Source: Tetrahymena thermophila SB210 (taxonomy: Eukaryota; Ciliophora; Oligohymenophorea; Hymenostomatida; Tetrahymenidae). From it: 64,000 nt of DNA. Positions within the stretch are counted from its first letter, which is position 1, and every line of letters begins with the position of its first letter. Below the pieces are notes generated by a model. That model saw only the letters and a program-made list of their open reading frames with translations, had not been told where the DNA came from and did not search any database. A program made the position numbers and the translations under genes. This document shows, one piece after another, positions 1-64,000 of the stretch. Location: the NCBI RefSeq assembly GCF_000189635.1, contig NW_002476266.1:186001-250000 (forward strand). The letters are read 5' to 3'.

Positions 1-33
1 AAAATTTACAAAAATGTGCAGTAAATCATTAAA

Positions 34-3000
34 ATGGATCCAGCGAAGATTAAAAAAGTGAAGGAAGTAGTTGACCAGCAAAGATAGGAAAAAGAGAGGG
101 AAAAAGCTTTGTTTGAGCAATAGATAAAATAGTATAAATTTTAAAGAAAAAATATAGTTAAGCAGAGAATGTAGTCCATTTTAGACAAACACAACAAACA
201 CTAAAACAACAATGTCAACTTAGTTAATAATAATAATGTACCTAAGAAGTAAGAGGCGTTTCTAAAGGTTCACGATAAAACTGTTTTAAATAATTTGAAT
301 GAAATGTACACAAACCAACCTTAATCAATAAGCAATCCTACCACAGTGTAAGTTTTTAAATCATTCTAGACAATTTACCATGTTTATTAGATTTTGATAG
401 ATAATATAAATTTTTTCATTAAATTCTATTTGCAAAATTGTAAATTAAACTAAGAACTTACTTTATTAAATAGTATTCACTATTAATCTATATCAACTAT
501 TAATATAGGTAAAAAGTGGCTAAAAATCTAACTTAATATGAAAAAACTAAGAATAATTTGATTAGCCAGACTAAAGTACCTTACTAGCAAATTATCAAGA
601 TGTCTAATAATTCAGTTCTTATGGCTAAATGTAAAAAAAGAAGCTACAGCACTCAGTCGGAAATTTCATAAGGTTTAAAATAATAAAATTACATTCATGA
701 GACTGCTGATGACTAAGAGAATAAAATCAAGTGTGCTGAATAACTTTAATAGGAAATATTACCTTAAAATCAAGAAATAAAAATCCTTTAAAATACATAA
801 GAAAGCTGTTGCATAACAAATATAATAAAAAGACACTCTGCAACTGCTCCTTCGTGCACTCCTAGAACTAATTTTTAAAAATTCAAAAGTAAAAATCTAG
901 AATTATAAGAAAGTGAATAATAAACTTATTATAATCCTGCTCATACAACTCTTTAAAGCACTCTAAATTAAAGCAAAACAAAGCAATAAAATCAAACTAT
1001 ATCTCCTGATTATTACTCAACTTCTCAAAAATGGCTGGTAAATGATTCTTCTTTAGATCAGTTTAAAATGAGAAACACATACTCACTTAATAAGCTTGGT
1101 TAAAGATCAATTCACTTAAAGAAAGATAATTCTAAATCATCTAGCATTTCTAAAGAAAAAACATCTATAAACGCAAAGCATGATTCATCTAAGAATCTTA
1201 AACAATTTTACTTAACAGAATGTGTATAAAAGACAGAAAATGATGAAAATGACCAAAATTATTTAAATCTACCAAAAAAAGAAAGGAAATCTACTTCTTT
1301 CGAACCATCTTAAAAATTGAAGTCTGAATAAACTGATGAACAAGCTTAGAAAAATCAAAAGAATAAAGAAGAGAAATAAAAGCAGAGAAATCCTATGAAA
1401 CAGTATTACGATGTAGATGCAGATAATGAAAATAAGGAAAATGAAAGAAAATTATACAGACTAGATGTGCCTTTTGACTAATTTCAAAGGAAGTATAATA
1501 TATCTTTAAATACTGGAAAGCCAAAGAAGCTGCTTATTGAGTTACCTTCTTTAGAAAAAGAACTGAAACTCAAAGGCATAAAAAGATAGTAAGAAGAGCA
1601 ATAAAAGAGATAAAAAATGAATCTTAATTTAAACCAACTAGAAGAATTTAAAGGATTTAAATTTCCTATTAATGACTCTCAAGTTCTTCCAATAAAGAAT
1701 CACTTTAATAGTAAATTAAATCAGTTAAACAACTCAAATAGTGCAGTAATTTTTAATGGCAGCCAGTCATTCATAGGATAAATGCCAAATAGTGCTACAA
1801 ATAATATGAAACAAACATTCAATATCTTTTATAAGGGTTAATAAAGCCAGATCCTTAAGTAAAAAAATAGAAAAAAATCAGATTCTAACTCTTTTTTGAA
1901 TTTTAGCAAGTTGAATTCAATCGCTCATAGTAAAGAGCAATCCCTTTTATTAAAATAATAGTCAATATCAATGAATAATCCAAATAACTGTCAGAACAAC
2001 TAACTAAGCTGTTCTCCTTCTCCAAATAAATAAAATTAGTTCAATTTATCTCTTAACACTTAAGAATTTGACAAGAGTGAGCTTTTATTAATCCCACAAG
2101 CTTCAAACAAAAAGATTAATAACTCTTAAGAATAAAATAATTCTCTCATATCTATGGTTAAGATGAAGCATACAGACTCTCCATATTAAAGAGATAAATC
2201 AAGTGAAGATGTTTTAAGAACCTAAAAATAAAGTATTATTCTGAAGAAAGACAATAATGGAAGACTGTTTTAAAATCAAGTTAGCTTTACATTGTCAGAA
2301 TCACCTAATATTGTCATACAGCAATAAATAAATGATAGATATAGCCCATTAAAATAACATCAAAATGGTTTAAAAAATATTGGTCTTTAACTTAATGATT
2401 TTAGAACTTAAAATAACTCTCAATAAGATTATTTTTTGAACTCAAAAAAAAGTAACAGCCTAAGCATGAATGATAGCAGAATTATTCAAGAATGCCCTGA
2501 TACTTAACAGTCTTTATCAACAAGATTCTAGAGAAATAAATTTTTTGATAAATTTATTTAACAAGATTTAAAAAATGATGATAAAATAAAATCAGAGGAA
2601 ATGCTGATAAATAAAAGACAAAAAATAGCAGAATAAACAAAGTCGAATAAATTTAAAAAGCTTGTAAACAAAACTCACTAGTGTGAAGATAGAGTTATAG
2701 ATGCATGTAGATCGTTTTATGTTAAGAAAAAAGAAAAGAACCAAGAATTGTTTTAACTCTTTTTAACTCATTATAGAGACAGACCAAAGACATAAGAAAT
2801 AAGGTCAAGAAATTACAGCTGTTCTTCATCAGGAAGATAAAGATTTAATTTATAGGAAGCAAGAGATAAATCTGAGAATGATAGAATGCTTTTAACAAAA
2901 ATAAATGAATCTCAGTAATAATTTTACAAACAATTGGTAAATAAGCTAATCATGAAAAGTAACAGTGGAGATAATATGAATATTTGTATTTACTTCATGA

Positions 3001-3341
3001 ATGCTTTTAAAACAGTTTTAGAAGATTTAGATTTATTTGAAGATTCCCATTTTTATAAGCTGCTTGATAATATAGAAAACAAAGATACCTTCTTTTATAA
3101 TCCAACAAGCTACTTTATGATTACGTCTGTATTAGACAATCTATCTTTACCCTTTAGTAAAATAACATAATTTAAAAAATTAAGTAAATTCGTAACCTAT
3201 TATCAAAATCTTGAAACAGAACAATAAAAAACTATATCTACAGTAAATCCTGAAAATTAGTAAAAATTAACTACAGATGAAGAACAATTTATGTTTTATA
3301 ACTAAGAATCCTTAGAAGATTTAGAAGATTCTTAAGATTGA
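34..3341 (+). CDS. Asn/Gln/Ser/Lys-rich low-complexity protein, function unknown
   Basis: Two exons, 34-347 and 509-3341, give 1048 residues with ciliate code; the 161-bp intron (348-508) starts GTAAGT and ends ATAG, and the phase fits exactly. The ATG at 34 is the first in frame and the acidic C-terminus ends at TGA 3339-3341. Most of the chain is rich in Asn, Gln, Ser and Lys with many TAA/TAG glutamine codons and no clear catalytic motif, so it is probably largely disordered. The stretch coded at about 2920-3180 is more hydrophobic and regular (Phe, Leu, Tyr, Asp) and may be a small folded domain. I do not recognise a family. It is followed 771 bp downstream by the RING gene on the same strand, too far apart to imply cotranscription. 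Confidence 0.85.
348..508 (+). other. Intron of the low-complexity gene
   Basis: GTAAGT donor, ATAG acceptor, very A+T-rich. Removing it joins GT to G (Val) and keeps the frame open to the stop at 3339. It is a typical example of the introns in this window. Confidence 0.8.
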
Positions 3342-4112
3342 ATCTTGATAAAATAGATAAAGATAAATATATTTATACCTTAGTCTATTCTATCATCATA
3401 TATTTTGAAATAAAAAAAACTTTACATTACAAAAAAGAATTATACTATTAATTAAAAATATAAAAATACAAAAAAAAGTAGTATATTTATTTTATACATT
3501 AAGTCAGTAAAAAATATCAATTAAATAGTTAATTAAATATTTTACTTTTCGAACTTTTATGAATAATTTTATATTTAATTGAATCCACTTTTTATTCATC
3601 AATCAATCCTTCTTGAACTGATTAATTTTTTTCTATTTAATCTTGTGCAAATTTAAGAAGAATTAAATTTTTGAACTAACCATACATAATTGTTCTTGGC
3701 TAATTTTAATATGCAAACCATTTTGTAAATTTTGTCTTTATTTTATTTGAGTACAAAATGTTTAAATGCAATAGTTATCAAAATCAATTCAAACAAACAA
3801 ACAAAAGCTGGACTGACACTTTATTGTAGTAAAATTGTAATTTTTTAAAATAATGCTGATAAGAAGCAGATGAAGACTTTAATTGTAAAATTTTTAGGCT
3901 GTTTGCTGATCGAAAATTTTCATTTAAGAATATTAAATAATCTATTCTCATCAACCTTTGATAAATTAAAAAGCTATTTGACAGAATTTTTAATTATCCT
4001 ATAAATAATTTAAGTAAAAAAATTAACAAAATATAATTAATAGAAAACAAAAAAAGACTCTGCTGATTATATACATTCATTCATTCATTAACTTGAAAGC
4101 AAGAATATTTTA
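3342..4112. other. Gene-free spacer
   Basis: A+T-rich sequence between two forward genes. It must hold the 3' end of the first and the promoter of the second. A short cattcattcatt run lies just before the RING gene. No ORF with coding character and no RNA gene seen. Confidence 0.6.
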
Positions 4113-6008
4113 ATGGATATTTCAGATAAGTTTTTGGACATAAAAAACAAGCTGCTTAGGCACAGCTTTTAACAAGAAAGAGAAGAGCAGCAAATAATAA
4201 CCTAACTTCAAGCAGAATTGAATTAAAATTAAGAACAAAATGTTTAGCAAATCATAACTCTCGAGGGAGACAAAGAATTCACTATTTAAAATGTGCCAGT
4301 TGAAAATCATGCATCTCAACTGATTAAAAAAAATTCCGAAATAATGTAATTTTTAGCACTTTATTGAGCCTTTAATTTATATATAATTAAGTAAAATAAT
4401 TTCAATATTTTTTATTATATAAAAAGAGCTCAAAATACAGATTAAGATGCAAACAGCTAATTACAAGAATTATCTTCACCAACAAATGAATAAAAACCAG
4501 ATGTTGAGAATCAATAATAATTTGTAAGCTACGAATAGTTTTTGAATTCTGTATAGGCTTACAATCAGCAACTCTTACTAGAGTAACAATAATTATAAAG
4601 CGAATTAGGATAATAATTGGCAACGGATAGCGATCTAACAAATGAGGAGCAAAAAGAAAATTAGGATATTGATGATTAATAACATTTTAGAGCTGAAATG
4701 TAAAATTTTAGTACCAATAGTATTAACAAAATGGTACAGCTAGATAAATTTTAAACAGAAATGATTGAGAGTTTAGTAAAACTTAAATAACAAGAATTTG
4801 ACAACCCGTTAAACGAATTAGATGGCTAGTTCTGCATGAACTTATATTCAAAGTTAACTTATTACTAAAAGCTAATTATAACATAATTCTTTTTTAAATT
4901 GGCTTTTATCTTGGGTACAGTCTTTATCGGCTTCCGTCATTTCAATTTAGAATAGGTAGGTGCATCTCTTGTCTTGATGTACTTATTTAAAAATCTAGCT
5001 GAGTTGTATTTAACTAATAAAGAAATGAATATTCTAAATGAAAAAATAGAAGATTATAGTGATTTAAAGTAAAAATTAAATTAGCACAAAGATTGTTTCT
5101 AAGATCATATAGACAATATCAAAAATAGCTAGGTACTATTATAAAAATAAATAGAAACTTAAAACGAGGAAGCTCTTCAACTATAGTAAACCTATGAGCC
5201 AACTAACAATGTTCAGCAACTTCTCTAACTCTTTGATTTATAGGATCTTAAGAAAAATATATTATTAAAATATAAGGAAGAATAAAATAGACAAAAAACG
5301 AACTAAATCATAGTTCAAAGTCTTGATGCCATAAAAAGCTTAATGTAGTTCTTGAAAAGAATTAAAGATGACGATGAGTTCAAAAGAAAGCAGGATGAAA
5401 TCTTTTTCTTAAAGCAAAAGGTGAAATAATTTTAGTCCTTCTTTTTCCCTTAAGAGGATTTTTTGCAGTAGCCGTAGAAGTAGTCTATGTAAAAAATCAA
5501 ATAAGCGCTTTTAAGATAGTAACCATTATTACTCTTTTTATCCTACATCATGAAAATAGTGATTGCTGCTCTTACTTTACTAAATTGTATGTATCTCTTT
5601 ACTGCTGAATCTTCCTCAAAGTTATCTTCTAACTTCTATATCACTCTCTGGGCTAATCTAATACTAGACCATATTTAAATTTTTGCCTTAGTATTTTTTG
5701 TTAGCGTACTCCTTGTAGTATTTTTAGTAATCCTAATATTTTCTAGAACAAAAATATTGATCTAAAGATTTAAACATCAAAAAAAATTAAAACTCAGATT
5801 ACAAAGTTTGAAAAAAGATAAATTTGTAAAATCTGACAATCCTGACTAAGTAAAGGAGTGTAGTATTTGTCTGAACGATTACCAAAACGATGAGACTATT
5901 GTAATACTTAACTGCGACTCCAAACATATATTCCATTAGTAATGCATAGAGACATGGGTCAAGTAAAAAGACGAATGCCCTCTATGTAGAGCAGTCATCT
6001 TCAATTGA
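4113..6008 (+). CDS. Membrane-anchored RING-H2 finger protein, candidate E3 ubiquitin ligase
   Basis: Exons 4113-4345 and 4427-6008 (81-bp intron) give 604 residues. The C-terminal ~45 residues are a RING-H2 finger: CSIC, then NCDSKHIFHQQC, then CPLCR, i.e. C-x2-C ... C ... H-x2-H... with the last C-x2-C pair (coded at about 5859-5990). RING-H2 domains bind two zinc ions and recruit ubiquitin-conjugating enzymes. Hydrophobic segments coded at about 4870-5020 and 5520-5760 indicate at least three membrane spans, with a Gln/Lys/Glu-rich, probably coiled region between. The finger therefore sits on a short tail after the last span, presumably cytosolic. The architecture resembles organelle-membrane E3 ligases; substrate and compartment are unknown. 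The two Gln codons inside the finger are TAG and TAA. Confidence 0.9.
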
Positions 6009-6671
6009 TAGATTGATTATAATTTTAATAATTAATTAAGAGATAATTAGATAAACATACAAATCTAAAATAAATCAATAAAAGCCATATACTCATTAAT
6101 AAATAATTAATATTTAATTAAGTCATTTAATTTGAAACTATTAAAGCGATTTAACTAATTTAATACTACTAAATAAATATATATACTTCAGTCACTAAAA
6201 TTATTCTCTTTTATATTTCATTTTATATCTTATAACCAATTCGCAATTCGATTCCCAAATTAAATAAATATGTTTACTTTTATTAAATTCAAATAATTAA
6301 AAATTTTTATTTGTTTATGAAAAAGCAAATTAATTCAAAATAGCAAACAGTTAGTTCATGTTCAGTTTATTTATGATTAAATAAAATTATTTTCATCTTA
6401 ATTAAATATTGAAAATTAGATATATTTTAATCTTGGTAAAGTAAACAAACTCTTTTAAATTTTATAAATTTAATTTATTTTAAATTTAAAGGTAAATGCT
6501 AAAAATAAAAAATATTCTTTTAAATGAGTTATTTGAAAATAAATATTTAATTTATTAATTTTGATTTAATTAGAATTTTTTGTTAAAGTAGGAAACAGCA
6601 TATGTAATGAAAATATATATATGCATGTATCTAAAATATGAAGAGATAAATAATTTAGTTTTTAAATATAT
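6009..6671. other. Gene-free spacer between convergent genes
   Basis: Shared 3' flanks of the forward RING gene and the reverse coiled-coil gene. A+T-rich; nothing coding or structured seen. Confidence 0.6.
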
Positions 6672-8339
6672 TCAGATTGCAGGATTTCTATGTAGATATG
6701 GCAAATTATTAGGATCTATTTCGTTTTTTCTTAATGTATTTTCTTTTACAACTGATATTACTGGCCCATCAACATTGCCTAAATAAAATTAAAAAAAATA
6801 AAGGAATATCTTATTTTTTAATTTATTTTATCTTACCTTTATTTATATATTGTTATGCTTCTCTTTCTAAAAGTTTTCTAATAGACTGATTTGAATGAAC
6901 TGCCCCTAAATGCTAAAAAAAAATTAGGTATTTGCAAAAAAGAAAAGAAATTTACTTTGTAATTTCTTAAGACTTCGTCAGCTACATGTTTTGCTATTCT
7001 TTCTTCAAGAGTGGCCTTGTGCTTTGTTTCTGTTTGGCTCTTAAATAAATATAAAAAAATTAACTCACAAAATAAATGTCACAAATATATTTATTTTACG
7101 ATTCCATCCCATTCATTCTTTCCTTTTTTCTACTCATTTAACTTATCTTTTAAGCTTTAAATGCTCTCTGTATATATTTAATAAAATTTTTATTTATAAC
7201 TTCATTTTTTAAGTTGAATTTCGTACATTGAGATCTTTCTGATTAATGAGAACGAGCATCAGAAAGGACTGAAGTAGCATTTGATCTAACATCATCATTT
7301 TAATCAGCCTTTTATTCATTTTATTTCTTTTTCTTAATTTTAATATCATGTATAGCATTCTCTTTCCAATTTTCTTTATCTTAAAGTTCATGTATTCTAT
7401 TTTTAATTGCTTTAACCATAGACTGAACTTCTAAATCATTTATATATTAATCATAATCCAAATTATTGACAAAATCCAGCAAATCATCGCATTCCTTGTC
7501 TTCATCTTCTTCCAATTGCTTTTATATGCATTCTTATTAAAATAATTCCTAATAAACTTAAATGAATTTTACTTTTTCTGTGTAAGCCCATTTGGGTTTT
7601 GTATCTTTTTTACTAGGTTTCTTCACTTCCTTTTTACCAGAATCAGCTGGCTTATACATATCTTCATTTTAATTTTACTCTTCTAATTTCTTTAAATTTT
7701 TTTCTGTTAATCTGGCAACTTTATGCTTAGGACTTTATGGGTTTTCATCTCCTAAAATTTTATTTATATTTTAATTAACATGCTCGAAATCAGCTTTCAT
7801 TTTTTTAGTTCTTTCTCTGTCCTTAGCTGCTATCTCTTTAACTTTAACAAATTTTTCATCATCTCTTTTTTTCATTTCATCTTCGTCTTCTTTTTTAAGA
7901 TTCATCTTTAACTTGTAAATTTCCAACCAGTCTTTGTGACGTTATAAAGCTTCATTTACTTCTATTTTTTAGAAAAGCCAAAATATTTATTTTGCAAGCT
8001 TGATATAAAATTCTATTTTTAATACAAAGTAAATATATTTACTCTTCTTCTTTTTTAATGGCACAGCGAATTCCTTTTTAACTGGGTTAAGACCAAGTTG
8101 TTAAGAAGCTTCGACTCTAGAGCAAAAAGGCCTATTTTTAATTTTTAAGTAAAATATTAAAAAAAAATTTGAAAGCAATATAAACTAGTACTTTTCAACT
8201 GCTATCTTGACAGGTTCATTAGGACGACTGCAAAGCATAACACCCTTGTAGTTATTCATACCACCTAAAAGTATTTACAAAATGATAATTAACTCAATCT
8301 TATTGATATTTTGCTATTATAAAATCTACCTCCTTCCAT
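6672..8339 (-). CDS. Conserved-looking coiled-coil protein, seven exons, function not recognised
   Basis: Exons in coding order: 8330-8339, 8192-8264, 8043-8131, 7100-7961, 6956-7037, 6837-6912, 6672-6778. They sum to 433 codons (432 residues) with every junction in phase. The first exon is only 10 nt (ATGGAAGGAG) and creates the start MEGGGMNNYKGVMLCSRP. Residues about 60-200 are Lys/Glu-rich and helical; a central motif LDYDQYINDLEV and the C-terminal LPYLHRNPAI have the look of strongly constrained sequence. Such a gly-rich start, central helix and short terminal motif are common in axonemal proteins, but that is inference and I cannot name a family. Introns are 60-81 bp. An alternative 30-bp intron after the third exon is less likely. 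Confidence 0.85.
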
Positions 8340-9312
8340 TTGCTTATATGATGCTATTATTAAATTCCTTATAAAATACCTAAATAATGATTATTAATAT
8401 TTCTTAAATTATATGACAAGTCAATTAATCAATCAATTATTTATTATTTTTGTTATCGTTTCCTTTTTAGTTAATTTATTATTTTGTTAGTGAATTGTTC
8501 TTACATCATTCCATCATTAATTATTGATAAGCAACATTCATTCATTCATTTTTCATGATAAATTAATGATTTATTTTTTCATTATTCATTAAAGTTATAA
8601 GATTATGATATTTGATTTCACTATCAACTGTTTTGCTTGTGTAGATAAATCTAACTAACTACTTTTCTTATAATTTTTCAAATGTTTTAATTCCATCAAT
8701 TTTAACATTCGATTATAATAATAAATATGTGGAGTTATAAACAAATATACATTTGCAAAGATATAAAAATGAATGGTTTTACTTATTTATTCTTAATTAT
8801 TCAATATTTTCTATCAAAAATAAAAATCCATAATTTATTTTTTTCTTGTTTTTAATTGAATTTTTCATTCAAATTTTACAATAATTTTATTTTTTTTCTT
8901 AAATAACTAAAAACCATAATTCCTATTAGAAATTTATATTAGTTATGTTATAATATATCTATCTATTAGTAATTCGATAAGATAGAAGTGTAAATTTATA
9001 CAACAACTTCAAAGAATACATTAAATTTTCAAATAATTTTATTCAAGAGTTTAATTTATTAAGTTCTAATGTAAAACATTTAGTAAAAAAAAAATCAAAA
9101 TTAAAATTTTAGAATATATTGTTTACTTACTAAATAAATCAACTTAAATTTTTAATAAATTTGATAAGATTATTTACTATTAAATTAAATTTTGCAATCA
9201 ATATTAAAAAAAAATAAATTTAAAATTGTTATTTTTAATAAAAATTTGATACTATTTTTTGTTATGAAATATAAAAATATAAAATATAATTTATTATTAA
9301 TTTAAATAAAAA
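8340..9312. other. Gene-free spacer
   Basis: 5' flank of the reverse coiled-coil gene and 3' flank of the cysteine-rich gene. Holds short cattcatt tracts around 8520-8590 and long A+T stretches. No gene seen. Confidence 0.6.
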
Positions 9313-12300
9313 TCATTTTTGTTAAATTAAGAATGGATTTTAATTGCTATCTTCGTAAGAGTTTATCATATTACCATCTGTTGGAGTTTACTTGTTATCT
9401 TCATTGTAGTTATATTCGCTTTAAATATCAGGAGGATAATAAGAACTTGTCTTTAAAAACGGATTCTGGTTTCCATTTTAATTTGATAAACCTTATGCAG
9501 CACTTTCTTGTAAGGCAGAACTATTTATTTAAGATGTTAAGGACATCTCTACTGTGTTTTAAGAATTAGGAGTCAAATTTAAAAATGGGTTATTCATTAT
9601 TTGTTAAGTAGGTTAATTTACCATTTTTGTAATGCTATTCAAAATTTAATCTTGTGGTGTGTTAATTTTATTTATCAATATATTAGGTTATATTTTTTAT
9701 TGATTACTTGATAATTTTTTTGTGTTTGAAGATTTAGTAGGCCATTAATAGTCTTTGTGATATACATACTAAACATAATTGTAGAAGAATAATAAAGATA
9801 TCATCTCTACTATCATTATCAATACCTTTACCGAGAAAATAAATATTAAGATAGCTTTTATTTAGCCTTAGGCAAAATCATAACTGTAAAATTTCGATAA
9901 ATTAGCATCTTTATATTTGCTTAGACTGTAGGCGTAAATAGCCAAGACAAATATGAGTAGGGTGATAATACAGTTTATCAACAAATAGATTTTTGAGCGT
10001 TATGTTGTTCTGAAATTTAATGCTATCTCAGCTATTCTGTAAATGCCATATATTAATAAAACAAGTAAAATAGCACTTCCTTTATCACCACCAGATGCAA
10101 ATATTATTGCAAATGCAGCTTTAAATATTAGCATTGTAAGGAGTTAATTTTTACCTGAAAATGTTGTGTCATTTATGCAGTTCATAAAAAGCACTCCATA
10201 TTTTGTATGCTTATCAAATGTTGCTACATTTATACCGTAATAAACAATAGCTGGGACAAACACTGCATATACCACACCCACAAATGACAGCAACATTCCA
10301 ATAGCATTTATGCCATTTGAAGTATCTATATGCTAGAACTACAATGCTAAAAATGTTATTACTTCTTAATAACTAAAAATCATTATCAATAAGAAAACGT
10401 TCCATTACATGCTCATCCTGAGAGCTTAAAGTATTCTGCCATATAACCAATAGAGCCTATTTTGACTGGTATTACTTGGGTCTTTTGCAAATCTGCTTAT
10501 CAAATAGAGCAAACAAAAAGGTAAGGCAAATAAAATCAAAGGAAATACATTAAAAAGGAAATTCTATGATTTTTCATTAAGTATGTATCTAAAGTCATTA
10601 GGAATTTATTCGTGCATTTCTACATATTTTTAATCATAGCGAGGATCTACATTTCGCAAATAAGAAGATTTCAAAGGATTTGGGAAGAAATAAGCCAAGT
10701 TATCAATATTGAATGCCTTGTATATGTAATCCTTGTTATAAACATTCGCAGGTTCTTGGAAATAAGTAAAGTAGCCTGCAAATTAAGAGATAAACAAAAC
10801 GTTGATCGAAAAAAGTGGATATTTTCCCGATAGAGTGAAACCAAAAAAGGATATTAAGACAATATAGTTGAGAGAAATTAAAGCAGCATCTCCTTAATTT
10901 TCAGATGGTTAACATTCTGAACCTATGTCTTCATAGCCTGGTGGACAACTACAAGTTCCTCTGTAAAATATTCTTTCAGGACTAATACATTCTTAGCAAG
11001 AGTCGTATTCAAAGTTTGAACATTTTGAGCAACTCCAATGGCAATATTATTTAGGAATTATGACTTCTGAAGTAGAGTTTGTATTTCCCTTTATTTTATC
11101 TGCTTTAGACTTATCATAAGTACACTTTTTACTTGATTTATCAACTGAGTAAAGCTCATCAAAGCAATTTATACAACCTGTGTCGAGGGAATTAAAACAA
11201 GATTCACAAGATAAATCACAACAAATTTTGCTTTGAATTCTGTCTAGTCTATATTAACCCGGAGTGCATTCTTTAACACATCTTCCATTTTGAAGAATGT
11301 AACCATTTTTGCATGTTAAGCAGCTGTTTCCATCAGAACAAGTTTCACATTCAGTCAAGCATTTACTACAATTTTATAAAACGCTATCATATAAAGGAAC
11401 AATAGCTTTAGATTTATTTGAAATGTACTCACCCTATTTGCAAGATATTTGGCAAGTTTGCGTATCTGGTGATAGAGCATAAGAAGGAGGACACGATAAG
11501 CAATTATTTTATTAAAACCCATTACATGTGAGGCATGTAGGATCACAGCATATGTTATTTGTTGTGTCTGGGCGCAATTAATCAGGGCACTTAGTATAAC
11601 AATACCCCTATTTAATTTATGGAGTAGATTACAAAAGATAGTGTTAATTAGACTTTAGATTCCCAAGCAATCTTTTTGATACTATTTTTTATGGGCTTAA
11701 AAAGTAGTTTTAAGTGGGATCATCTGATTTAAAGCATTAATAACATTAGTCTAGGCTGATGCATTTTTTGCATCCAATACTACAGTTTTAGCAGCTTTAA
11801 GTGATTTAATCGAAAAATTATCCATCTTGGCATGAAGTAGAAACACATAATTAAAATTGCTTGTTGAAGACAAATCCGCTTGCACACTAACTGCATAAGT
11901 TCAAACTAGCACATTATGTGCAATTAGGTAGAGAGCAAGGTATACAAATTCCTTAATCATTTCGAAATTAATTTGTTGGACAGACTTAAGAACACTGCTT
12001 AAGAGAAGTTACGAACTCATATCCACTTTAACAAACAATACAACTCTGATCATCATTACAGGATTGACAATTTGGAATACATAGAGTACATTGATTTGAT
12101 GTTGAATCTCTGAATTTACCTTAAGGGCATTAAAGATCACAGATATCGACTCGCGATTTAATTAAATCATAACCAGGTTCGCATTGCAAGCAAGTGCTAT
12201 TATCAGAACAATTTTAACAGTTTTTCAAACATTATTCGCAAGTACTACCAGAATAAAAGTATTTATCAGCACATTGATCACAGCTTGATTAATTTTTGCA

Positions 12301-15300
12301 TGAAGCACAATTTGTGATGCAACTTTAGCAATTCGAGCCATCAAAATATTTTCCAATTCCACATTTAGTACATTTTAATTAGTAAGGAATAGAATTATCT
12401 AACTGAGTTCCAGTTGGACACTGTTGAACACATCTATTATTAACTGTATCATAAATAGGGTAGTCACGATAGCAATATGTAGAGCATTCACCATTGTAAT
12501 CAACAACAAAATTAATTTAGGTTTAATTGCATGATTAACACTAATAGTTGTTATTATTGTACTATGCGCAATTTTATGAGCTATCTATTTAAGTATAATT
12601 TCTATCTGGGAACTAAATAGTACATAAATTTCCATTTATGGTATATCCATCAGTACATTTTGTACATTGCCCATTGCTTGGTCCGAAGCACTCTTTACAT
12701 TCTAAGCTGCAAGGGTAGCACCCTTTGTCGAGGCTATAAAATCCCTACGCACAGCCTTTATCATTACTTTTTACCAAGCAGTTAGTAGAATTGGTGCACT
12801 TGAAACAAGATGAATCACAAGGCTATATTTAATTTGTTTAATCATCTAGATAATATCTATCTGGTGGGTAATTAAAAAAGCATTAACCTTGAAACATTGT
12901 ATAATTTTATCTGCAAGTATTAGTTTTATTATCATTATTTGCTTTACCGTTAATAGGAAGAAGATTAGTATTGTTGAATATATTGCTATCATATTAAATA
13001 CATTATCCACACTGTAGATAAAAACCTTAATTGCATTAAAGACACTTAAATCCTTTTCTAATTAAGCATGGCTCTTGTCCATAATTCATTTTACACTACA
13101 GACTCATATAATCTAAATACTTTTATAAATAAATAAATCAATTAAAAAGTAAATAAAATTTTTATTTTATCCCCTCCAAAATACTTTATTTATAGGAAGG
13201 GGGAGGAGAATATAAATGAATGAAGGAAGGGGAGGGTAATATAATGGTTTTTATTGTAATTTCATGATTTATTTGATTTAATTTTATGATTTTTAATAAA
13301 TAAAAAATTACATATGATGGAGAACATTATTTGACACAAATCGCAGGTTAACCCGTAACAGTTGATAATCTTCTTGATGGTATACTAGAAGAAGCTTATT
13401 CTATTTTCTGAAGGAAATAACCATCATTACATTTTATGCAGTTAAAATTTGAGTCATAATCATGGCAATTTTCAACTTCTTAAATACATTAGGATAATTC
13501 ATTCAATTTAAAACCATCTTTACATATAAGGCAGGAATCAGGTTTATTTATATCTTTATATAAGCAATTTGTTGGATTAGAGTAGTTGCAGATTCCAGTT
13601 TAGTTATAATATATCATATTACATTAAGTACAAGTTACACCATCTGTTAAATTATACCCAGGAGAACATTACTTTACACATTCATCGTCTTGCTAATAGT
13701 ACTAATCTGCTTAGTTGCATAAAGGCTGTGTTCCATTTAGATACCCCTAAGGTATATCTATGGCTGTTTAATTATCGCTGAGGATTTAGATATCCATGCT
13801 TAAAGCTGTTGTATAGTTTAAACATTGTGACTAATATTAAATAGAATTATTGCATTAAAAGCACTGATTTCCAAATTTAGCTGGGCAGTTCACATCTCCA
13901 CTGTCACATGGTGGGTTGAAAGAGTTGTTCAAATATTTGCAGTTTGCTTATTATTAAAATAAATATTAAATTTAATTGCCTTAAATACATTTATTAATTA
14001 ATCTTTAAAGTAATTTGAATTTAATAACAGCTTAAAAATTCTATTAATAAGTTTTTTATTTACGTTTATTTAGAATTTTGTAAAAAGTGTAAAAAAAAAC
14101 TATTGATAGATCAGTAAAATTTTGAGAGGCAAATCATATATAAAAATTTTTAAAATCAATAATTTAACTTACGTGGGATCAAGCAGGATTAGTTTTATGT
14201 ACCATATGCACATACTTTAACACAATCTTATCCGAATTTATAGTATCCTTGGTCACATTAAGTAGAGCAAGTACCGTTATGATTTAAGAGGTATCCTTTT
14301 TTACACCTAATACATATTTTTTACTGTATTCCAGTTATTATATTACAGTTTGGGAGCATAGCTTCTTAAGAATCTTATTAAAATTCAATACCAAATTTAT
14401 CTGTGTAAACTCTGGCTTCAAGTATATCTAAAGTTAGATCTTAAGTTTATTCTAAAATCCGAGCAAATATTGCATTTTCTCTATAAATTTAAATGTCTTT
14501 GATAGATAAGATTTTGTAATTGTCATAAAAATATTTCATACTATCAGTAATATTTAAATTGAAATAATTACTTTCATAATCATTAAACTACACAACTTCT
14601 AACTTATTCAGATTAAAATTGAATCTAAAAAACATACCAACAGTAAAAGTGTCTAATATTCCATTTTCAGGATAAGACATTTAGGTAGAATTAGGCAATA
14701 AAAAGTTTAATGCTTAGTTTTGGTAGGTTCCTTCATTAAAATTGATTTTAATCCTATATTTAATCAATAAAATTTTAATAAAAATTAGTTTTAAAAAAAT
14801 TACTTGAGATTGAAAGGAAAATAAGTCACATTCTATAATTTTAAATTCAAAGTAACACCAAACTCTATAGGCGAAGATTTTAGATCAGAACTATTAAGAG
14901 GCAAATGGAATCCAGATTAGTAAATTAACTGGATAGAAGAGAGCTTTTATATCGGAATCTCCAGTTTTGTTAAATTAAATCTTCCAACTTTTTATTTGAG
15001 TAAATCATAGAAATAAAATTGTTTGAAGTTATGGTAGTAATCCAATTTGTAAATAGTTGGTGAAGTAATAGGTTACAAACTACCTTTTAAGTATAATTAA
15101 AGTGCTTTTAATTTTTAAATGATAAACTATTCATCTATTGTTAAGAGAGGTATGTTGTAATTGTAGATTATTCTTAAATTATATAAACTTCCAAACAACT
15201 GAGATTAGCAAACTTGAAGCACAGAGGTACTGCTTAAATAACTTTGTTATGGAATATTAAATATAATTTATTGAAAGTATGGATTAGGGCGTTAATTTTC

Positions 15301-15774
15301 TGGTACATTAAAATTTAAAAACAATGTTATCAAGCCTAAAGATAAATTTTATTAATATTGATAATCTAGAAAAATTAAGAATTCAAAAGGCTAATTTGGA
15401 TTAGAATTATAACGTAGTTATTAGAAGAATATACTATTATTATCTTATAGAGTTTAAATGAATATGTTGCCTAATAAGGGTTATACTTTAATCTCAAATC
15501 TAAGGTTGGTAAGATTCTTATCATATATTTAGAAAAGAGTAGAGGTGTCACTGTCAGGCAAAGGATTAAAATATCCATAAACAGTTATTCTATTGACTAA
15601 GTTAGCTTGCAACTGAATTGAATTAAGGTTAAATTAATTGCACTACTGATTACTAGTGTTATCACATATATTTTAGGGTAAAGGAGTCATTTAGAAACTT
15701 CCAAAATCTTATACCTCATATCCTAGAATACTTTGAAATAAGCAGATTGTCAAAAGGGAATAAAAGAAATTCAT
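9313..15774 (-). CDS. Giant cysteine-rich multi-pass membrane protein with NPF-containing tail
   Basis: Exons 14804-15774, 14173-14753, 13312-13946 and 9313-13095 give 1989 residues; introns are 50, 226 and 216 bp and all phases agree. A hydrophobic start (MNFFYSLLTICLFQSILG) is a signal peptide. Residues about 20-420 are a beta-rich ectodomain without many cysteines. Residues about 430-1460 carry dozens of CxxC and Cx5-10C motifs of the furin/growth-factor-receptor cysteine-rich type found in large ciliate surface-protein families. About seven hydrophobic segments follow (coded 10890-9700), then a polar tail of about 130 residues with three NPFL motifs. The likely role is a surface receptor or adhesin-like protein; ligand unknown. 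The NPF motifs suggest EH-domain-mediated endocytosis. Confidence 0.9.
13096..13311 (-). other. Intron with G-rich/C-rich tracts
   Basis: Phase-0 intron of the cysteine-rich gene. On the + strand it contains cccctcc (13171-13177) and purine runs ggaagggggaggagaa and gaaggaaggggaggg (about 13194-13237), a marked departure from the surrounding 80% A+T. The tracts could pair with each other in the transcript. Confidence 0.7.
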
Positions 15775-17296
15775 TTTTGTTTTTTTGATAAAAAAATTGA
15801 GAAAATCCAAATTTTATCAATTACAATTATTTATATTAATAATGAGAATCATTATGCAATTTAATTTTGTTTTTTTGATTAGACAGTGTTTTATTTAGTT
15901 AATTTATAACTATTAAAGTTAAAAGAAATTTAAAATTTACACTTAGAATAGATAGAAAATAAAAGCTGGGATTTTTTTGTGGTTGTTATAATAAAAAGTT
16001 AATAATCATTAGCTAAAATTTAGTCTAATAAACAAGCTTAACATCAAGTTTTAATATATAAGAATTCCCAAAGATAAATAGTAAGCACAACCTAATTAAG
16101 TTTTTTCCTACTACTAATTACTATTAGAAATGTGCAATTTACCACTAATTTTATTTTATTAATTTTACCTTATAATTATACAGAGAGTAAGATAAACTTT
16201 TAAGTATGAAATTCTTAAAAAATTAAAATAATATAATAAATAATTTGATGTTATTTTTTGTTTAATCTAATTTATTAATTACGTTGTTTATTTATCTCTT
16301 TAATTCTAATTTTATGATGAAAGAAAGTCTGTCAGTGATTTATTTAAATTTGTATGTTAAACTAAAATTACATGCTAAAATAAAATTGATAAAATCTTAG
16401 CAGCTTTAAAGTAAATAACCTTATGTCAATTAATGACGGAGAATTTTATTTTTATCAATTTTGATCATTTACGTAATTCCCACCTAAGTCTAATTAATTC
16501 TTTTAAGATATTTATTAAATCAAATGAGTAAAATAAAATTGAGAAAAAGAGGGTCTTCAAATATAAAATTAAGCAAAAACAGTAGAACACATAATCGAAA
16601 ACTTTAATTTTTATTAAATTTATAAATATCTAAAATCCCTAATAAGATTATCTCTGATAAATTAATTGAATTTCGTAATATTAGATTACAATTATTCAAT
16701 TTTATTTAAGTTAATTGGTATTGAGAAACTACAACATATTTTAGCTTTTGCTTAAATTATTTAAATCCTCCCACATTTTTATTATTTATTTTTAAAAGCT
16801 TTTCTTCAAAAAGATCAAATAAAATAAATATTTTTTATCTAAATTAAACTTTTTATATTTAAATATTTAGCTTTTGTCTTTCTTGAACTAAGCGGTAGAA
16901 TTAATTATAAATGTTTGATTGATGTAAAAGATTAAATTTATTACCAATTTTTTAATTGTTAAAAGGAAGTAATTTGATAGATTAATAATTAGTAATGTAA
17001 ATTAATTTGATAAATTCAAATATCAATTGTAAATTACATGAATGATAAAATTCATCATACAGATTTTTATTACTGCGAATTAAAGTTAATATTTTAATAA
17101 TTTAGATTCACTAAAAACTCTGTAAACACTTAAAGATTTATTTGCTTATTAATTGATTGAATGGATGTAATCAAATTTTTGAACAAAATATGATTGATTA
17201 ACTATTTTTAGCAATATTGATAAATTTATTAAATTAAGGAATGTAAACGTTTCTATATATAATTATATAATACACCTTTATCTATTTATGATTGTT
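15775..17296. other. Gene-free spacer
   Basis: Between the start of the cysteine-rich gene and the end of the TBC gene, both reverse. A+T-rich throughout, no ORF with coding character, no structured RNA seen. Confidence 0.55.
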
Positions 17297-18891
17297 TCAA
17301 TTATACTTTTAGCCAGTTTCAAAAAGAGTTTTATAAACATATGCTTCTGCCAAAATTACTTTTAAATCACTTTCGTTCCACAATGTTGTAGGAAGTTCTT
17401 TAAAAAAGTTAATAATATCTTCTTCGTGCTTTAGCTTTTTAATTTTGAGAGACCATTTTAAAATAATAGCGCTGTATAAATAAATGAAATATTAGGATAT
17501 TTAAGAGTCATCGCTGACATAAGTATCGAATAACCTTAAACCTACCTTAATTGAGAACTGACGAAGAAGTAAGCATATTGAACACTTAAATACTTCCTAA
17601 TAAAAATTATCAAGTCTAGAGGTGATATGCTCCAACAAATCGTTATCAAGCCTCTTTAAGACGAGCTATACTTTTTCGAATTACTTTTTAACTCCTGGAA
17701 AATTATTTGTATAATTATCAAGCATTCCATCCAATATTTTACTTAAACACCAATAAGAATCTGCCTCTATTTCCGAAAACTAATCATCAGTTAATTTATC
17801 GAAGTTTGAAGGAATATCTAGTGTTTCTAAATCTAAGACACAATACTCTCCAACAAAAACAATAATGAAGGTAGAAAGAACATCATTCATGCCCTAAACA
17901 TATCCGCTAGCAGGATGGCGAACATTCCAAATGAATAGAATTCTAATGAGTATTTCTTTGATTTTATTATTACGAAATAACTTTGAATTTGGCACTGTTC
18001 TCTCAACATCTTTTATAACTTAATCCAGCCCTTTTTACTCATTTGTATCCCTTTCATTTTCATTAATATTTTCTAAGTAAGTTGCTACCATATCTTTGTA
18101 GTCTTTTCTTTTTCTTGCAATTACTGCTTCTTAAGTATCTTTATTAGTGGGAAGATATTTCAGGAGCACTCTCCAAGCCTTTCCCCTAACACCTTTTTAT
18201 AATACATAAGTATATCTAATAATTCTAGTAAACTCAATTTCATAAAGATATTTTGTTTGTAGAAAGATAAACTCATAAAATTGTAATCTTATAGCGATTA
18301 ACTATCAAAATATTATGTTAATATCATATTATTTACTTACAATTTGTTTATCTAATTACATTTCTTTTTATCATATTTAACAATTTTATTTTGCATTTTT
18401 TAAGATGTTTGTGTCTGTTTTTGAAAACTAAAAATACTCATTTTAAATTTATCTGAGTAAGTGAAAAAGTAAGCGAAAATAAATTTATTACATTAAGGTA
18501 TTCCATCCCATGATAATGCCTTTAACTTATCATAATCGATAATTCTCTGATTTATAATTTCCTAGAATTTTTTAATTCTTGTTTCATTATTGCTTTCTTC
18601 AATATTGCTATCTTCGATGCGAACATAATCTTCGTTTTTGTTATATATCTAGGTAAAATTAACCTTATTAACTATATCGCTGTGGCTTTTCTTTTCTTCC
18701 CTGTAGATTATAATATTTTTAATTATTTAAATTCACAAATCTCATTTTTCAATTCAATATCATTTCATATTAAAATAAATTATAATCAAAAGATGATGAA
18801 TTGAATTAAATCAATTTATCAGTCTCAATAAAACCAAATACTCTTCGCTTTTATCTGAAAAAACTCTCTTAATCTTATTGAAAATGGACAT
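17297..18891 (-). CDS. TBC-domain Rab GTPase-activating protein, TBC1D22-like
   Basis: Exons 18842-18891, 18492-18700 and 17297-18192 (introns 141 and 299 bp) give 384 residues. TBC proteins stimulate GTP hydrolysis by Rab GTPases with two catalytic fingers. Both are present: VIKDVERT supplies the IxxDxxR arginine finger (AGA complementary to 18001-18003) and GYVQGMND the YxQ glutamine finger (Gln coded TAG, complement of 17894-17896). Other family hallmarks are LSWDGIP, RGKAW, RHPASGYVQG, EADSYWCLSKILDG and the C-terminal LPTTLWNESD. The RHPASGYVQG and EADxYWC wording is closest to TBC1D22A/B, whose animal members act at the Golgi. Length equals a minimal TBC protein with a short polar N-terminus. 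The neighbouring TRAPPC2 gene 13 kb away is another membrane-traffic factor, but no link is implied. Confidence 0.95.
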
Positions 18892-21328
18892 CCTACACCT
18901 ATCTTATGCTTTTGCTGCCTCAAACTAACTATTTGTAACCTCTGCTCAAGATTTACTTAAAAATTTACAATTTTTTGCTATTGTCTATATTAGTTGCTAA
19001 TTATTTTATATTTTTCGAGCAAGTTTATTTATTTTGATAGGAATATTGGTAATACAAATAAATATACGCGTGATAATTCAAGTTAATTTATTATGTTTGA
19101 ATCTGAATTGTTAATAGAATAATTAAGTTTTAATGAACAAAATATAAATAACACTAAAATTTTATAATTCCTTAAATGCTGTTAAAATCTGTAATTTATA
19201 AAATTTGAACTTTAATCTATCTATTCAAAACAATAATATCTAAATATTTTTTAAATTCATTTATAGATATTTTTATTAAAATAATAACATTTTTTAGCTT
19301 TTCTAAACTTTCTTAAAAAAAATAATTTTTATTTAATTAAATTTATTACTTTCAATTAATTCAAAATAAGTCTTTATTCATCATAAAATAGCTAATAATT
19401 TTTTTAAAATTGCAAATTCAAGAGTTATTAAAATATATTCTGAATAGCTAGAGTAAAAAATAGATGAATATGAATATGCCAGAAATAAATTATATTAGAT
19501 AATAATTTATAATAATAAAATATTCAATGAATTAAATGTTAATTTATCAATATCTTATTTAAAAATTTTTAAATACCTTAAATATACTGTGTGTTTTTTC
19601 TAAATAAAATAACACCCTAGGGCATTAGGCTAGGATCCCTAATTTAAGGCCTCCTAATAAAAATATTCCATATACTATCTTCATCTTTTCTCATTCAAGA
19701 GGACATACGGTACAAATAAATTCTAATATAATAGATAATTTTCTTAAATTTGTAATTAAAATTCATTTACACATAAACAAAAGGGTTGCTTCAGATAATT
19801 ATGTTGTTCATACTCTTGTAATACAAAACAGATTTTTTTTAATTAAAATCGCAAATTAACAGTTATAGTTAAGCTTGAATCACCATAAGATTTTATAGCC
19901 TAAAAATAAAAATCTGAGTGAAAATTTTTCATTATTTTTCTATTTATCTTTAAATCATTAATTTATTTTCTATTAAATATTTACTGGCACATTTTTGACT
20001 TATTAACTGCTAAAATGAAAATGATACCATTTAAGCATAAATGTATAGTGGTTAAAAATTTAGGGAACAAGATATTTTCTTCTAAGTTCATAACAATTAA
20101 TTTGAGGATAACTTTATCAAGTGGAAATATTTTATATATAAAAATATTCCATGATTAATTTTTATTTTTCTCCTTGTCTCATTTCTAAAGATTAAAGTGT
20201 GTCTGTCTATTAAAATATATTTTGCCCTTATTTTATTTTTAATATTTTTATTATTTTTTTAGTTATTTTATTTTTAATAATAAAATGTTTTTTGAAATAA
20301 TTTCTTTTATCAAATAAAATAATAAAATAAATGAATGAATGAATGAATGAATGAATGAATGAATGAAAACTCTTTAAAAACCCAATCAAAGTTTGAAATA
20401 TTTTTGTTTTTTATTAAATAAATGTATTTGAAAAGTAAAATTTGTTTTTGACATTAGTTATAGAAACAAGTAAGTAAGTAAATATCTTAACTAATTATCT
20501 TTATTTGAACTAATTTGTTTAAAATTATTTTTAATTAGAGTTATTTATAAAAATTAGTATCATGATTTATTTTGAAGTAAATATATAAATTTAACAAAAT
20601 ATTTTACTTATTTAGGATTATCTTTCCAATTAGGTTTCTAGATATCGTTTTTAAAATTTAGTTACTTTTAACTACTGTTTTTCTTATTACTAGGTTAAAA
20701 TTTAGCAATCGATAAATAAATGTAGAATTAAGATATAAAAGATGGTAATATTAACGTAGAATTAAATTACATAAAAGAAATAGCTAGACTTTTTGATATT
20801 CGAGAAAAAATTAAATGCTAATTCTTGTATGTGGTGATATTACATGCATTATTTGTTCTATAAAAATAGGTGGTATAACAAAAAAATTTTAGAACTAATC
20901 ATAAGACATGTGAGGTTTATACTTTGCTTATATCTCTATAGAATATACAATTGTATTTTTTGACAAGAAAATGTCTATTAAATGGGTGGAAGCTAATTCT
21001 TGTGGGGAATAAATAGAAAGATAGATAAAAAGATAAATTTCGTGATTTGTGTTTTACGATTGTAGATAAATTTAATTGAAATTGAGTATAATTATTACGT
21101 ATGAAATTAGATTAATTTTTAATTGATTTTATAGATGAATTTATCGTTTGATATATATTGGTAGATTTAACAAGTTGGAATAAGAAAACAGGTACTAACA
21201 AACTATATAATTTTGTAAAAATTTAGTTATTTGTAAATTTTCTAAAAAGTTTAATAAAAAGAATAAAAATAAGAATTAAAAAAAAGAGCCATTTTAATCA
21301 ATTATCATTATATTAAGGAAAGCAAGCT
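18892..21328. other. Gene-free spacer between divergent genes
   Basis: Holds the promoters of the TBC gene (reverse) and the transporter (forward). A small GC-richer patch at 19610-19660 contains the palindrome ccctaggg and an imperfect ttagg/cctaa stem. A 119-codon open frame at 20720-21079 is not longer than chance expects when TGA is the only stop. Confidence 0.5.
20331..20366. repeat. (ATGA)n microsatellite
   Basis: Nine uninterrupted copies of atga in the spacer upstream of the transporter gene. Tetranucleotide runs of the same kind (ttta, tttg, gatt, cattcatt) recur in other spacers. Confidence 0.95.
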
Positions 21329-24173
21329 ATGTAAGATAGTAATTTGCCTCGTATAAACAGTTAACAAAAAAGTACTCATCAAGAAGTAAAAACTGAAAAT
21401 ATCCACAGAGGTAAACATACATTTTTTATGTTAATAATATATGGGTGCATTTAAGTTAAGCTTTAATATTCGGGGGTTTTTAATTTAATTCTAATTTTTA
21501 GTTATATTTGCCTATTTGCTTGCTTAACATACTTTCTTTCTTTTTTCTCAGTAGAAGATTTTCATTATATACACTCATATCTCCTATATTAGGCAAATGA
21601 ATTATATTACATAATTATACTCATATCTAATGAGATGTCAGTTCATTTATAATTGAAGATGATAAAAGTTGAAAAACTCCATAATTTTAATCTAAATTTT
21701 AGTTATACCTACGATTTTTTTGCTTTACTTATCTAGAACTATTATTCTTAAACATTTATTTTTTATATATAACAATATCATAAAAAAGAATATAATAGCT
21801 TTAATATTATTTAATAATAGTATTTATTTGTTTATTTTATTGAACATAGATTAGGTTTATTAAATTGAGTTAGGAGATCCAAAAAACTAATAGGTAAAAT
21901 AAACATTTTTTGTAAAGTTCTCAATAGTCTTATTAATAATGTTTTAAAAAATAAGAATGTCCAAGTAAATTAATCACAGGATAGCTACTAAAACAACAAA
22001 AAAATAAAAAATCAAAGTGAATTAGCAAGTGTATAGATTACAACAAACTAAAATATTAATGAACTTAAAGGCTTTTACAAGGATGAAAATCATGATCATC
22101 ACAATGAAATAGCTACAACTAATGGAGAAACAATTAACAAATTAGAAGAATCAAATAAAGCTCCTTATACAACTCAAATTTTGAAAAATAAATTGATGTT
22201 CTGGTTTATGGTGAACCACGCAGCATTTACTGATTTTTTGTTAGCATATAATATGGGTTTATTCAACACATTGTCTGACCACATGAATTATATTTATGGC
22301 TGGACTGATGATGAAAAAACCTTGTAATATTCTTTGATTAACTCACTCCCTTAAGCTGTTGCTGCTATTGTTTCACTCTTTGCAGGTGGGTGGGCTGCTC
22401 GCTTTGGTCGTAGAAAAATGCTTATAATACTCTTTATAGTAGCCTTGGTAGGAAATGCAATCACCCTCATTGCAAATACAGGTGCTCTGCTAATAGGTAA
22501 AAGTTTACATATTTATTTCTTTTACTCTTTCTACTAAAATTGAGTTTTCCTCAGAAAGTATTTAATAAACTAGATTATTTAACTCTACAAACCTTACTTA
22601 GGCATATATTTAAGTATCAAAAAAAAGTTTTATTTTAAATGAAAAAGTAAATTAATAAAAAAATAATTATTGAAATTTTAAAAAAATGAAATGATTTATT
22701 GATCTTTAAAAAAACAGACAGCTAGCTTAATGATCATATATCAATATAAATATATTCTATTTTTAAAAATGATATTTAAAAAATAAAAATAATGCATTTG
22801 ATCATTAAAAAATTCATTAATCATACTTAAAATTTAAAAAAATTATTTTTCTGAAATTTATTTATGAAAAAAGTTTTTTAACAAATTTTAGTTGATTAAA
22901 GATGATTTATAGTAAATAATTTAATTAGAATAATTTACAAATTATTATTTTAACTATATCGGTTTCCATTAAAAAGATAATTAAATAAAAAATTTATAAT
23001 TGAATAGGACGTATCATAGTTGGTTTAAGCTTTGGAGGATGGTCTTCTATAGGACCTCTTTACTCGATTGAAATAGCATGTAAGCAGTACAAGGGTATTA
23101 GTGGTATCATATACTCTTAGTATTTTGGTTTTGGTATACTGACTGCTTTCTTAGTTGGGTATGGCTTACCAAGTGATGCTAAAGAGAGTGCAACAAACAG
23201 CTACTGGAGATTAATGTACGGATTGCCAATCATATTTTGCTTAATCTCTATAGCTATATTTTTAATATTTTTCAGAGATGAAACTGCTCCTTATCTTTAT
23301 CTTCATGACAAGAATGAACCAAAAACAAAAGCTGTTTTAAACAGAGTTTATACTGAAGCAGTAGCTCAAGAAGAATTTAGCGATTTAAATAATTTCTCTA
23401 AATAAGCTAGTAGTTAAAATGTAGGATGGAAGCAACTCTTTGGCCCTAAGTATAAAAGCAGAATTTTACTTGTTGTAATGCTCACAATAGGTTTCAGTTA
23501 TGTGGGGTGTAATGCTATCAACATTTATTCCTATAATATTATATCAGAATCTTAAGGAGCTAGTACTGCTTAGTTGTTTACAGCAATAATGCCTATAGGT
23601 GATATTATAGGTCCTTTATTTGCTATGCTTCTTATAGAAAAAATTGGAAGAAAAAACCTTTACCTCCATGGACTCTTAGGATGCATGATTACTCTAGTTG
23701 CATTTAGTATCACAGGATGGAGCAGCTATAAGCCTCTTCAAAAATATTTGATTCTACTCTATAAATTCATCTTTGCAACATCTGTGGCACCTGTTCATTG
23801 GAGTAATTTATATATTTATCAAATAATTTAACTTAAGCTAATAAAAAATATTTAAATTAATTAATTAGTTTATCCAAGTGAGATTTTACCTCCAGTTGGT
23901 GTTGGTTTCTTCGGATTCGCCTATTGGGTAGCAAGTTTATCAACAGTTTAATTCTTGCCTTACTTGCTAAATTCTTCAGGAGCTGAAGTTACAATTATTG
24001 TTTTCCCAATAGTATCTTTCTTTGTATTCATCTATATGATGATTTATATGAAAGAAACTACTGGCAAGAATAAAGAATAAATAGAAAAAATGTTTAATTA
24101 GTCTTCCATTTAACAATTCCAACTAGTTAATTAAAATTTACATTCATAAAACACATTAGGAGATAATAAATGA
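21329..24173 (+). CDS. Major facilitator superfamily sugar-porter-type transporter
   Basis: Well-supported exons: (about 21966)-22496, 23008-23802 and 23869-24173, with introns of 511 and 66 bp. A first exon 21329-21410 is proposed; the acceptor of the second exon (21966 chosen) is uncertain, so the N-terminal 30-60 residues may differ. With this model the protein has 570 residues. Sugar-porter signatures are visible in order: ARFGRRKML after TM2, GRIIVGLSFGGW in TM4, the RDETAPYL segment that replaces PESPRYL at the start of the central loop, EKIGRKN after TM8, and WIYPSEILPP after TM10. About 12 membrane spans. The family moves hexoses or other small organic solutes at the plasma membrane or vacuole; the substrate cannot be read from sequence. 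A His/Asp/Glu-rich N-terminal tail (DENHDHHNE) precedes TM1. Confidence 0.88.
22497..23007 (+). other. Unusually long intron in the transporter gene
   Basis: 511 bp, phase 1, bordered by CTAATAG/GTAAAAG and TTGAATAG/GACGT. Splicing restores GRIIVG. It is several times longer than most introns here and extremely A+T-rich. Confidence 0.8.
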
Positions 24174-25831
24174 TAGCATTTACTTATTAGCTTTCAAATT
24201 TTTTTATTAATAAGAAAGCAAATTAAATAAAAATACAATAAAAACATGTTTATAAAATAATTTTTAAAACCTAAATAAAATAAAAATCAACAGCTAAATT
24301 AAACTTTTTATAATTCCATAAAGTATTATTAATTTTTATCATCTAATTTATATATACATTCATTAATCATTGTTTAATTTTTGTGTTTAAATAATTTGTA
24401 AATTTTTGTCTATATTAATCAAATAAACAATTACCATATTCTTACTAATTATTTTTTTTATTTTAAATAAATTCATTAGTTTCAAAGTATTTATAGCAAG
24501 CAAAATAAAAGAATTAAATTTAATTTTAATAACTCACATTAATATTTTATTTTGCATTATCATCTAATTTATACATGAGCATTTATATATCACTTTTAAT
24601 TATCTACTTGCTTAATTTAAATAAAATTAAATGATTATTTTTATTTATAATAAATAAAAAAATAGCAATAAAGGTATTTATTTATCAATTGGTGTCTTAA
24701 TAAATATAGATTTTTTACTGTATCTAAAGGGATAGTAGGGTATATTAAAAATATATTCATAAAAATTATTTTTAAATCTATAATTTTTTTATAATCTTTG
24801 GCTAATAAATTTTTGTTCCCCAAAAAATTCATCCCTTACACTGCTAATTAATTATCTAATAAGTAAAAATTAATTTATTATAATTTGCTATTAAATTAAA
24901 TACTTTATTATCCTTAAGTTTTTGATTTAATAGTCAATAGTTAATTGTCTGTCTAGTAAGCTAATAATTAAATTTTAAAATTTATAATTAAATGTTAGTG
25001 TATTATTATGCTAAAGGTTTTTGATTGAAGTACCAATAATATAATGAAATGTTTATAATTTGTAATTAATCAAAGTATTTAATTACGCTGAAGTATATAA
25101 TTGAAGGAATTGTTTGAATGATTTATATAAAAAGGACTGTAACTCTTTTCTTCTATACTTTTAATATTTTTTAAGTTAACTATAAATTAATTATTTAACT
25201 ATTAAAACATTAATCAATAAACAATTCATTAATTATTTCATAATAATAAAATTTCTACATTATTTTCAATTGATAGAAAAAGTATTTTATTAATTAATCA
25301 AAAGTATTTTTTTAATTTATGTTTTATGGTTTGACATTACGATCAGAAAAAAAAAGGTTATAAATTTTTTTGCCTCTAAAAATAACTCTGCTATTTAGTA
25401 TTTTATTATGTTGAAGTATTTTGATTGAAGAAATCATTTTAATAATTATAAAAAAAGAACTGTAACTCACTCTTTCCTTCTATACTTTTATTATATTTTA
25501 AGTTAACCAAAAATTAATTCTCAAATTAATCAACAAATAATTAAATCTAATAAGCTAATTATAAAGTGTCTGCATTATTTTTAATGAATAAAAAAAGTCT
25601 TTTATTTATTAATCAAAGATATTTAATTAAACTCTTTTTTATTGTTTAATATTATGATCAGAAAAAAAAAAATCTAATGTTTTTTGTCTCTAACAACTGC
25701 TCTGATAATTTAAAAATCAAATATCAGTTGCTTGATTTTATAATAATTTAATAAATAAAAAAATTTCAAAAAGTATTAAAAATCCATATTTAACGCATAA
25801 AATAAATAAAAAGATTATTGACTGATTTAAG
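24174..25831. other. Spacer containing the left part of a nested tandem duplication
   Basis: 24174-25000 is featureless A+T-rich DNA. From about 25010 on, related 300-bp elements appear (see repeat entries) that lead up to the first 140-residue paralogue. The elements contain no convincing ORF. Confidence 0.6.
25139..25831 (+). repeat. Two ~300-bp direct repeats upstream of the first paralogue
   Basis: Copies begin near 25139 and near 25447. Each opens with a variant of aactctttt..tatactttt followed by attttttaagttaac, then the block taaagtgtctacattatttt or a close variant, a tatgatcagaaaaaaa block, and a tgaagtatttt / gattgaag block. They are diverged by substitutions and short indels. A further degraded copy may lie at 25000-25139. 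Confidence 0.75.
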
Positions 25832-26254
25832 ATGGTCGGAAGTAGTTTGACTAACAAAAACTAAGTACACTTGCAACCAAATATAATTTGTAGACTTTAA
25901 AATAGAAATAATGCACCTCCTCCTAGACTTTCATCAGATGAATTGAATAGACTTTTGATTCAGTTGTGGAAGACAAATAGACTTAGAGCTTTTGATGATA
26001 ATCTTAGCACAGAGCTAAGAAGGAGTTTATTATAACAATACTACAAAAGAACCTCTTGGGCTTATAGTTTACTCAGTGATGATGAACGTGCTTATGCTTA
26101 AAAGATGGCTTTTAAGGTAATGTCTGCATGGTTATATATAAAAACTGAATATATTTTAGATTACACAGAGAATTATGTAAGATATTAAGTTGGCCAAAGA
26201 AAATTGCTGCTAAAAAATGTTTAGAATATTGCTGTTAATATAAAAGCAGCATGA
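25832..26254 (+). CDS. Lineage-specific 140-residue protein, paralogue A
   Basis: Single exon, 141 codons, TGA stop at 26252-26254. No signal peptide or membrane span. The N-terminal 30 residues are polar with an APPPR patch; RLSSDELNRLLIQLWKTNRL (residues about 32-51) is probably helical and is followed by an aromatic and basic region (LLQQYYKRTSWAYSLLSDDE, SAWLYIKTEYI). I recognise no family. The gene lies in the left copy of a segmental duplication; paralogue B is the same length with no indel and about 73% identical by hand count. Expression is unproven and a code with only TGA as stop makes ORFs of this size less compelling than usual, but the shared frame, start and stop argue for a gene. 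Confidence 0.65.
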
Positions 26255-27603
26255 TATGAAAAAACTTCTTTGTATATAAACTTTATATTATAAAACACTA
26301 TTTTATTATATTTTGATAAAATTATATTTATATTTTATTTATATTATATTTGTATTATTTTAAATAATTTATATTAAAAATTTATTGTTTATTTTAGCAT
26401 TAAATTTTGTGTACTATAAATTTAAAATAGATAAAAAGCAAGACAGATTTTATAATATTTATTTATTTTAAGTTAAAGTTTATTGTTGTAAATTCATTTG
26501 AAAGATTTACAAAAATTAAAAGCTTTTTTAAATTTAAGTATGACCAATCATTTTTATAATATTTAAATGTTGAATTATTGAAAGCATATATTTACTTATT
26601 TATAAATTCATTTTATCAATAAAAGGTTTTTTTTGTTTATTTTTATAATTCAGTATTCTCTATAATATAAATTCTATTATAAGTCAAGTTATATTTGAAT
26701 TTAATTTCCCTTTTTTTCAAAAAAATTATTTTGAATAGAACTTAAATTAAAGAGTGAAAAATTATAATAACTATGCTTTTATTTAACAAATAAATTGGGG
26801 CATTAAATTAAAAAGTGATAAATTTAAAAAATTAAATCCATTTAATAAATCTTCAATCTAATTTAAATGGTGCAATACATCCATCAATCTATATATTTAT
26901 TTTCAATCAATCCATCTATCTATCTTTATTGATATTTTTATTTTCAAACAAAACTGGATTGGATTATACCCATTCCTAAATGTAACTCTTTTATTCTATA
27001 CTTTTATTATTTTTTAAGTTAACCACAAATTAATTATCATACTATTAAAAAAATTAATAAATAAAAAATTAATTAACTATCAAATAATAATAAAGTGTCT
27101 ACATTATTTTCAATAAATAAAAAAAGTATTTTTTTAATTTATATATAAGAGTTTGATATTGCGATCATAAAAAAATGGCTATTGCTTTTTTTTATCTCTA
27201 ACAACAACTCTTTGCTATTTAGTATTTTATTATGCTGAAATATATAGATTGAAGAAATTATTTTAATTATTATAAAAAAAGTACTATAACTCTTTTCTTG
27301 AATACTTTTAATATTTTTTAAGTTAACCACAAATTAATTATCAAACTATAAAAAATTAATCAACAAATAATTAAATCAAATAAGCTAATAATAAAGTGTC
27401 TACATTATTTTTAATTAATAAAAAAGTGTTTTATTAATCTTTTTTTTATAGTTTGTTTTATTTGTCTACCTCTGCTATATTAAAAATCAAATATCATTTG
27501 CTTAATTTGATAATAATTTAATAAATAAAAAAATAACAAAAAAAAAAGTAAAAATCCCTAGTAAACACATAAAATAAATAAATAAAGTATTGACCAATTT
27601 AAA
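26255..27603. other. Spacer between the two paralogues
   Basis: Contains the duplicated 3' flank of paralogue A (to about 26650), a unique A+T-rich stretch with atcaatctat-type runs near 26880-26930, then the two 300-bp elements of the right copy. Confidence 0.6.
26980..27603 (+). repeat. Two ~300-bp direct repeats upstream of the second paralogue
   Basis: Copies start near 26980 and near 27285 and carry the same blocks as the left pair, including attttttaagttaaccacaa and taaagtgtctacatta. The first copy matches the first left copy best around the tattatg..gaagaaatta block, so the 300-bp doubling predates the larger duplication. Confidence 0.75.
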
Positions 27604-28026
27604 ATGGTAGGAAATAACTTGACTAAGAAGAAGTAAGTACACTTGAAACCAAATATAATCTATAGAGTTTAAGATAGAAATAATACACCTCCTCATAGAC
27701 TTTCATCAGATGAATTGAATAGACTTTTGATTTAATTGTGGAAGACAAATAGACTTAGAGCTTTTCATGATAATCTTAACATAAAGAAAAGAAATAGTTT
27801 ATTATAACAATACTACAGAAGAATATCTCATGCTTATAGTTTACTCAGTGATGAGGAACGCGCTTATGCTTATTAGATGACTTTAAAGATAATGTCTGCA
27901 TGGTTATATATAAAGACTGAATATATTTTAGCTTACACAGTGAGTTATGTAAGACATAAACTTGGCTATAGAAGATAGCTGCTAAAGAATGTTAGGGATC
28001 TCGCAGCTAATATAAAAGCAGCATGA
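27604..28026 (+). CDS. Lineage-specific 140-residue protein, paralogue B
   Basis: Exactly 141 codons, colinear with paralogue A. Residues about 32-54 (RLSSDELNRLLIQLWKTNRL and on) and the ends LLQQYY, SAWLYIKTEYIL and ANIKAA are unchanged, while other positions differ, often radically (for example LSTELRR against LNIKKRN). By hand I count 38 residue differences and only 8 codons with silent differences. Function unknown; same caveats as for paralogue A. Confidence 0.65.
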
Positions 28027-29058
28027 TATGAAAAAACTTCTTTGTATATAAACTTATATAATAAAACTATAACATAATATAATATATATTAAAAATTATT
28101 TATTTTAGTATTAAATTTCATGTACCATAAATCCTTTTATAATTTTAAAATAAATAAAATAAGACAAACATAATAATTATTTTTATTTATTTTAAGATGA
28201 AGTTTATTGTTGTAAGTTCATTTTGAAAAATTTACAAAAATTAAAATCTTTTTTAAATTTAAATATGACCAATCATTTTTATAACATTTAAATGCTGAAT
28301 TATTTAAAGCATATTTACTTATTTATTTATTTATTTATTTTTTAATAAATTCTTTTTCTTTTTCAAAGATTTTTTTTGTTATTTTTATAATATTTACTTT
28401 AGATAAAATAAAAAAATTAATTTATTATTTTATTGAAAACCCTTTATTTGTTTAGATTTGTTATATTTTTATGTAGTTTTTAGTATTAAGAATATTAATT
28501 ATTGTGTTTTAAATTATTGATTTGATAATATATTAGTTATTGTGTATTCTAGGGATAAGTGATTAAGAAAAATAATCAAACAATGGTTGAAATGTGTTAA
28601 AAAAGAAAATCTTTTATTTTTGCTAATTAATTTCAAAATAAATAAAAAATAAAAGCTTTTTTTTACTTATTAAAAATAATTATTGGGGATGTTTATAAAT
28701 TAATTTATTAAAATAATGAATGATTTATTGAGTTTGTTTAAATGTCTTTTATTAAAATTAGAAATAGAATCTTTTAAAATATAAACAATCATTCATTAGA
28801 AATATTTATATTATTTTATAATATTGAAGTATTAATCAATTTTAAGTAAATCTATTTTTTTTTGGTTGATTAATTTGTAAATTAATTAATTAAATAAAGA
28901 AATTAATTTATTAATTAACCAGAAAATAAATATCTATCTTGAATAATATAAAATCTTGAGATCAATATAAATTTGAAATTAGTTAATTAATTAATTAATT
29001 CATTCATTTATTTGATTTTTAGTTATTCAGAGAGACAGTAAATTTATAAAATTAAAGG
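28027..29058. other. Gene-free spacer
   Basis: Duplicated 3' flank of paralogue B to about 28395, including a (ttta)n run at 28317-28341, then A+T-rich DNA with ttaattaattaatt runs near 28880-29005 just before the TAF6 start. Confidence 0.6.
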
Positions 29059-31233
29059 ATGGCTGAACTACGTGATAATAATTTTGTTTTAGAGTTACTT
29101 AAAGGATTTAGTATTGATAAAGTTGATAAGGAAATATCACAAGAAATATGCAATTAAGTTGAAATTGAATTAAGATCTTTGATCGAAGTAGAAATTTTAA
29201 AATCTAATTTGTTGATAATTAGTTATTCAATCAATATTAATAAATGAATGATATCTTAAATTATTAATTTGAGATAAATCTTTATCAAGCAAATCATTTT
29301 AAAGCAGTTTTAAATCTATTTTATATTTAAAATGTGTAGGATTCCATTAAATTTATGAAACATTTTAAAAGAGATAAACTGACTACTTCTGATGTTGAAT
29401 ACGCTTTGAAAGATAGAAACTACTACGATGTAATTATTTCATTTAGCTAAAAAAAGCAACCTAGTTAATAAATATGATATATTTAATCTTGCTGAAAGAT
29501 AATTTTGATTTTAAATTAATTAGAAAATATTTGGATATGATGTTTCTGAAAAGGTTTCGTTTAAGAAGCATGCTAATTATTGGATAAAATAAGATGAAGT
29601 AAATAATAAAATATCTATAAATCTATCTTTTTATATCGAATTGCACATTAAAAAGTGCGCAATTTAGTGTATTTTAAATATCCTTTAATATTAATAAAGG
29701 AAAGGGACTTATAGAGTTACCTAGAAGCTCAAGTAAAGAGCTTAAAAAGATAAGTAATGTAGCCAACTGTTACAGCTTGGTGGATGTCTATTGATGGTAA
29801 AATACCTCCTATCAACGAAAACAAATTCATTAGTAATTAATTAGCTAAAAAATATGAATGAATATCTCTATTTAAATATTTTAAATTTGTAGAAAATAAG
29901 GCTGCTATTTTAAAATATGATGAGCTTAAAAAAGAAGAATATTCTAAAAACTTTAATATCATCAAGGATAAACCAAGATCTCTATTAAGTGAAGAAATCA
30001 ATAAGTTTTTTGTTGAAATAACAAAAGTCATAGCCGAAACTGAAGAGCAAATCGACAATCCTAAATTAAATCTTCCAGGTGCCCCTTTTAGAGAAACTCC
30101 CAAACTTAAAATTAGTAAACCAAATAAAAATTTTTCTTAACAAATTACTATATTGAAAATATTTTAAACATAAAAAAGTTTTGAATAACTTGAAGACAAA
30201 CAGTGGTTTAACAAGTTTGCTTCCATTTTTGTTAAATTATTTGTATTAGGACTATGACTTAGAGAACAAAAATGGAGTTTCTAAAAAATACATTACATTA
30301 AAAATACTACATTCTATCATTTTAAATACTGGCATAAATATAGAATTCCATGTAAATTAATTAACATTCATTTTTTATTTATTTGGAGATTTTAAATAGT
30401 TAATTTTATGCTTATTAAAATTAGTTGCACATAATTATTAAAATCTTAATTCATTTCATAACTGCTTCAGTATTGAGTACAAACAAATGTGTGGACGAAA
30501 TTCAGTTTAGAGAGCAAAGTGCACAAAATCTCTCATATCTAATAAACAGATTCACTTTTAAATACATAACTTTAAAGTAAAACATTTGTGACACACTTCT
30601 AGGTATTCTTAAAGAAACTCTCAATTAAAAAATTCTCAATTACTAAGTTTTACTGGGTATAGTTATGACATTCAGTCACTTTGAATCTAATATCATAAGG
30701 CAATTAATTTTACCAACAATAATGCAAATTTTCATGAATGAAGATTTCAGAAAAGATTTAAATTGCTTAGCTTCTATTAATTTACGCTCGTAACAAAGAA
30801 GCGAGTATATAAATTTATAAAACTAAAATAGTATGGAAATCGAGCAATAATCCAAACCAAATAATACTGAAGAAAATGATAAGGTAAAAAAGTAAAAAAT
30901 CATTAAGGAAAATATATAAAAAGTTATTAAAAACAACAACGAAGCACACAGCCTCTTGAACGAGTTAAAGGTATTCATTTATTTATTTAAGAATTACTTT
31001 TTTTTTAATTAATGTATAATAATTTTATAAAGCTTCTGGTTTTAAAGGTTTTCAATGAATATTCATTTGCTACAAGCAAAACTGAGGCTCTTCTATTTTA
31101 AGAATTAGAAGAATAATTTATTACCGAGCTCAATCCTCTAGTAATTAGACTCATCTATAATAATATGCCAATATAATTAAAATACTTAGACGAAAGATAA
31201 TATAATCCTTCCTATATGAATTTAATGCTTTGA
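29059..31233 (+). CDS. TAF6: TFIID/SAGA subunit TAF6 (histone-fold TBP-associated factor)
   Basis: Proposed exons 29059-29187, 29340-29429, 29524-29598, 29700-29832, 29893-30230, 30250-30351, 30425-30970, 31048-31233; total 532 residues. The N-terminus is a histone fold with the diagnostic SIKFMKHFKRDKLTTSDVEYALKDRN (shortened motif KRDKLTTSDVEYAL), matching TAF6 FMxxGKRQKLTTSDIDYAL. Next come TAWWMSIDGKIPPI (human AHWLSIEG..PAIPEN) and KPRSLLSEEINKFFVEIT (human [20 protein letters not shown]), then the HEAT-like C-terminal domain with LIHFITASVLSTNKC and IIRQLILPTIMQIF. TAF6 pairs with TAF9 in TFIID and binds core promoters. The junction 30231-30249 would be a 19-nt intron, which is suspiciously short, so the segment at 30230-30351 is uncertain. 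The other introns are 60-152 bp. Confidence 0.87.
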
Positions 31234-32067
31234 TTTTATATTTTTTGTATTATAAATTTAAGTTTAATTTAAATTTATTTATTTTATATAAAACCTTACA
31301 TTTAAAAATGTCTATCTTTACTTCAATTTTTTTTAACAAATAAAATAAATATTATTTAAGAAAAATTTAATAGATATTGGCTTAAAGCAAACTATTTGAT
31401 CTAGAACAGAAATTTTTTTATTTATTTTTGCTATCAAATTATTTAGTTAATTAATCTTGAAATTTTAAAAATAATTAGATATTAAAACTTTAATTATAAA
31501 TCTAATTTAATTATTGTTAAAAATTAATAATTTTTTCAAAAGATAATTCTGTTTAACCTTTAAACAAACTCTATTTGAAAAACATTTATATGATTTAACT
31601 ATGATTTATTAAATGTTGTATTTCTAGAAAATTATTTCCCCATTTTTACCAAAAATAATTGTTTATTTATTATATTTAGAGCTATTATATGCAAATAGTA
31701 ATTATTATTTTAAAATCAAATTCATAAATCTATTGTAACTCTATATAATAAATTTAAATATTTACAAAGAAAATACTTTGGAATTCTATTATTACTAAAT
31801 TACTTTTTACATTTTAAATCATATCAATTAATGATAAAGTAAAATTTTATTATTTATAAATACTATTTACATTTCTTATAATATAAAATGAAAAGATTAC
31901 TTACATTTTGACAGATTAATAAAGATTTAAGTTAACTTTAAAATACTTTATTCATTATAATTAATTCAAGCTATTGTATATGCATATTTTTATATACTTT
32001 TATATTTAATAATTCAGTTGATCTTTAATCTAATTGATGTTAAGAATTTATACGTATAATTGCTTCT
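31234..32067. other. Gene-free spacer between convergent genes
   Basis: Shared 3' flanks of TAF6 and TRAPPC2. Extremely A+T-rich, nothing coding or structured seen. Confidence 0.6.
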
Positions 32068-32695
32068 TCAAAGATTTAGATGCTTTTTTGCAGCTTATTT
32101 TATAGCTTCGTCAAACCTTTGAGATGTAATTTAAGTATTAAGTGTATAGAGAGGATTCATCAATTACTTTAATAGTTAAGAAATATTTTTATCTATTAAA
32201 AACAAAATAAAAGTTGATACTTTATTTAAATTCTCATAGGCCTCTAAAAAGAAGTTATTTACATTCTCCTCTTTGGTCTTTTCAGATATTAAGAGTAACA
32301 ATTTTATGTCTTTTTTATCAAAATATTATTTATTTCAAAAATTTATTAAAAATGATTACTTGTTGCTGTCACAAAAGCATAAATATCTTAGTCATAGCAC
32401 CTATCTACTTTCTTGAAAAACCTGCATGTTTAATAAGTATTAATTTTATCTTAAAATGAAAAATAAGAAATTCATACATATCTAATTCCTTTTAATTTGT
32501 AATTTGCAATTTCTCATCAATAACATCAAGCGATGAATGTATCGAAAAATATTATGTTATTACTAGAGATTGTGCTTCCTATTTTTCTAAAATTAATAAA
32601 AAATAATTCTTAGAGTGCTATTAAGTTTAACAATTTATACTATTCAAACTTGCTTCATATAAAGGAACATCACCTTATCCTACAATTACAAACAT
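32068..32695 (-). CDS. TRAPPC2: TRAPP complex subunit 2 (sedlin/Trs20)
   Basis: Five exons in coding order: 32641-32695, 32478-32586, 32360-32421, 32221-32309, 32068-32166; introns of only 50-56 bp. The total is 137 residues, nearly the length of human sedlin (140). Family features appear in order: MFVIVGQGDVPLYE (the longin-fold first strand and turn), QYFSIHSSLDVIDEKL (FIxHxSLDxVDE), FFKKVDR, IYAFVTATNIKLLLLISE (SAFVTAGHxKFLLLHD), ENVNNFFLEAYE and QLMNPLYTLNTQITSQRFDE (LMNPFYxxxxPIxSxxFD). TRAPPC2 is a core subunit of the TRAPP complexes that tether ER-derived vesicles and activate Rab1/Ypt1. All phases agree, and the small exons explain why simple ORF scans miss it. Confidence 0.95.
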
Positions 32696-33667
32696 TCAAT
32701 AACTCTATTCTTTATTCTAATTAATTATTAAAAATTGATTTTCTTTCTTATTTTTTATAATAAAATCAATTAATATTTATCTATCTATTTTCAAAACTCA
32801 ATACTTTTAATAAAATCTAATTATTAATACAGCCAATAACAAGCAAACACAAAAGAAATTCTATAAATAAATAAATAAATTAATTAAAAAACAAAAAAAT
32901 TTATTTAAATAATTCTTATAAAAATTCAAAAAATTATTAGTCTATCATTTTTCTTTTAAAATTTATGATTTATTTTTAATTTTATTGTAATTTTAATTTA
33001 TGCTTGTTTATTTCATTTCATTTTATTTTTAAATTTATTTGTATTTCATATTTTATTTATTTATCTATTTTTAATTATTTATTTATTTTTTATTTATTAT
33101 TATTTATTTTTAATTATTTATTTTTTGTTTTTTTTGGAGGCAAGAGCGTGGAATAATTCTTGAGTGCGGTGGAATCATGGTCCTATATTTTAAACAATAC
33201 TAATTATATATTTTAAAAATGATCTATGTGCTTTATAGGTGCATTTAGCAGCTATTTTTTTAAAGCAATTTTGACAGTCCCACGATTCTTCCTTGAAAAT
33301 ATACAATTTTATTTAATTATCTCATAAATGGAATTAAATGTTTAATTCGAGCGAGATGCTGTAATTGTTTTGTTTTACAATTGGGATATTAAAAACTTGC
33401 TAGATCTTATAAAATCTTGAATTGTCTCCACACAAATCAAGAAAGATCTTATGAGATAGTCATTTTATTGTATATATGTTGGTTTAAGAATCTTATTGTT
33501 GTTTTACTTTTTGAATTTCTTCTTTCTATTTTTATTTTATTAAAAAATTATATTTTTTTGATTTTTCCCTCTAATAATTTGAATAAATTTGACAAATTAA
33601 AAATTTGAATAATTTCTTCTTTGGCTTTTTTAATTTATTAAAAACAAAACCAATTAATTTAAAAACT
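32696..33667. other. Spacer between divergent promoters with a GC-richer island
   Basis: Flanks TRAPPC2 (reverse) and the HTH-like gene (forward). Mostly ttta-type A+T repeats (33000-33130), but 33136-33180 is about 50% G+C (ggaggcaagagcgtgg.. and gagtgcggtggaatcatgg). It is followed by a T7 run at 33254-33262 and by caattttgacagtccc at 33266-33281. An inverted repeat (atcttga .. tcaagaaagat) spans about 33411-33452. It may hold a small RNA gene; see findings. Confidence 0.4.
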
Positions 33668-34674
33668 ATGGGCAAGCATATTTCTAGATTTGCAAGAGGT
33701 GCAATTATGATTTTAAAATAAATGAATTATAGTCTGGGCGAGTCAAAAGATATCCTTCACGAAATTGGATTTGAATTAGATCGAATATAACTGAAATATG
33801 TACGTCTATATACATTAAGATCTTAAAATGCTATTAAGCATAAAATTTATTTAGAACAGAAAAGCAGAGGGGAATAGCTAGAAGAAGAATCTAAAAAGAA
33901 AATAATTGAGATGTTTTCATAAAATAATGCTATGTCTGTTAAAAAAGCAGCAGATATGCTCAAAATAGAAGCAAAGTACATAACAGCCTACTTGAAGAGC
34001 TAAAACATTTAAATTAAAAATAAAATAGTAAAATCATTTTAATTTTAAATAACAAATAAATCTTCTATTAAAAAAATTTTTTTAATTTAAGAAAGTCGTC
34101 AATGATCAATTAGAATAAAAATATCTGCTTGAAAACTTAAAAGATAACATTCTAGAAATTCTTGATTAAGATCCTGAGTGGTAAAATAATTTATTAAATA
34201 TATTTTTTGTAAAGTAATATTTTTATTAAATAAAGGAAAACTTGTGTGTTAAGAATTTTATTTCCAAAGATAAAATTTGGCTAAATTAGACAATTTGAGA
34301 GGTATTTTTTATCTTTAACATCTGAAGTCAGGTATTCAAGTATTAAATTCATTTAATACTATGAAGGTGAAAGGTTTTTTGGGAGAGGCTCATTCATTTA
34401 TATACATACTATTTATGATCCACTAATTTACATAAATTTAACATATCTTGAAAAGTTTTTGTCAAATGATATTCCAAATAAATTTTTTAGCTCCAATCCA
34501 GTTATTGATGTTTGTAAATTAAAAGTATTTGATTCCTAATTTCTCATAAATATGCAGGATTAAGCATTCTAAGACTAAGATTGTATTAATTTAGAACAAT
34601 AATAAGAAAGTTTTAATACAGATGATTATTTTTAAGCTGATGATAATATTCAAAATTATTATCAATCTATTTGA
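33668..34674 (+). CDS. Helix-turn-helix-like protein, function unknown
   Basis: Exons 33668-34027, 34092-34180 and 34236-34674 (introns 64 and 55 bp) give 295 residues, all in phase. It starts MGKHISRFARGAIMILKQMN. Two segments have helix-turn-helix spacing: residues about 20-45 and AMSVKKAADMLKIEAKYITAYLKS (residues about 91-115, shown partly: VKKAADMLKIEAKYITAY). The C-terminal half has an aromatic region (FGRGSFIYIHTIYDPLIYI) and a Gln/Asp-rich tail ending in NYYQSI. It may bind DNA, but no catalytic residues of a transposase or of a known transcription-factor class are visible, and I do not recognise the family. Confidence 0.75.
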
Positions 34675-36087
34675 TAAGAAACTAAAAGTTTTTCTTATAA
34701 TAAAATATTAAATTAATATTATTTAAATTATTTAATTCAAAATAAAATATATATCTATTGTAAGTTAAAAAATTAATTATTGAAATAAACAAAAGTATTG
34801 ATTTAATTTTAAATTTTGGTCATTTTTAAATTACTATAACGCTGGTAAATTCATGTGTCATATATTTTTTTGTCAATTTTATTGATTTAATGATTCATAA
34901 TTTATAAAATTGATCAAATAAGAATTTTAAATATTTGTGAATTATTTTGATTATTTTTATAATCAGAACTATTAAGTTTGCTATTGTTTGACTCAAATTT
35001 AAATTATAAAATTTGAATTTCAACTTAGTTTTCTTATTTAAATAAAGTTTTTCTGACTTTAAAAATAGTTTAATTAAAATTAAAGATTGATAGAAATTTT
35101 TTAATTTTGGAATAAAATAAAAATTATTTTTATAATTCTTAAATTTATATATTGACTTTTCCCTTTTTAATTTCTTTTTAAGAAACTCTAGTTTGATTTT
35201 AAAAACTTTCTATTTAATTTTCTTTTATATTAAATCTATCTTAATAATCTTATTGAAAAGGGTGATTTAGTTTACTATGACTGAGCAAAAAATTTAACTA
35301 ATTGTATAAAGAGAAAAATCAATAAAAAAAAAATATTTTTATTAGTCAAAACTTAATTATAAAAAAAATTAATAATTATAAAGGCTAATTTGGCTGTAAA
35401 ATTTTGAGAGATTAAAAGTTCTGAACTGTAAATTTTTAATTTAAAACTTTAAAACTTTATTTTAAACTGAAAGTGATTTTAGCAATTAAAAAAATAATGA
35501 AAATAAATAAAAACTATGATTTTTTAAAAATCTGTAATCTATTGAATTAATTAAAATTATAACAATCAAATATGAAAAGAACTCAGTAAAAAATTTTGAA
35601 TTCAGCAATTTTCTAATAAAAATATTATTTAATTAATGTTTTAAATACAATAAAGCAAAACTTTAAAACCCACTCTTTAAATTGATTTTAGTGTAAAAAG
35701 AAACAAAACAATTAAAATAGGAATAAATATAGATAGATAGATTATATTAATTGGTATTATCAACAAAATTTTCAAACTTTTAATAGTGAAACGCAATATT
35801 TAACATACACTCAGTATATATTTATTTAAATTGGAAAAATGGATCAAGTAACTTTAAATATAATTAAAATGTATATAACATGTCTTCGTTTAATTTAATT
35901 TGACGATAACAATTTATAAAATATAAGGTAAAAGAAACATAAACCACTTACTTGTTCGTTTATTCAATCAACCAACCTTGTTTGTTTACTATTTATTAGT
36001 CTACAGATGTCATTTTAGAGTTGGCTTAATACTGTTTTAGATCTGTTTATTTATTTCATAATCAACTATTTTTTGGCTGTTTTCATC
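34675..36087. other. Gene-free spacer between convergent genes
   Basis: A+T-rich. Contains an atagatagatag run near 35730 and, at 35968-35982, a 12-of-15 match to the Tetrahymena chromosome breakage sequence (see findings). No gene seen. Confidence 0.55.
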
Positions 36088-37293
36088 TCAAACAACAATT
36101 GTGTTAGTTTAAGGTGAGACATTCGATGTAATAGATGAAATGCAAGAATTTTTGCTTTCAATCATAGACTAATTGTCCAATTCTTTTAATAAATCATTAA
36201 TATCGATATTGTTTTCATGGAAATCAATTGTTTCATCTATTTTTTTAATCCTATTTTGCTCGTAATTAATTCTGCACTGTTTATTTAAAGGGTTGTTTTC
36301 AAAGGAAGTGTATTTTAGTGCTCTGTCCTTCATCCTTTACCACTCAAGAGCATTTAGAATATCAACTTACTGTCTCTGCAACTTGTAATCACTAGCACTC
36401 AAATAAGAATCTCCTTCACTATTATTGATTGATTTATTGTTTGAATTGCTTTATTTATTTATAAAATATAATATAAACTATTTTTGCTGTTTGTTACTCT
36501 TAAAAAGGTGGTTAATATTAAAATATTCTATATTAAAATTTAAGTAAGATGAATTTTTGTTAGAAACTAAAAAAATGATGGCTTTTAGGACTATTTTGAA
36601 AATGATGAATTTCATTGTTTTTAAGTAAACATTCTTTGAGATATCAAGAAATCTGAATCAAAATAGAAAATTTGTTTAGGCTAAATGAATGGAATACCTC
36701 AAGTTATAGCTATTGTAAAATTATTCGTCTTCTTCAATTTGCTTCTTTTTCTTTTCGTAATGAGATTTAGTTTGGAAAGCTTATTGCAAATCAAGATTGC
36801 GAAGGAAAGGGAAATCCTACTTATTGTTGGCAAGTGTCATAAAAATTACAAAAAAGACCATTATAGTAGCCAATATGGCTATGTAAATGTCTTTTTAACC
36901 TCCAAGATGGATTGTGAGCTTTGAATAGTAATTCATGTATACAGATTTAAGGATACCTACTTGTTTTTGTACAAGAGCGAAGACTCCCATTTTTTCTTAC
37001 TTATCGACTAATTTTTGTTCTTCTTTTCTTACATTTTTTTACTGAGAGAATATTTCTTATTCCCTTTTTTGATCTTCTATGATACTATTATTGCTTATTT
37101 CATTACTATTCAATTCAATTTGGTTGATATCACTATTTGATACCACAGCTTATTCAGCATTTTTTTATGTTTATTTCTATTTAGTTCTTTACTTGGCACT
37201 TACGCATAAACCTACTTAGCTAATTACAGCCAATAGTAGGCACAGGATCAATATACGACGTGAAATAGATAGTCCACCACCTCGTATTTTCAT
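36088..37293 (-). CDS. Protein with two hydrophobic segments, function unknown
   Basis: Exon 1 is 36698-37293. It codes a basic start, a first hydrophobic segment (RRILILCLLLAVISQVGLC, residues about 13-31; signal anchor), a Gln/Asn/Glu-rich coiled stretch, and a second span (DIYIAILATIMVFFVIFMTL) coded at about 36890-36830, then a polar tail. The intron begins at 36697; two acceptors keep the frame. The long version (intron to 36449, 318 residues) is preferred because the sequence it removes reads like A+T-rich intron; the short version (45-bp intron to 36653) gives 386 residues. The C-terminal part, coded by 36448-36088, is Asn/Asp/Ser-rich and ends TNTIVV. No family recognised. Confidence 0.68.
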
Positions 37294-38121
37294 ATTTTTT
37301 AATCTTCTCTTATTTAATAATGAGAGTTCGATTATTTTCAATTATCTTCTTAATTAAATTGATTTTTAAAACGCTATTCAATCCGTAAAAACAAATTTTG
37401 TTTTTTAAGTAAATTTTGCTAGTCTCACAGATGAAAAACATACAAATTAATATGATTACTAAGTATATTCTATCCTATTACTAACATACATAATTAATAA
37501 CCAAAAACGAATTTCAAACCATGCTATTTTACATATATACTTAATCTATATATCTGTTTTTGTATAATTATCACATGTGACAGATAAACTTGAATATTAA
37601 GTTTTGTAATCCCTCATTATTCAAATTTATTCGTTGACATACTTAAAATAGTATTTCAAGCTTAAAAATAATTAAGTATTAAATTAACTTATTATTTTTA
37701 TGGATGCTAATTATTATTTTTCTTTTTGGATGGATCACCAAAAATAAGCTCAAAAGCTTTTGAATTAAAATATTTAAAGCTTAAATAAAAAATTAAATAA
37801 ATTTCGTTGCCTTTTTAGAATACTTAAAATACAAATCTTGTTTTACAAAATAAACAGAGTAAAAAACAAAAAAATATTTTATTTAAATGTTTTTAATTAA
37901 CAATACTTATACTTATTCAAGTTTTTCTTATTTAATGCAAAACGTTTTTAGCGTTTCATTTGAAATTGTTATAGATTGAATTTATAAATTCAAGTTTGCA
38001 CTTAGAATTATTTCTTGAAGCAAAGATTTAGAGTTTTATTTTAAAAAGTAAATTTTGGGTTTTTTTGTTAAAAATAAAAAATTCTTAATTAGAAAATTAA
38101 TATTTTGCCAGGCTCGCTCAC
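37294..38121. other. Gene-free spacer
   Basis: 5' flank of the two-TM gene and 3' flank of the LRR region. A+T-rich with one 12-bp palindrome caaaagcttttg near 37751. No gene seen. Confidence 0.55.
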
Positions 38122-41100
38122 TCATTTGACTATAGAAAATACACTTTGGTATAAATTGCTTATAAATTTTGAAATATTAATTTCCTCTTCTTTGTTACTA
38201 AATTCTCTATAATAATACAATAAAAATTTTTAAAAATGAGATATCAATCTATCAGAAAAATATTCTTCTTACATGTTATTAATTGTTATATTTTTGTTAT
38301 TCAAGATGAGTTTCTCAACTGCTGACTGGATTTATGCGTTTTTCATTAACTTGCCTTATATTTCTTGACTTTAATTAATATAAAATACATTTATGATGAA
38401 TAATTTAACATAATTTAATTCATTAATTTACTTTAGATTTATTTAAAGTGTATAAAGAGAAATAGTACTTAATGCCCAATTTAAGATTTCAAGCACTCCT
38501 TTTGGACTGATGTCATTTTTTCTATTTAAAATTTTAATTATTAAAGCAACTTTTTTTCAATAAGCGAATTTACTTTAAATTTATGACAAAATTGTTAAGT
38601 TTATTAAAGTTTTGTAAATATTCTATCATAGTTAAAATACAGTCATCACTAACTAATGACTGTTCTAGTTTAACATTCAACTCTTCTATATAGTCTAATT
38701 TTTGAAGTCCTTTCATCAAAATGCTCATGTTTTGTATGCTAAAATCGCACCCGCTATTTTTAAAAGGACATTTTGATTCATTAATCTAACTAACTAACAA
38801 TTAATTTAATTACCTGAAATCTATTTTCAGCACTTTTAATTTCTTGAAATCAATAATAATCTCAGCAAAGCTATTAATTGCATCTGCTATATCTTAATAC
38901 TTCTATAGTTTATCATAGAATGAGAGGTCAAGATACTCTAACTATTTATATTTGGAAATACCAGTGAAGTAGCTCTTAAGGCTTTCTGTTGAGTTGAATT
39001 AAATTTAAGCCTTTAAGCTTCTTAGTTATTCTGGGTAGCAACTAGAAAGGTAATCTGCTTCTTACATATCAATTGCTTATTATCCAAGCTGGATATCAAT
39101 AGATTCCAATTTTTCTAACGCAATTATTTAATTTCCAAAAGTATTACAAAACACAATCGGATCATACGTATTATCCCTATTAATTAATATATATTTGTAT
39201 TTCAGTTAAAAAATAAAAATATTAAATTATTTTTTTACTCAATACTCAATTAAAGAAATTTAAGGTTAGCGTTACATTTTATTTTATCGAAAAATTCATT
39301 TAAATTCTCTACATTCAAATTATTGTTAGAAATATTTAAGTTGAGATTCTCCAAATTTTTTTACTATTTTAAATTATTTTTTAGGTCAATCATTAGATTG
39401 TTTTTCACCCTAGTTCCCCTAATATTAATAATGAATGAATGAATTTATAAATCAATGAATTTTAATATTGAAAATCTACTTCAAATTCAAATGAATCTTT
39501 GTAAAATTCTGATTTTCAAAAACCTACTTAAAAGTCTTTTTAAGCACATTATCCGTTTCGATACAATTTCTTTTATTGAAAAACAAAAAAAGTTTAAAAT
39601 TAGAAAGAAAAAGTAGAAATTATACTCTAGATTTAATTCAACCTGCTGAACGTTTTAAAGGAGAGTTAAGTAACCAACCAAATACACATTTTAATTGATT
39701 TCATGTTGGATGGAATTTCTTATTTTTTTTAAATTAAAATTATTGATGAAGACATATCCTAAAAATAAATAAATTTAAGTTTTTACCCTAAGTTTAAAGC
39801 TATAGATTTAATACTTGTTTGAGAGGGTGTGAAAAGACCAACAGGATTTTTCAGTTATTTTGAAACAAATGCTTCTCTTTAAAATTTTAACAAATAATTT
39901 TATTAAAAATAAAACTTATTAGAATTAATTTTACTTAAGATTAATGTTTAAAATCTCAGCTACATTCAGATAAGTAAAAATAGATTTAACTATCTCAAGG
40001 GCAGAGTTTGTAATTACGTTATCAGATAGGTCTAATTCAAGCTCTTTTAGAAGACTTACTTTTTAAAATACTAATGAGATAATATTTATTCCATCATCAT
40101 TAATATAGTTTTTGCTAATTTTCAATTGTTTAAAAACTTATTAGATTTTATTATATAAAATGTGATAATTTACCTTAAGTTTAGTCTCAGTACTTACACC
40201 TTTCTAATTTTCTCTAAACATGAGCAGAGATTATTCAAAGAACTTTGAGGAAACCAACAATTACTAATTAAAATGTTTCTTAAAAAAGTAAAATTAACTT
40301 TACAACAATTTACTTTAACTACAAGTTTAACTCTTTAATATAAACAAAATTCTAAATTGAACTAAATAATTAATTAAAAGCATTTGAATCATTTAATTTA
40401 TTTCTCCCTAAGTTTAAAGAAAATGTGTGCAGATCTTAGTTTATATTCAGTAGCATTTAAGACAATTCATTCAAAGCTTGGCTCTAAATGCAATTCGACC
40501 TAAATAAAAAGTTATCATTTATTTTATAAACAAAAGAATATTAGAAATTACTCAAAATAGAGGTTAAGAATTGAAATATTCTTCAAGTTTGATATACTTT
40601 AAAATATTTGTACACATCCTTGAGTTTATATATTATTTTTATTGAGATTAATTTCTAAACTATTTAATTTTTTCTTGTTCTTCAAACAGTCAGCCAAGAT
40701 TTGTATCTGTTTTGAATCAATAATGTTTTATCTATTTTAAATAACAAATTTATAATTCAAAATTTAAAATAAAAACTTATTCAAAATTTAGAATAAAAAC
40801 TTATTATCAAAATTTAAAATAAAAATTATTTACTAAAGATCAATCTTCAATTCAAGAAGCTTGTTCTTATTTTAAAGAGCTTAAGCTAAGCAATTCAAAC
40901 CTTTGCCAGTCATATTATTCATTTTAAGATTAAGGACTAAAACTTTTAATTTTTAAGAATCATTTATAAAACCAGAGCAGTATTCTACACCTTCATCGCA
41001 AATTTAATTGTTTCTAAAAAATAAAAAAACATATTTAATGAAAATAAAGACAAATATTTATATTAAAAATAGCATCTTTAAGATGCTGAGTTAATTTTTC

Positions 41101-41782
41101 TAAAAAAAATATTAAATTTAATTAAAATAGTAAAAATTTGTATACCCTATATCCAACTCCAAGTGAACTAGTTATGTATATTACTTCATATGAGTAAATA
41201 AAATATTGCTTCCATCAGCTTAAATACAGTTGTTTTATACCTGCAAATTAAGATGCTGGATTTGTTAGATGTTTTGAAGTTCTTTGCAAAGTATTATAAT
41301 ATGATTCTTTGAAATTTATAAGCCACTTTTATTAGCAATTTATTTTGGTTAATTAATTATGATTAAATTTAATTTTAAAATATCAAATGAAAATTGTACT
41401 TTGATAAAACTTAGAGGAAATATGAGTTAGAATATTTTTCTTTGTTTTGTACTAGCTAAGCTAGGTCTATTTTTTCTTCATCGATCTGTATTTAGGAATT
41501 AGACAAATCTCTAAAAATGTATCCTTCTTTTTCGCTTATTAGATGCTAATCTTTAAAATAGATGTTGAGGGATTAAAAGTCCAACAAAGATTAAGATATG
41601 GTAGAGAAAGATAAGTAGTTAAATTCCTATTGACTAATTAATATAATTTAATTTATTTAAAATATATTTTTTTCAAAATGTGTGTTTGTTACTCAGCTAT
41701 TATTTTAATTGATGTGCTCTATGGAAGGGACTTAAAATGCTTAATCAATAACTTAATCTAGTCTACGTTTTCCATTTTACCA
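38122..41782 (-). CDS. Leucine-rich-repeat region, probably the C-terminal part of the XK-related gene
   Basis: Phase-consistent exons from the 5' side: 41693-41782, 41400-41633, 41146-41325, 40834-41013 (the last two both 180 nt). Further LRR exons lie between about 40735 and 38440, and a final exon ends at TGA 38122-38124 (C-terminus LYQSVFSIVK). Repeats such as LVHLELDIGNNQICDEGVEY, LKVLVLNLKMNNMTGKGLNC and LNSLEINLNKNNIQTQGCVQ follow the ciliate pattern LxxLxLxLxxNxIxxxG. Such repeats form curved protein-binding solenoids. Each exon carries roughly one or two repeats, so the array looks expanded by exon duplication. An internal ATG at 41773-41775 (MENVDQIK) could start a separate gene, but the upstream exon splices into this region in frame and contains no TGA before that ATG. 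Exons below 40800 were not all resolved. Confidence 0.75.
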
Positions 41783-41832
41783 CTAATTTATTTTTTTATA
41801 GGTTAAAATCAGAGAATTATAAGAAAATTTAC

Positions 41833-44452
41833 CTCCATGTAAGTGCTACTAGTTTTAGCTTACTTTTTTGTATGAATGACTTTAGAGATAAAAGTTTCAG
41901 GGAATGTTTGTCAACTTGGATGGTGTGGTTAGCTAAATCCTCTTCAAAAGTGAATAATTTTTGCTTGTAAGATTGGCCTGCCTAGCCTACTCCCTTGATA
42001 AAATCTATTTCTCCGCTTTTAACTTTATTCCAAATATAAACTCTTTGCTTTTACTTTTAGTCTTTGCCTCTAGGAATAATGATAAATCTTAAAAGTTTTT
42101 CATTACGATCAATTGCATCTTTGAATTAGATGGTATGCTTATTAATTGGCTTAAGCTTTTCATATTAAAATACATACAAATCACTGTTTAGAGGAAATGG
42201 TATTGATTTAGCTATAGCTTCTTTCATATTAGATGTTAATATATTCTTGTTATATATAATCTGCATAAAAAGTGTTTTTCTCTAGTTAACTGGACATTAT
42301 TATATTGATTGTTTTATGTCTGATGAGATTATATTGACAAAATTAATTTGATCAAACTCAATAGATTCATCGATTTCAATATCATATTTTTATTTTTTCT
42401 CCTCTTCATTTTGATGCTGAGTTAGCTTTAATTCCATGTTAATTTTACCCTTTTTTACGAATAAATTCAAGTAGATATCACTTTTGTGAATAATCTCTGA
42501 GCATACTAAGAGAGGCTTGAAGTTGCACTTTTGCAGTTTATATTTTATGTACATTCCTGACTTAATATCGATTTCAAAGTCATAGCGTTTATCGTCTTCA
42601 AAATCATCATCTTCAAATTAAATTTCCTCTATTCCACTAAGATTTTCTTACATTTTCCAAATCGAATGAGGACTACCATTTTAATTATTAGGACTAGCTC
42701 CAACAAATGGACTCTAGGTGTCATTTCTCCTACTGCTTTGAAACCACAAGCTTTCTTCATTTCTTAGGGTGTGATGTATATCTCCATCGCCTTTTACATT
42801 TAAGCTGTTTTAAGATGCTTAAATAAACTAAGTAGTCTTCAACAAATCTTATCCATAAACAGATTTTCTTTATGGAATGTTCAAGTTAGGGCCAAGAGAT
42901 GATGGCATTGAGTTTTTTCTAACCTAAATAAGAGGAGCTACTATGTTGTTAGAAGCTTCCTAAAGGCTAACTACCGCTTAATCTTTTTGATTTTAAATGT
43001 ATTCTTATTAATTAATAGAAAAAAGCAAATCTACTCCATCTTAAATTTTTGAATGAGAAGCTATCGATCTTTGTTTATTTTTAGAATGAATTAATGAATT
43101 AATTTATTTATATTGAATGAATAAAATATTTTTGGAAAGGAAAAAAAAACAAAACAATAAAATCGAAGTAAAATTAAACAATTTTTAAGAAAAAAATAAC
43201 AATAAAATAATTATTTATTTATTAATTAATTTTACGGAATCCTGATTTCTAATTTTTATTCATCAAATTCTTTTTCTCTATTTAAGTCTTCTCTTTCAAT
43301 TTTACGACTAAAATTATTTTATTTAAATAATTATTAATTCTATTAATTGAAATACAAATTTATGAATTACCTAATACTGAGTTTTCTCTTTTTTTTCTCT
43401 ATCTCTCGATAATTTCTTCCATCAATGTACTCAATATCATATTCGAAGTCACATTTAATGTATAGTACTTCTAAATTCTTAAGCTATGGAATTACTTTTT
43501 GTAATTATTTAAATGAGTTGATGCATTTTTTATCTAAAATAAATCTAAAATCTAAAGTAAGTCTTCTTAGTTTGTGCATCTATAAGAAGCTCAGTCCTAT
43601 TTAAATAACATCTTTTGCTAAGGGGTACTCATGCTTTTAAAAATAAATAAACAAATCTTCTACTATATGAAGATTTCTAACCTTTTACAAATTTTTAGAT
43701 AACTAAAGGGTATCAACTACTAGCTATTTGTTAATAGCAAACTTTTTATCCTTATCGTAATATTATGAAAGATAAGTGATCTACCTAAAAAATCTATCAA
43801 TTATGACATATATAATTCCTATGGTCCTCACAATTGAAATAGAACTAAGTAATATGCTTATTATATTAAACCAATCCCACTCATCATTCATATTATTATT
43901 TATCAGCTAGATTATTAGCTAAGGAGCGCTCTCTAGGAAAGCTTAAACCAAGAAACAAATGTTTTATTCAAAAATTTGATTATCATCATAGAAAAAAGTG
44001 TCAACAAATGAAGGCTGCAAATTCATCCAAAGTCTCAGCTTCTATTCTTGCAGTTTAGACTCTTTCAAATAATTATTCTTCATAATTTCTTTGTTAAAAA
44101 TAATTTGGAATTTAGTATATAAAATATAAGGAAGAATAAATCCTAAGATGTTAAGTTGGTTCAGAGCCATAGACCAAAGGCTACACTTGATACTTTAAAG
44201 TAAGTTCATTTTCATAGAAGATTTTCTTTTGGTTAAGAAGGTCAAAGTTAAAAGAGATTAAGCAATAGGCGAAATGATTAAAAATGCTAGCTGCACATTT
44301 TTAATAAACTAGCTTTCAAAATGTCTTGTGCGATAATATACTATATCTGTTATAATATCGAGCAACCCCTGCATCATAAAAAAGAAAGCTATAGTGATGT
44401 GTAAAAATTCCCTTAAGCTCCTTCCTGCTACCTAAATCTTTAGCCAATTCAT
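41833..44452 (-). CDS. XK-related (XKR)-like membrane protein, N-terminal part of a probable XKR-LRR gene
   Basis: Exons 43371-44452, 43236-43307 and 41833-43068 (introns 63 and 167 bp) join in phase. The first about 250 residues have several membrane spans: GLLDIITDIVYYRTRHF resembles the XK-family LLDxxTDxxxxxxY segment, and FLESAPQLIIQLI matches the XK hallmark ESxPQLxLQL. XK-related proteins include plasma-membrane phospholipid scramblases (XKR8). The chain continues with LRR-like sequence (MHKLRRLTLDFRF, LKNLEVLYIKCDF), a Lys/Arg-rich linker, a Gln/Ser-rich region with DFEDDKRYDFEID, and a mixed domain ending KLVALTWR. The last donor (41831-41832) joins the LRR region through a 49-bp intron in phase, so both features are probably one gene of more than 1,500 residues. 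Confidence 0.7.
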
Positions 44453-46593
44453 AATGAATAAAAAGTATTAACTAACTAACAAGGCTATTATTATATTATC
44501 TATTGTTACTGAGTATTTAATCTATTTAAAATTTTAAGCAAAAATTGTTAATATGTTTTACACTAACAAGCTATTTGATTCGAGCTCTTTTTTTCACTTT
44601 AAATTATCATAAATAATAATAATATCAAATTAGTTCTAACAAAGATATCAATATTGATATTTTATTCTTTTTCAATAATTAAAATTCAAACTTAGATTTT
44701 GAATCGATTTCTTTTGAAATAGTCGAATTGAAATAAAAATTCTACTAATCTACTTGCTTGCTTGAATGAATATATAAACAAATCAATGTATGTGTAACAT
44801 TTCTCGAATTGCCAAAAATGTATTTTTTAAATTAGTAAATATTTTGACACAAAAATTCAACTTCACGCATTATATTATTTACTACTAATTATAAAATTAC
44901 TTTTTACAATGTATAAATCTATTTTTTTGAAGTGAATCACCTCTCTACATATAAACAGATTTTGATTAATCAATTTTACGTTTTAAATTTTATAAAAATT
45001 TTAAAATTAATTTTTTAAAACATTTTTTATCTGATGAATCTGCTTTAATTTAAGCACAATGATTTGATTATCTATTTTATTTTTAAATATTCTTATGAAA
45101 TTTAATATAGAAAAAATGTAAAAAGTTAGTAATTCATTTTCTATTTGAACATAACTTCTAATTTTGTTAAAATTACAATAATAAAAGAAATTATAAAAAA
45201 AAATAGCATCAGCTATGTAAATTTTATTTTTCATTTAATTTTAATTTGTAGGCACTTTATTTTAAATATTCACATATTTAATCTTTTAAATTATATCAAG
45301 CAGTTACTAAATTAAATTTACTCATAAAAACTAAATTAAATATAAAAAATCAATTAGTAATATTTCTTTAAAATTAATAAGGATTGTAGAATTTTATATG
45401 TCTAACAACTTTTAATATTATGATTAATTAACTAAAAATTAAAAAGTAATGTTGTTTTTTATTAAATAAATTACATAAATTAAAGTTAATTTTCAATCAC
45501 TGTTATTATAAATAATAAATTTTAAAATATATATTACTTTATTATTTATTTATTTATAATTTTCTTTTAAATGCATAAGTTAATTAGGCTATTACTTTAT
45601 AAAATAAATTTTAATAAATTTTATTATTTCCCTTTAATTAATGTATTATAATTACTAAAAATGAAAAATTTAATTTAGAATAAACATCTTAATTGTACAT
45701 TCTTTTAATCAAAAAAATACACAAATATTGTTTAAAACTTTCTACAAACTCTGCTTTAACTAAATCTTTGTTTTCAGAGATAGAAAAATCAAAAAATGAA
45801 TCATCAGATTATCAGATTAAATTATTTTTAATTTTTAAAAATTTCTAATGCAAAGTATGGGGTATTAATTGTTTTATAAAAATTAAAACTCAACTTCCTT
45901 AATTGGTATTCACAATTTTTATTTCAATAATTTTTGAAAAATTTTTTCTTTTCTTTATTTTATTATTTATTTTAATTACAAGACAATAAAATATATTAAT
46001 ATTTCTATAAATACTTTGAAAATTGTTAAAAAATTATAGAAAAATGTAACTGATAATGCAAATTTAATATTGATTTCTTCTTTTTATATTAAAAAATTTT
46101 TTATTAAGAATTAATTAAAATAATTATTAAATTATTTTAGTTGTTGGTCTTTTTGAATAAAAGAAAGTTAAAAATAAAAATTTTATTGAAAACTCAGCAA
46201 TTTAATATATTGATAGAATGTTAGTTATTATCAGATATGATAATTTGTTGGATTTATTGGCTTATATAGCTGCTAATAATTTTTTAGCTGCAACTAAGGA
46301 TTTTTTAAAAAGATAAAATATTTGCTTGTTTTTTGACAATTTTACTATTTTTATAAAGATTTCTTTTTTTTCTGAATTGAACAACTAATAACATTTTATC
46401 AAATTTCTTAAATGAATTTTAATTTTAGCAAATTTTTAGCCTATAAAAAAGTTTGTGGTATTTTTTATCTACTTAGAATTTAAAAAATTTGTTGGTCATT
46501 TGTTAGTATTCATCTCATTTTTCATTTAAATAAATAAAAAAATACAAAATCAATTAATTTATATTTAATAGACAATTTTTATTATCTAAAATA
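44453..46593. other. Gene-free spacer
   Basis: 2.1 kb of A+T-rich DNA containing the 5' flank of the XK-related gene and the 3' flank of the coiled-coil gene. Longer open frames on the reverse strand near 45000-45230 are Ile/Phe/Asn/Lys-rich translations of A+T sequence. Nothing convincing seen. Confidence 0.5.
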
Positions 46594-48141
46594 TCATAAA
46601 ACACATGTTAACTGCTCGACCAAATCTGATCCTCCTATTTCCATAGCTTTATTGATGATATCACCAACTCTTTATTTTTATTTAACTATTTCTTATTCAA
46701 ACTATTATTATTAACTTTTAAGAGTTTAAAGCTACATAGATTTATTTTCTAAATCTAAATCAATTTTGGCCCACTATGCCTAATTTAATTAATTATAAAT
46801 TTGATATAAAAATATATTAAGGCAAATTAAAAAAAATATTTTCAGATAAAACTTAAAAAATTAATTCATTTTGTTAGGTAATTTAAAGCTGTAAAATTTA
46901 AATGTTTGATCTTGAAAAAAATAATTACTTTTTGTATAGAAAAGGTTTGTTCAAGTTGAGAGTACTTTGTTTAAAGATGTTTATAAGCCTTTTCTAATTC
47001 AGTTCCAGATTTTTGGTTTTCTTCTTACTTTTTTTATATTTATTGCATCAACTTGTTGTTTTCTTGTTACTTTTCTTCCAAGACAGCTTTAAATTTATCT
47101 TTTATTTAATCAGCTGCTTCATTTCTTTTGACAATTTCTTGTTTAGCTTAATCTAATATTTATTGCTTCTCACTCTCCAGTGTTTGCTTTAAAATAGTTA
47201 ATTCCTTAATTTTTTTCTAAAATCCTTAGCTGTTTGTTTCTTCTTGCTTCAATTTTTATTTTAGTTATTAATTCTCTGTTTAAAGCAATTTAATCTAATC
47301 TAAATTTTTATTATTGTTTTATTCTTGCTTTTTTATTTGCTCATTTATTTACTCCATTTTCTGTTTATAGCTTATAATCTCTCCTTTCTACTTTTTCAAA
47401 TCTTCTTATAAAAGTTAATTAGATTACTACTTTTGCTGCAGTTATTTCTTGAGATCTTCAAATTCTGCTACCATTTCATCATATTAGTTCTCAATAATCT
47501 TTATCTTTTAATCATAATTTTTTTTTATTTCTAAAACTTCCTATTGACTTTCCTATAGCTATTATAGAAGCTATTATTAAGTATTTGTTTTTGATGCCTA
47601 TTCTAGTTATTTTTTTAATAATTCAAGTTGGATTTAACACTGCTTTTAGTTTTCTAATGCCTAAGCAAGTTATTTTTATTGTTTTTCTGACTCCGATTTC
47701 ATCATGCCTCTTTAATTTAATTGAATAAGCAAAAAATAAATAACCTTATAATATAAATTCTACATTATTTTTGGCTAATCTTAGAGATATAAAATTAAAG
47801 CTGCATTTTTATCAGGACATTTTTCCAAAATATAAATATCTGTTGCATAAAATTATTTAATAAATTTAATATAACTTGATTTAAGAATTACCATTTGATG
47901 GAATCTATGAGATATCTGGAATTTCTACATTTCCTGCATTTTTGCTAACATTATTCACTATTATATTTACCTTAATGTTCAACTAATTTTTACAATAATT
48001 TTTAAATATTTCACATATTTTTGTATATTTAATTTTTAACTTTCGCTGATAAGTTATAGAGTGGAATTTCTTAATCTACTTTAAAAGTATTTGTCTAAAT
48101 ATCTTTTTAAGATTCTACAAAAAAGCTGAATCTATTCTCAT
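46594..48141 (-). CDS. Coiled-coil protein with a small N-terminal domain
   Basis: Exons in coding order: 47892-48141, 47764-47839, 46929-47709, 46594-46779; introns 52, 54 and 149 bp; total 430 residues in consistent phase. The ATG at 48139-48141 is the first Met after an in-frame TGA (48235-48237). Residues about 1-110 form a basic, aromatic region with VNIIVNNVSKNAG and DIYILEKCPDKNAALILYLQ. Residues about 115-360 are an almost unbroken Gln/Lys/Glu/Leu coiled coil without proline, and the chain ends RVGDIINKAMEIGGSDLVEQ then LTCVL. Such proteins are often structural (cytoskeleton, basal body, tethering), but nothing specific can be read. Start at 47705 is a fallback if the two upstream exons are wrong. 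Confidence 0.75.
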
Positions 48142-48849
48142 CTATTTTATTGATACAATAATTCTGTAATTTTTTTAAAAATGTGCTTTTATGAATCCAA
48201 AATACCTATTTCTACTACTATTTTAATTTTGCAATCAAATCCTATCGCTAACCTTAGCTTCTCTATCTACAATATTTTTTTCATAACCATTAATACTCTC
48301 AATAAAGTCAAAAATCAACTTTAAATTAGATAGTATTTGCTAATTTACTTACTTACTTGACCTTTATTTTGTAAAGTTAATTCTTTCCAAAAATAATACT
48401 TTGAAAAATAGTGCAATCAATTTATTGATGCTTGATTAATGTAAAAAGTAAAGTATTTACAATTTACTTAATATTAAAATAAAAATTTATTTCAAATATT
48501 TAAGGAGCAACATACATATAACAAGTATTCGAACAATCATAAAATCATTTATTTCAGTGAGTCCATAATTATAATAATATTTGAGCATGAAAACACAAAT
48601 CTAATTATATCTTAGGTAAAATAGATATAATATAATATGTATATATATACAGTGCTCCTTACTTTATTGTTTTGTCGAAATATAAATAAAAAAAATCAGG
48701 TGAAATGTAGAAGATTTCAATTTGGGTGTTATGGATTTAAGATTATTGATGATTTGCTTTATTTCTAATAAATTCGAAATCAATAATCTATTAAATAGTT
48801 TAATAAAAACGATTATATTCATAAATTAGCAGTAAAGTAAACAAATAGT
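48142..48849. other. Spacer between divergent genes
   Basis: Promoter region for the reverse coiled-coil gene and the forward LamG gene. Includes ctatatatatac-like tracts near 48630-48650. A reverse frame is open for about 30 codons upstream of the TGA at 48235-48237 but has no start. No gene called. Confidence 0.45.
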
Positions 48850-51800
48850 ATGGGAATAATCTCAATATTCTATTTATTCTTCATAATTTGGATATTCACT
48901 ACCAATATAAGTGCGTAGATATGTACACCTAGCAAGGTTTATGTCATTTAGAATTCAATTATTTCAGGGGCTTGCTAAAATCCTGCATAGCCATCTGATT
49001 AGATTAATAGAGATGCTACATAAATTCCATTTGCACCTCAACAATTTTCAATATCTGCTTGGGTTCAAATCTCTTCAACAGCAACGGGAAACTTGTATTC
49101 TTTATTCCGTTTGACAGAGAGTGCAAGTGATACAACTCCAACTACAAATCAAGGAGTTAGATTAGCTGTCTTTATAGACAGAACTTTAGGCAGTAGAAAA
49201 ATTTCGGTTTAATATTCTACAACTGGTAAATAAATATCTTTAAACATTAAAACATGCAAACAAAATATAAATAGAATTAAATTAATAGCATCTTCAACTA
49301 TGATTGATAATATGATTAATTATTTTATTATTTATTTAAAAAAATATTTTGAATTAATTATTAGCTTAAATTTCTCAAACGGACTCTAATTCTTTTGCTT
49401 TTTTAGATGATAAGTGGATGTTTATTTTTGTCTCCTATAGCTTGACTTCTGGGTATATTTCATATTTCGGATGGTAACCTAATTTAGTTCCAGCAAATGA
49501 CATAACCTTTACAAAAAATGTTAGCCCAGGAGTAAATTTCAATTCAGCATTTGATACGAATGCAGTATTAAATATATTATATTGGGGTTCAAATGTTAAG
49601 TTTTGTGGAAAAATTAATAGGTTTGTTTATTATTCTAATTATGTATTACCTTCAACTTCAACCCAATGGATGATTTAAGCTCTCACAGATGGTTCTTTAC
49701 CTTAATAAACACTACTGTATTTGCGTTTAGAATACTCAGATAACAACCAATCAATTATAGATTTTAGTGGGTAAGCTATCAGGAACGATGCAGTTCTTGG
49801 GTTTACCTCATAAGCTGAAGCTTCTGATCCTGGAGTACCTAATTCTCAAAATGGTCTTACTTTATAATCTTAAAAGCTAGTAACAGTTTCAGATTTTATA
49901 TGGAGTGGTTAGCAGGTATCAATTAAAATATAATATATTTTTTAAAAGTGACCTATTCAAGATAAATAATTTCAAATAAATTTAAATAATGATCCAAAGT
50001 CTATAAATTTAAATGAATATTTAATTATTAGCAACAAAGAATATAGATTTTAGAACAACAGTGAATGAAGTTTTAAAAAGAATAGCCAAATAAATTATAC
50101 ATTAAACTATATTACTTATTTATTAATAGAATCAATTTTTCATTAAAAAAGATTATTTACTATTAGTAAGCTTCCAAGGGAAGTTTATATTTTTTATTAT
50201 TTAAAGAAGTTCTAGCTAGAAAAGTAGATATATATATATATTATTTAAAATAAAAAAATAAAATAAATCAAAAATAGATTCACATAAATGGGAATATATA
50301 TTATAAAATCTACTAAATTTTGAAATATTTTAATTTAATAAATGAATGAGTTTTTAATCCATCAAAACTTCTACATTATCATAACAAAAAGAAATGCTTC
50401 TGTCTGCTAGTCTGTCAGTCTTTGCAAATCATTAAACTTTGAATCAATAAATATTTTATTAATTAAGCATAAATTGATTTATATAAAAAGTTTTTTATTT
50501 AATTACTTATTAATTTTAAAAGGAATTTTTAAATATTTGAATTAACTGATAATTTAAATTTATAAAAATTAACAAGGGAGTAACGATATCATTTTGGATT
50601 AAATTTCCTTCACCATTCACTATAACTACTGATGCAGATTTAACTGATGCCGTAAAAGATGTAATTTTACTATCGAAGAAGACAGCTACCAATATTTTAA
50701 ATGTTTTAGCAAATTAAACTCCAAATATAAAACTTGTGATTAATAATCAAGTTTATACAGATTCAAAGTCATTAACTCTTAATACTTGGACTCAAGTTAT
50801 AATCAGCTTGGCTTTTTATACATCTTCTGTTCCTTATTACAATTATTTTATTTTTAAATTTGACTATGGAGATTTAACTACCACTGGATACTAAAAATTA
50901 TACACAAACACTGTATGGGATGAAACTGTTTTGAACGGATTCACTATAGGAAGCACATTAAATTAGTTTGTAGGAAATATTTAAATGAGCTAGTTAAAGA
51001 TTTATTCAGGATTAGGAGTCTATTCTAATCCTAGTTGCATTTCTAATTGTTAAATAGCTTTTGCAAAATTTTCATCAATCTTATGTTTAAATTGTGCAGC
51101 TAGTTATTATGAACAATATGGAATTTGTTATTCATGTAAAATTAATTATTTTAATTTTTATTTAGTTTTTCTAAAAATATTAAAAAAAGCTTGTGATACC
51201 TCGGAGTTTGGTGCAAATAATTAAATTGTTAAAACATGTTCAACATGTACTTCAACTTGCACATATTGCACAGGTACCATAACGACTGGATCTACTTCAA
51301 TTTCTTGTGTAGCTTGTGCACCAACGTATTTTTTAAGTACTAACAATTGTGTTATAGCTTCAGCATGCAATCCTTAGGCAGCTAATCCTAATAACGGATA
51401 ATGCTAATCTTGTGGAAATTCTGTTATTGATGCTCTCGAGTAATGTGATGATGGTAATTTCATAGACTATGATGGCTGCACCAATTGCTAAATTGACCCT
51501 GGATATAATTGTATTAATGCTCCAATGCCAAGCAAGTGCGTTATTGCTTGTGGAGATGGAATAGTTTAATCTAGTAAAAAATAACTTTTTAAATTTAAAT
51601 ATTTCATTTTTGCTAATTAAAATTTGATAGATGAGTAATGTGATGATGGAAATTAGATAGACGGTGATGGTTGTTCTAATTGCATAGTAGATACAGGTTT
51701 CTAATGCACAGCATCTAACCCTAGTGTTTGTGTATCGTTGTGTGGGAATGGAGTTGTAAATCTAAATGAAGTAATAGATTCTTGTTTAAATATCAAAAAA

Positions 51801-54800
51801 ATCTTCTTAAATTTAATAAATAAAAATAAAGGAATGTGATGATGGTAATACAATACCTAACGATGGATGCACTAACTGCTTGGTTGACATTGGATATTGT
51901 AATTTTTTTAAAATGATATACCATTTTTAAAATAATAATTAATTATTTTTTGTTTTTTGATTTGAAAAAATAAAAAAATTTTGCCAAAAGTTTTTAAAAA
52001 TGAACTTAATTAGTTAAGCAAAAAAAGGGAATTTATTACTATTTTTATAGAAATATCTTTTCATATTTATTAAGGATTTTTTATCATTTTTATAATATTT
52101 GTGATAGTTACTTTAAATCAAAATATTTTAAATTATTAAAGACTGTAGTGTTTAGCCATGTACAACACTTTTAACACTTTGTGGAAATAATAGAAGAGAC
52201 ACAAACGAATAATGCGATAATGGAAATACTACTGGATGCACTAATTGTAGTGTAGATTCTGGATATTATTGTTAAGGAGGATCTATTACTTCACCAGATA
52301 CATGTTAGCCATTAGTAATTTATAATTCATTTTTATACTTTTATCTATTTTCAAATAATAATTTATGAATAAATAAAGTGCCCGAATGGAAAACTTGATG
52401 GAAACGAAGAGTGTGATGATGGAAACAGCACACCTGCAGATGGTTGTAATGCTTCTTGTTAAGTAGAAACTGGGTGGTTTTGCACTAATTCATCGCCCTC
52501 TACACCATCAGTATGCACACAAATATCAAATATTGGAAGTCCGTGCCCTGATAGTATAAGAGAGCCTAATGAAGTTTGTGATGCAGGACCTAAAATCAAT
52601 AATTAACCAACTGGATGTAATGATAGTTGTACTGCAGTATTGCAAGGATTTATATGTTAAGGAGGTTCAACAACATCAAAAGATATATGTAAAAAACAAT
52701 TTATCTCTATAAAACAATTTGAAATTAAATTTAAAACTGATTTTTTTAATTTATTAATTTAAAGGTATTCCAATATGTGGAGATGGAATTTAATAATATA
52801 ATGAGCCATGTGATGATGGTAACATTTTAGCTGGAGATGGATGTGATCAAAACTGTAACATAGAATAAAATTATTCATGTACTAATATACCTCTAGCATA
52901 GTCAGTTTGTACTAATCTTTGTGGAAATGGTGTCATTGATCCTAATGAGGATTGTGATGATGAAAACTTAAATGTAAAAAAACTTTATGAAAAATTAATT
53001 TTATAACAAAAAAATAATTTTAAATAAAATAATAAATTAAAAATTAATTTTCATAATTCATAAAAAAATTTAAATGGGTATCTTAAATTAAAATTTAGTT
53101 AAATTCCCAATAAATTTGGCTTACTTTTTAACTGAAAAATATTGCCAAAAATAAAGAAGCAATAATTCTAACAATATTTAATATTGTTATATTAATATTC
53201 TATGATAAAAACCAATTATTATATTAAATAAAATTTTTAAAGCTTTAGTAAAATTTTGAAATAAATTTAATTCTAGATTAAATTAAATTAATTTTATTTA
53301 TGATTTTTTAATTCAAATTTTCGGTTAAATAAAGAATGGTGATGGATGCAGCTCTGATTGCAAAATAGAAATTGGATTTAGCTGTACTCAGATTATTGCA
53401 GGAGGTAGGTCAAGTTGTTTTTAATGTGCTAATAATTGTCTACAGTGTACTAGCAAAGCTATTAAAGATTGTACTCTATGCTTCCCAAATTACTATAGGA
53501 ATCCAGTGACAGGTTCATGCGATAAAGAGTGCTCGAGTGGTTATTACGCTGATAAGGCAACTTAATCTTGCTTAACGTGCTTAGATATGAATTGTAAAAC
53601 ATGTTTATCAAGTTAGAAATCTGCATGCGTTTCTTGCCAGAATAGCTATTATATAGGTGAGGGTAATTGTTATCAAGAATGTCCTACTGGTTTTTACCCA
53701 ACCCTTAATCCTGTTTTAGGAAATGAATGCACTCGTTGTCCATTTCCATGTTCAAAATGCACTAAATCAAATGATTGTTAAGATTGTGCTGATCTCTACT
53801 TCCTTGATCCCTCTTCATTGACATGTAAGTAATGTGGATTAGATCCAAATTGCTATTCTTGTGATTAGTAGCAATCAAAGTGCTTAAAATGTGCAATAGG
53901 TAATCTAATTTTAATAAATAAAATTATAATAGGTTTTATTTATGTTAATCAATTCGAAAAAAACTTACAAAAAAAAATAATTCTAATTTGTAAATATAAA
54001 AAATTAAGTTTCAACTCATTTATTTTGTTAAAAATTAAAAATTTTCACTATCTAAAAGCAAATTAAATAAAATAGTTTTTTTTGAAATAAATTGATGAAA
54101 CAAATTAATTTTTAGAAAATAAAAACTATTTTTTGAAAAATGTATATATTTTAATTTTAGATTAGATTAGATTTCATGAGAAATATTCAACTTACTTGAC
54201 AAAATGTTTAAAAAATTATAATCCTCAAATACATAAAAATTAATTAACAAATAATTGAGAAAATTGAAATTATTTTTTTTAGATAGTACACATTTATTTA
54301 GGATGAATTAAATATTGATATTTAAATATTTTCAAATAATTTCTTTTTGAAAATAATTTAACTAAAATAAACTACTTTTACATAAATTTTATTTTATTTT
54401 ATATTTTATTTTAGGCTATAAGGTGTCTGGTAAATCGTGTGAGTCTTTACCAAGCGTTTGTGGTGATGGATACTTTTAACCTTCTACTGAGAAATGTGAT
54501 GATGGCAATACAATAAATGGAGATGGCTGTTCGTCTAGTTGCTAAATAGAAACAAATTATGCTTGCATATTAAAGAATAATGAAGGCCCATCTATTTGCT
54601 ACGAAATGAGACCTCCTAAAGTTGCAGGATATGAATCTAAAATAGATTATTCTGTGATTTTTATATAATTTGACCGCTAAATATAAAATCCTCCTGTAAA
54701 CATCACTCAGTAAGATATCATCATAAAGATACCAGGGTTGTCTTCAAAAAGCTACAATTATACTATGCAATTCATTGATTCATAAACAATCAAAGTTTAA

Positions 54801-56657
54801 TTTAATTATACAAAAACTGTTTAAGATTTAGTTGCAAATATTGATTTTTCAATGTCATTTAGGAATAATATTCAGGATATTTACAATTACACTCTAGTCT
54901 CATAATTTACTCCTTTTTCTGTTGGCTTACCATATTACATTTATTACTCAAATCAAGAAACACAAGCTGCCTTAGCTGTTTCTTGGGTTTTTATTTCCTT
55001 TTCAATTGTTTTGCTTGGACCGTTATTTGCTTATCTTTACCTATTTGGATAAGGAAGAGTGTTCAAATATGTTGAAGTAATTCAAGTAATTGGTTTGATG
55101 AGGTAAAATTTTTATATTTTCCATGTTATCAAAATTAATTTTAACTTTGAAAGAATAATTTTATGAACAATCATAAATTTTATTTTTTTACATTTAATAA
55201 AAAAGAAAAAAAAACCATTAACTTTTCAAGTTTATTGTTTAAATTTTATTTTACTAAGAACTTATTTTTGTTTAAAAAGGTTTTTCAACATCAGATTAGA
55301 TGTTTTCAGTTATTAGCTATTTTAGCAGGCAGATTTAGTTTACAATCTGAGAGGGATGTATAGTATTTTTTAAGCTATCCCTGTCTCTCCAAGTGACCTA
55401 TAAAATTTTGCTGATAAAGATAATTTAGTCATCTAAAGACAATTGCTAAATAGCAGCTTTATCCACTCAATTTTAGGAACGATAATACTGTGTTTCATTA
55501 TTCTTTCGCTCTTATAGGCAATAAATTTGCTTCTTTACAGGTTTGTAGAAATTGACTAAGTCACTCAAGTAACAGAAAAAATAAAGGAAATTATGTAATG
55601 GGATGCTTACATCAGGTTATTTGACTTTATTTTCTACTATTTATGCATTTCAATATTCTTGCAATTGTAATCAACATCATTTTAAACTATTTTGTCCATT
55701 TTAAACTGTGTTATTTGCATCTTATCACTTATTGGAGTGCTCTTTCTCGGAGGCGTCTTGGTTAAGAAATATGTTTTTTATCAAAAATTGCACAAAAGAA
55801 CAGATTGGTTTGAGAAATATTTATATTTGTTTGATGGGCTGAGATTCAATTTAAAAAGAGCAAAATATTACATTATTTACCCATACATAAACAAGTTTGC
55901 CTATGCAGCTGTCCTCGTTTTCTTAAGTGGTAACACTTTTTACTAAATTATTTTGTGCACAGCTGTGAGACTGTTAAATGTAATAATTTTGTTGATATCA
56001 AGGCCTTTTCATTTTAATTTGATGTAGCGCCGTGATATTGCTTGTGAATTATTTTTAATTCTTATGATTATTCTTTGTTTAAACTGCACAAATGATGAGT
56101 CTCTTTCCCAACAGAAAAGGATAATGGCAATAATTTTTATAGTTTTGTCATTTGGTTTTATTTTTGCATATTCTGGTTTATATTTATGGACCGTATTGCA
56201 GGAGGACATATACTTTGACCCCATAAATATAGTACCTCTCAAGGCTAATCCAGAAGATTGGATGAGCTAATAAGAAAACAGTAAATAAGAATCAAGTAAA
56301 AAAGGAGATGAAGAAGAAGATTTTGAGGGTTCTGATCCTCCTAAGAAAAACTAAATTGTACCAATCTAAGAAAGTCCAAGCCACTCTGAAAATGTTTAAG
56401 GTGATGATTACAATTTAGGTAAAAACCAAGCCAAACAAACTGAAAATAAGGTAAATAATGAGGAAGAAGAGGATGAAGAAGATGATGATATTTTTGCCGA
56501 ACATTAAAACGCAAACACAAAAAAATTAACAAATTTAAGAAGTCAGAACCAGTAAAGTAGTTCTTATGTGTAAAAAAACATAAACATAATCCAACATAAT
56601 GAAGACTAGGATGATGATTTTAGTTAACAAAATGAAATAAATACCTATTAAAGATGA
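48850..56657 (+). CDS. Very large LamG / DUF4215-repeat / multi-TM surface protein
   Basis: At least a dozen exons; the first ones are 48850-49225, 49407-49915 and one starting at 50577 (introns 181 and 661 bp). A signal peptide (MGIISIFYLFFIIWIFTTNI) is followed by two LamG/concanavalin-like domains (FSISAWVQIS .. DDKWMFIFVSYS and VTISFWIKF .. FVGNIQMSQLKIYSG). Next come eight DUF4215-type repeats, each CDDGNxxxxDGCxxxC, coded between about 51430 and 54543, interrupted by a furin-like cysteine-rich block (53400-53900). The C-terminal third (from about 54960) has several membrane spans, beginning VSWVFISFSIVLLGPLFAYL, and ends in a long acidic and Gln-rich tail (EEEEDEEDDD; ending QNEINTYQR). 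It is probably a surface or cortical protein that binds glycans or proteins outside the cell. Exon borders between 51100 and 55700 were only partly fixed. Confidence 0.85.
51430..54543 (+). repeat. Eight DUF4215-type cysteine repeats in the protein
   Basis: Repeat cores at about 51439 (QCDDGNFIDYDGCTNC), 51634 (ECDDGNQIDGDGCSNC), 51834 (ECDDGNTIPNDGCTNC), 52210 (QCDNGNTTGCTNC, shortened), 52409 (ECDDGNSTPADGCNASC), 52806 (PCDDGNILAGDGCDQNC), 52952/53334 (DCDDEN..NGDGCSSDC, split by an intron) and 54493 (KCDDGNTINGDGCSSSC). Similar repeats are known from myxobacterial surface proteins and protist proteins. Confidence 0.85.
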
Positions 56658-59600
56658 AAAATAAATTCATATGTATGTATTTATTTATTTAGTTACTTGC
56701 AAAACAAATCAAAATATATTTTGTAATAACCCCTTTTTCTTTGAATTGCAATATTTGTTAAAAATTTTCTCAACTTCCAAATTAGATGTAAATCAAGCTC
56801 TTTGCTTGTTTTTTTATTAAAAATTACATTCAAATAAGTACTTTTAATTTTAGAAATAAAGTAGTTTTTCAACATCAGCTTTGTTTTTTGTGTCTGTCTG
56901 TCTCTTTTTATATATTTAAATAAAATTTTAAAGCAATCATAATTTAATCATAATCATGTATTTAAATGAAATAAAGAGTTATGAAGTAATTCTTTTTCTT
57001 AAAAACTTATTTATTTCATTATTTTTCTGAAAAGTTAACAAGCTAATCAACTAATTATATAAATAGTCAAAATAAACAGATATATTGATTAGTGACTAAT
57101 TATATATTTTTTATGAAAGAAATAGAATTGATTGAAAAAAAATCAAGGAAAAACTAAGCAGTATGTTTATATTTAATATTGATTTTATTATATAAATTGT
57201 TATTATATTTCAAGATTATATAATTATTTAATATCATATCAGTAAAATCAAATTGAAATAGATTTTTTAGCTATTATTAGTTAAAATTAATTCCACTATC
57301 ATAATTTTTAAGCCGTCTTGATTTTATGTTAATTTAAATTAAGGCTATATTTGTAAATTTAAATTTTTGAATGTTCAAAGTATTAAATGAAAGCAAAAAA
57401 ATTTTAAGTAATGTGAAATAAATATTTTGGTAGATTAAAAATACCGCCTTACTCATAATAATGTTTTTTGAATGATATTTAATTATTTTCTCAATAGATA
57501 TATTTCTGAAATGAACTCTATAACGGTGAAACTTATTAATGACGACATTTATAAAAGATGAATTAAACATGTGGAAGAGGTACTAATTTATTTGTTTTAA
57601 TGAACTAAAAGGGATTTTGTGATAATAAGAAAAAGGATGTTAAAGTGATAATTAAGAATTGATGAATCTGGTAAAAAAAGTGATCTTTTTGATATTATAA
57701 TAATATTACAAGGCTTTATATATTTAATCTGATTTTTTGAAATAGAAGAAATAGATACAATTTTATTAATCTCTAAATTTTTTTTATCGTGTGATTTTAG
57801 AGGGAAGCGAAATGAAATAGAAAAAATAATCTTATAATTCCTCATTGACTTTTATTATGATGTAAGAATAGCGGATTTTCATCAAATATAATCATCATCA
57901 CTGTTTAAAATGAAATAACAATAAATGCTTGCTTGGTTGGTCTTTAAAATAACAATATTTGCTTAAAAATCCATTTTTTTTTAAAGATCATTTTCTAAAT
58001 TGAGTTTCTCAAAGTTTTTGATGTTTGCTCAAGCAGCTTTGCAATTTTTTAAATATTTGCATGAAAAATTAGATAATAATTTAAATTTTATTGCATCATC
58101 CAGGTATGTTTTTCTTGGTTAGTGAAATGATTGAAGACCTTAAGCCAGGCTATGAATTTTGCAAAAATACACACACAAAAAGAAAATATAGCTCTTTTTT
58201 GATAAATTTATACTCTTTAAATATCATTTTTATAAACTAAAGACTGGACTTAGACACTTGAATTTTGAAATTTAGGTTCTAATACTACTATGGTGAAGGA
58301 AAGGGATGCTCCTTTTTTGTAGCAATTCAATAATAAGATAAGAAATACGATTCTTAAAATCCAAAAATTGCTGTTAAAAGAAATAAACAGATTGCTTTTT
58401 GATAGAATTTTATCCTATTTGCATTCAAAATACAATACATTAGCAAATAAATAAAGAAGAATTTCATGTATTAATAGGAGAAAGCAAACCAATAAAAAAA
58501 TAGCTCTTATTGACTTTGTTTCAAATGTAATATGATATCATCTAAAATATTGAAATAGAAAAAATTAAGGGATTGAACAGAAAAAAGAGCTATTAATATA
58601 AAGAAGGTCTCTTAGTATTATAAAAAAAAATTTAGACTTTTTATATATTAAAATATTTACTACTTGATACCATTGTTTATATTCTCAAGAGAAAAAATAA
58701 TTAGATATTTTAACTATCTCAATTTTATCTCACACTAAAATTTCTTTTTATTCTATCTATAGCGCCTTTATTAATTGTAGCTAAAAAATGAAATTCAATG
58801 TTGTAAATTTTGATTTAAAAAAATTCTAAAAAGGGGATTTGAAACAGGAATTGCTTTTTTGTGCATAAGATGAGTAGATAATATGCTAGTTGATGATTTA
58901 ATTATGTTATTCAATTAATTATTATCAGTGAATTTTTTACCTAAAATAGACTGACTAAATTGTAATTAATATAATCAAGTTTATATTTAATTTGCAATTA
59001 GATTATTTTTTTGCTTCTTTAGACTGGCTAAATTATCTTTCGTTTTTCTATTCCTACATTACACTACTATAACAACAAACAACTACAATTTAAAAAAAAA
59101 AACCAAAACTAGTCTGTTTTATCTAATTAACAGTTCATTTTAACAAGAAAGTGTACTCAGCGTTCTTTTTTTTGTATAATTAGAATACTCAAATTGCTTG
59201 ATTACCTAATGAAAGGAAGAAAATTAATAATATTTATTCAAGTCATATATCAAATAACATTAGAGTGATAATTTGCCTAAAAATACCAAATTTAAATTTT
59301 ATTGTAATTTAATATCTTTGCTAAAATCCCAAATATACTTTTTTATCATAAAGTCTCTAGAGAGATATTTATATTTATTAGAATGCAAATATGCTCAAAT
59401 AAAAAATAGAGACTTTTAATGTTCACATATACAAATATGATAAATTAAAAGGGCTGAATAGAAAAGAAAAAGATAAGTCTAAGTTGTGATTTAAAAAACA
59501 CAGGAAAAAAACAATTTAATAACTTTTTTTTAATTTACATCAAAAATTTCAGATTTTTTTTAACTTTTAATTGCTTGCTATATCTTTTTGGTTTGCTTGA

Positions 59601-61786
59601 TAAACAAGAATTAAGTAAAAACTGAATAAATTTTAGCTTTATAAGTTTTTATTGCAATAGTCTATAATTATTCTATATTTCAAATAAATGCGCTTTTAAA
59701 TTTTTGGAACTAATGAGTGAAGAACGTTTAAGGATAAATCTACATAGACCAATTTACTTTTATTTTTTATTTTATTAATTGTTTCTTAATCTTGTAAGGA
59801 GTATTTTATACTTTTTTTGAGCAGTAAACTAAACTAGTACACCATTAAAAATTTGGTAACAAGTACTATCACCAATCCCAAACAAATGGAAAGAAGTCTA
59901 TTCATTTCTCCATATATATGTTCATTATATAACCTATATTATTTCTTGTAGAACTCGATATGAACTATAACTTGATATTTAAGTAAATTTTAAAAAGAAA
60001 AAAACTTTTTCAAAAGTCTTCATACGAATTGGAATACGTTATACATTAAATAAGGATAACTTTTTTGGTATAAGATGTTACATTTCAAGTAAGAATAAAT
60101 TATATAAGTCCCCATAGTAGATTAATAATTATTGCAATTATTTTTAGAAACTGTTCTAGCATACTTTTTTGTTTCTTTCTTTATTTGTTTGTTTTTTTGA
60201 GTAAAAAATAAGTGGTCTAAAATTCTTCATTAAGAGGTTTATTAATATTTTGAAAAAAATAGCCATTTATTAATTTATCAAATTAAGTAGTCTGTTCAAA
60301 AATGAAATTAAATGGGATGTCTATAACCCATTTTTCTATTTCATTTGGGGATATCTATCTCTAATAAGTAGCTCTTTGTATGATTTTTACTATTAGTTGG
60401 CTTTTGTAAAAAAATAAATTAAAATCAGAAAATATTACCCCAATAACTTTTTTTAACAAAACAAAACTATATTTCCCTTTTTATTTGAGTAATTAAGAAC
60501 CATATAATTATATTAAATGGTAAAGCATTATATCTGTTATATATCTAATTTTTGTTTTAGTTTTAAAAATGTTTGAATTGTAAGAAATGTGTTTAAAAAT
60601 TTCTTTGTGAAAAAAAAAAATGATAAATTTTGTACTTTAATTGCTTGAAAATTGATAATATTAAACCTTTTTTAGAAGCTGAAAATTTCTTATCTCCAAT
60701 ATTTATTTCTTATTTTCTGAATAGAATCACTCAGATAGATGTATTGATATATTTAAATGAGTTGAAGTATATTAATTAATACATTCCATCTATAAATAGC
60801 TTTAATTTTTACATTTAGTCCTGTCTTTTTAACTTTTATTCAAAATAAATTTTCTCTTAATTTACTAAACCTTTCAATAATACCTTTAGGCGCAAAGTTA
60901 TATGATACATTATTTAAATATAGTGGTTTTTTAAAACAAAATTTTATTTATTTGAATTTTCATTCAAAAGTAACTCTTAACAGACTTATTTTTAATTTAG
61001 AAGTTATCTTTATCATTAACAAAAAATTCATTTTCATTGTAAGACTTTTTATACAATTTCTTGTAGGTGCTGCCTGACAACCATTTACTTTATTTGAGAA
61101 CAAAGCAATTAAATTTTTTATAAAAGACAATTTTAACTTGAATTTTATTTGAAAAACACTTATTTCGCCATTTTAACTTGTAAATTTTTTCCATTCTAAA
61201 CATTGACGATTTAATAAAATACCAAATGAAATAAATTTGTTTGTTTGATTGATTGATTGATTCATTTAAAACAAAATTAAATGGAAAGAAAAACCCATAT
61301 CTTTTTAATCTATCATTAGCATATTCATGTTTTGTTGATTGGTCTCAAATATGTTAATTATAATATAAAAATAAAGCTTACAACAATAAAATTTTGTTAT
61401 AAAAAACAATAAAATATGAATGTATGAATCAATAAATTGGATTCTAAATAAAATATAACTTAATTAGCAATTTAAAATGAGGAATTAGACTTATTTCACA
61501 GTTTTATAAGAATAATTTAATAGTTGAAAGTAACAGTGATAGTTAATAGTCATGGCAAAAATGCCACTTTTGAGAATAGTGAGTGTGAGTGAGTTAGAAG
61601 TTAGTTAATAGTAAAAGTAAAAGTAAATTTATTTATTTATTTATTTATTATTTGTTTTTTGGTAATATGAATGAATTTGTTTGTTTGTTTGTTGTGAATT
61701 ATTATTAATTTTTCTTAATTTTATCATATTATTACATGATTTGATTTGTTATTATGATAATTTATTTGAAATATTTATTTATTTAA
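56658..61786. other. Long gene-free stretch
   Basis: 5.1 kb, A+T-rich, in the shared 3' flank of the giant LamG gene and the small reverse gene. Reverse open frames at about 57455-57845 reach 130 codons but look like translated A+T DNA. Blocks with similar wording occur around 58450-58620 and 59380-59500 (aaaaagagctat.., gaacagaaaaa). A hairpin tggcaaaaatgcca lies at 61553-61566 and simple repeats at 61628-61694. No gene supported. Confidence 0.45.
61628..61694. repeat. (ttta)n and (tttg)n microsatellites
   Basis: tttattta repeats at 61628-61650 and tttgtttg repeats at 61676-61694; a gatt run lies nearby at 61247-61262. All in the spacer 3' of the reverse gene. Confidence 0.9.
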
Positions 61787-62416
61787 TCATTTTCTATAAG
61801 AGGTAATTTTTTACAAAATTGTTTAATTTTGGAAGCATCTTAATGAAAGAAAGATTCCAATCATGTGAGCTGGTTTATTGTTTACCTTACTCTAGACGAG
61901 CCATTGCAAAGCGTAGTGACGGAGGTAGTATTGGAATTGCTTTCCGTATCTTTCGCTCTCGATAAGTCTTACCAAGAAATTATTGTTAATTGCATGGCGA
62001 TCACAGAATTTTTTAAATTGTTTTTTAATGGTTGCACTATCTTTTTCAAGAATGTCCATGCACTCGAGAATCAAGCAGTCACTCTTCTTATTGACATAAG
62101 TGATGAAGCTTTTTATGAGGTTTTTAATAGTATTGTTAGCTTCTTTATAAAAATTAAATTATTCTAAAAGTTAGTTATCGTCTCTTTCTTCAAAGTCTAC
62201 CCATTCATATTTGAAGGAATAGTAAAGTTAAGTTAAATAAATCTTATAATCTCTTTATTCGCAAGCAGAATTTACTTAGACCTCATCCAATATCATTGCA
62301 AATAGCTATTCTTCACTCATACTTTCAAAGGTAGCGTCATCGACAGAGTTTGGAAGGCTACTCATTGAGGGAGAATTCTGATCACATATTTCAAATGAGT
62401 TTGAAGAAGACAACAT
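61787..62416 (-). CDS. Single-exon protein of 209 residues, function unknown
   Basis: One uninterrupted frame from ATG 62414-62416 to TGA 61787-61789. The N-terminal 40 residues are Ser/Asp/Glu-rich (MLSSSNSFEICDQNSPSMSS), then a helical region follows with CLILECMDILEKDSATIKKQ, FCDRHAINNNFLVRLIESER and FQYYLRHYALQWLVQ. Its G+C content is visibly higher than the flanks, with codons such as CTC, CGC and GAG, which supports coding. No membrane span, signal peptide or recognised motif. The last about 35 residues (from NKPAHMIG) are more A+T-rich and could be 3' sequence after a missed splice. Confidence 0.72.
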
Positions 62417-63631
62417 TTTGATTATTTAATTTTTAATTTTAATATTTTTGATTTTTCTTTGTTGAATCAAATTATTAATTAATTTTTATTTTTTATTATT
62501 ATTTAATTATTATCTGAATTTATTGTTTCCCCTAAGCAATTAAAAAAAGTAGATAGCGCCTACTCTTGCAAAAAGCATAGGTTAATTTTAATATTTTTTA
62601 ACTAGTCAGTTTTTTTTAATCACATATTAGTAAATTCTTTACTTAGCTTAATTAAAAAGGCTTTTCAAATATAATTAAATAAAGATAAAATATTTCAGAA
62701 ACAGGACTAACAGCTGCGCAGCTTACCAAAAAAATCGAACCACTTTGATGTATTTTCTATTTGGGCTTGCTCATGGATATAAATCAAATATTTGATTAGA
62801 GAAAGAAGATTATACCTTTTTTTAGCTTTTAGATATTAAAAAATTGTCTATTTTAATTGCTTAATAATAATGAAAGAAAGATCGATCACACATTTCCTTT
62901 TTTAGGCGATGAGCTTAAATCTAATTAACGCAATTTAGTAAATGCATTTGGAAAGTATTTAAAAGATAAAATTGTCTTTTAAAATTTAGCCCGAAAGTCT
63001 TGTCTTTGCTATAATACCAGAGTTTACTAAAAATTAACGGAGTTAATATTTTCAGATTAAATTTAATATTTATAACAAAATTACTTACCAATCATGTAAG
63101 TATCTAACTAACTATTAATATATTTATAAATCAATGAATTAATGGGGATATAAAAAATACTAATTAAGAAAAATTTAATATTTTTTCTCTTTGTATAATT
63201 TTTCTTTTCAAAATCAAAGGGGTATTTTGTTTTTATCACAATTAAGCCGATTCTTTGTTTGATTATATATCTATTTATCTTTTACTCAACTAAAACTTTA
63301 AGAAAGTACCATGCTATATAGTTAGCATTTTATATAGTATCTTATGATAGCTTGATTGAAATTTTGATTAGTATTGTTTTTCTCATTATTTCCACTAAAC
63401 CTTACAGGCTATTTAAATACATTAAATACAGTTAAAAACCAACTGCATTTAAATAATTAAAATATTTATAGTTGCATTTCTAATTAAAATGAGTTCGTGT
63501 GTCAATCTAATTTTTTCTTTACAGCTTTAAATTTTATTAACTATATATCTATCCATCATGGGTGAATCAATCAATCAATTTGTCTATTCGAAAAAATCCA
63601 AAAATTATAAAAATTTTGGTAAACTAATTTA
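62417..63631. other. Gene-free spacer
   Basis: Upstream flank of the 209-residue gene. Contains short GC-richer words (tagcgcctactcttgc near 62555; agctgcgcagct near 62711, a palindrome). The word tcgaacc near 62735 recalls a tRNA T-loop in reverse, but no cloverleaf can be drawn. No gene seen. Confidence 0.45.
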
Positions 63632-64000
63632 TCATTCAAAAACGTTGATGTCATTTTTATATTTTTGAGCCTTCTCAAATACCAAAGATATAAAATCTGT
63701 AATCTTCAAGCATTTTTCTTATTTTGTACTTTGAATACCTTAAAATATTTTAATTTTACTTTCATTATCATATTTAGTCATTGTAATCGCTAAATCATTT
63801 TAAACTAGACAGCCTTCCCTAAAAATAGCTATTACTATTTCATTTTTAATTTAATAGACCTTAAAGCTGAAAATCTTGAAAAATTAAGCATTTAGATAAA
63901 ATTCACATACACCTAAATAAATGTTTTAGGTCTAGATAAATTTAATCTTATATTTATTTGTAGAACATATATCAAGAAGTATTTTCAATATGTGATAAAA
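63632..64000 (-). CDS. 3' end of a gene that continues beyond the window
   Basis: A reverse frame is open from the window edge to TGA 63632-63634. The last about 75 residues (EIVIAIFREGCLVQNDLAIT, then KIKIFQGIQSTKQEKCLKIT and FEKAQKYKNDINVFE) have protein-like composition with glutamines coded TAA. Upstream of about 63860 the translation becomes Phe/Ile/Tyr-rich and could be intron. Too little remains to name a function. Confidence 0.5.

Follow-up and report, generated by a model that had tools for sequence, protein, structure and literature searches.

A Putative Half-XK Membrane Domain Fused to a Leucine-Rich-Repeat Array in a Tetrahymena Gene Family

Introduction

Does a single gene of Tetrahymena thermophila combine a membrane domain related to the XK proteins with an extended array of leucine-rich repeats (LRRs) and, if so, what might such a protein do? 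The question is raised by a minus-strand gene at positions 38122..44452 of a 64,000-nt stretch of the SB210 genome (contig NW_002476266.1, positions 186,001 to 250,000; hereafter, the window), for which a first-pass annotation had proposed such a fusion. The LRRC8 volume-regulated anion channels have a comparable layout, with a cytosolic LRR array placed after a pannexin-like membrane domain of four helices; their LRR domains are thought to control the channel. XKR proteins comprise two repeats, each with four membrane helices, and two of the three candidate lipid cavities in XKR9 lie between the repeats, with the third in the second repeat (PMC8298096); the same paper names human XKR4, XKR8, and XKR9 as the members tied to phospholipid scrambling. 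Tetrahymena LRR genes assembled from 90-bp exons mostly lack a transmembrane domain (Xiong et al., 2019; PMC6564038); some of their arrays are fused to other domains, such as a protein kinase, in T. thermophila only a single case was found in which two LRR exons may have fused, and a role in sensing bacteria or food has been suggested for the genes (PMC6564038).

Results

Under the ciliate code (TAA and TAG read as Q, TGA as the sole stop), with frame and splice sites read directly, the gene has 19 exons and encodes 1680 aa, opening at an ATG at 44452 and ending at an in-frame TGA at 38124-38122. All 18 introns of this curated model are of the form GTA...AG and in phase 2, a phase that guided the curation; in a dynamic-programming model free of that constraint (intron penalty -3), phase 2 is found in 16 of 19 introns. 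At penalties of -6 and -9, exon 4 is skipped and exon 3 is spliced to 41633 with the frame kept, and the -9 model terminates early, at 38513. The first gene finder merges neighboring genes, so its gene ends were left out. A phase-biased model offered small upstream exons that bypass the ATG at 44452; these were not adopted because nine of the 10 paralogous domain rows described below have a possible start, an ATG a little upstream of the first membrane helix (starts picked by eye; the remaining row, the C332 piece, starts too late to judge).

Exon 1 (43371..44452, minus strand) matches the Pfam XK-related family (PF09815) at residues 21-211 with 29.3 bits (E 5.4e-7; cut-off 24.8), and the membrane domain by itself scores 31.1 bits; the match is absent from three local shuffles and from the reversed sequence. 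The XK-related domain of the first-pass annotation is therefore borne out as far as its N-terminal half, and not as a full XK module, because the match covers model positions 6-173 of 337, the first half only, and all five hydrophobic peaks of the 1680-aa protein fall within residues 16-218, with no hydropathy peak past residue 218. Two repeats of four helices are not found in the protein: the N-terminal XK repeat alone seems to be present, with LRRs standing where the second repeat would be. Scanned against Pfam with matches allowed up to E 10, exon 1 returned XK-related only, with no pannexin-like membrane domain, and an LRRC8-type membrane domain was ruled out on this basis. When exon 1 was compared by phmmer with 177,635 distinct PDB sequences, the sole match up to E 10 was XKR8 (7dce_X, E 0.82), which aligns in register across the third-helix motif; PDB searches with two domain profiles, A1 and A2 (3 and 8 rows), found nothing. 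In A1, a false intron deprives the C291A row of one hydrophobic segment (IH1, below); A2 and A3 use a corrected row.

Within the domain, hydropathy places TM1 at residues 16-39 (44336..44407), with D32 and D36; TM3 lies at residues 161-183 (43904..43972), with the motif FLESAPQL that aligns with XKR8; and TM4, the last hydrophobic segment by hydropathy and alignment columns, lies at residues 199-219 (43796..43858), with R209 inside it (all on the minus strand). The hydrophobic segment between TM2 and TM3 is read as a half-inserted helix, IH1, and both the order of the peaks and the long TM2-TM3 loop agree with the N-terminal domain of XKR9 (PMC8298096). Across 11 aligned domain rows (the window and 10 paralogs), the TM2-IH1 loop is rich in basic residues (83 K+R versus 43 D+E), which fits a cytosolic location; the remaining counts (TM1-TM2, 17 versus 12; IH1-TM3, 38 versus 47; TM3-TM4, 10 versus 20; after TM4, 25 versus 24) do not settle the topology.

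The Xkr8 path is said to comprise D26, D30, R134, E137, E141, and R183 on helices alpha1, alpha4, and alpha5 (PMC8500837), in our reading the counterparts of TM1, TM3, and TM4 in the half that is present. Acidic residues are retained in the window protein on TM1 (D32 and D36) and TM3 (E174, with PQL at 177-179), and R209 lies in TM4. D32 and D36 are four apart, the same spacing as D26 and D30 of Xkr8, and by this spacing may correspond to them. Among the 11 rows, D is found at position 32 in eight, D at 36 in five, and E at 174 in seven; D36, E174, and R209 vary among paralogs; PQL occurs in two rows, and P177, an NN pair, and W192 are each present in all 11.

The gene is not the single oddity it might appear: the 101-Mb T. 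thermophila genome contains at least 12 related loci with the half-XK domain, this gene among them, a minimum because the whole-genome search gives lower bounds. A leave-one-out family profile recovers the window domain with 63.2 bits (E 4.1e-18), against 3.9 bits for the best of 100 local shuffles, and in 10 of the 11 loci tested there are more LRR units than in any of 20 shuffles. In paralog C363, a 1532-codon frame devoid of TGA contains both the membrane domain and seven LRR units (at most two in 20 shuffles), and the fusion is thus independent of splicing. Single LRR-unit matches in C291B (196-217) and C394 (221-245) lie outside the LRR arrays and are probably false. None of the 10 paralog domains matches PF09815, and the suggested kinship to XK proteins rests, at the level of sequence, on the window copy. 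Among viral contigs, 121 stretches fit a pattern and none encodes a relative.

A full-length XK protein, C212, is encoded in the same genome, and the family profile does not place it in the best 40 of 3150 frames. Aligned by hhalign with the domain family, C212 (probability 0.7%, E 0.083) barely outscores the control, a piece of an unrelated sugar transporter (0.4%, E 0.14), and an XKR8 piece gives 0.1% (E 0.4). C215, considered as a second full-length XK gene, proved to be no more than a C-terminal fragment, and its frame contains a TGA.

Downstream of the membrane domain, exon 1 also carries a first LRR-like block (residues ~239-352; 43397..43738, minus strand), recognized by eye and by its position in the paralogs. 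The LRR-like segments noted earlier in the XK part are not significant alone (three motifs, shuffled mean 2.5), but the first LRR block of the paralogs stands at the same place. Exon 2 (43236..43307, minus strand, curated model) is a charged linker, and exon 3 (41833..43068, minus strand) comprises a low-complexity stretch, a middle region in which a Pfam scan found nothing above cut-off, and a possible LRR strand, LKLVALTW, identified by eye. The middle region resembles those of C291A and C291B by eye only, and we do not claim a homologous domain. Exons 4-19 (38122..41782, minus strand) encode the LRR array, with tandem units of about 30 residues carrying LxxLxLxL strands and ~20 repeats of 30 residues in the protein. 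Among these 16 exons, 11 are exactly 90 or 180 nt long (five and six, respectively, in a model curated with phase 2 in mind), and the gene has the 90-bp exons and phase-2 introns of Tetrahymena LRR genes. Hydrophobic periodicity over residues 821-1680 is 0.291 at lag 30 and 0.183 at lag 60; 11 units are detected by an LRR-unit profile from which the window had been excluded (mean 0.25 and maximum 1 in 20 shuffles); and the array matches LRR proteins in the PDB (best E 1.6e-6). With Pfam LRR_6, the window falls below the cut-off, and paralog C271 scores 86.4 bits.

The two parts meet at intron 3 (41783..41832, minus strand), a 50-nt, phase-2 intron (GTAAATTT...AAATTAG) that, by eye, follows a strand-like segment as LRR introns do. 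Its removal joins "...KLKLVALTW" in frame to "SGKMENVDQIK..."; left unspliced, the frame stops at a TGA at 41747-41745. The continuous in-frame path, the phase of this intron, and the parallel in C363 uphold the proposal that the XK-like part and the LRR exons form one polypeptide.

Discussion

The fusion of the membrane domain to LRRs is well supported, and the half-XK/LRR proteins look like a real, apparently undescribed family: no description of an XK-related/LRR architecture was found in the open-access literature searched, and the proposal of a new architecture stands to that extent, although its LRR part belongs to an exon type (90 bp, phase 2) already on record for Tetrahymena (PMC6564038). 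With XK, XKR4, XKR8, and XKR9 the window protein shares the N-terminal Pfam match, the TM1 acidic pair, the TM3 E-x-x-PQL motif, and a TM2-TM3 hydrophobic segment read as half-inserted; the XK-related family, however, has a second repeat (TM5-TM8 and IH2), in place of which the window has the LRR array. The order of membrane domain and LRR array recalls LRRC8, from which the gene differs in that the sole Pfam family matched by exon 1, up to E 10, is XK-related. With the Tetrahymena 90-bp-exon LRR genes it shares exons of 90 and 180 bp, phase-2 introns, and the 30-residue unit, whereas those genes mostly lack a membrane domain, and the single possible LRR-exon fusion reported for them contrasts with six 180-bp exons in the window and the intronless 1532-codon stretch of C363 (PMC6564038). 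There is also a likeness to the XK-VPS13A partnership described in PMC9436381, in that the genome's full-length XK-related gene has a VPS13 gene downstream of it in the same orientation.

What the protein does can be proposed only tentatively. The explanation that we consider best, while giving it somewhat less than even weight, is a membrane protein in which a cytosolic LRR array controls a module of one XK structural repeat. The N-terminal domain would be one of the two XK repeats (TM1, TM2, the half-inserted IH1, TM3, and TM4); the LRR array, placed in the cytosol, would most likely control the membrane module by binding a partner or signal there, by analogy with LRRC8; and the half-XK module would need a partner (itself, a paralog, or a full-length XK protein) for rebuilding a two-repeat core through which lipids or ions could move. 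In favor of this explanation are the Pfam match with its clean controls, the sole PDB match to XKR8, the family profile, the single frame of C363, the excess of LRR units over shuffles, the placement of the Xkr8 path residues, and the basic TM2-IH1 loop. Counting against it are the missing second repeat, given where the XKR9 cavities lie, the PF09815 match in one of 11 rows, the profile's failure to link C212, the hhalign scores of C212 and the XKR8 piece, the empty PDB searches with the domain profiles, the variability of D36, E174, and R209, and the ambiguous charges of the other loops.

It is quite possible that the half-XK domain is a membrane anchor only, making the protein an LRR receptor or scaffold that passes neither lipids nor ions, as the absence of half the XK fold, the variable polar path residues (D32 included), and the proposed sensing role of Tetrahymena LRR genes (PMC6564038) would suggest; yet one TM helix would suffice as an anchor, which has no obvious need for the invariant TM3 proline, NN pair, and W192. 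We think it rather unlikely that the domain is a different four- to five-helix domain with a local resemblance to XK: the single matching row, the missing profile link to C212, its near-control hhalign score, and the empty PDB searches with A1 and A2 speak for this, whereas Pfam scores above the cut-off with clean controls, a sole PDB match that is XKR8 and in register, and the XKR9-like peak order and long TM2-TM3 loop (PMC8298096) speak against it. Improbable, in our estimate, is the stronger version of the XK reading, in which two half-XK copies pair in the membrane to move lipids, each opened or closed by its own cytosolic LRR array; they would form an LRR-gated scramblase family in ciliates, based on the repeat with the Xkr8 path residues and possibly a living relic of a pre-duplication XK state. 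Very improbable is a split into neighboring half-XK and LRR genes, the latter beginning with an ATG at 41775: this ATG shares the exon 4 frame and exons 3 and 4 are merely 50 nt apart, but the upstream stop at 41745 would fall inside the downstream coding region and the join is retained in all three gene models, and we reject this reading because the intron at the junction keeps the phase and, in C363, one frame spans both parts.

If the domain is an XK N-terminal repeat, as in the explanation we favor, then a half-size XK protein exists in many natural variants. It would become testable whether one XK repeat, alone or paired, can move lipids, because the helices bearing the Xkr8 path residues are those equated here with the retained repeat. 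The large LRR expansion of Tetrahymena, which yielded mostly proteins without membrane domains, would also have yielded membrane-bound forms, and these would bear on the idea that the LRR genes sense bacteria or food.

One predicted gene for the membrane part and the LRR array

The curated model places the window gene on the minus strand, with its ATG at 44452, its TGA at 38124–38122, and 19 exons encoding 1680 residues, TAA and TAG being read as Q and TGA as stop in the coding frames; the assembly holding the window comprises 101 Mb in 445 contigs. All 18 introns are GTA...AG introns in phase 2, a count that is not independent because phase 2 was used in picking the curated splice sites; in an unconstrained dynamic-programming model with an intron penalty of −3, 16 of 19 introns are in phase 2. 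Penalties of −6 and −9 reduce the model to 12 and 8 exons, respectively, both omitting exon 4 and splicing exon 3 to 41633 with the frame kept, and the −9 model ends at 38513. The first-pass annotation had proposed a fusion of an XK-related membrane domain to an LRR array, and the two parts are indeed joined in one gene in all three dynamic-programming models.

Exons 4–19, which on the minus strand measure 90, 234, 180, 180, 180, 186, 90, 180, 90, 93, 90, 180, 363, 180, 90, and 247 nt, encode the array. Phase-2 exons of 90 bp are a type reported for Tetrahymena LRR genes (PMC6564038) and, together with the stop-codon usage, suggest a Tetrahymena origin. Among lags 2–65, hydrophobic periodicity over residues 821–1680 is strongest at lag 30 (0.291), followed by lag 60 (0.183), and residues 927–1591 contain roughly 20 LxxLxLxL-like motifs spaced ∼30 residues apart. 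A plain count of such motifs is not decisive (28, compared with a mean of 15.4 and a maximum of 30 in 2000 shuffles). An LRR-unit profile built with the window left out finds 11 units in the window protein (20 shuffles: mean 0.25, maximum 1), and phmmer matches the LRR part to solved LRR proteins (best E = 1.6e-6). Pfam LRR_6 scores 11.5 bits in the window protein, under its 23.4-bit cut-off; in the paralog on contig C271 it reaches 86.4 bits.

Other domains encoded in the window are a RabGAP-TBC domain (17312–18193, minus strand), a sugar transporter (23007–24086, plus), DUF4441 (61856–62416, minus), and cysteine-rich proteins with Furin-like_2 and DUF4215 repeats (9334–13080, minus; 50607–51782, 53323–53901, and 54414–55076, plus).

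A family of probable XK-LRR loci

A genome search with exon 1 returned a single weak relative, on contig C291 (E = 0.001). Single-protein searches from C291 onward, the last two of which yielded none new, and tblastn on genome pieces brought the family to at least 12 loci: the window gene, a tandem pair on C291 (A and B), three loci on C154 (a1, a2, and b), and one each on C214, C271, C394, C363, C332, and C184. C154a2 (C154:235289–233595) is a decayed-looking XK-LRR copy adjoining C154a1; it was excluded from the 11-row alignment of membrane domains, in which long paralog loops were trimmed by hand. Leave-one-out profiles recover 11 of 11 rows, the window row with 63.2 bits (E = 4.1e-18; best of 100 local shuffles, 3.9 bits).

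At 10 of 11 loci there are more LRR units than in any of 20 shuffles, though the signal is weak in C154b (4 units; shuffle maximum 2); the LRR-unit profile finds none in the 996-residue frame of C184. The C363 copy (105098–100503) has 1532 TGA-free codons up to the end of the piece examined, carrying the membrane domain together with 7 LRR units (shuffle maximum 2), and in C154a1 a 780-codon frame encodes the first LRR block, which tblastn matches to the LRR part of C291A (E = 3.5e-7), as well as the membrane domain. Because these single frames hold both parts, the fusion is independent of the window introns. Exon fusion is reportedly very rare in this gene class (PMC6564038), yet the C363 copy is intron-free throughout its 1532-codon frame; it may be a retrocopy or the ancestral state.

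In a midpoint-rooted tree of the 11 rows, in which six of eight inner branches are unresolved and the longest branch leads to the window, C271, C363, C394, and C332 separate from the other seven with 100/100 support. Since LRRs occur in both groups, the XK-LRR fusion is probably older than their split. We found no description of an XK-related/LRR fusion in the open-access papers searched, judged by title and start of abstract.

Probable kinship of the membrane domain with XK

Pfam XK-related (PF09815) matches residues 1–358 of the window protein at profile positions 6–173 of 337 (E = 5.4e-7, 29.3 bits; cut-off 24.8), in line with the proposed XK kinship, and residues 1–238 by themselves at 31.1 bits (E = 1.5e-7); neither the reversed sequence nor any of three local shuffles gives an XK match. 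Against 177,635 distinct PDB sequences, the sole phmmer match of exon 1 up to E = 10 is human XKR8 (7dce_X; E = 0.82), weak yet in register at the TM3 motif. Five hydropathy peaks (19-residue mean at least 1.4) all lie within residues 16–218, with none in the remaining 1462 residues, and their predicted order fits one XK repeat: TM1, TM2, the half-inserted helix IH1, TM3, and TM4. XK-related proteins have two repeats, each with four membrane helices (PMC8298096).

Across the family, PF09815 matches 1 of 11 domain rows, that of the window. An exon-by-exon PF09815 search of the whole genome gave no match at E = 0.001 and one, on contig C212, at E = 0.025; this search is insensitive, because the window exon, positive in hmmscan, is missing from its output. 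With the family profile, the full-length C212 XK protein is absent from the best 40 of 3150 frames, and hhalign of the family with it is not significant (0.7%, E = 0.083), though TM3 is in register; an unrelated transporter piece used as control gave 0.4% (E = 0.14) and an XKR8 piece 0.1% (E = 0.4). Three-row and eight-row domain profiles find no match in the PDB. What ties the family to XK is therefore the match of the window copy, together with motif and topology.

The C212 gene (C212:667071–669380) is a full-length XK-related gene (PF09815 positions 3–325 of 337, 20.5–21.2 bits, below the 24.8 cut-off) whose protein has, by eye, a C-terminal coiled coil. It lies upstream of a VPS13 gene on the same strand (from about 671480; VPS13_N, 3.7e-44); human XK and VPS13A are reported to be partners (PMC9436381). 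Between the two, at 669536–670733, are LRR-like exons, mostly in phase 2, without significance by Pfam (LRR_14, E = 0.018) or PDB. In an unconstrained gene model they form part of the XK gene; if right, this would be a second XK-LRR fusion, here with a full-length XK. A fragment at C215:34457–34654, with an in-frame TGA, shares ∼60% identity with the C-terminal region of the C212 protein.

Proposed topology and role

Six residues of Xkr8 on α1, α4, and α5 (D26, D30, K/R134, E137, E141, and R183) are reported to be required for scrambling (PMC8500837). We infer that these helices correspond to TM1, TM3, and TM4, with TM1 and TM4 matched by spacing. The window protein has D32 and D36 in TM1, E174 preceding PQL in TM3, and R209 in TM4, with Q170 at the position of Xkr8 E137.

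Because the long TM2-TM3 loop of XKR9 is described as intracellular (PMC8298096), the start of TM1 and the end of TM4 would be cytosolic, and the LRR array would thus lie in the cytosol. Loop charges summed over the 11 rows (K+R versus D+E) agree only partly with this predicted topology: 19 versus 9 before TM1, 17 versus 12 for TM1-TM2, 83 versus 43 for TM2-IH1, 38 versus 47 for IH1-TM3 (loops trimmed), 10 versus 20 for TM3-TM4, and 25 versus 24 after TM4. The likeliest role is that the LRR array would bind a cytosolic signal and thereby control the half-XK membrane module, which would need pairing for a full core. Service of the membrane domain as a mere anchor has almost the same probability.
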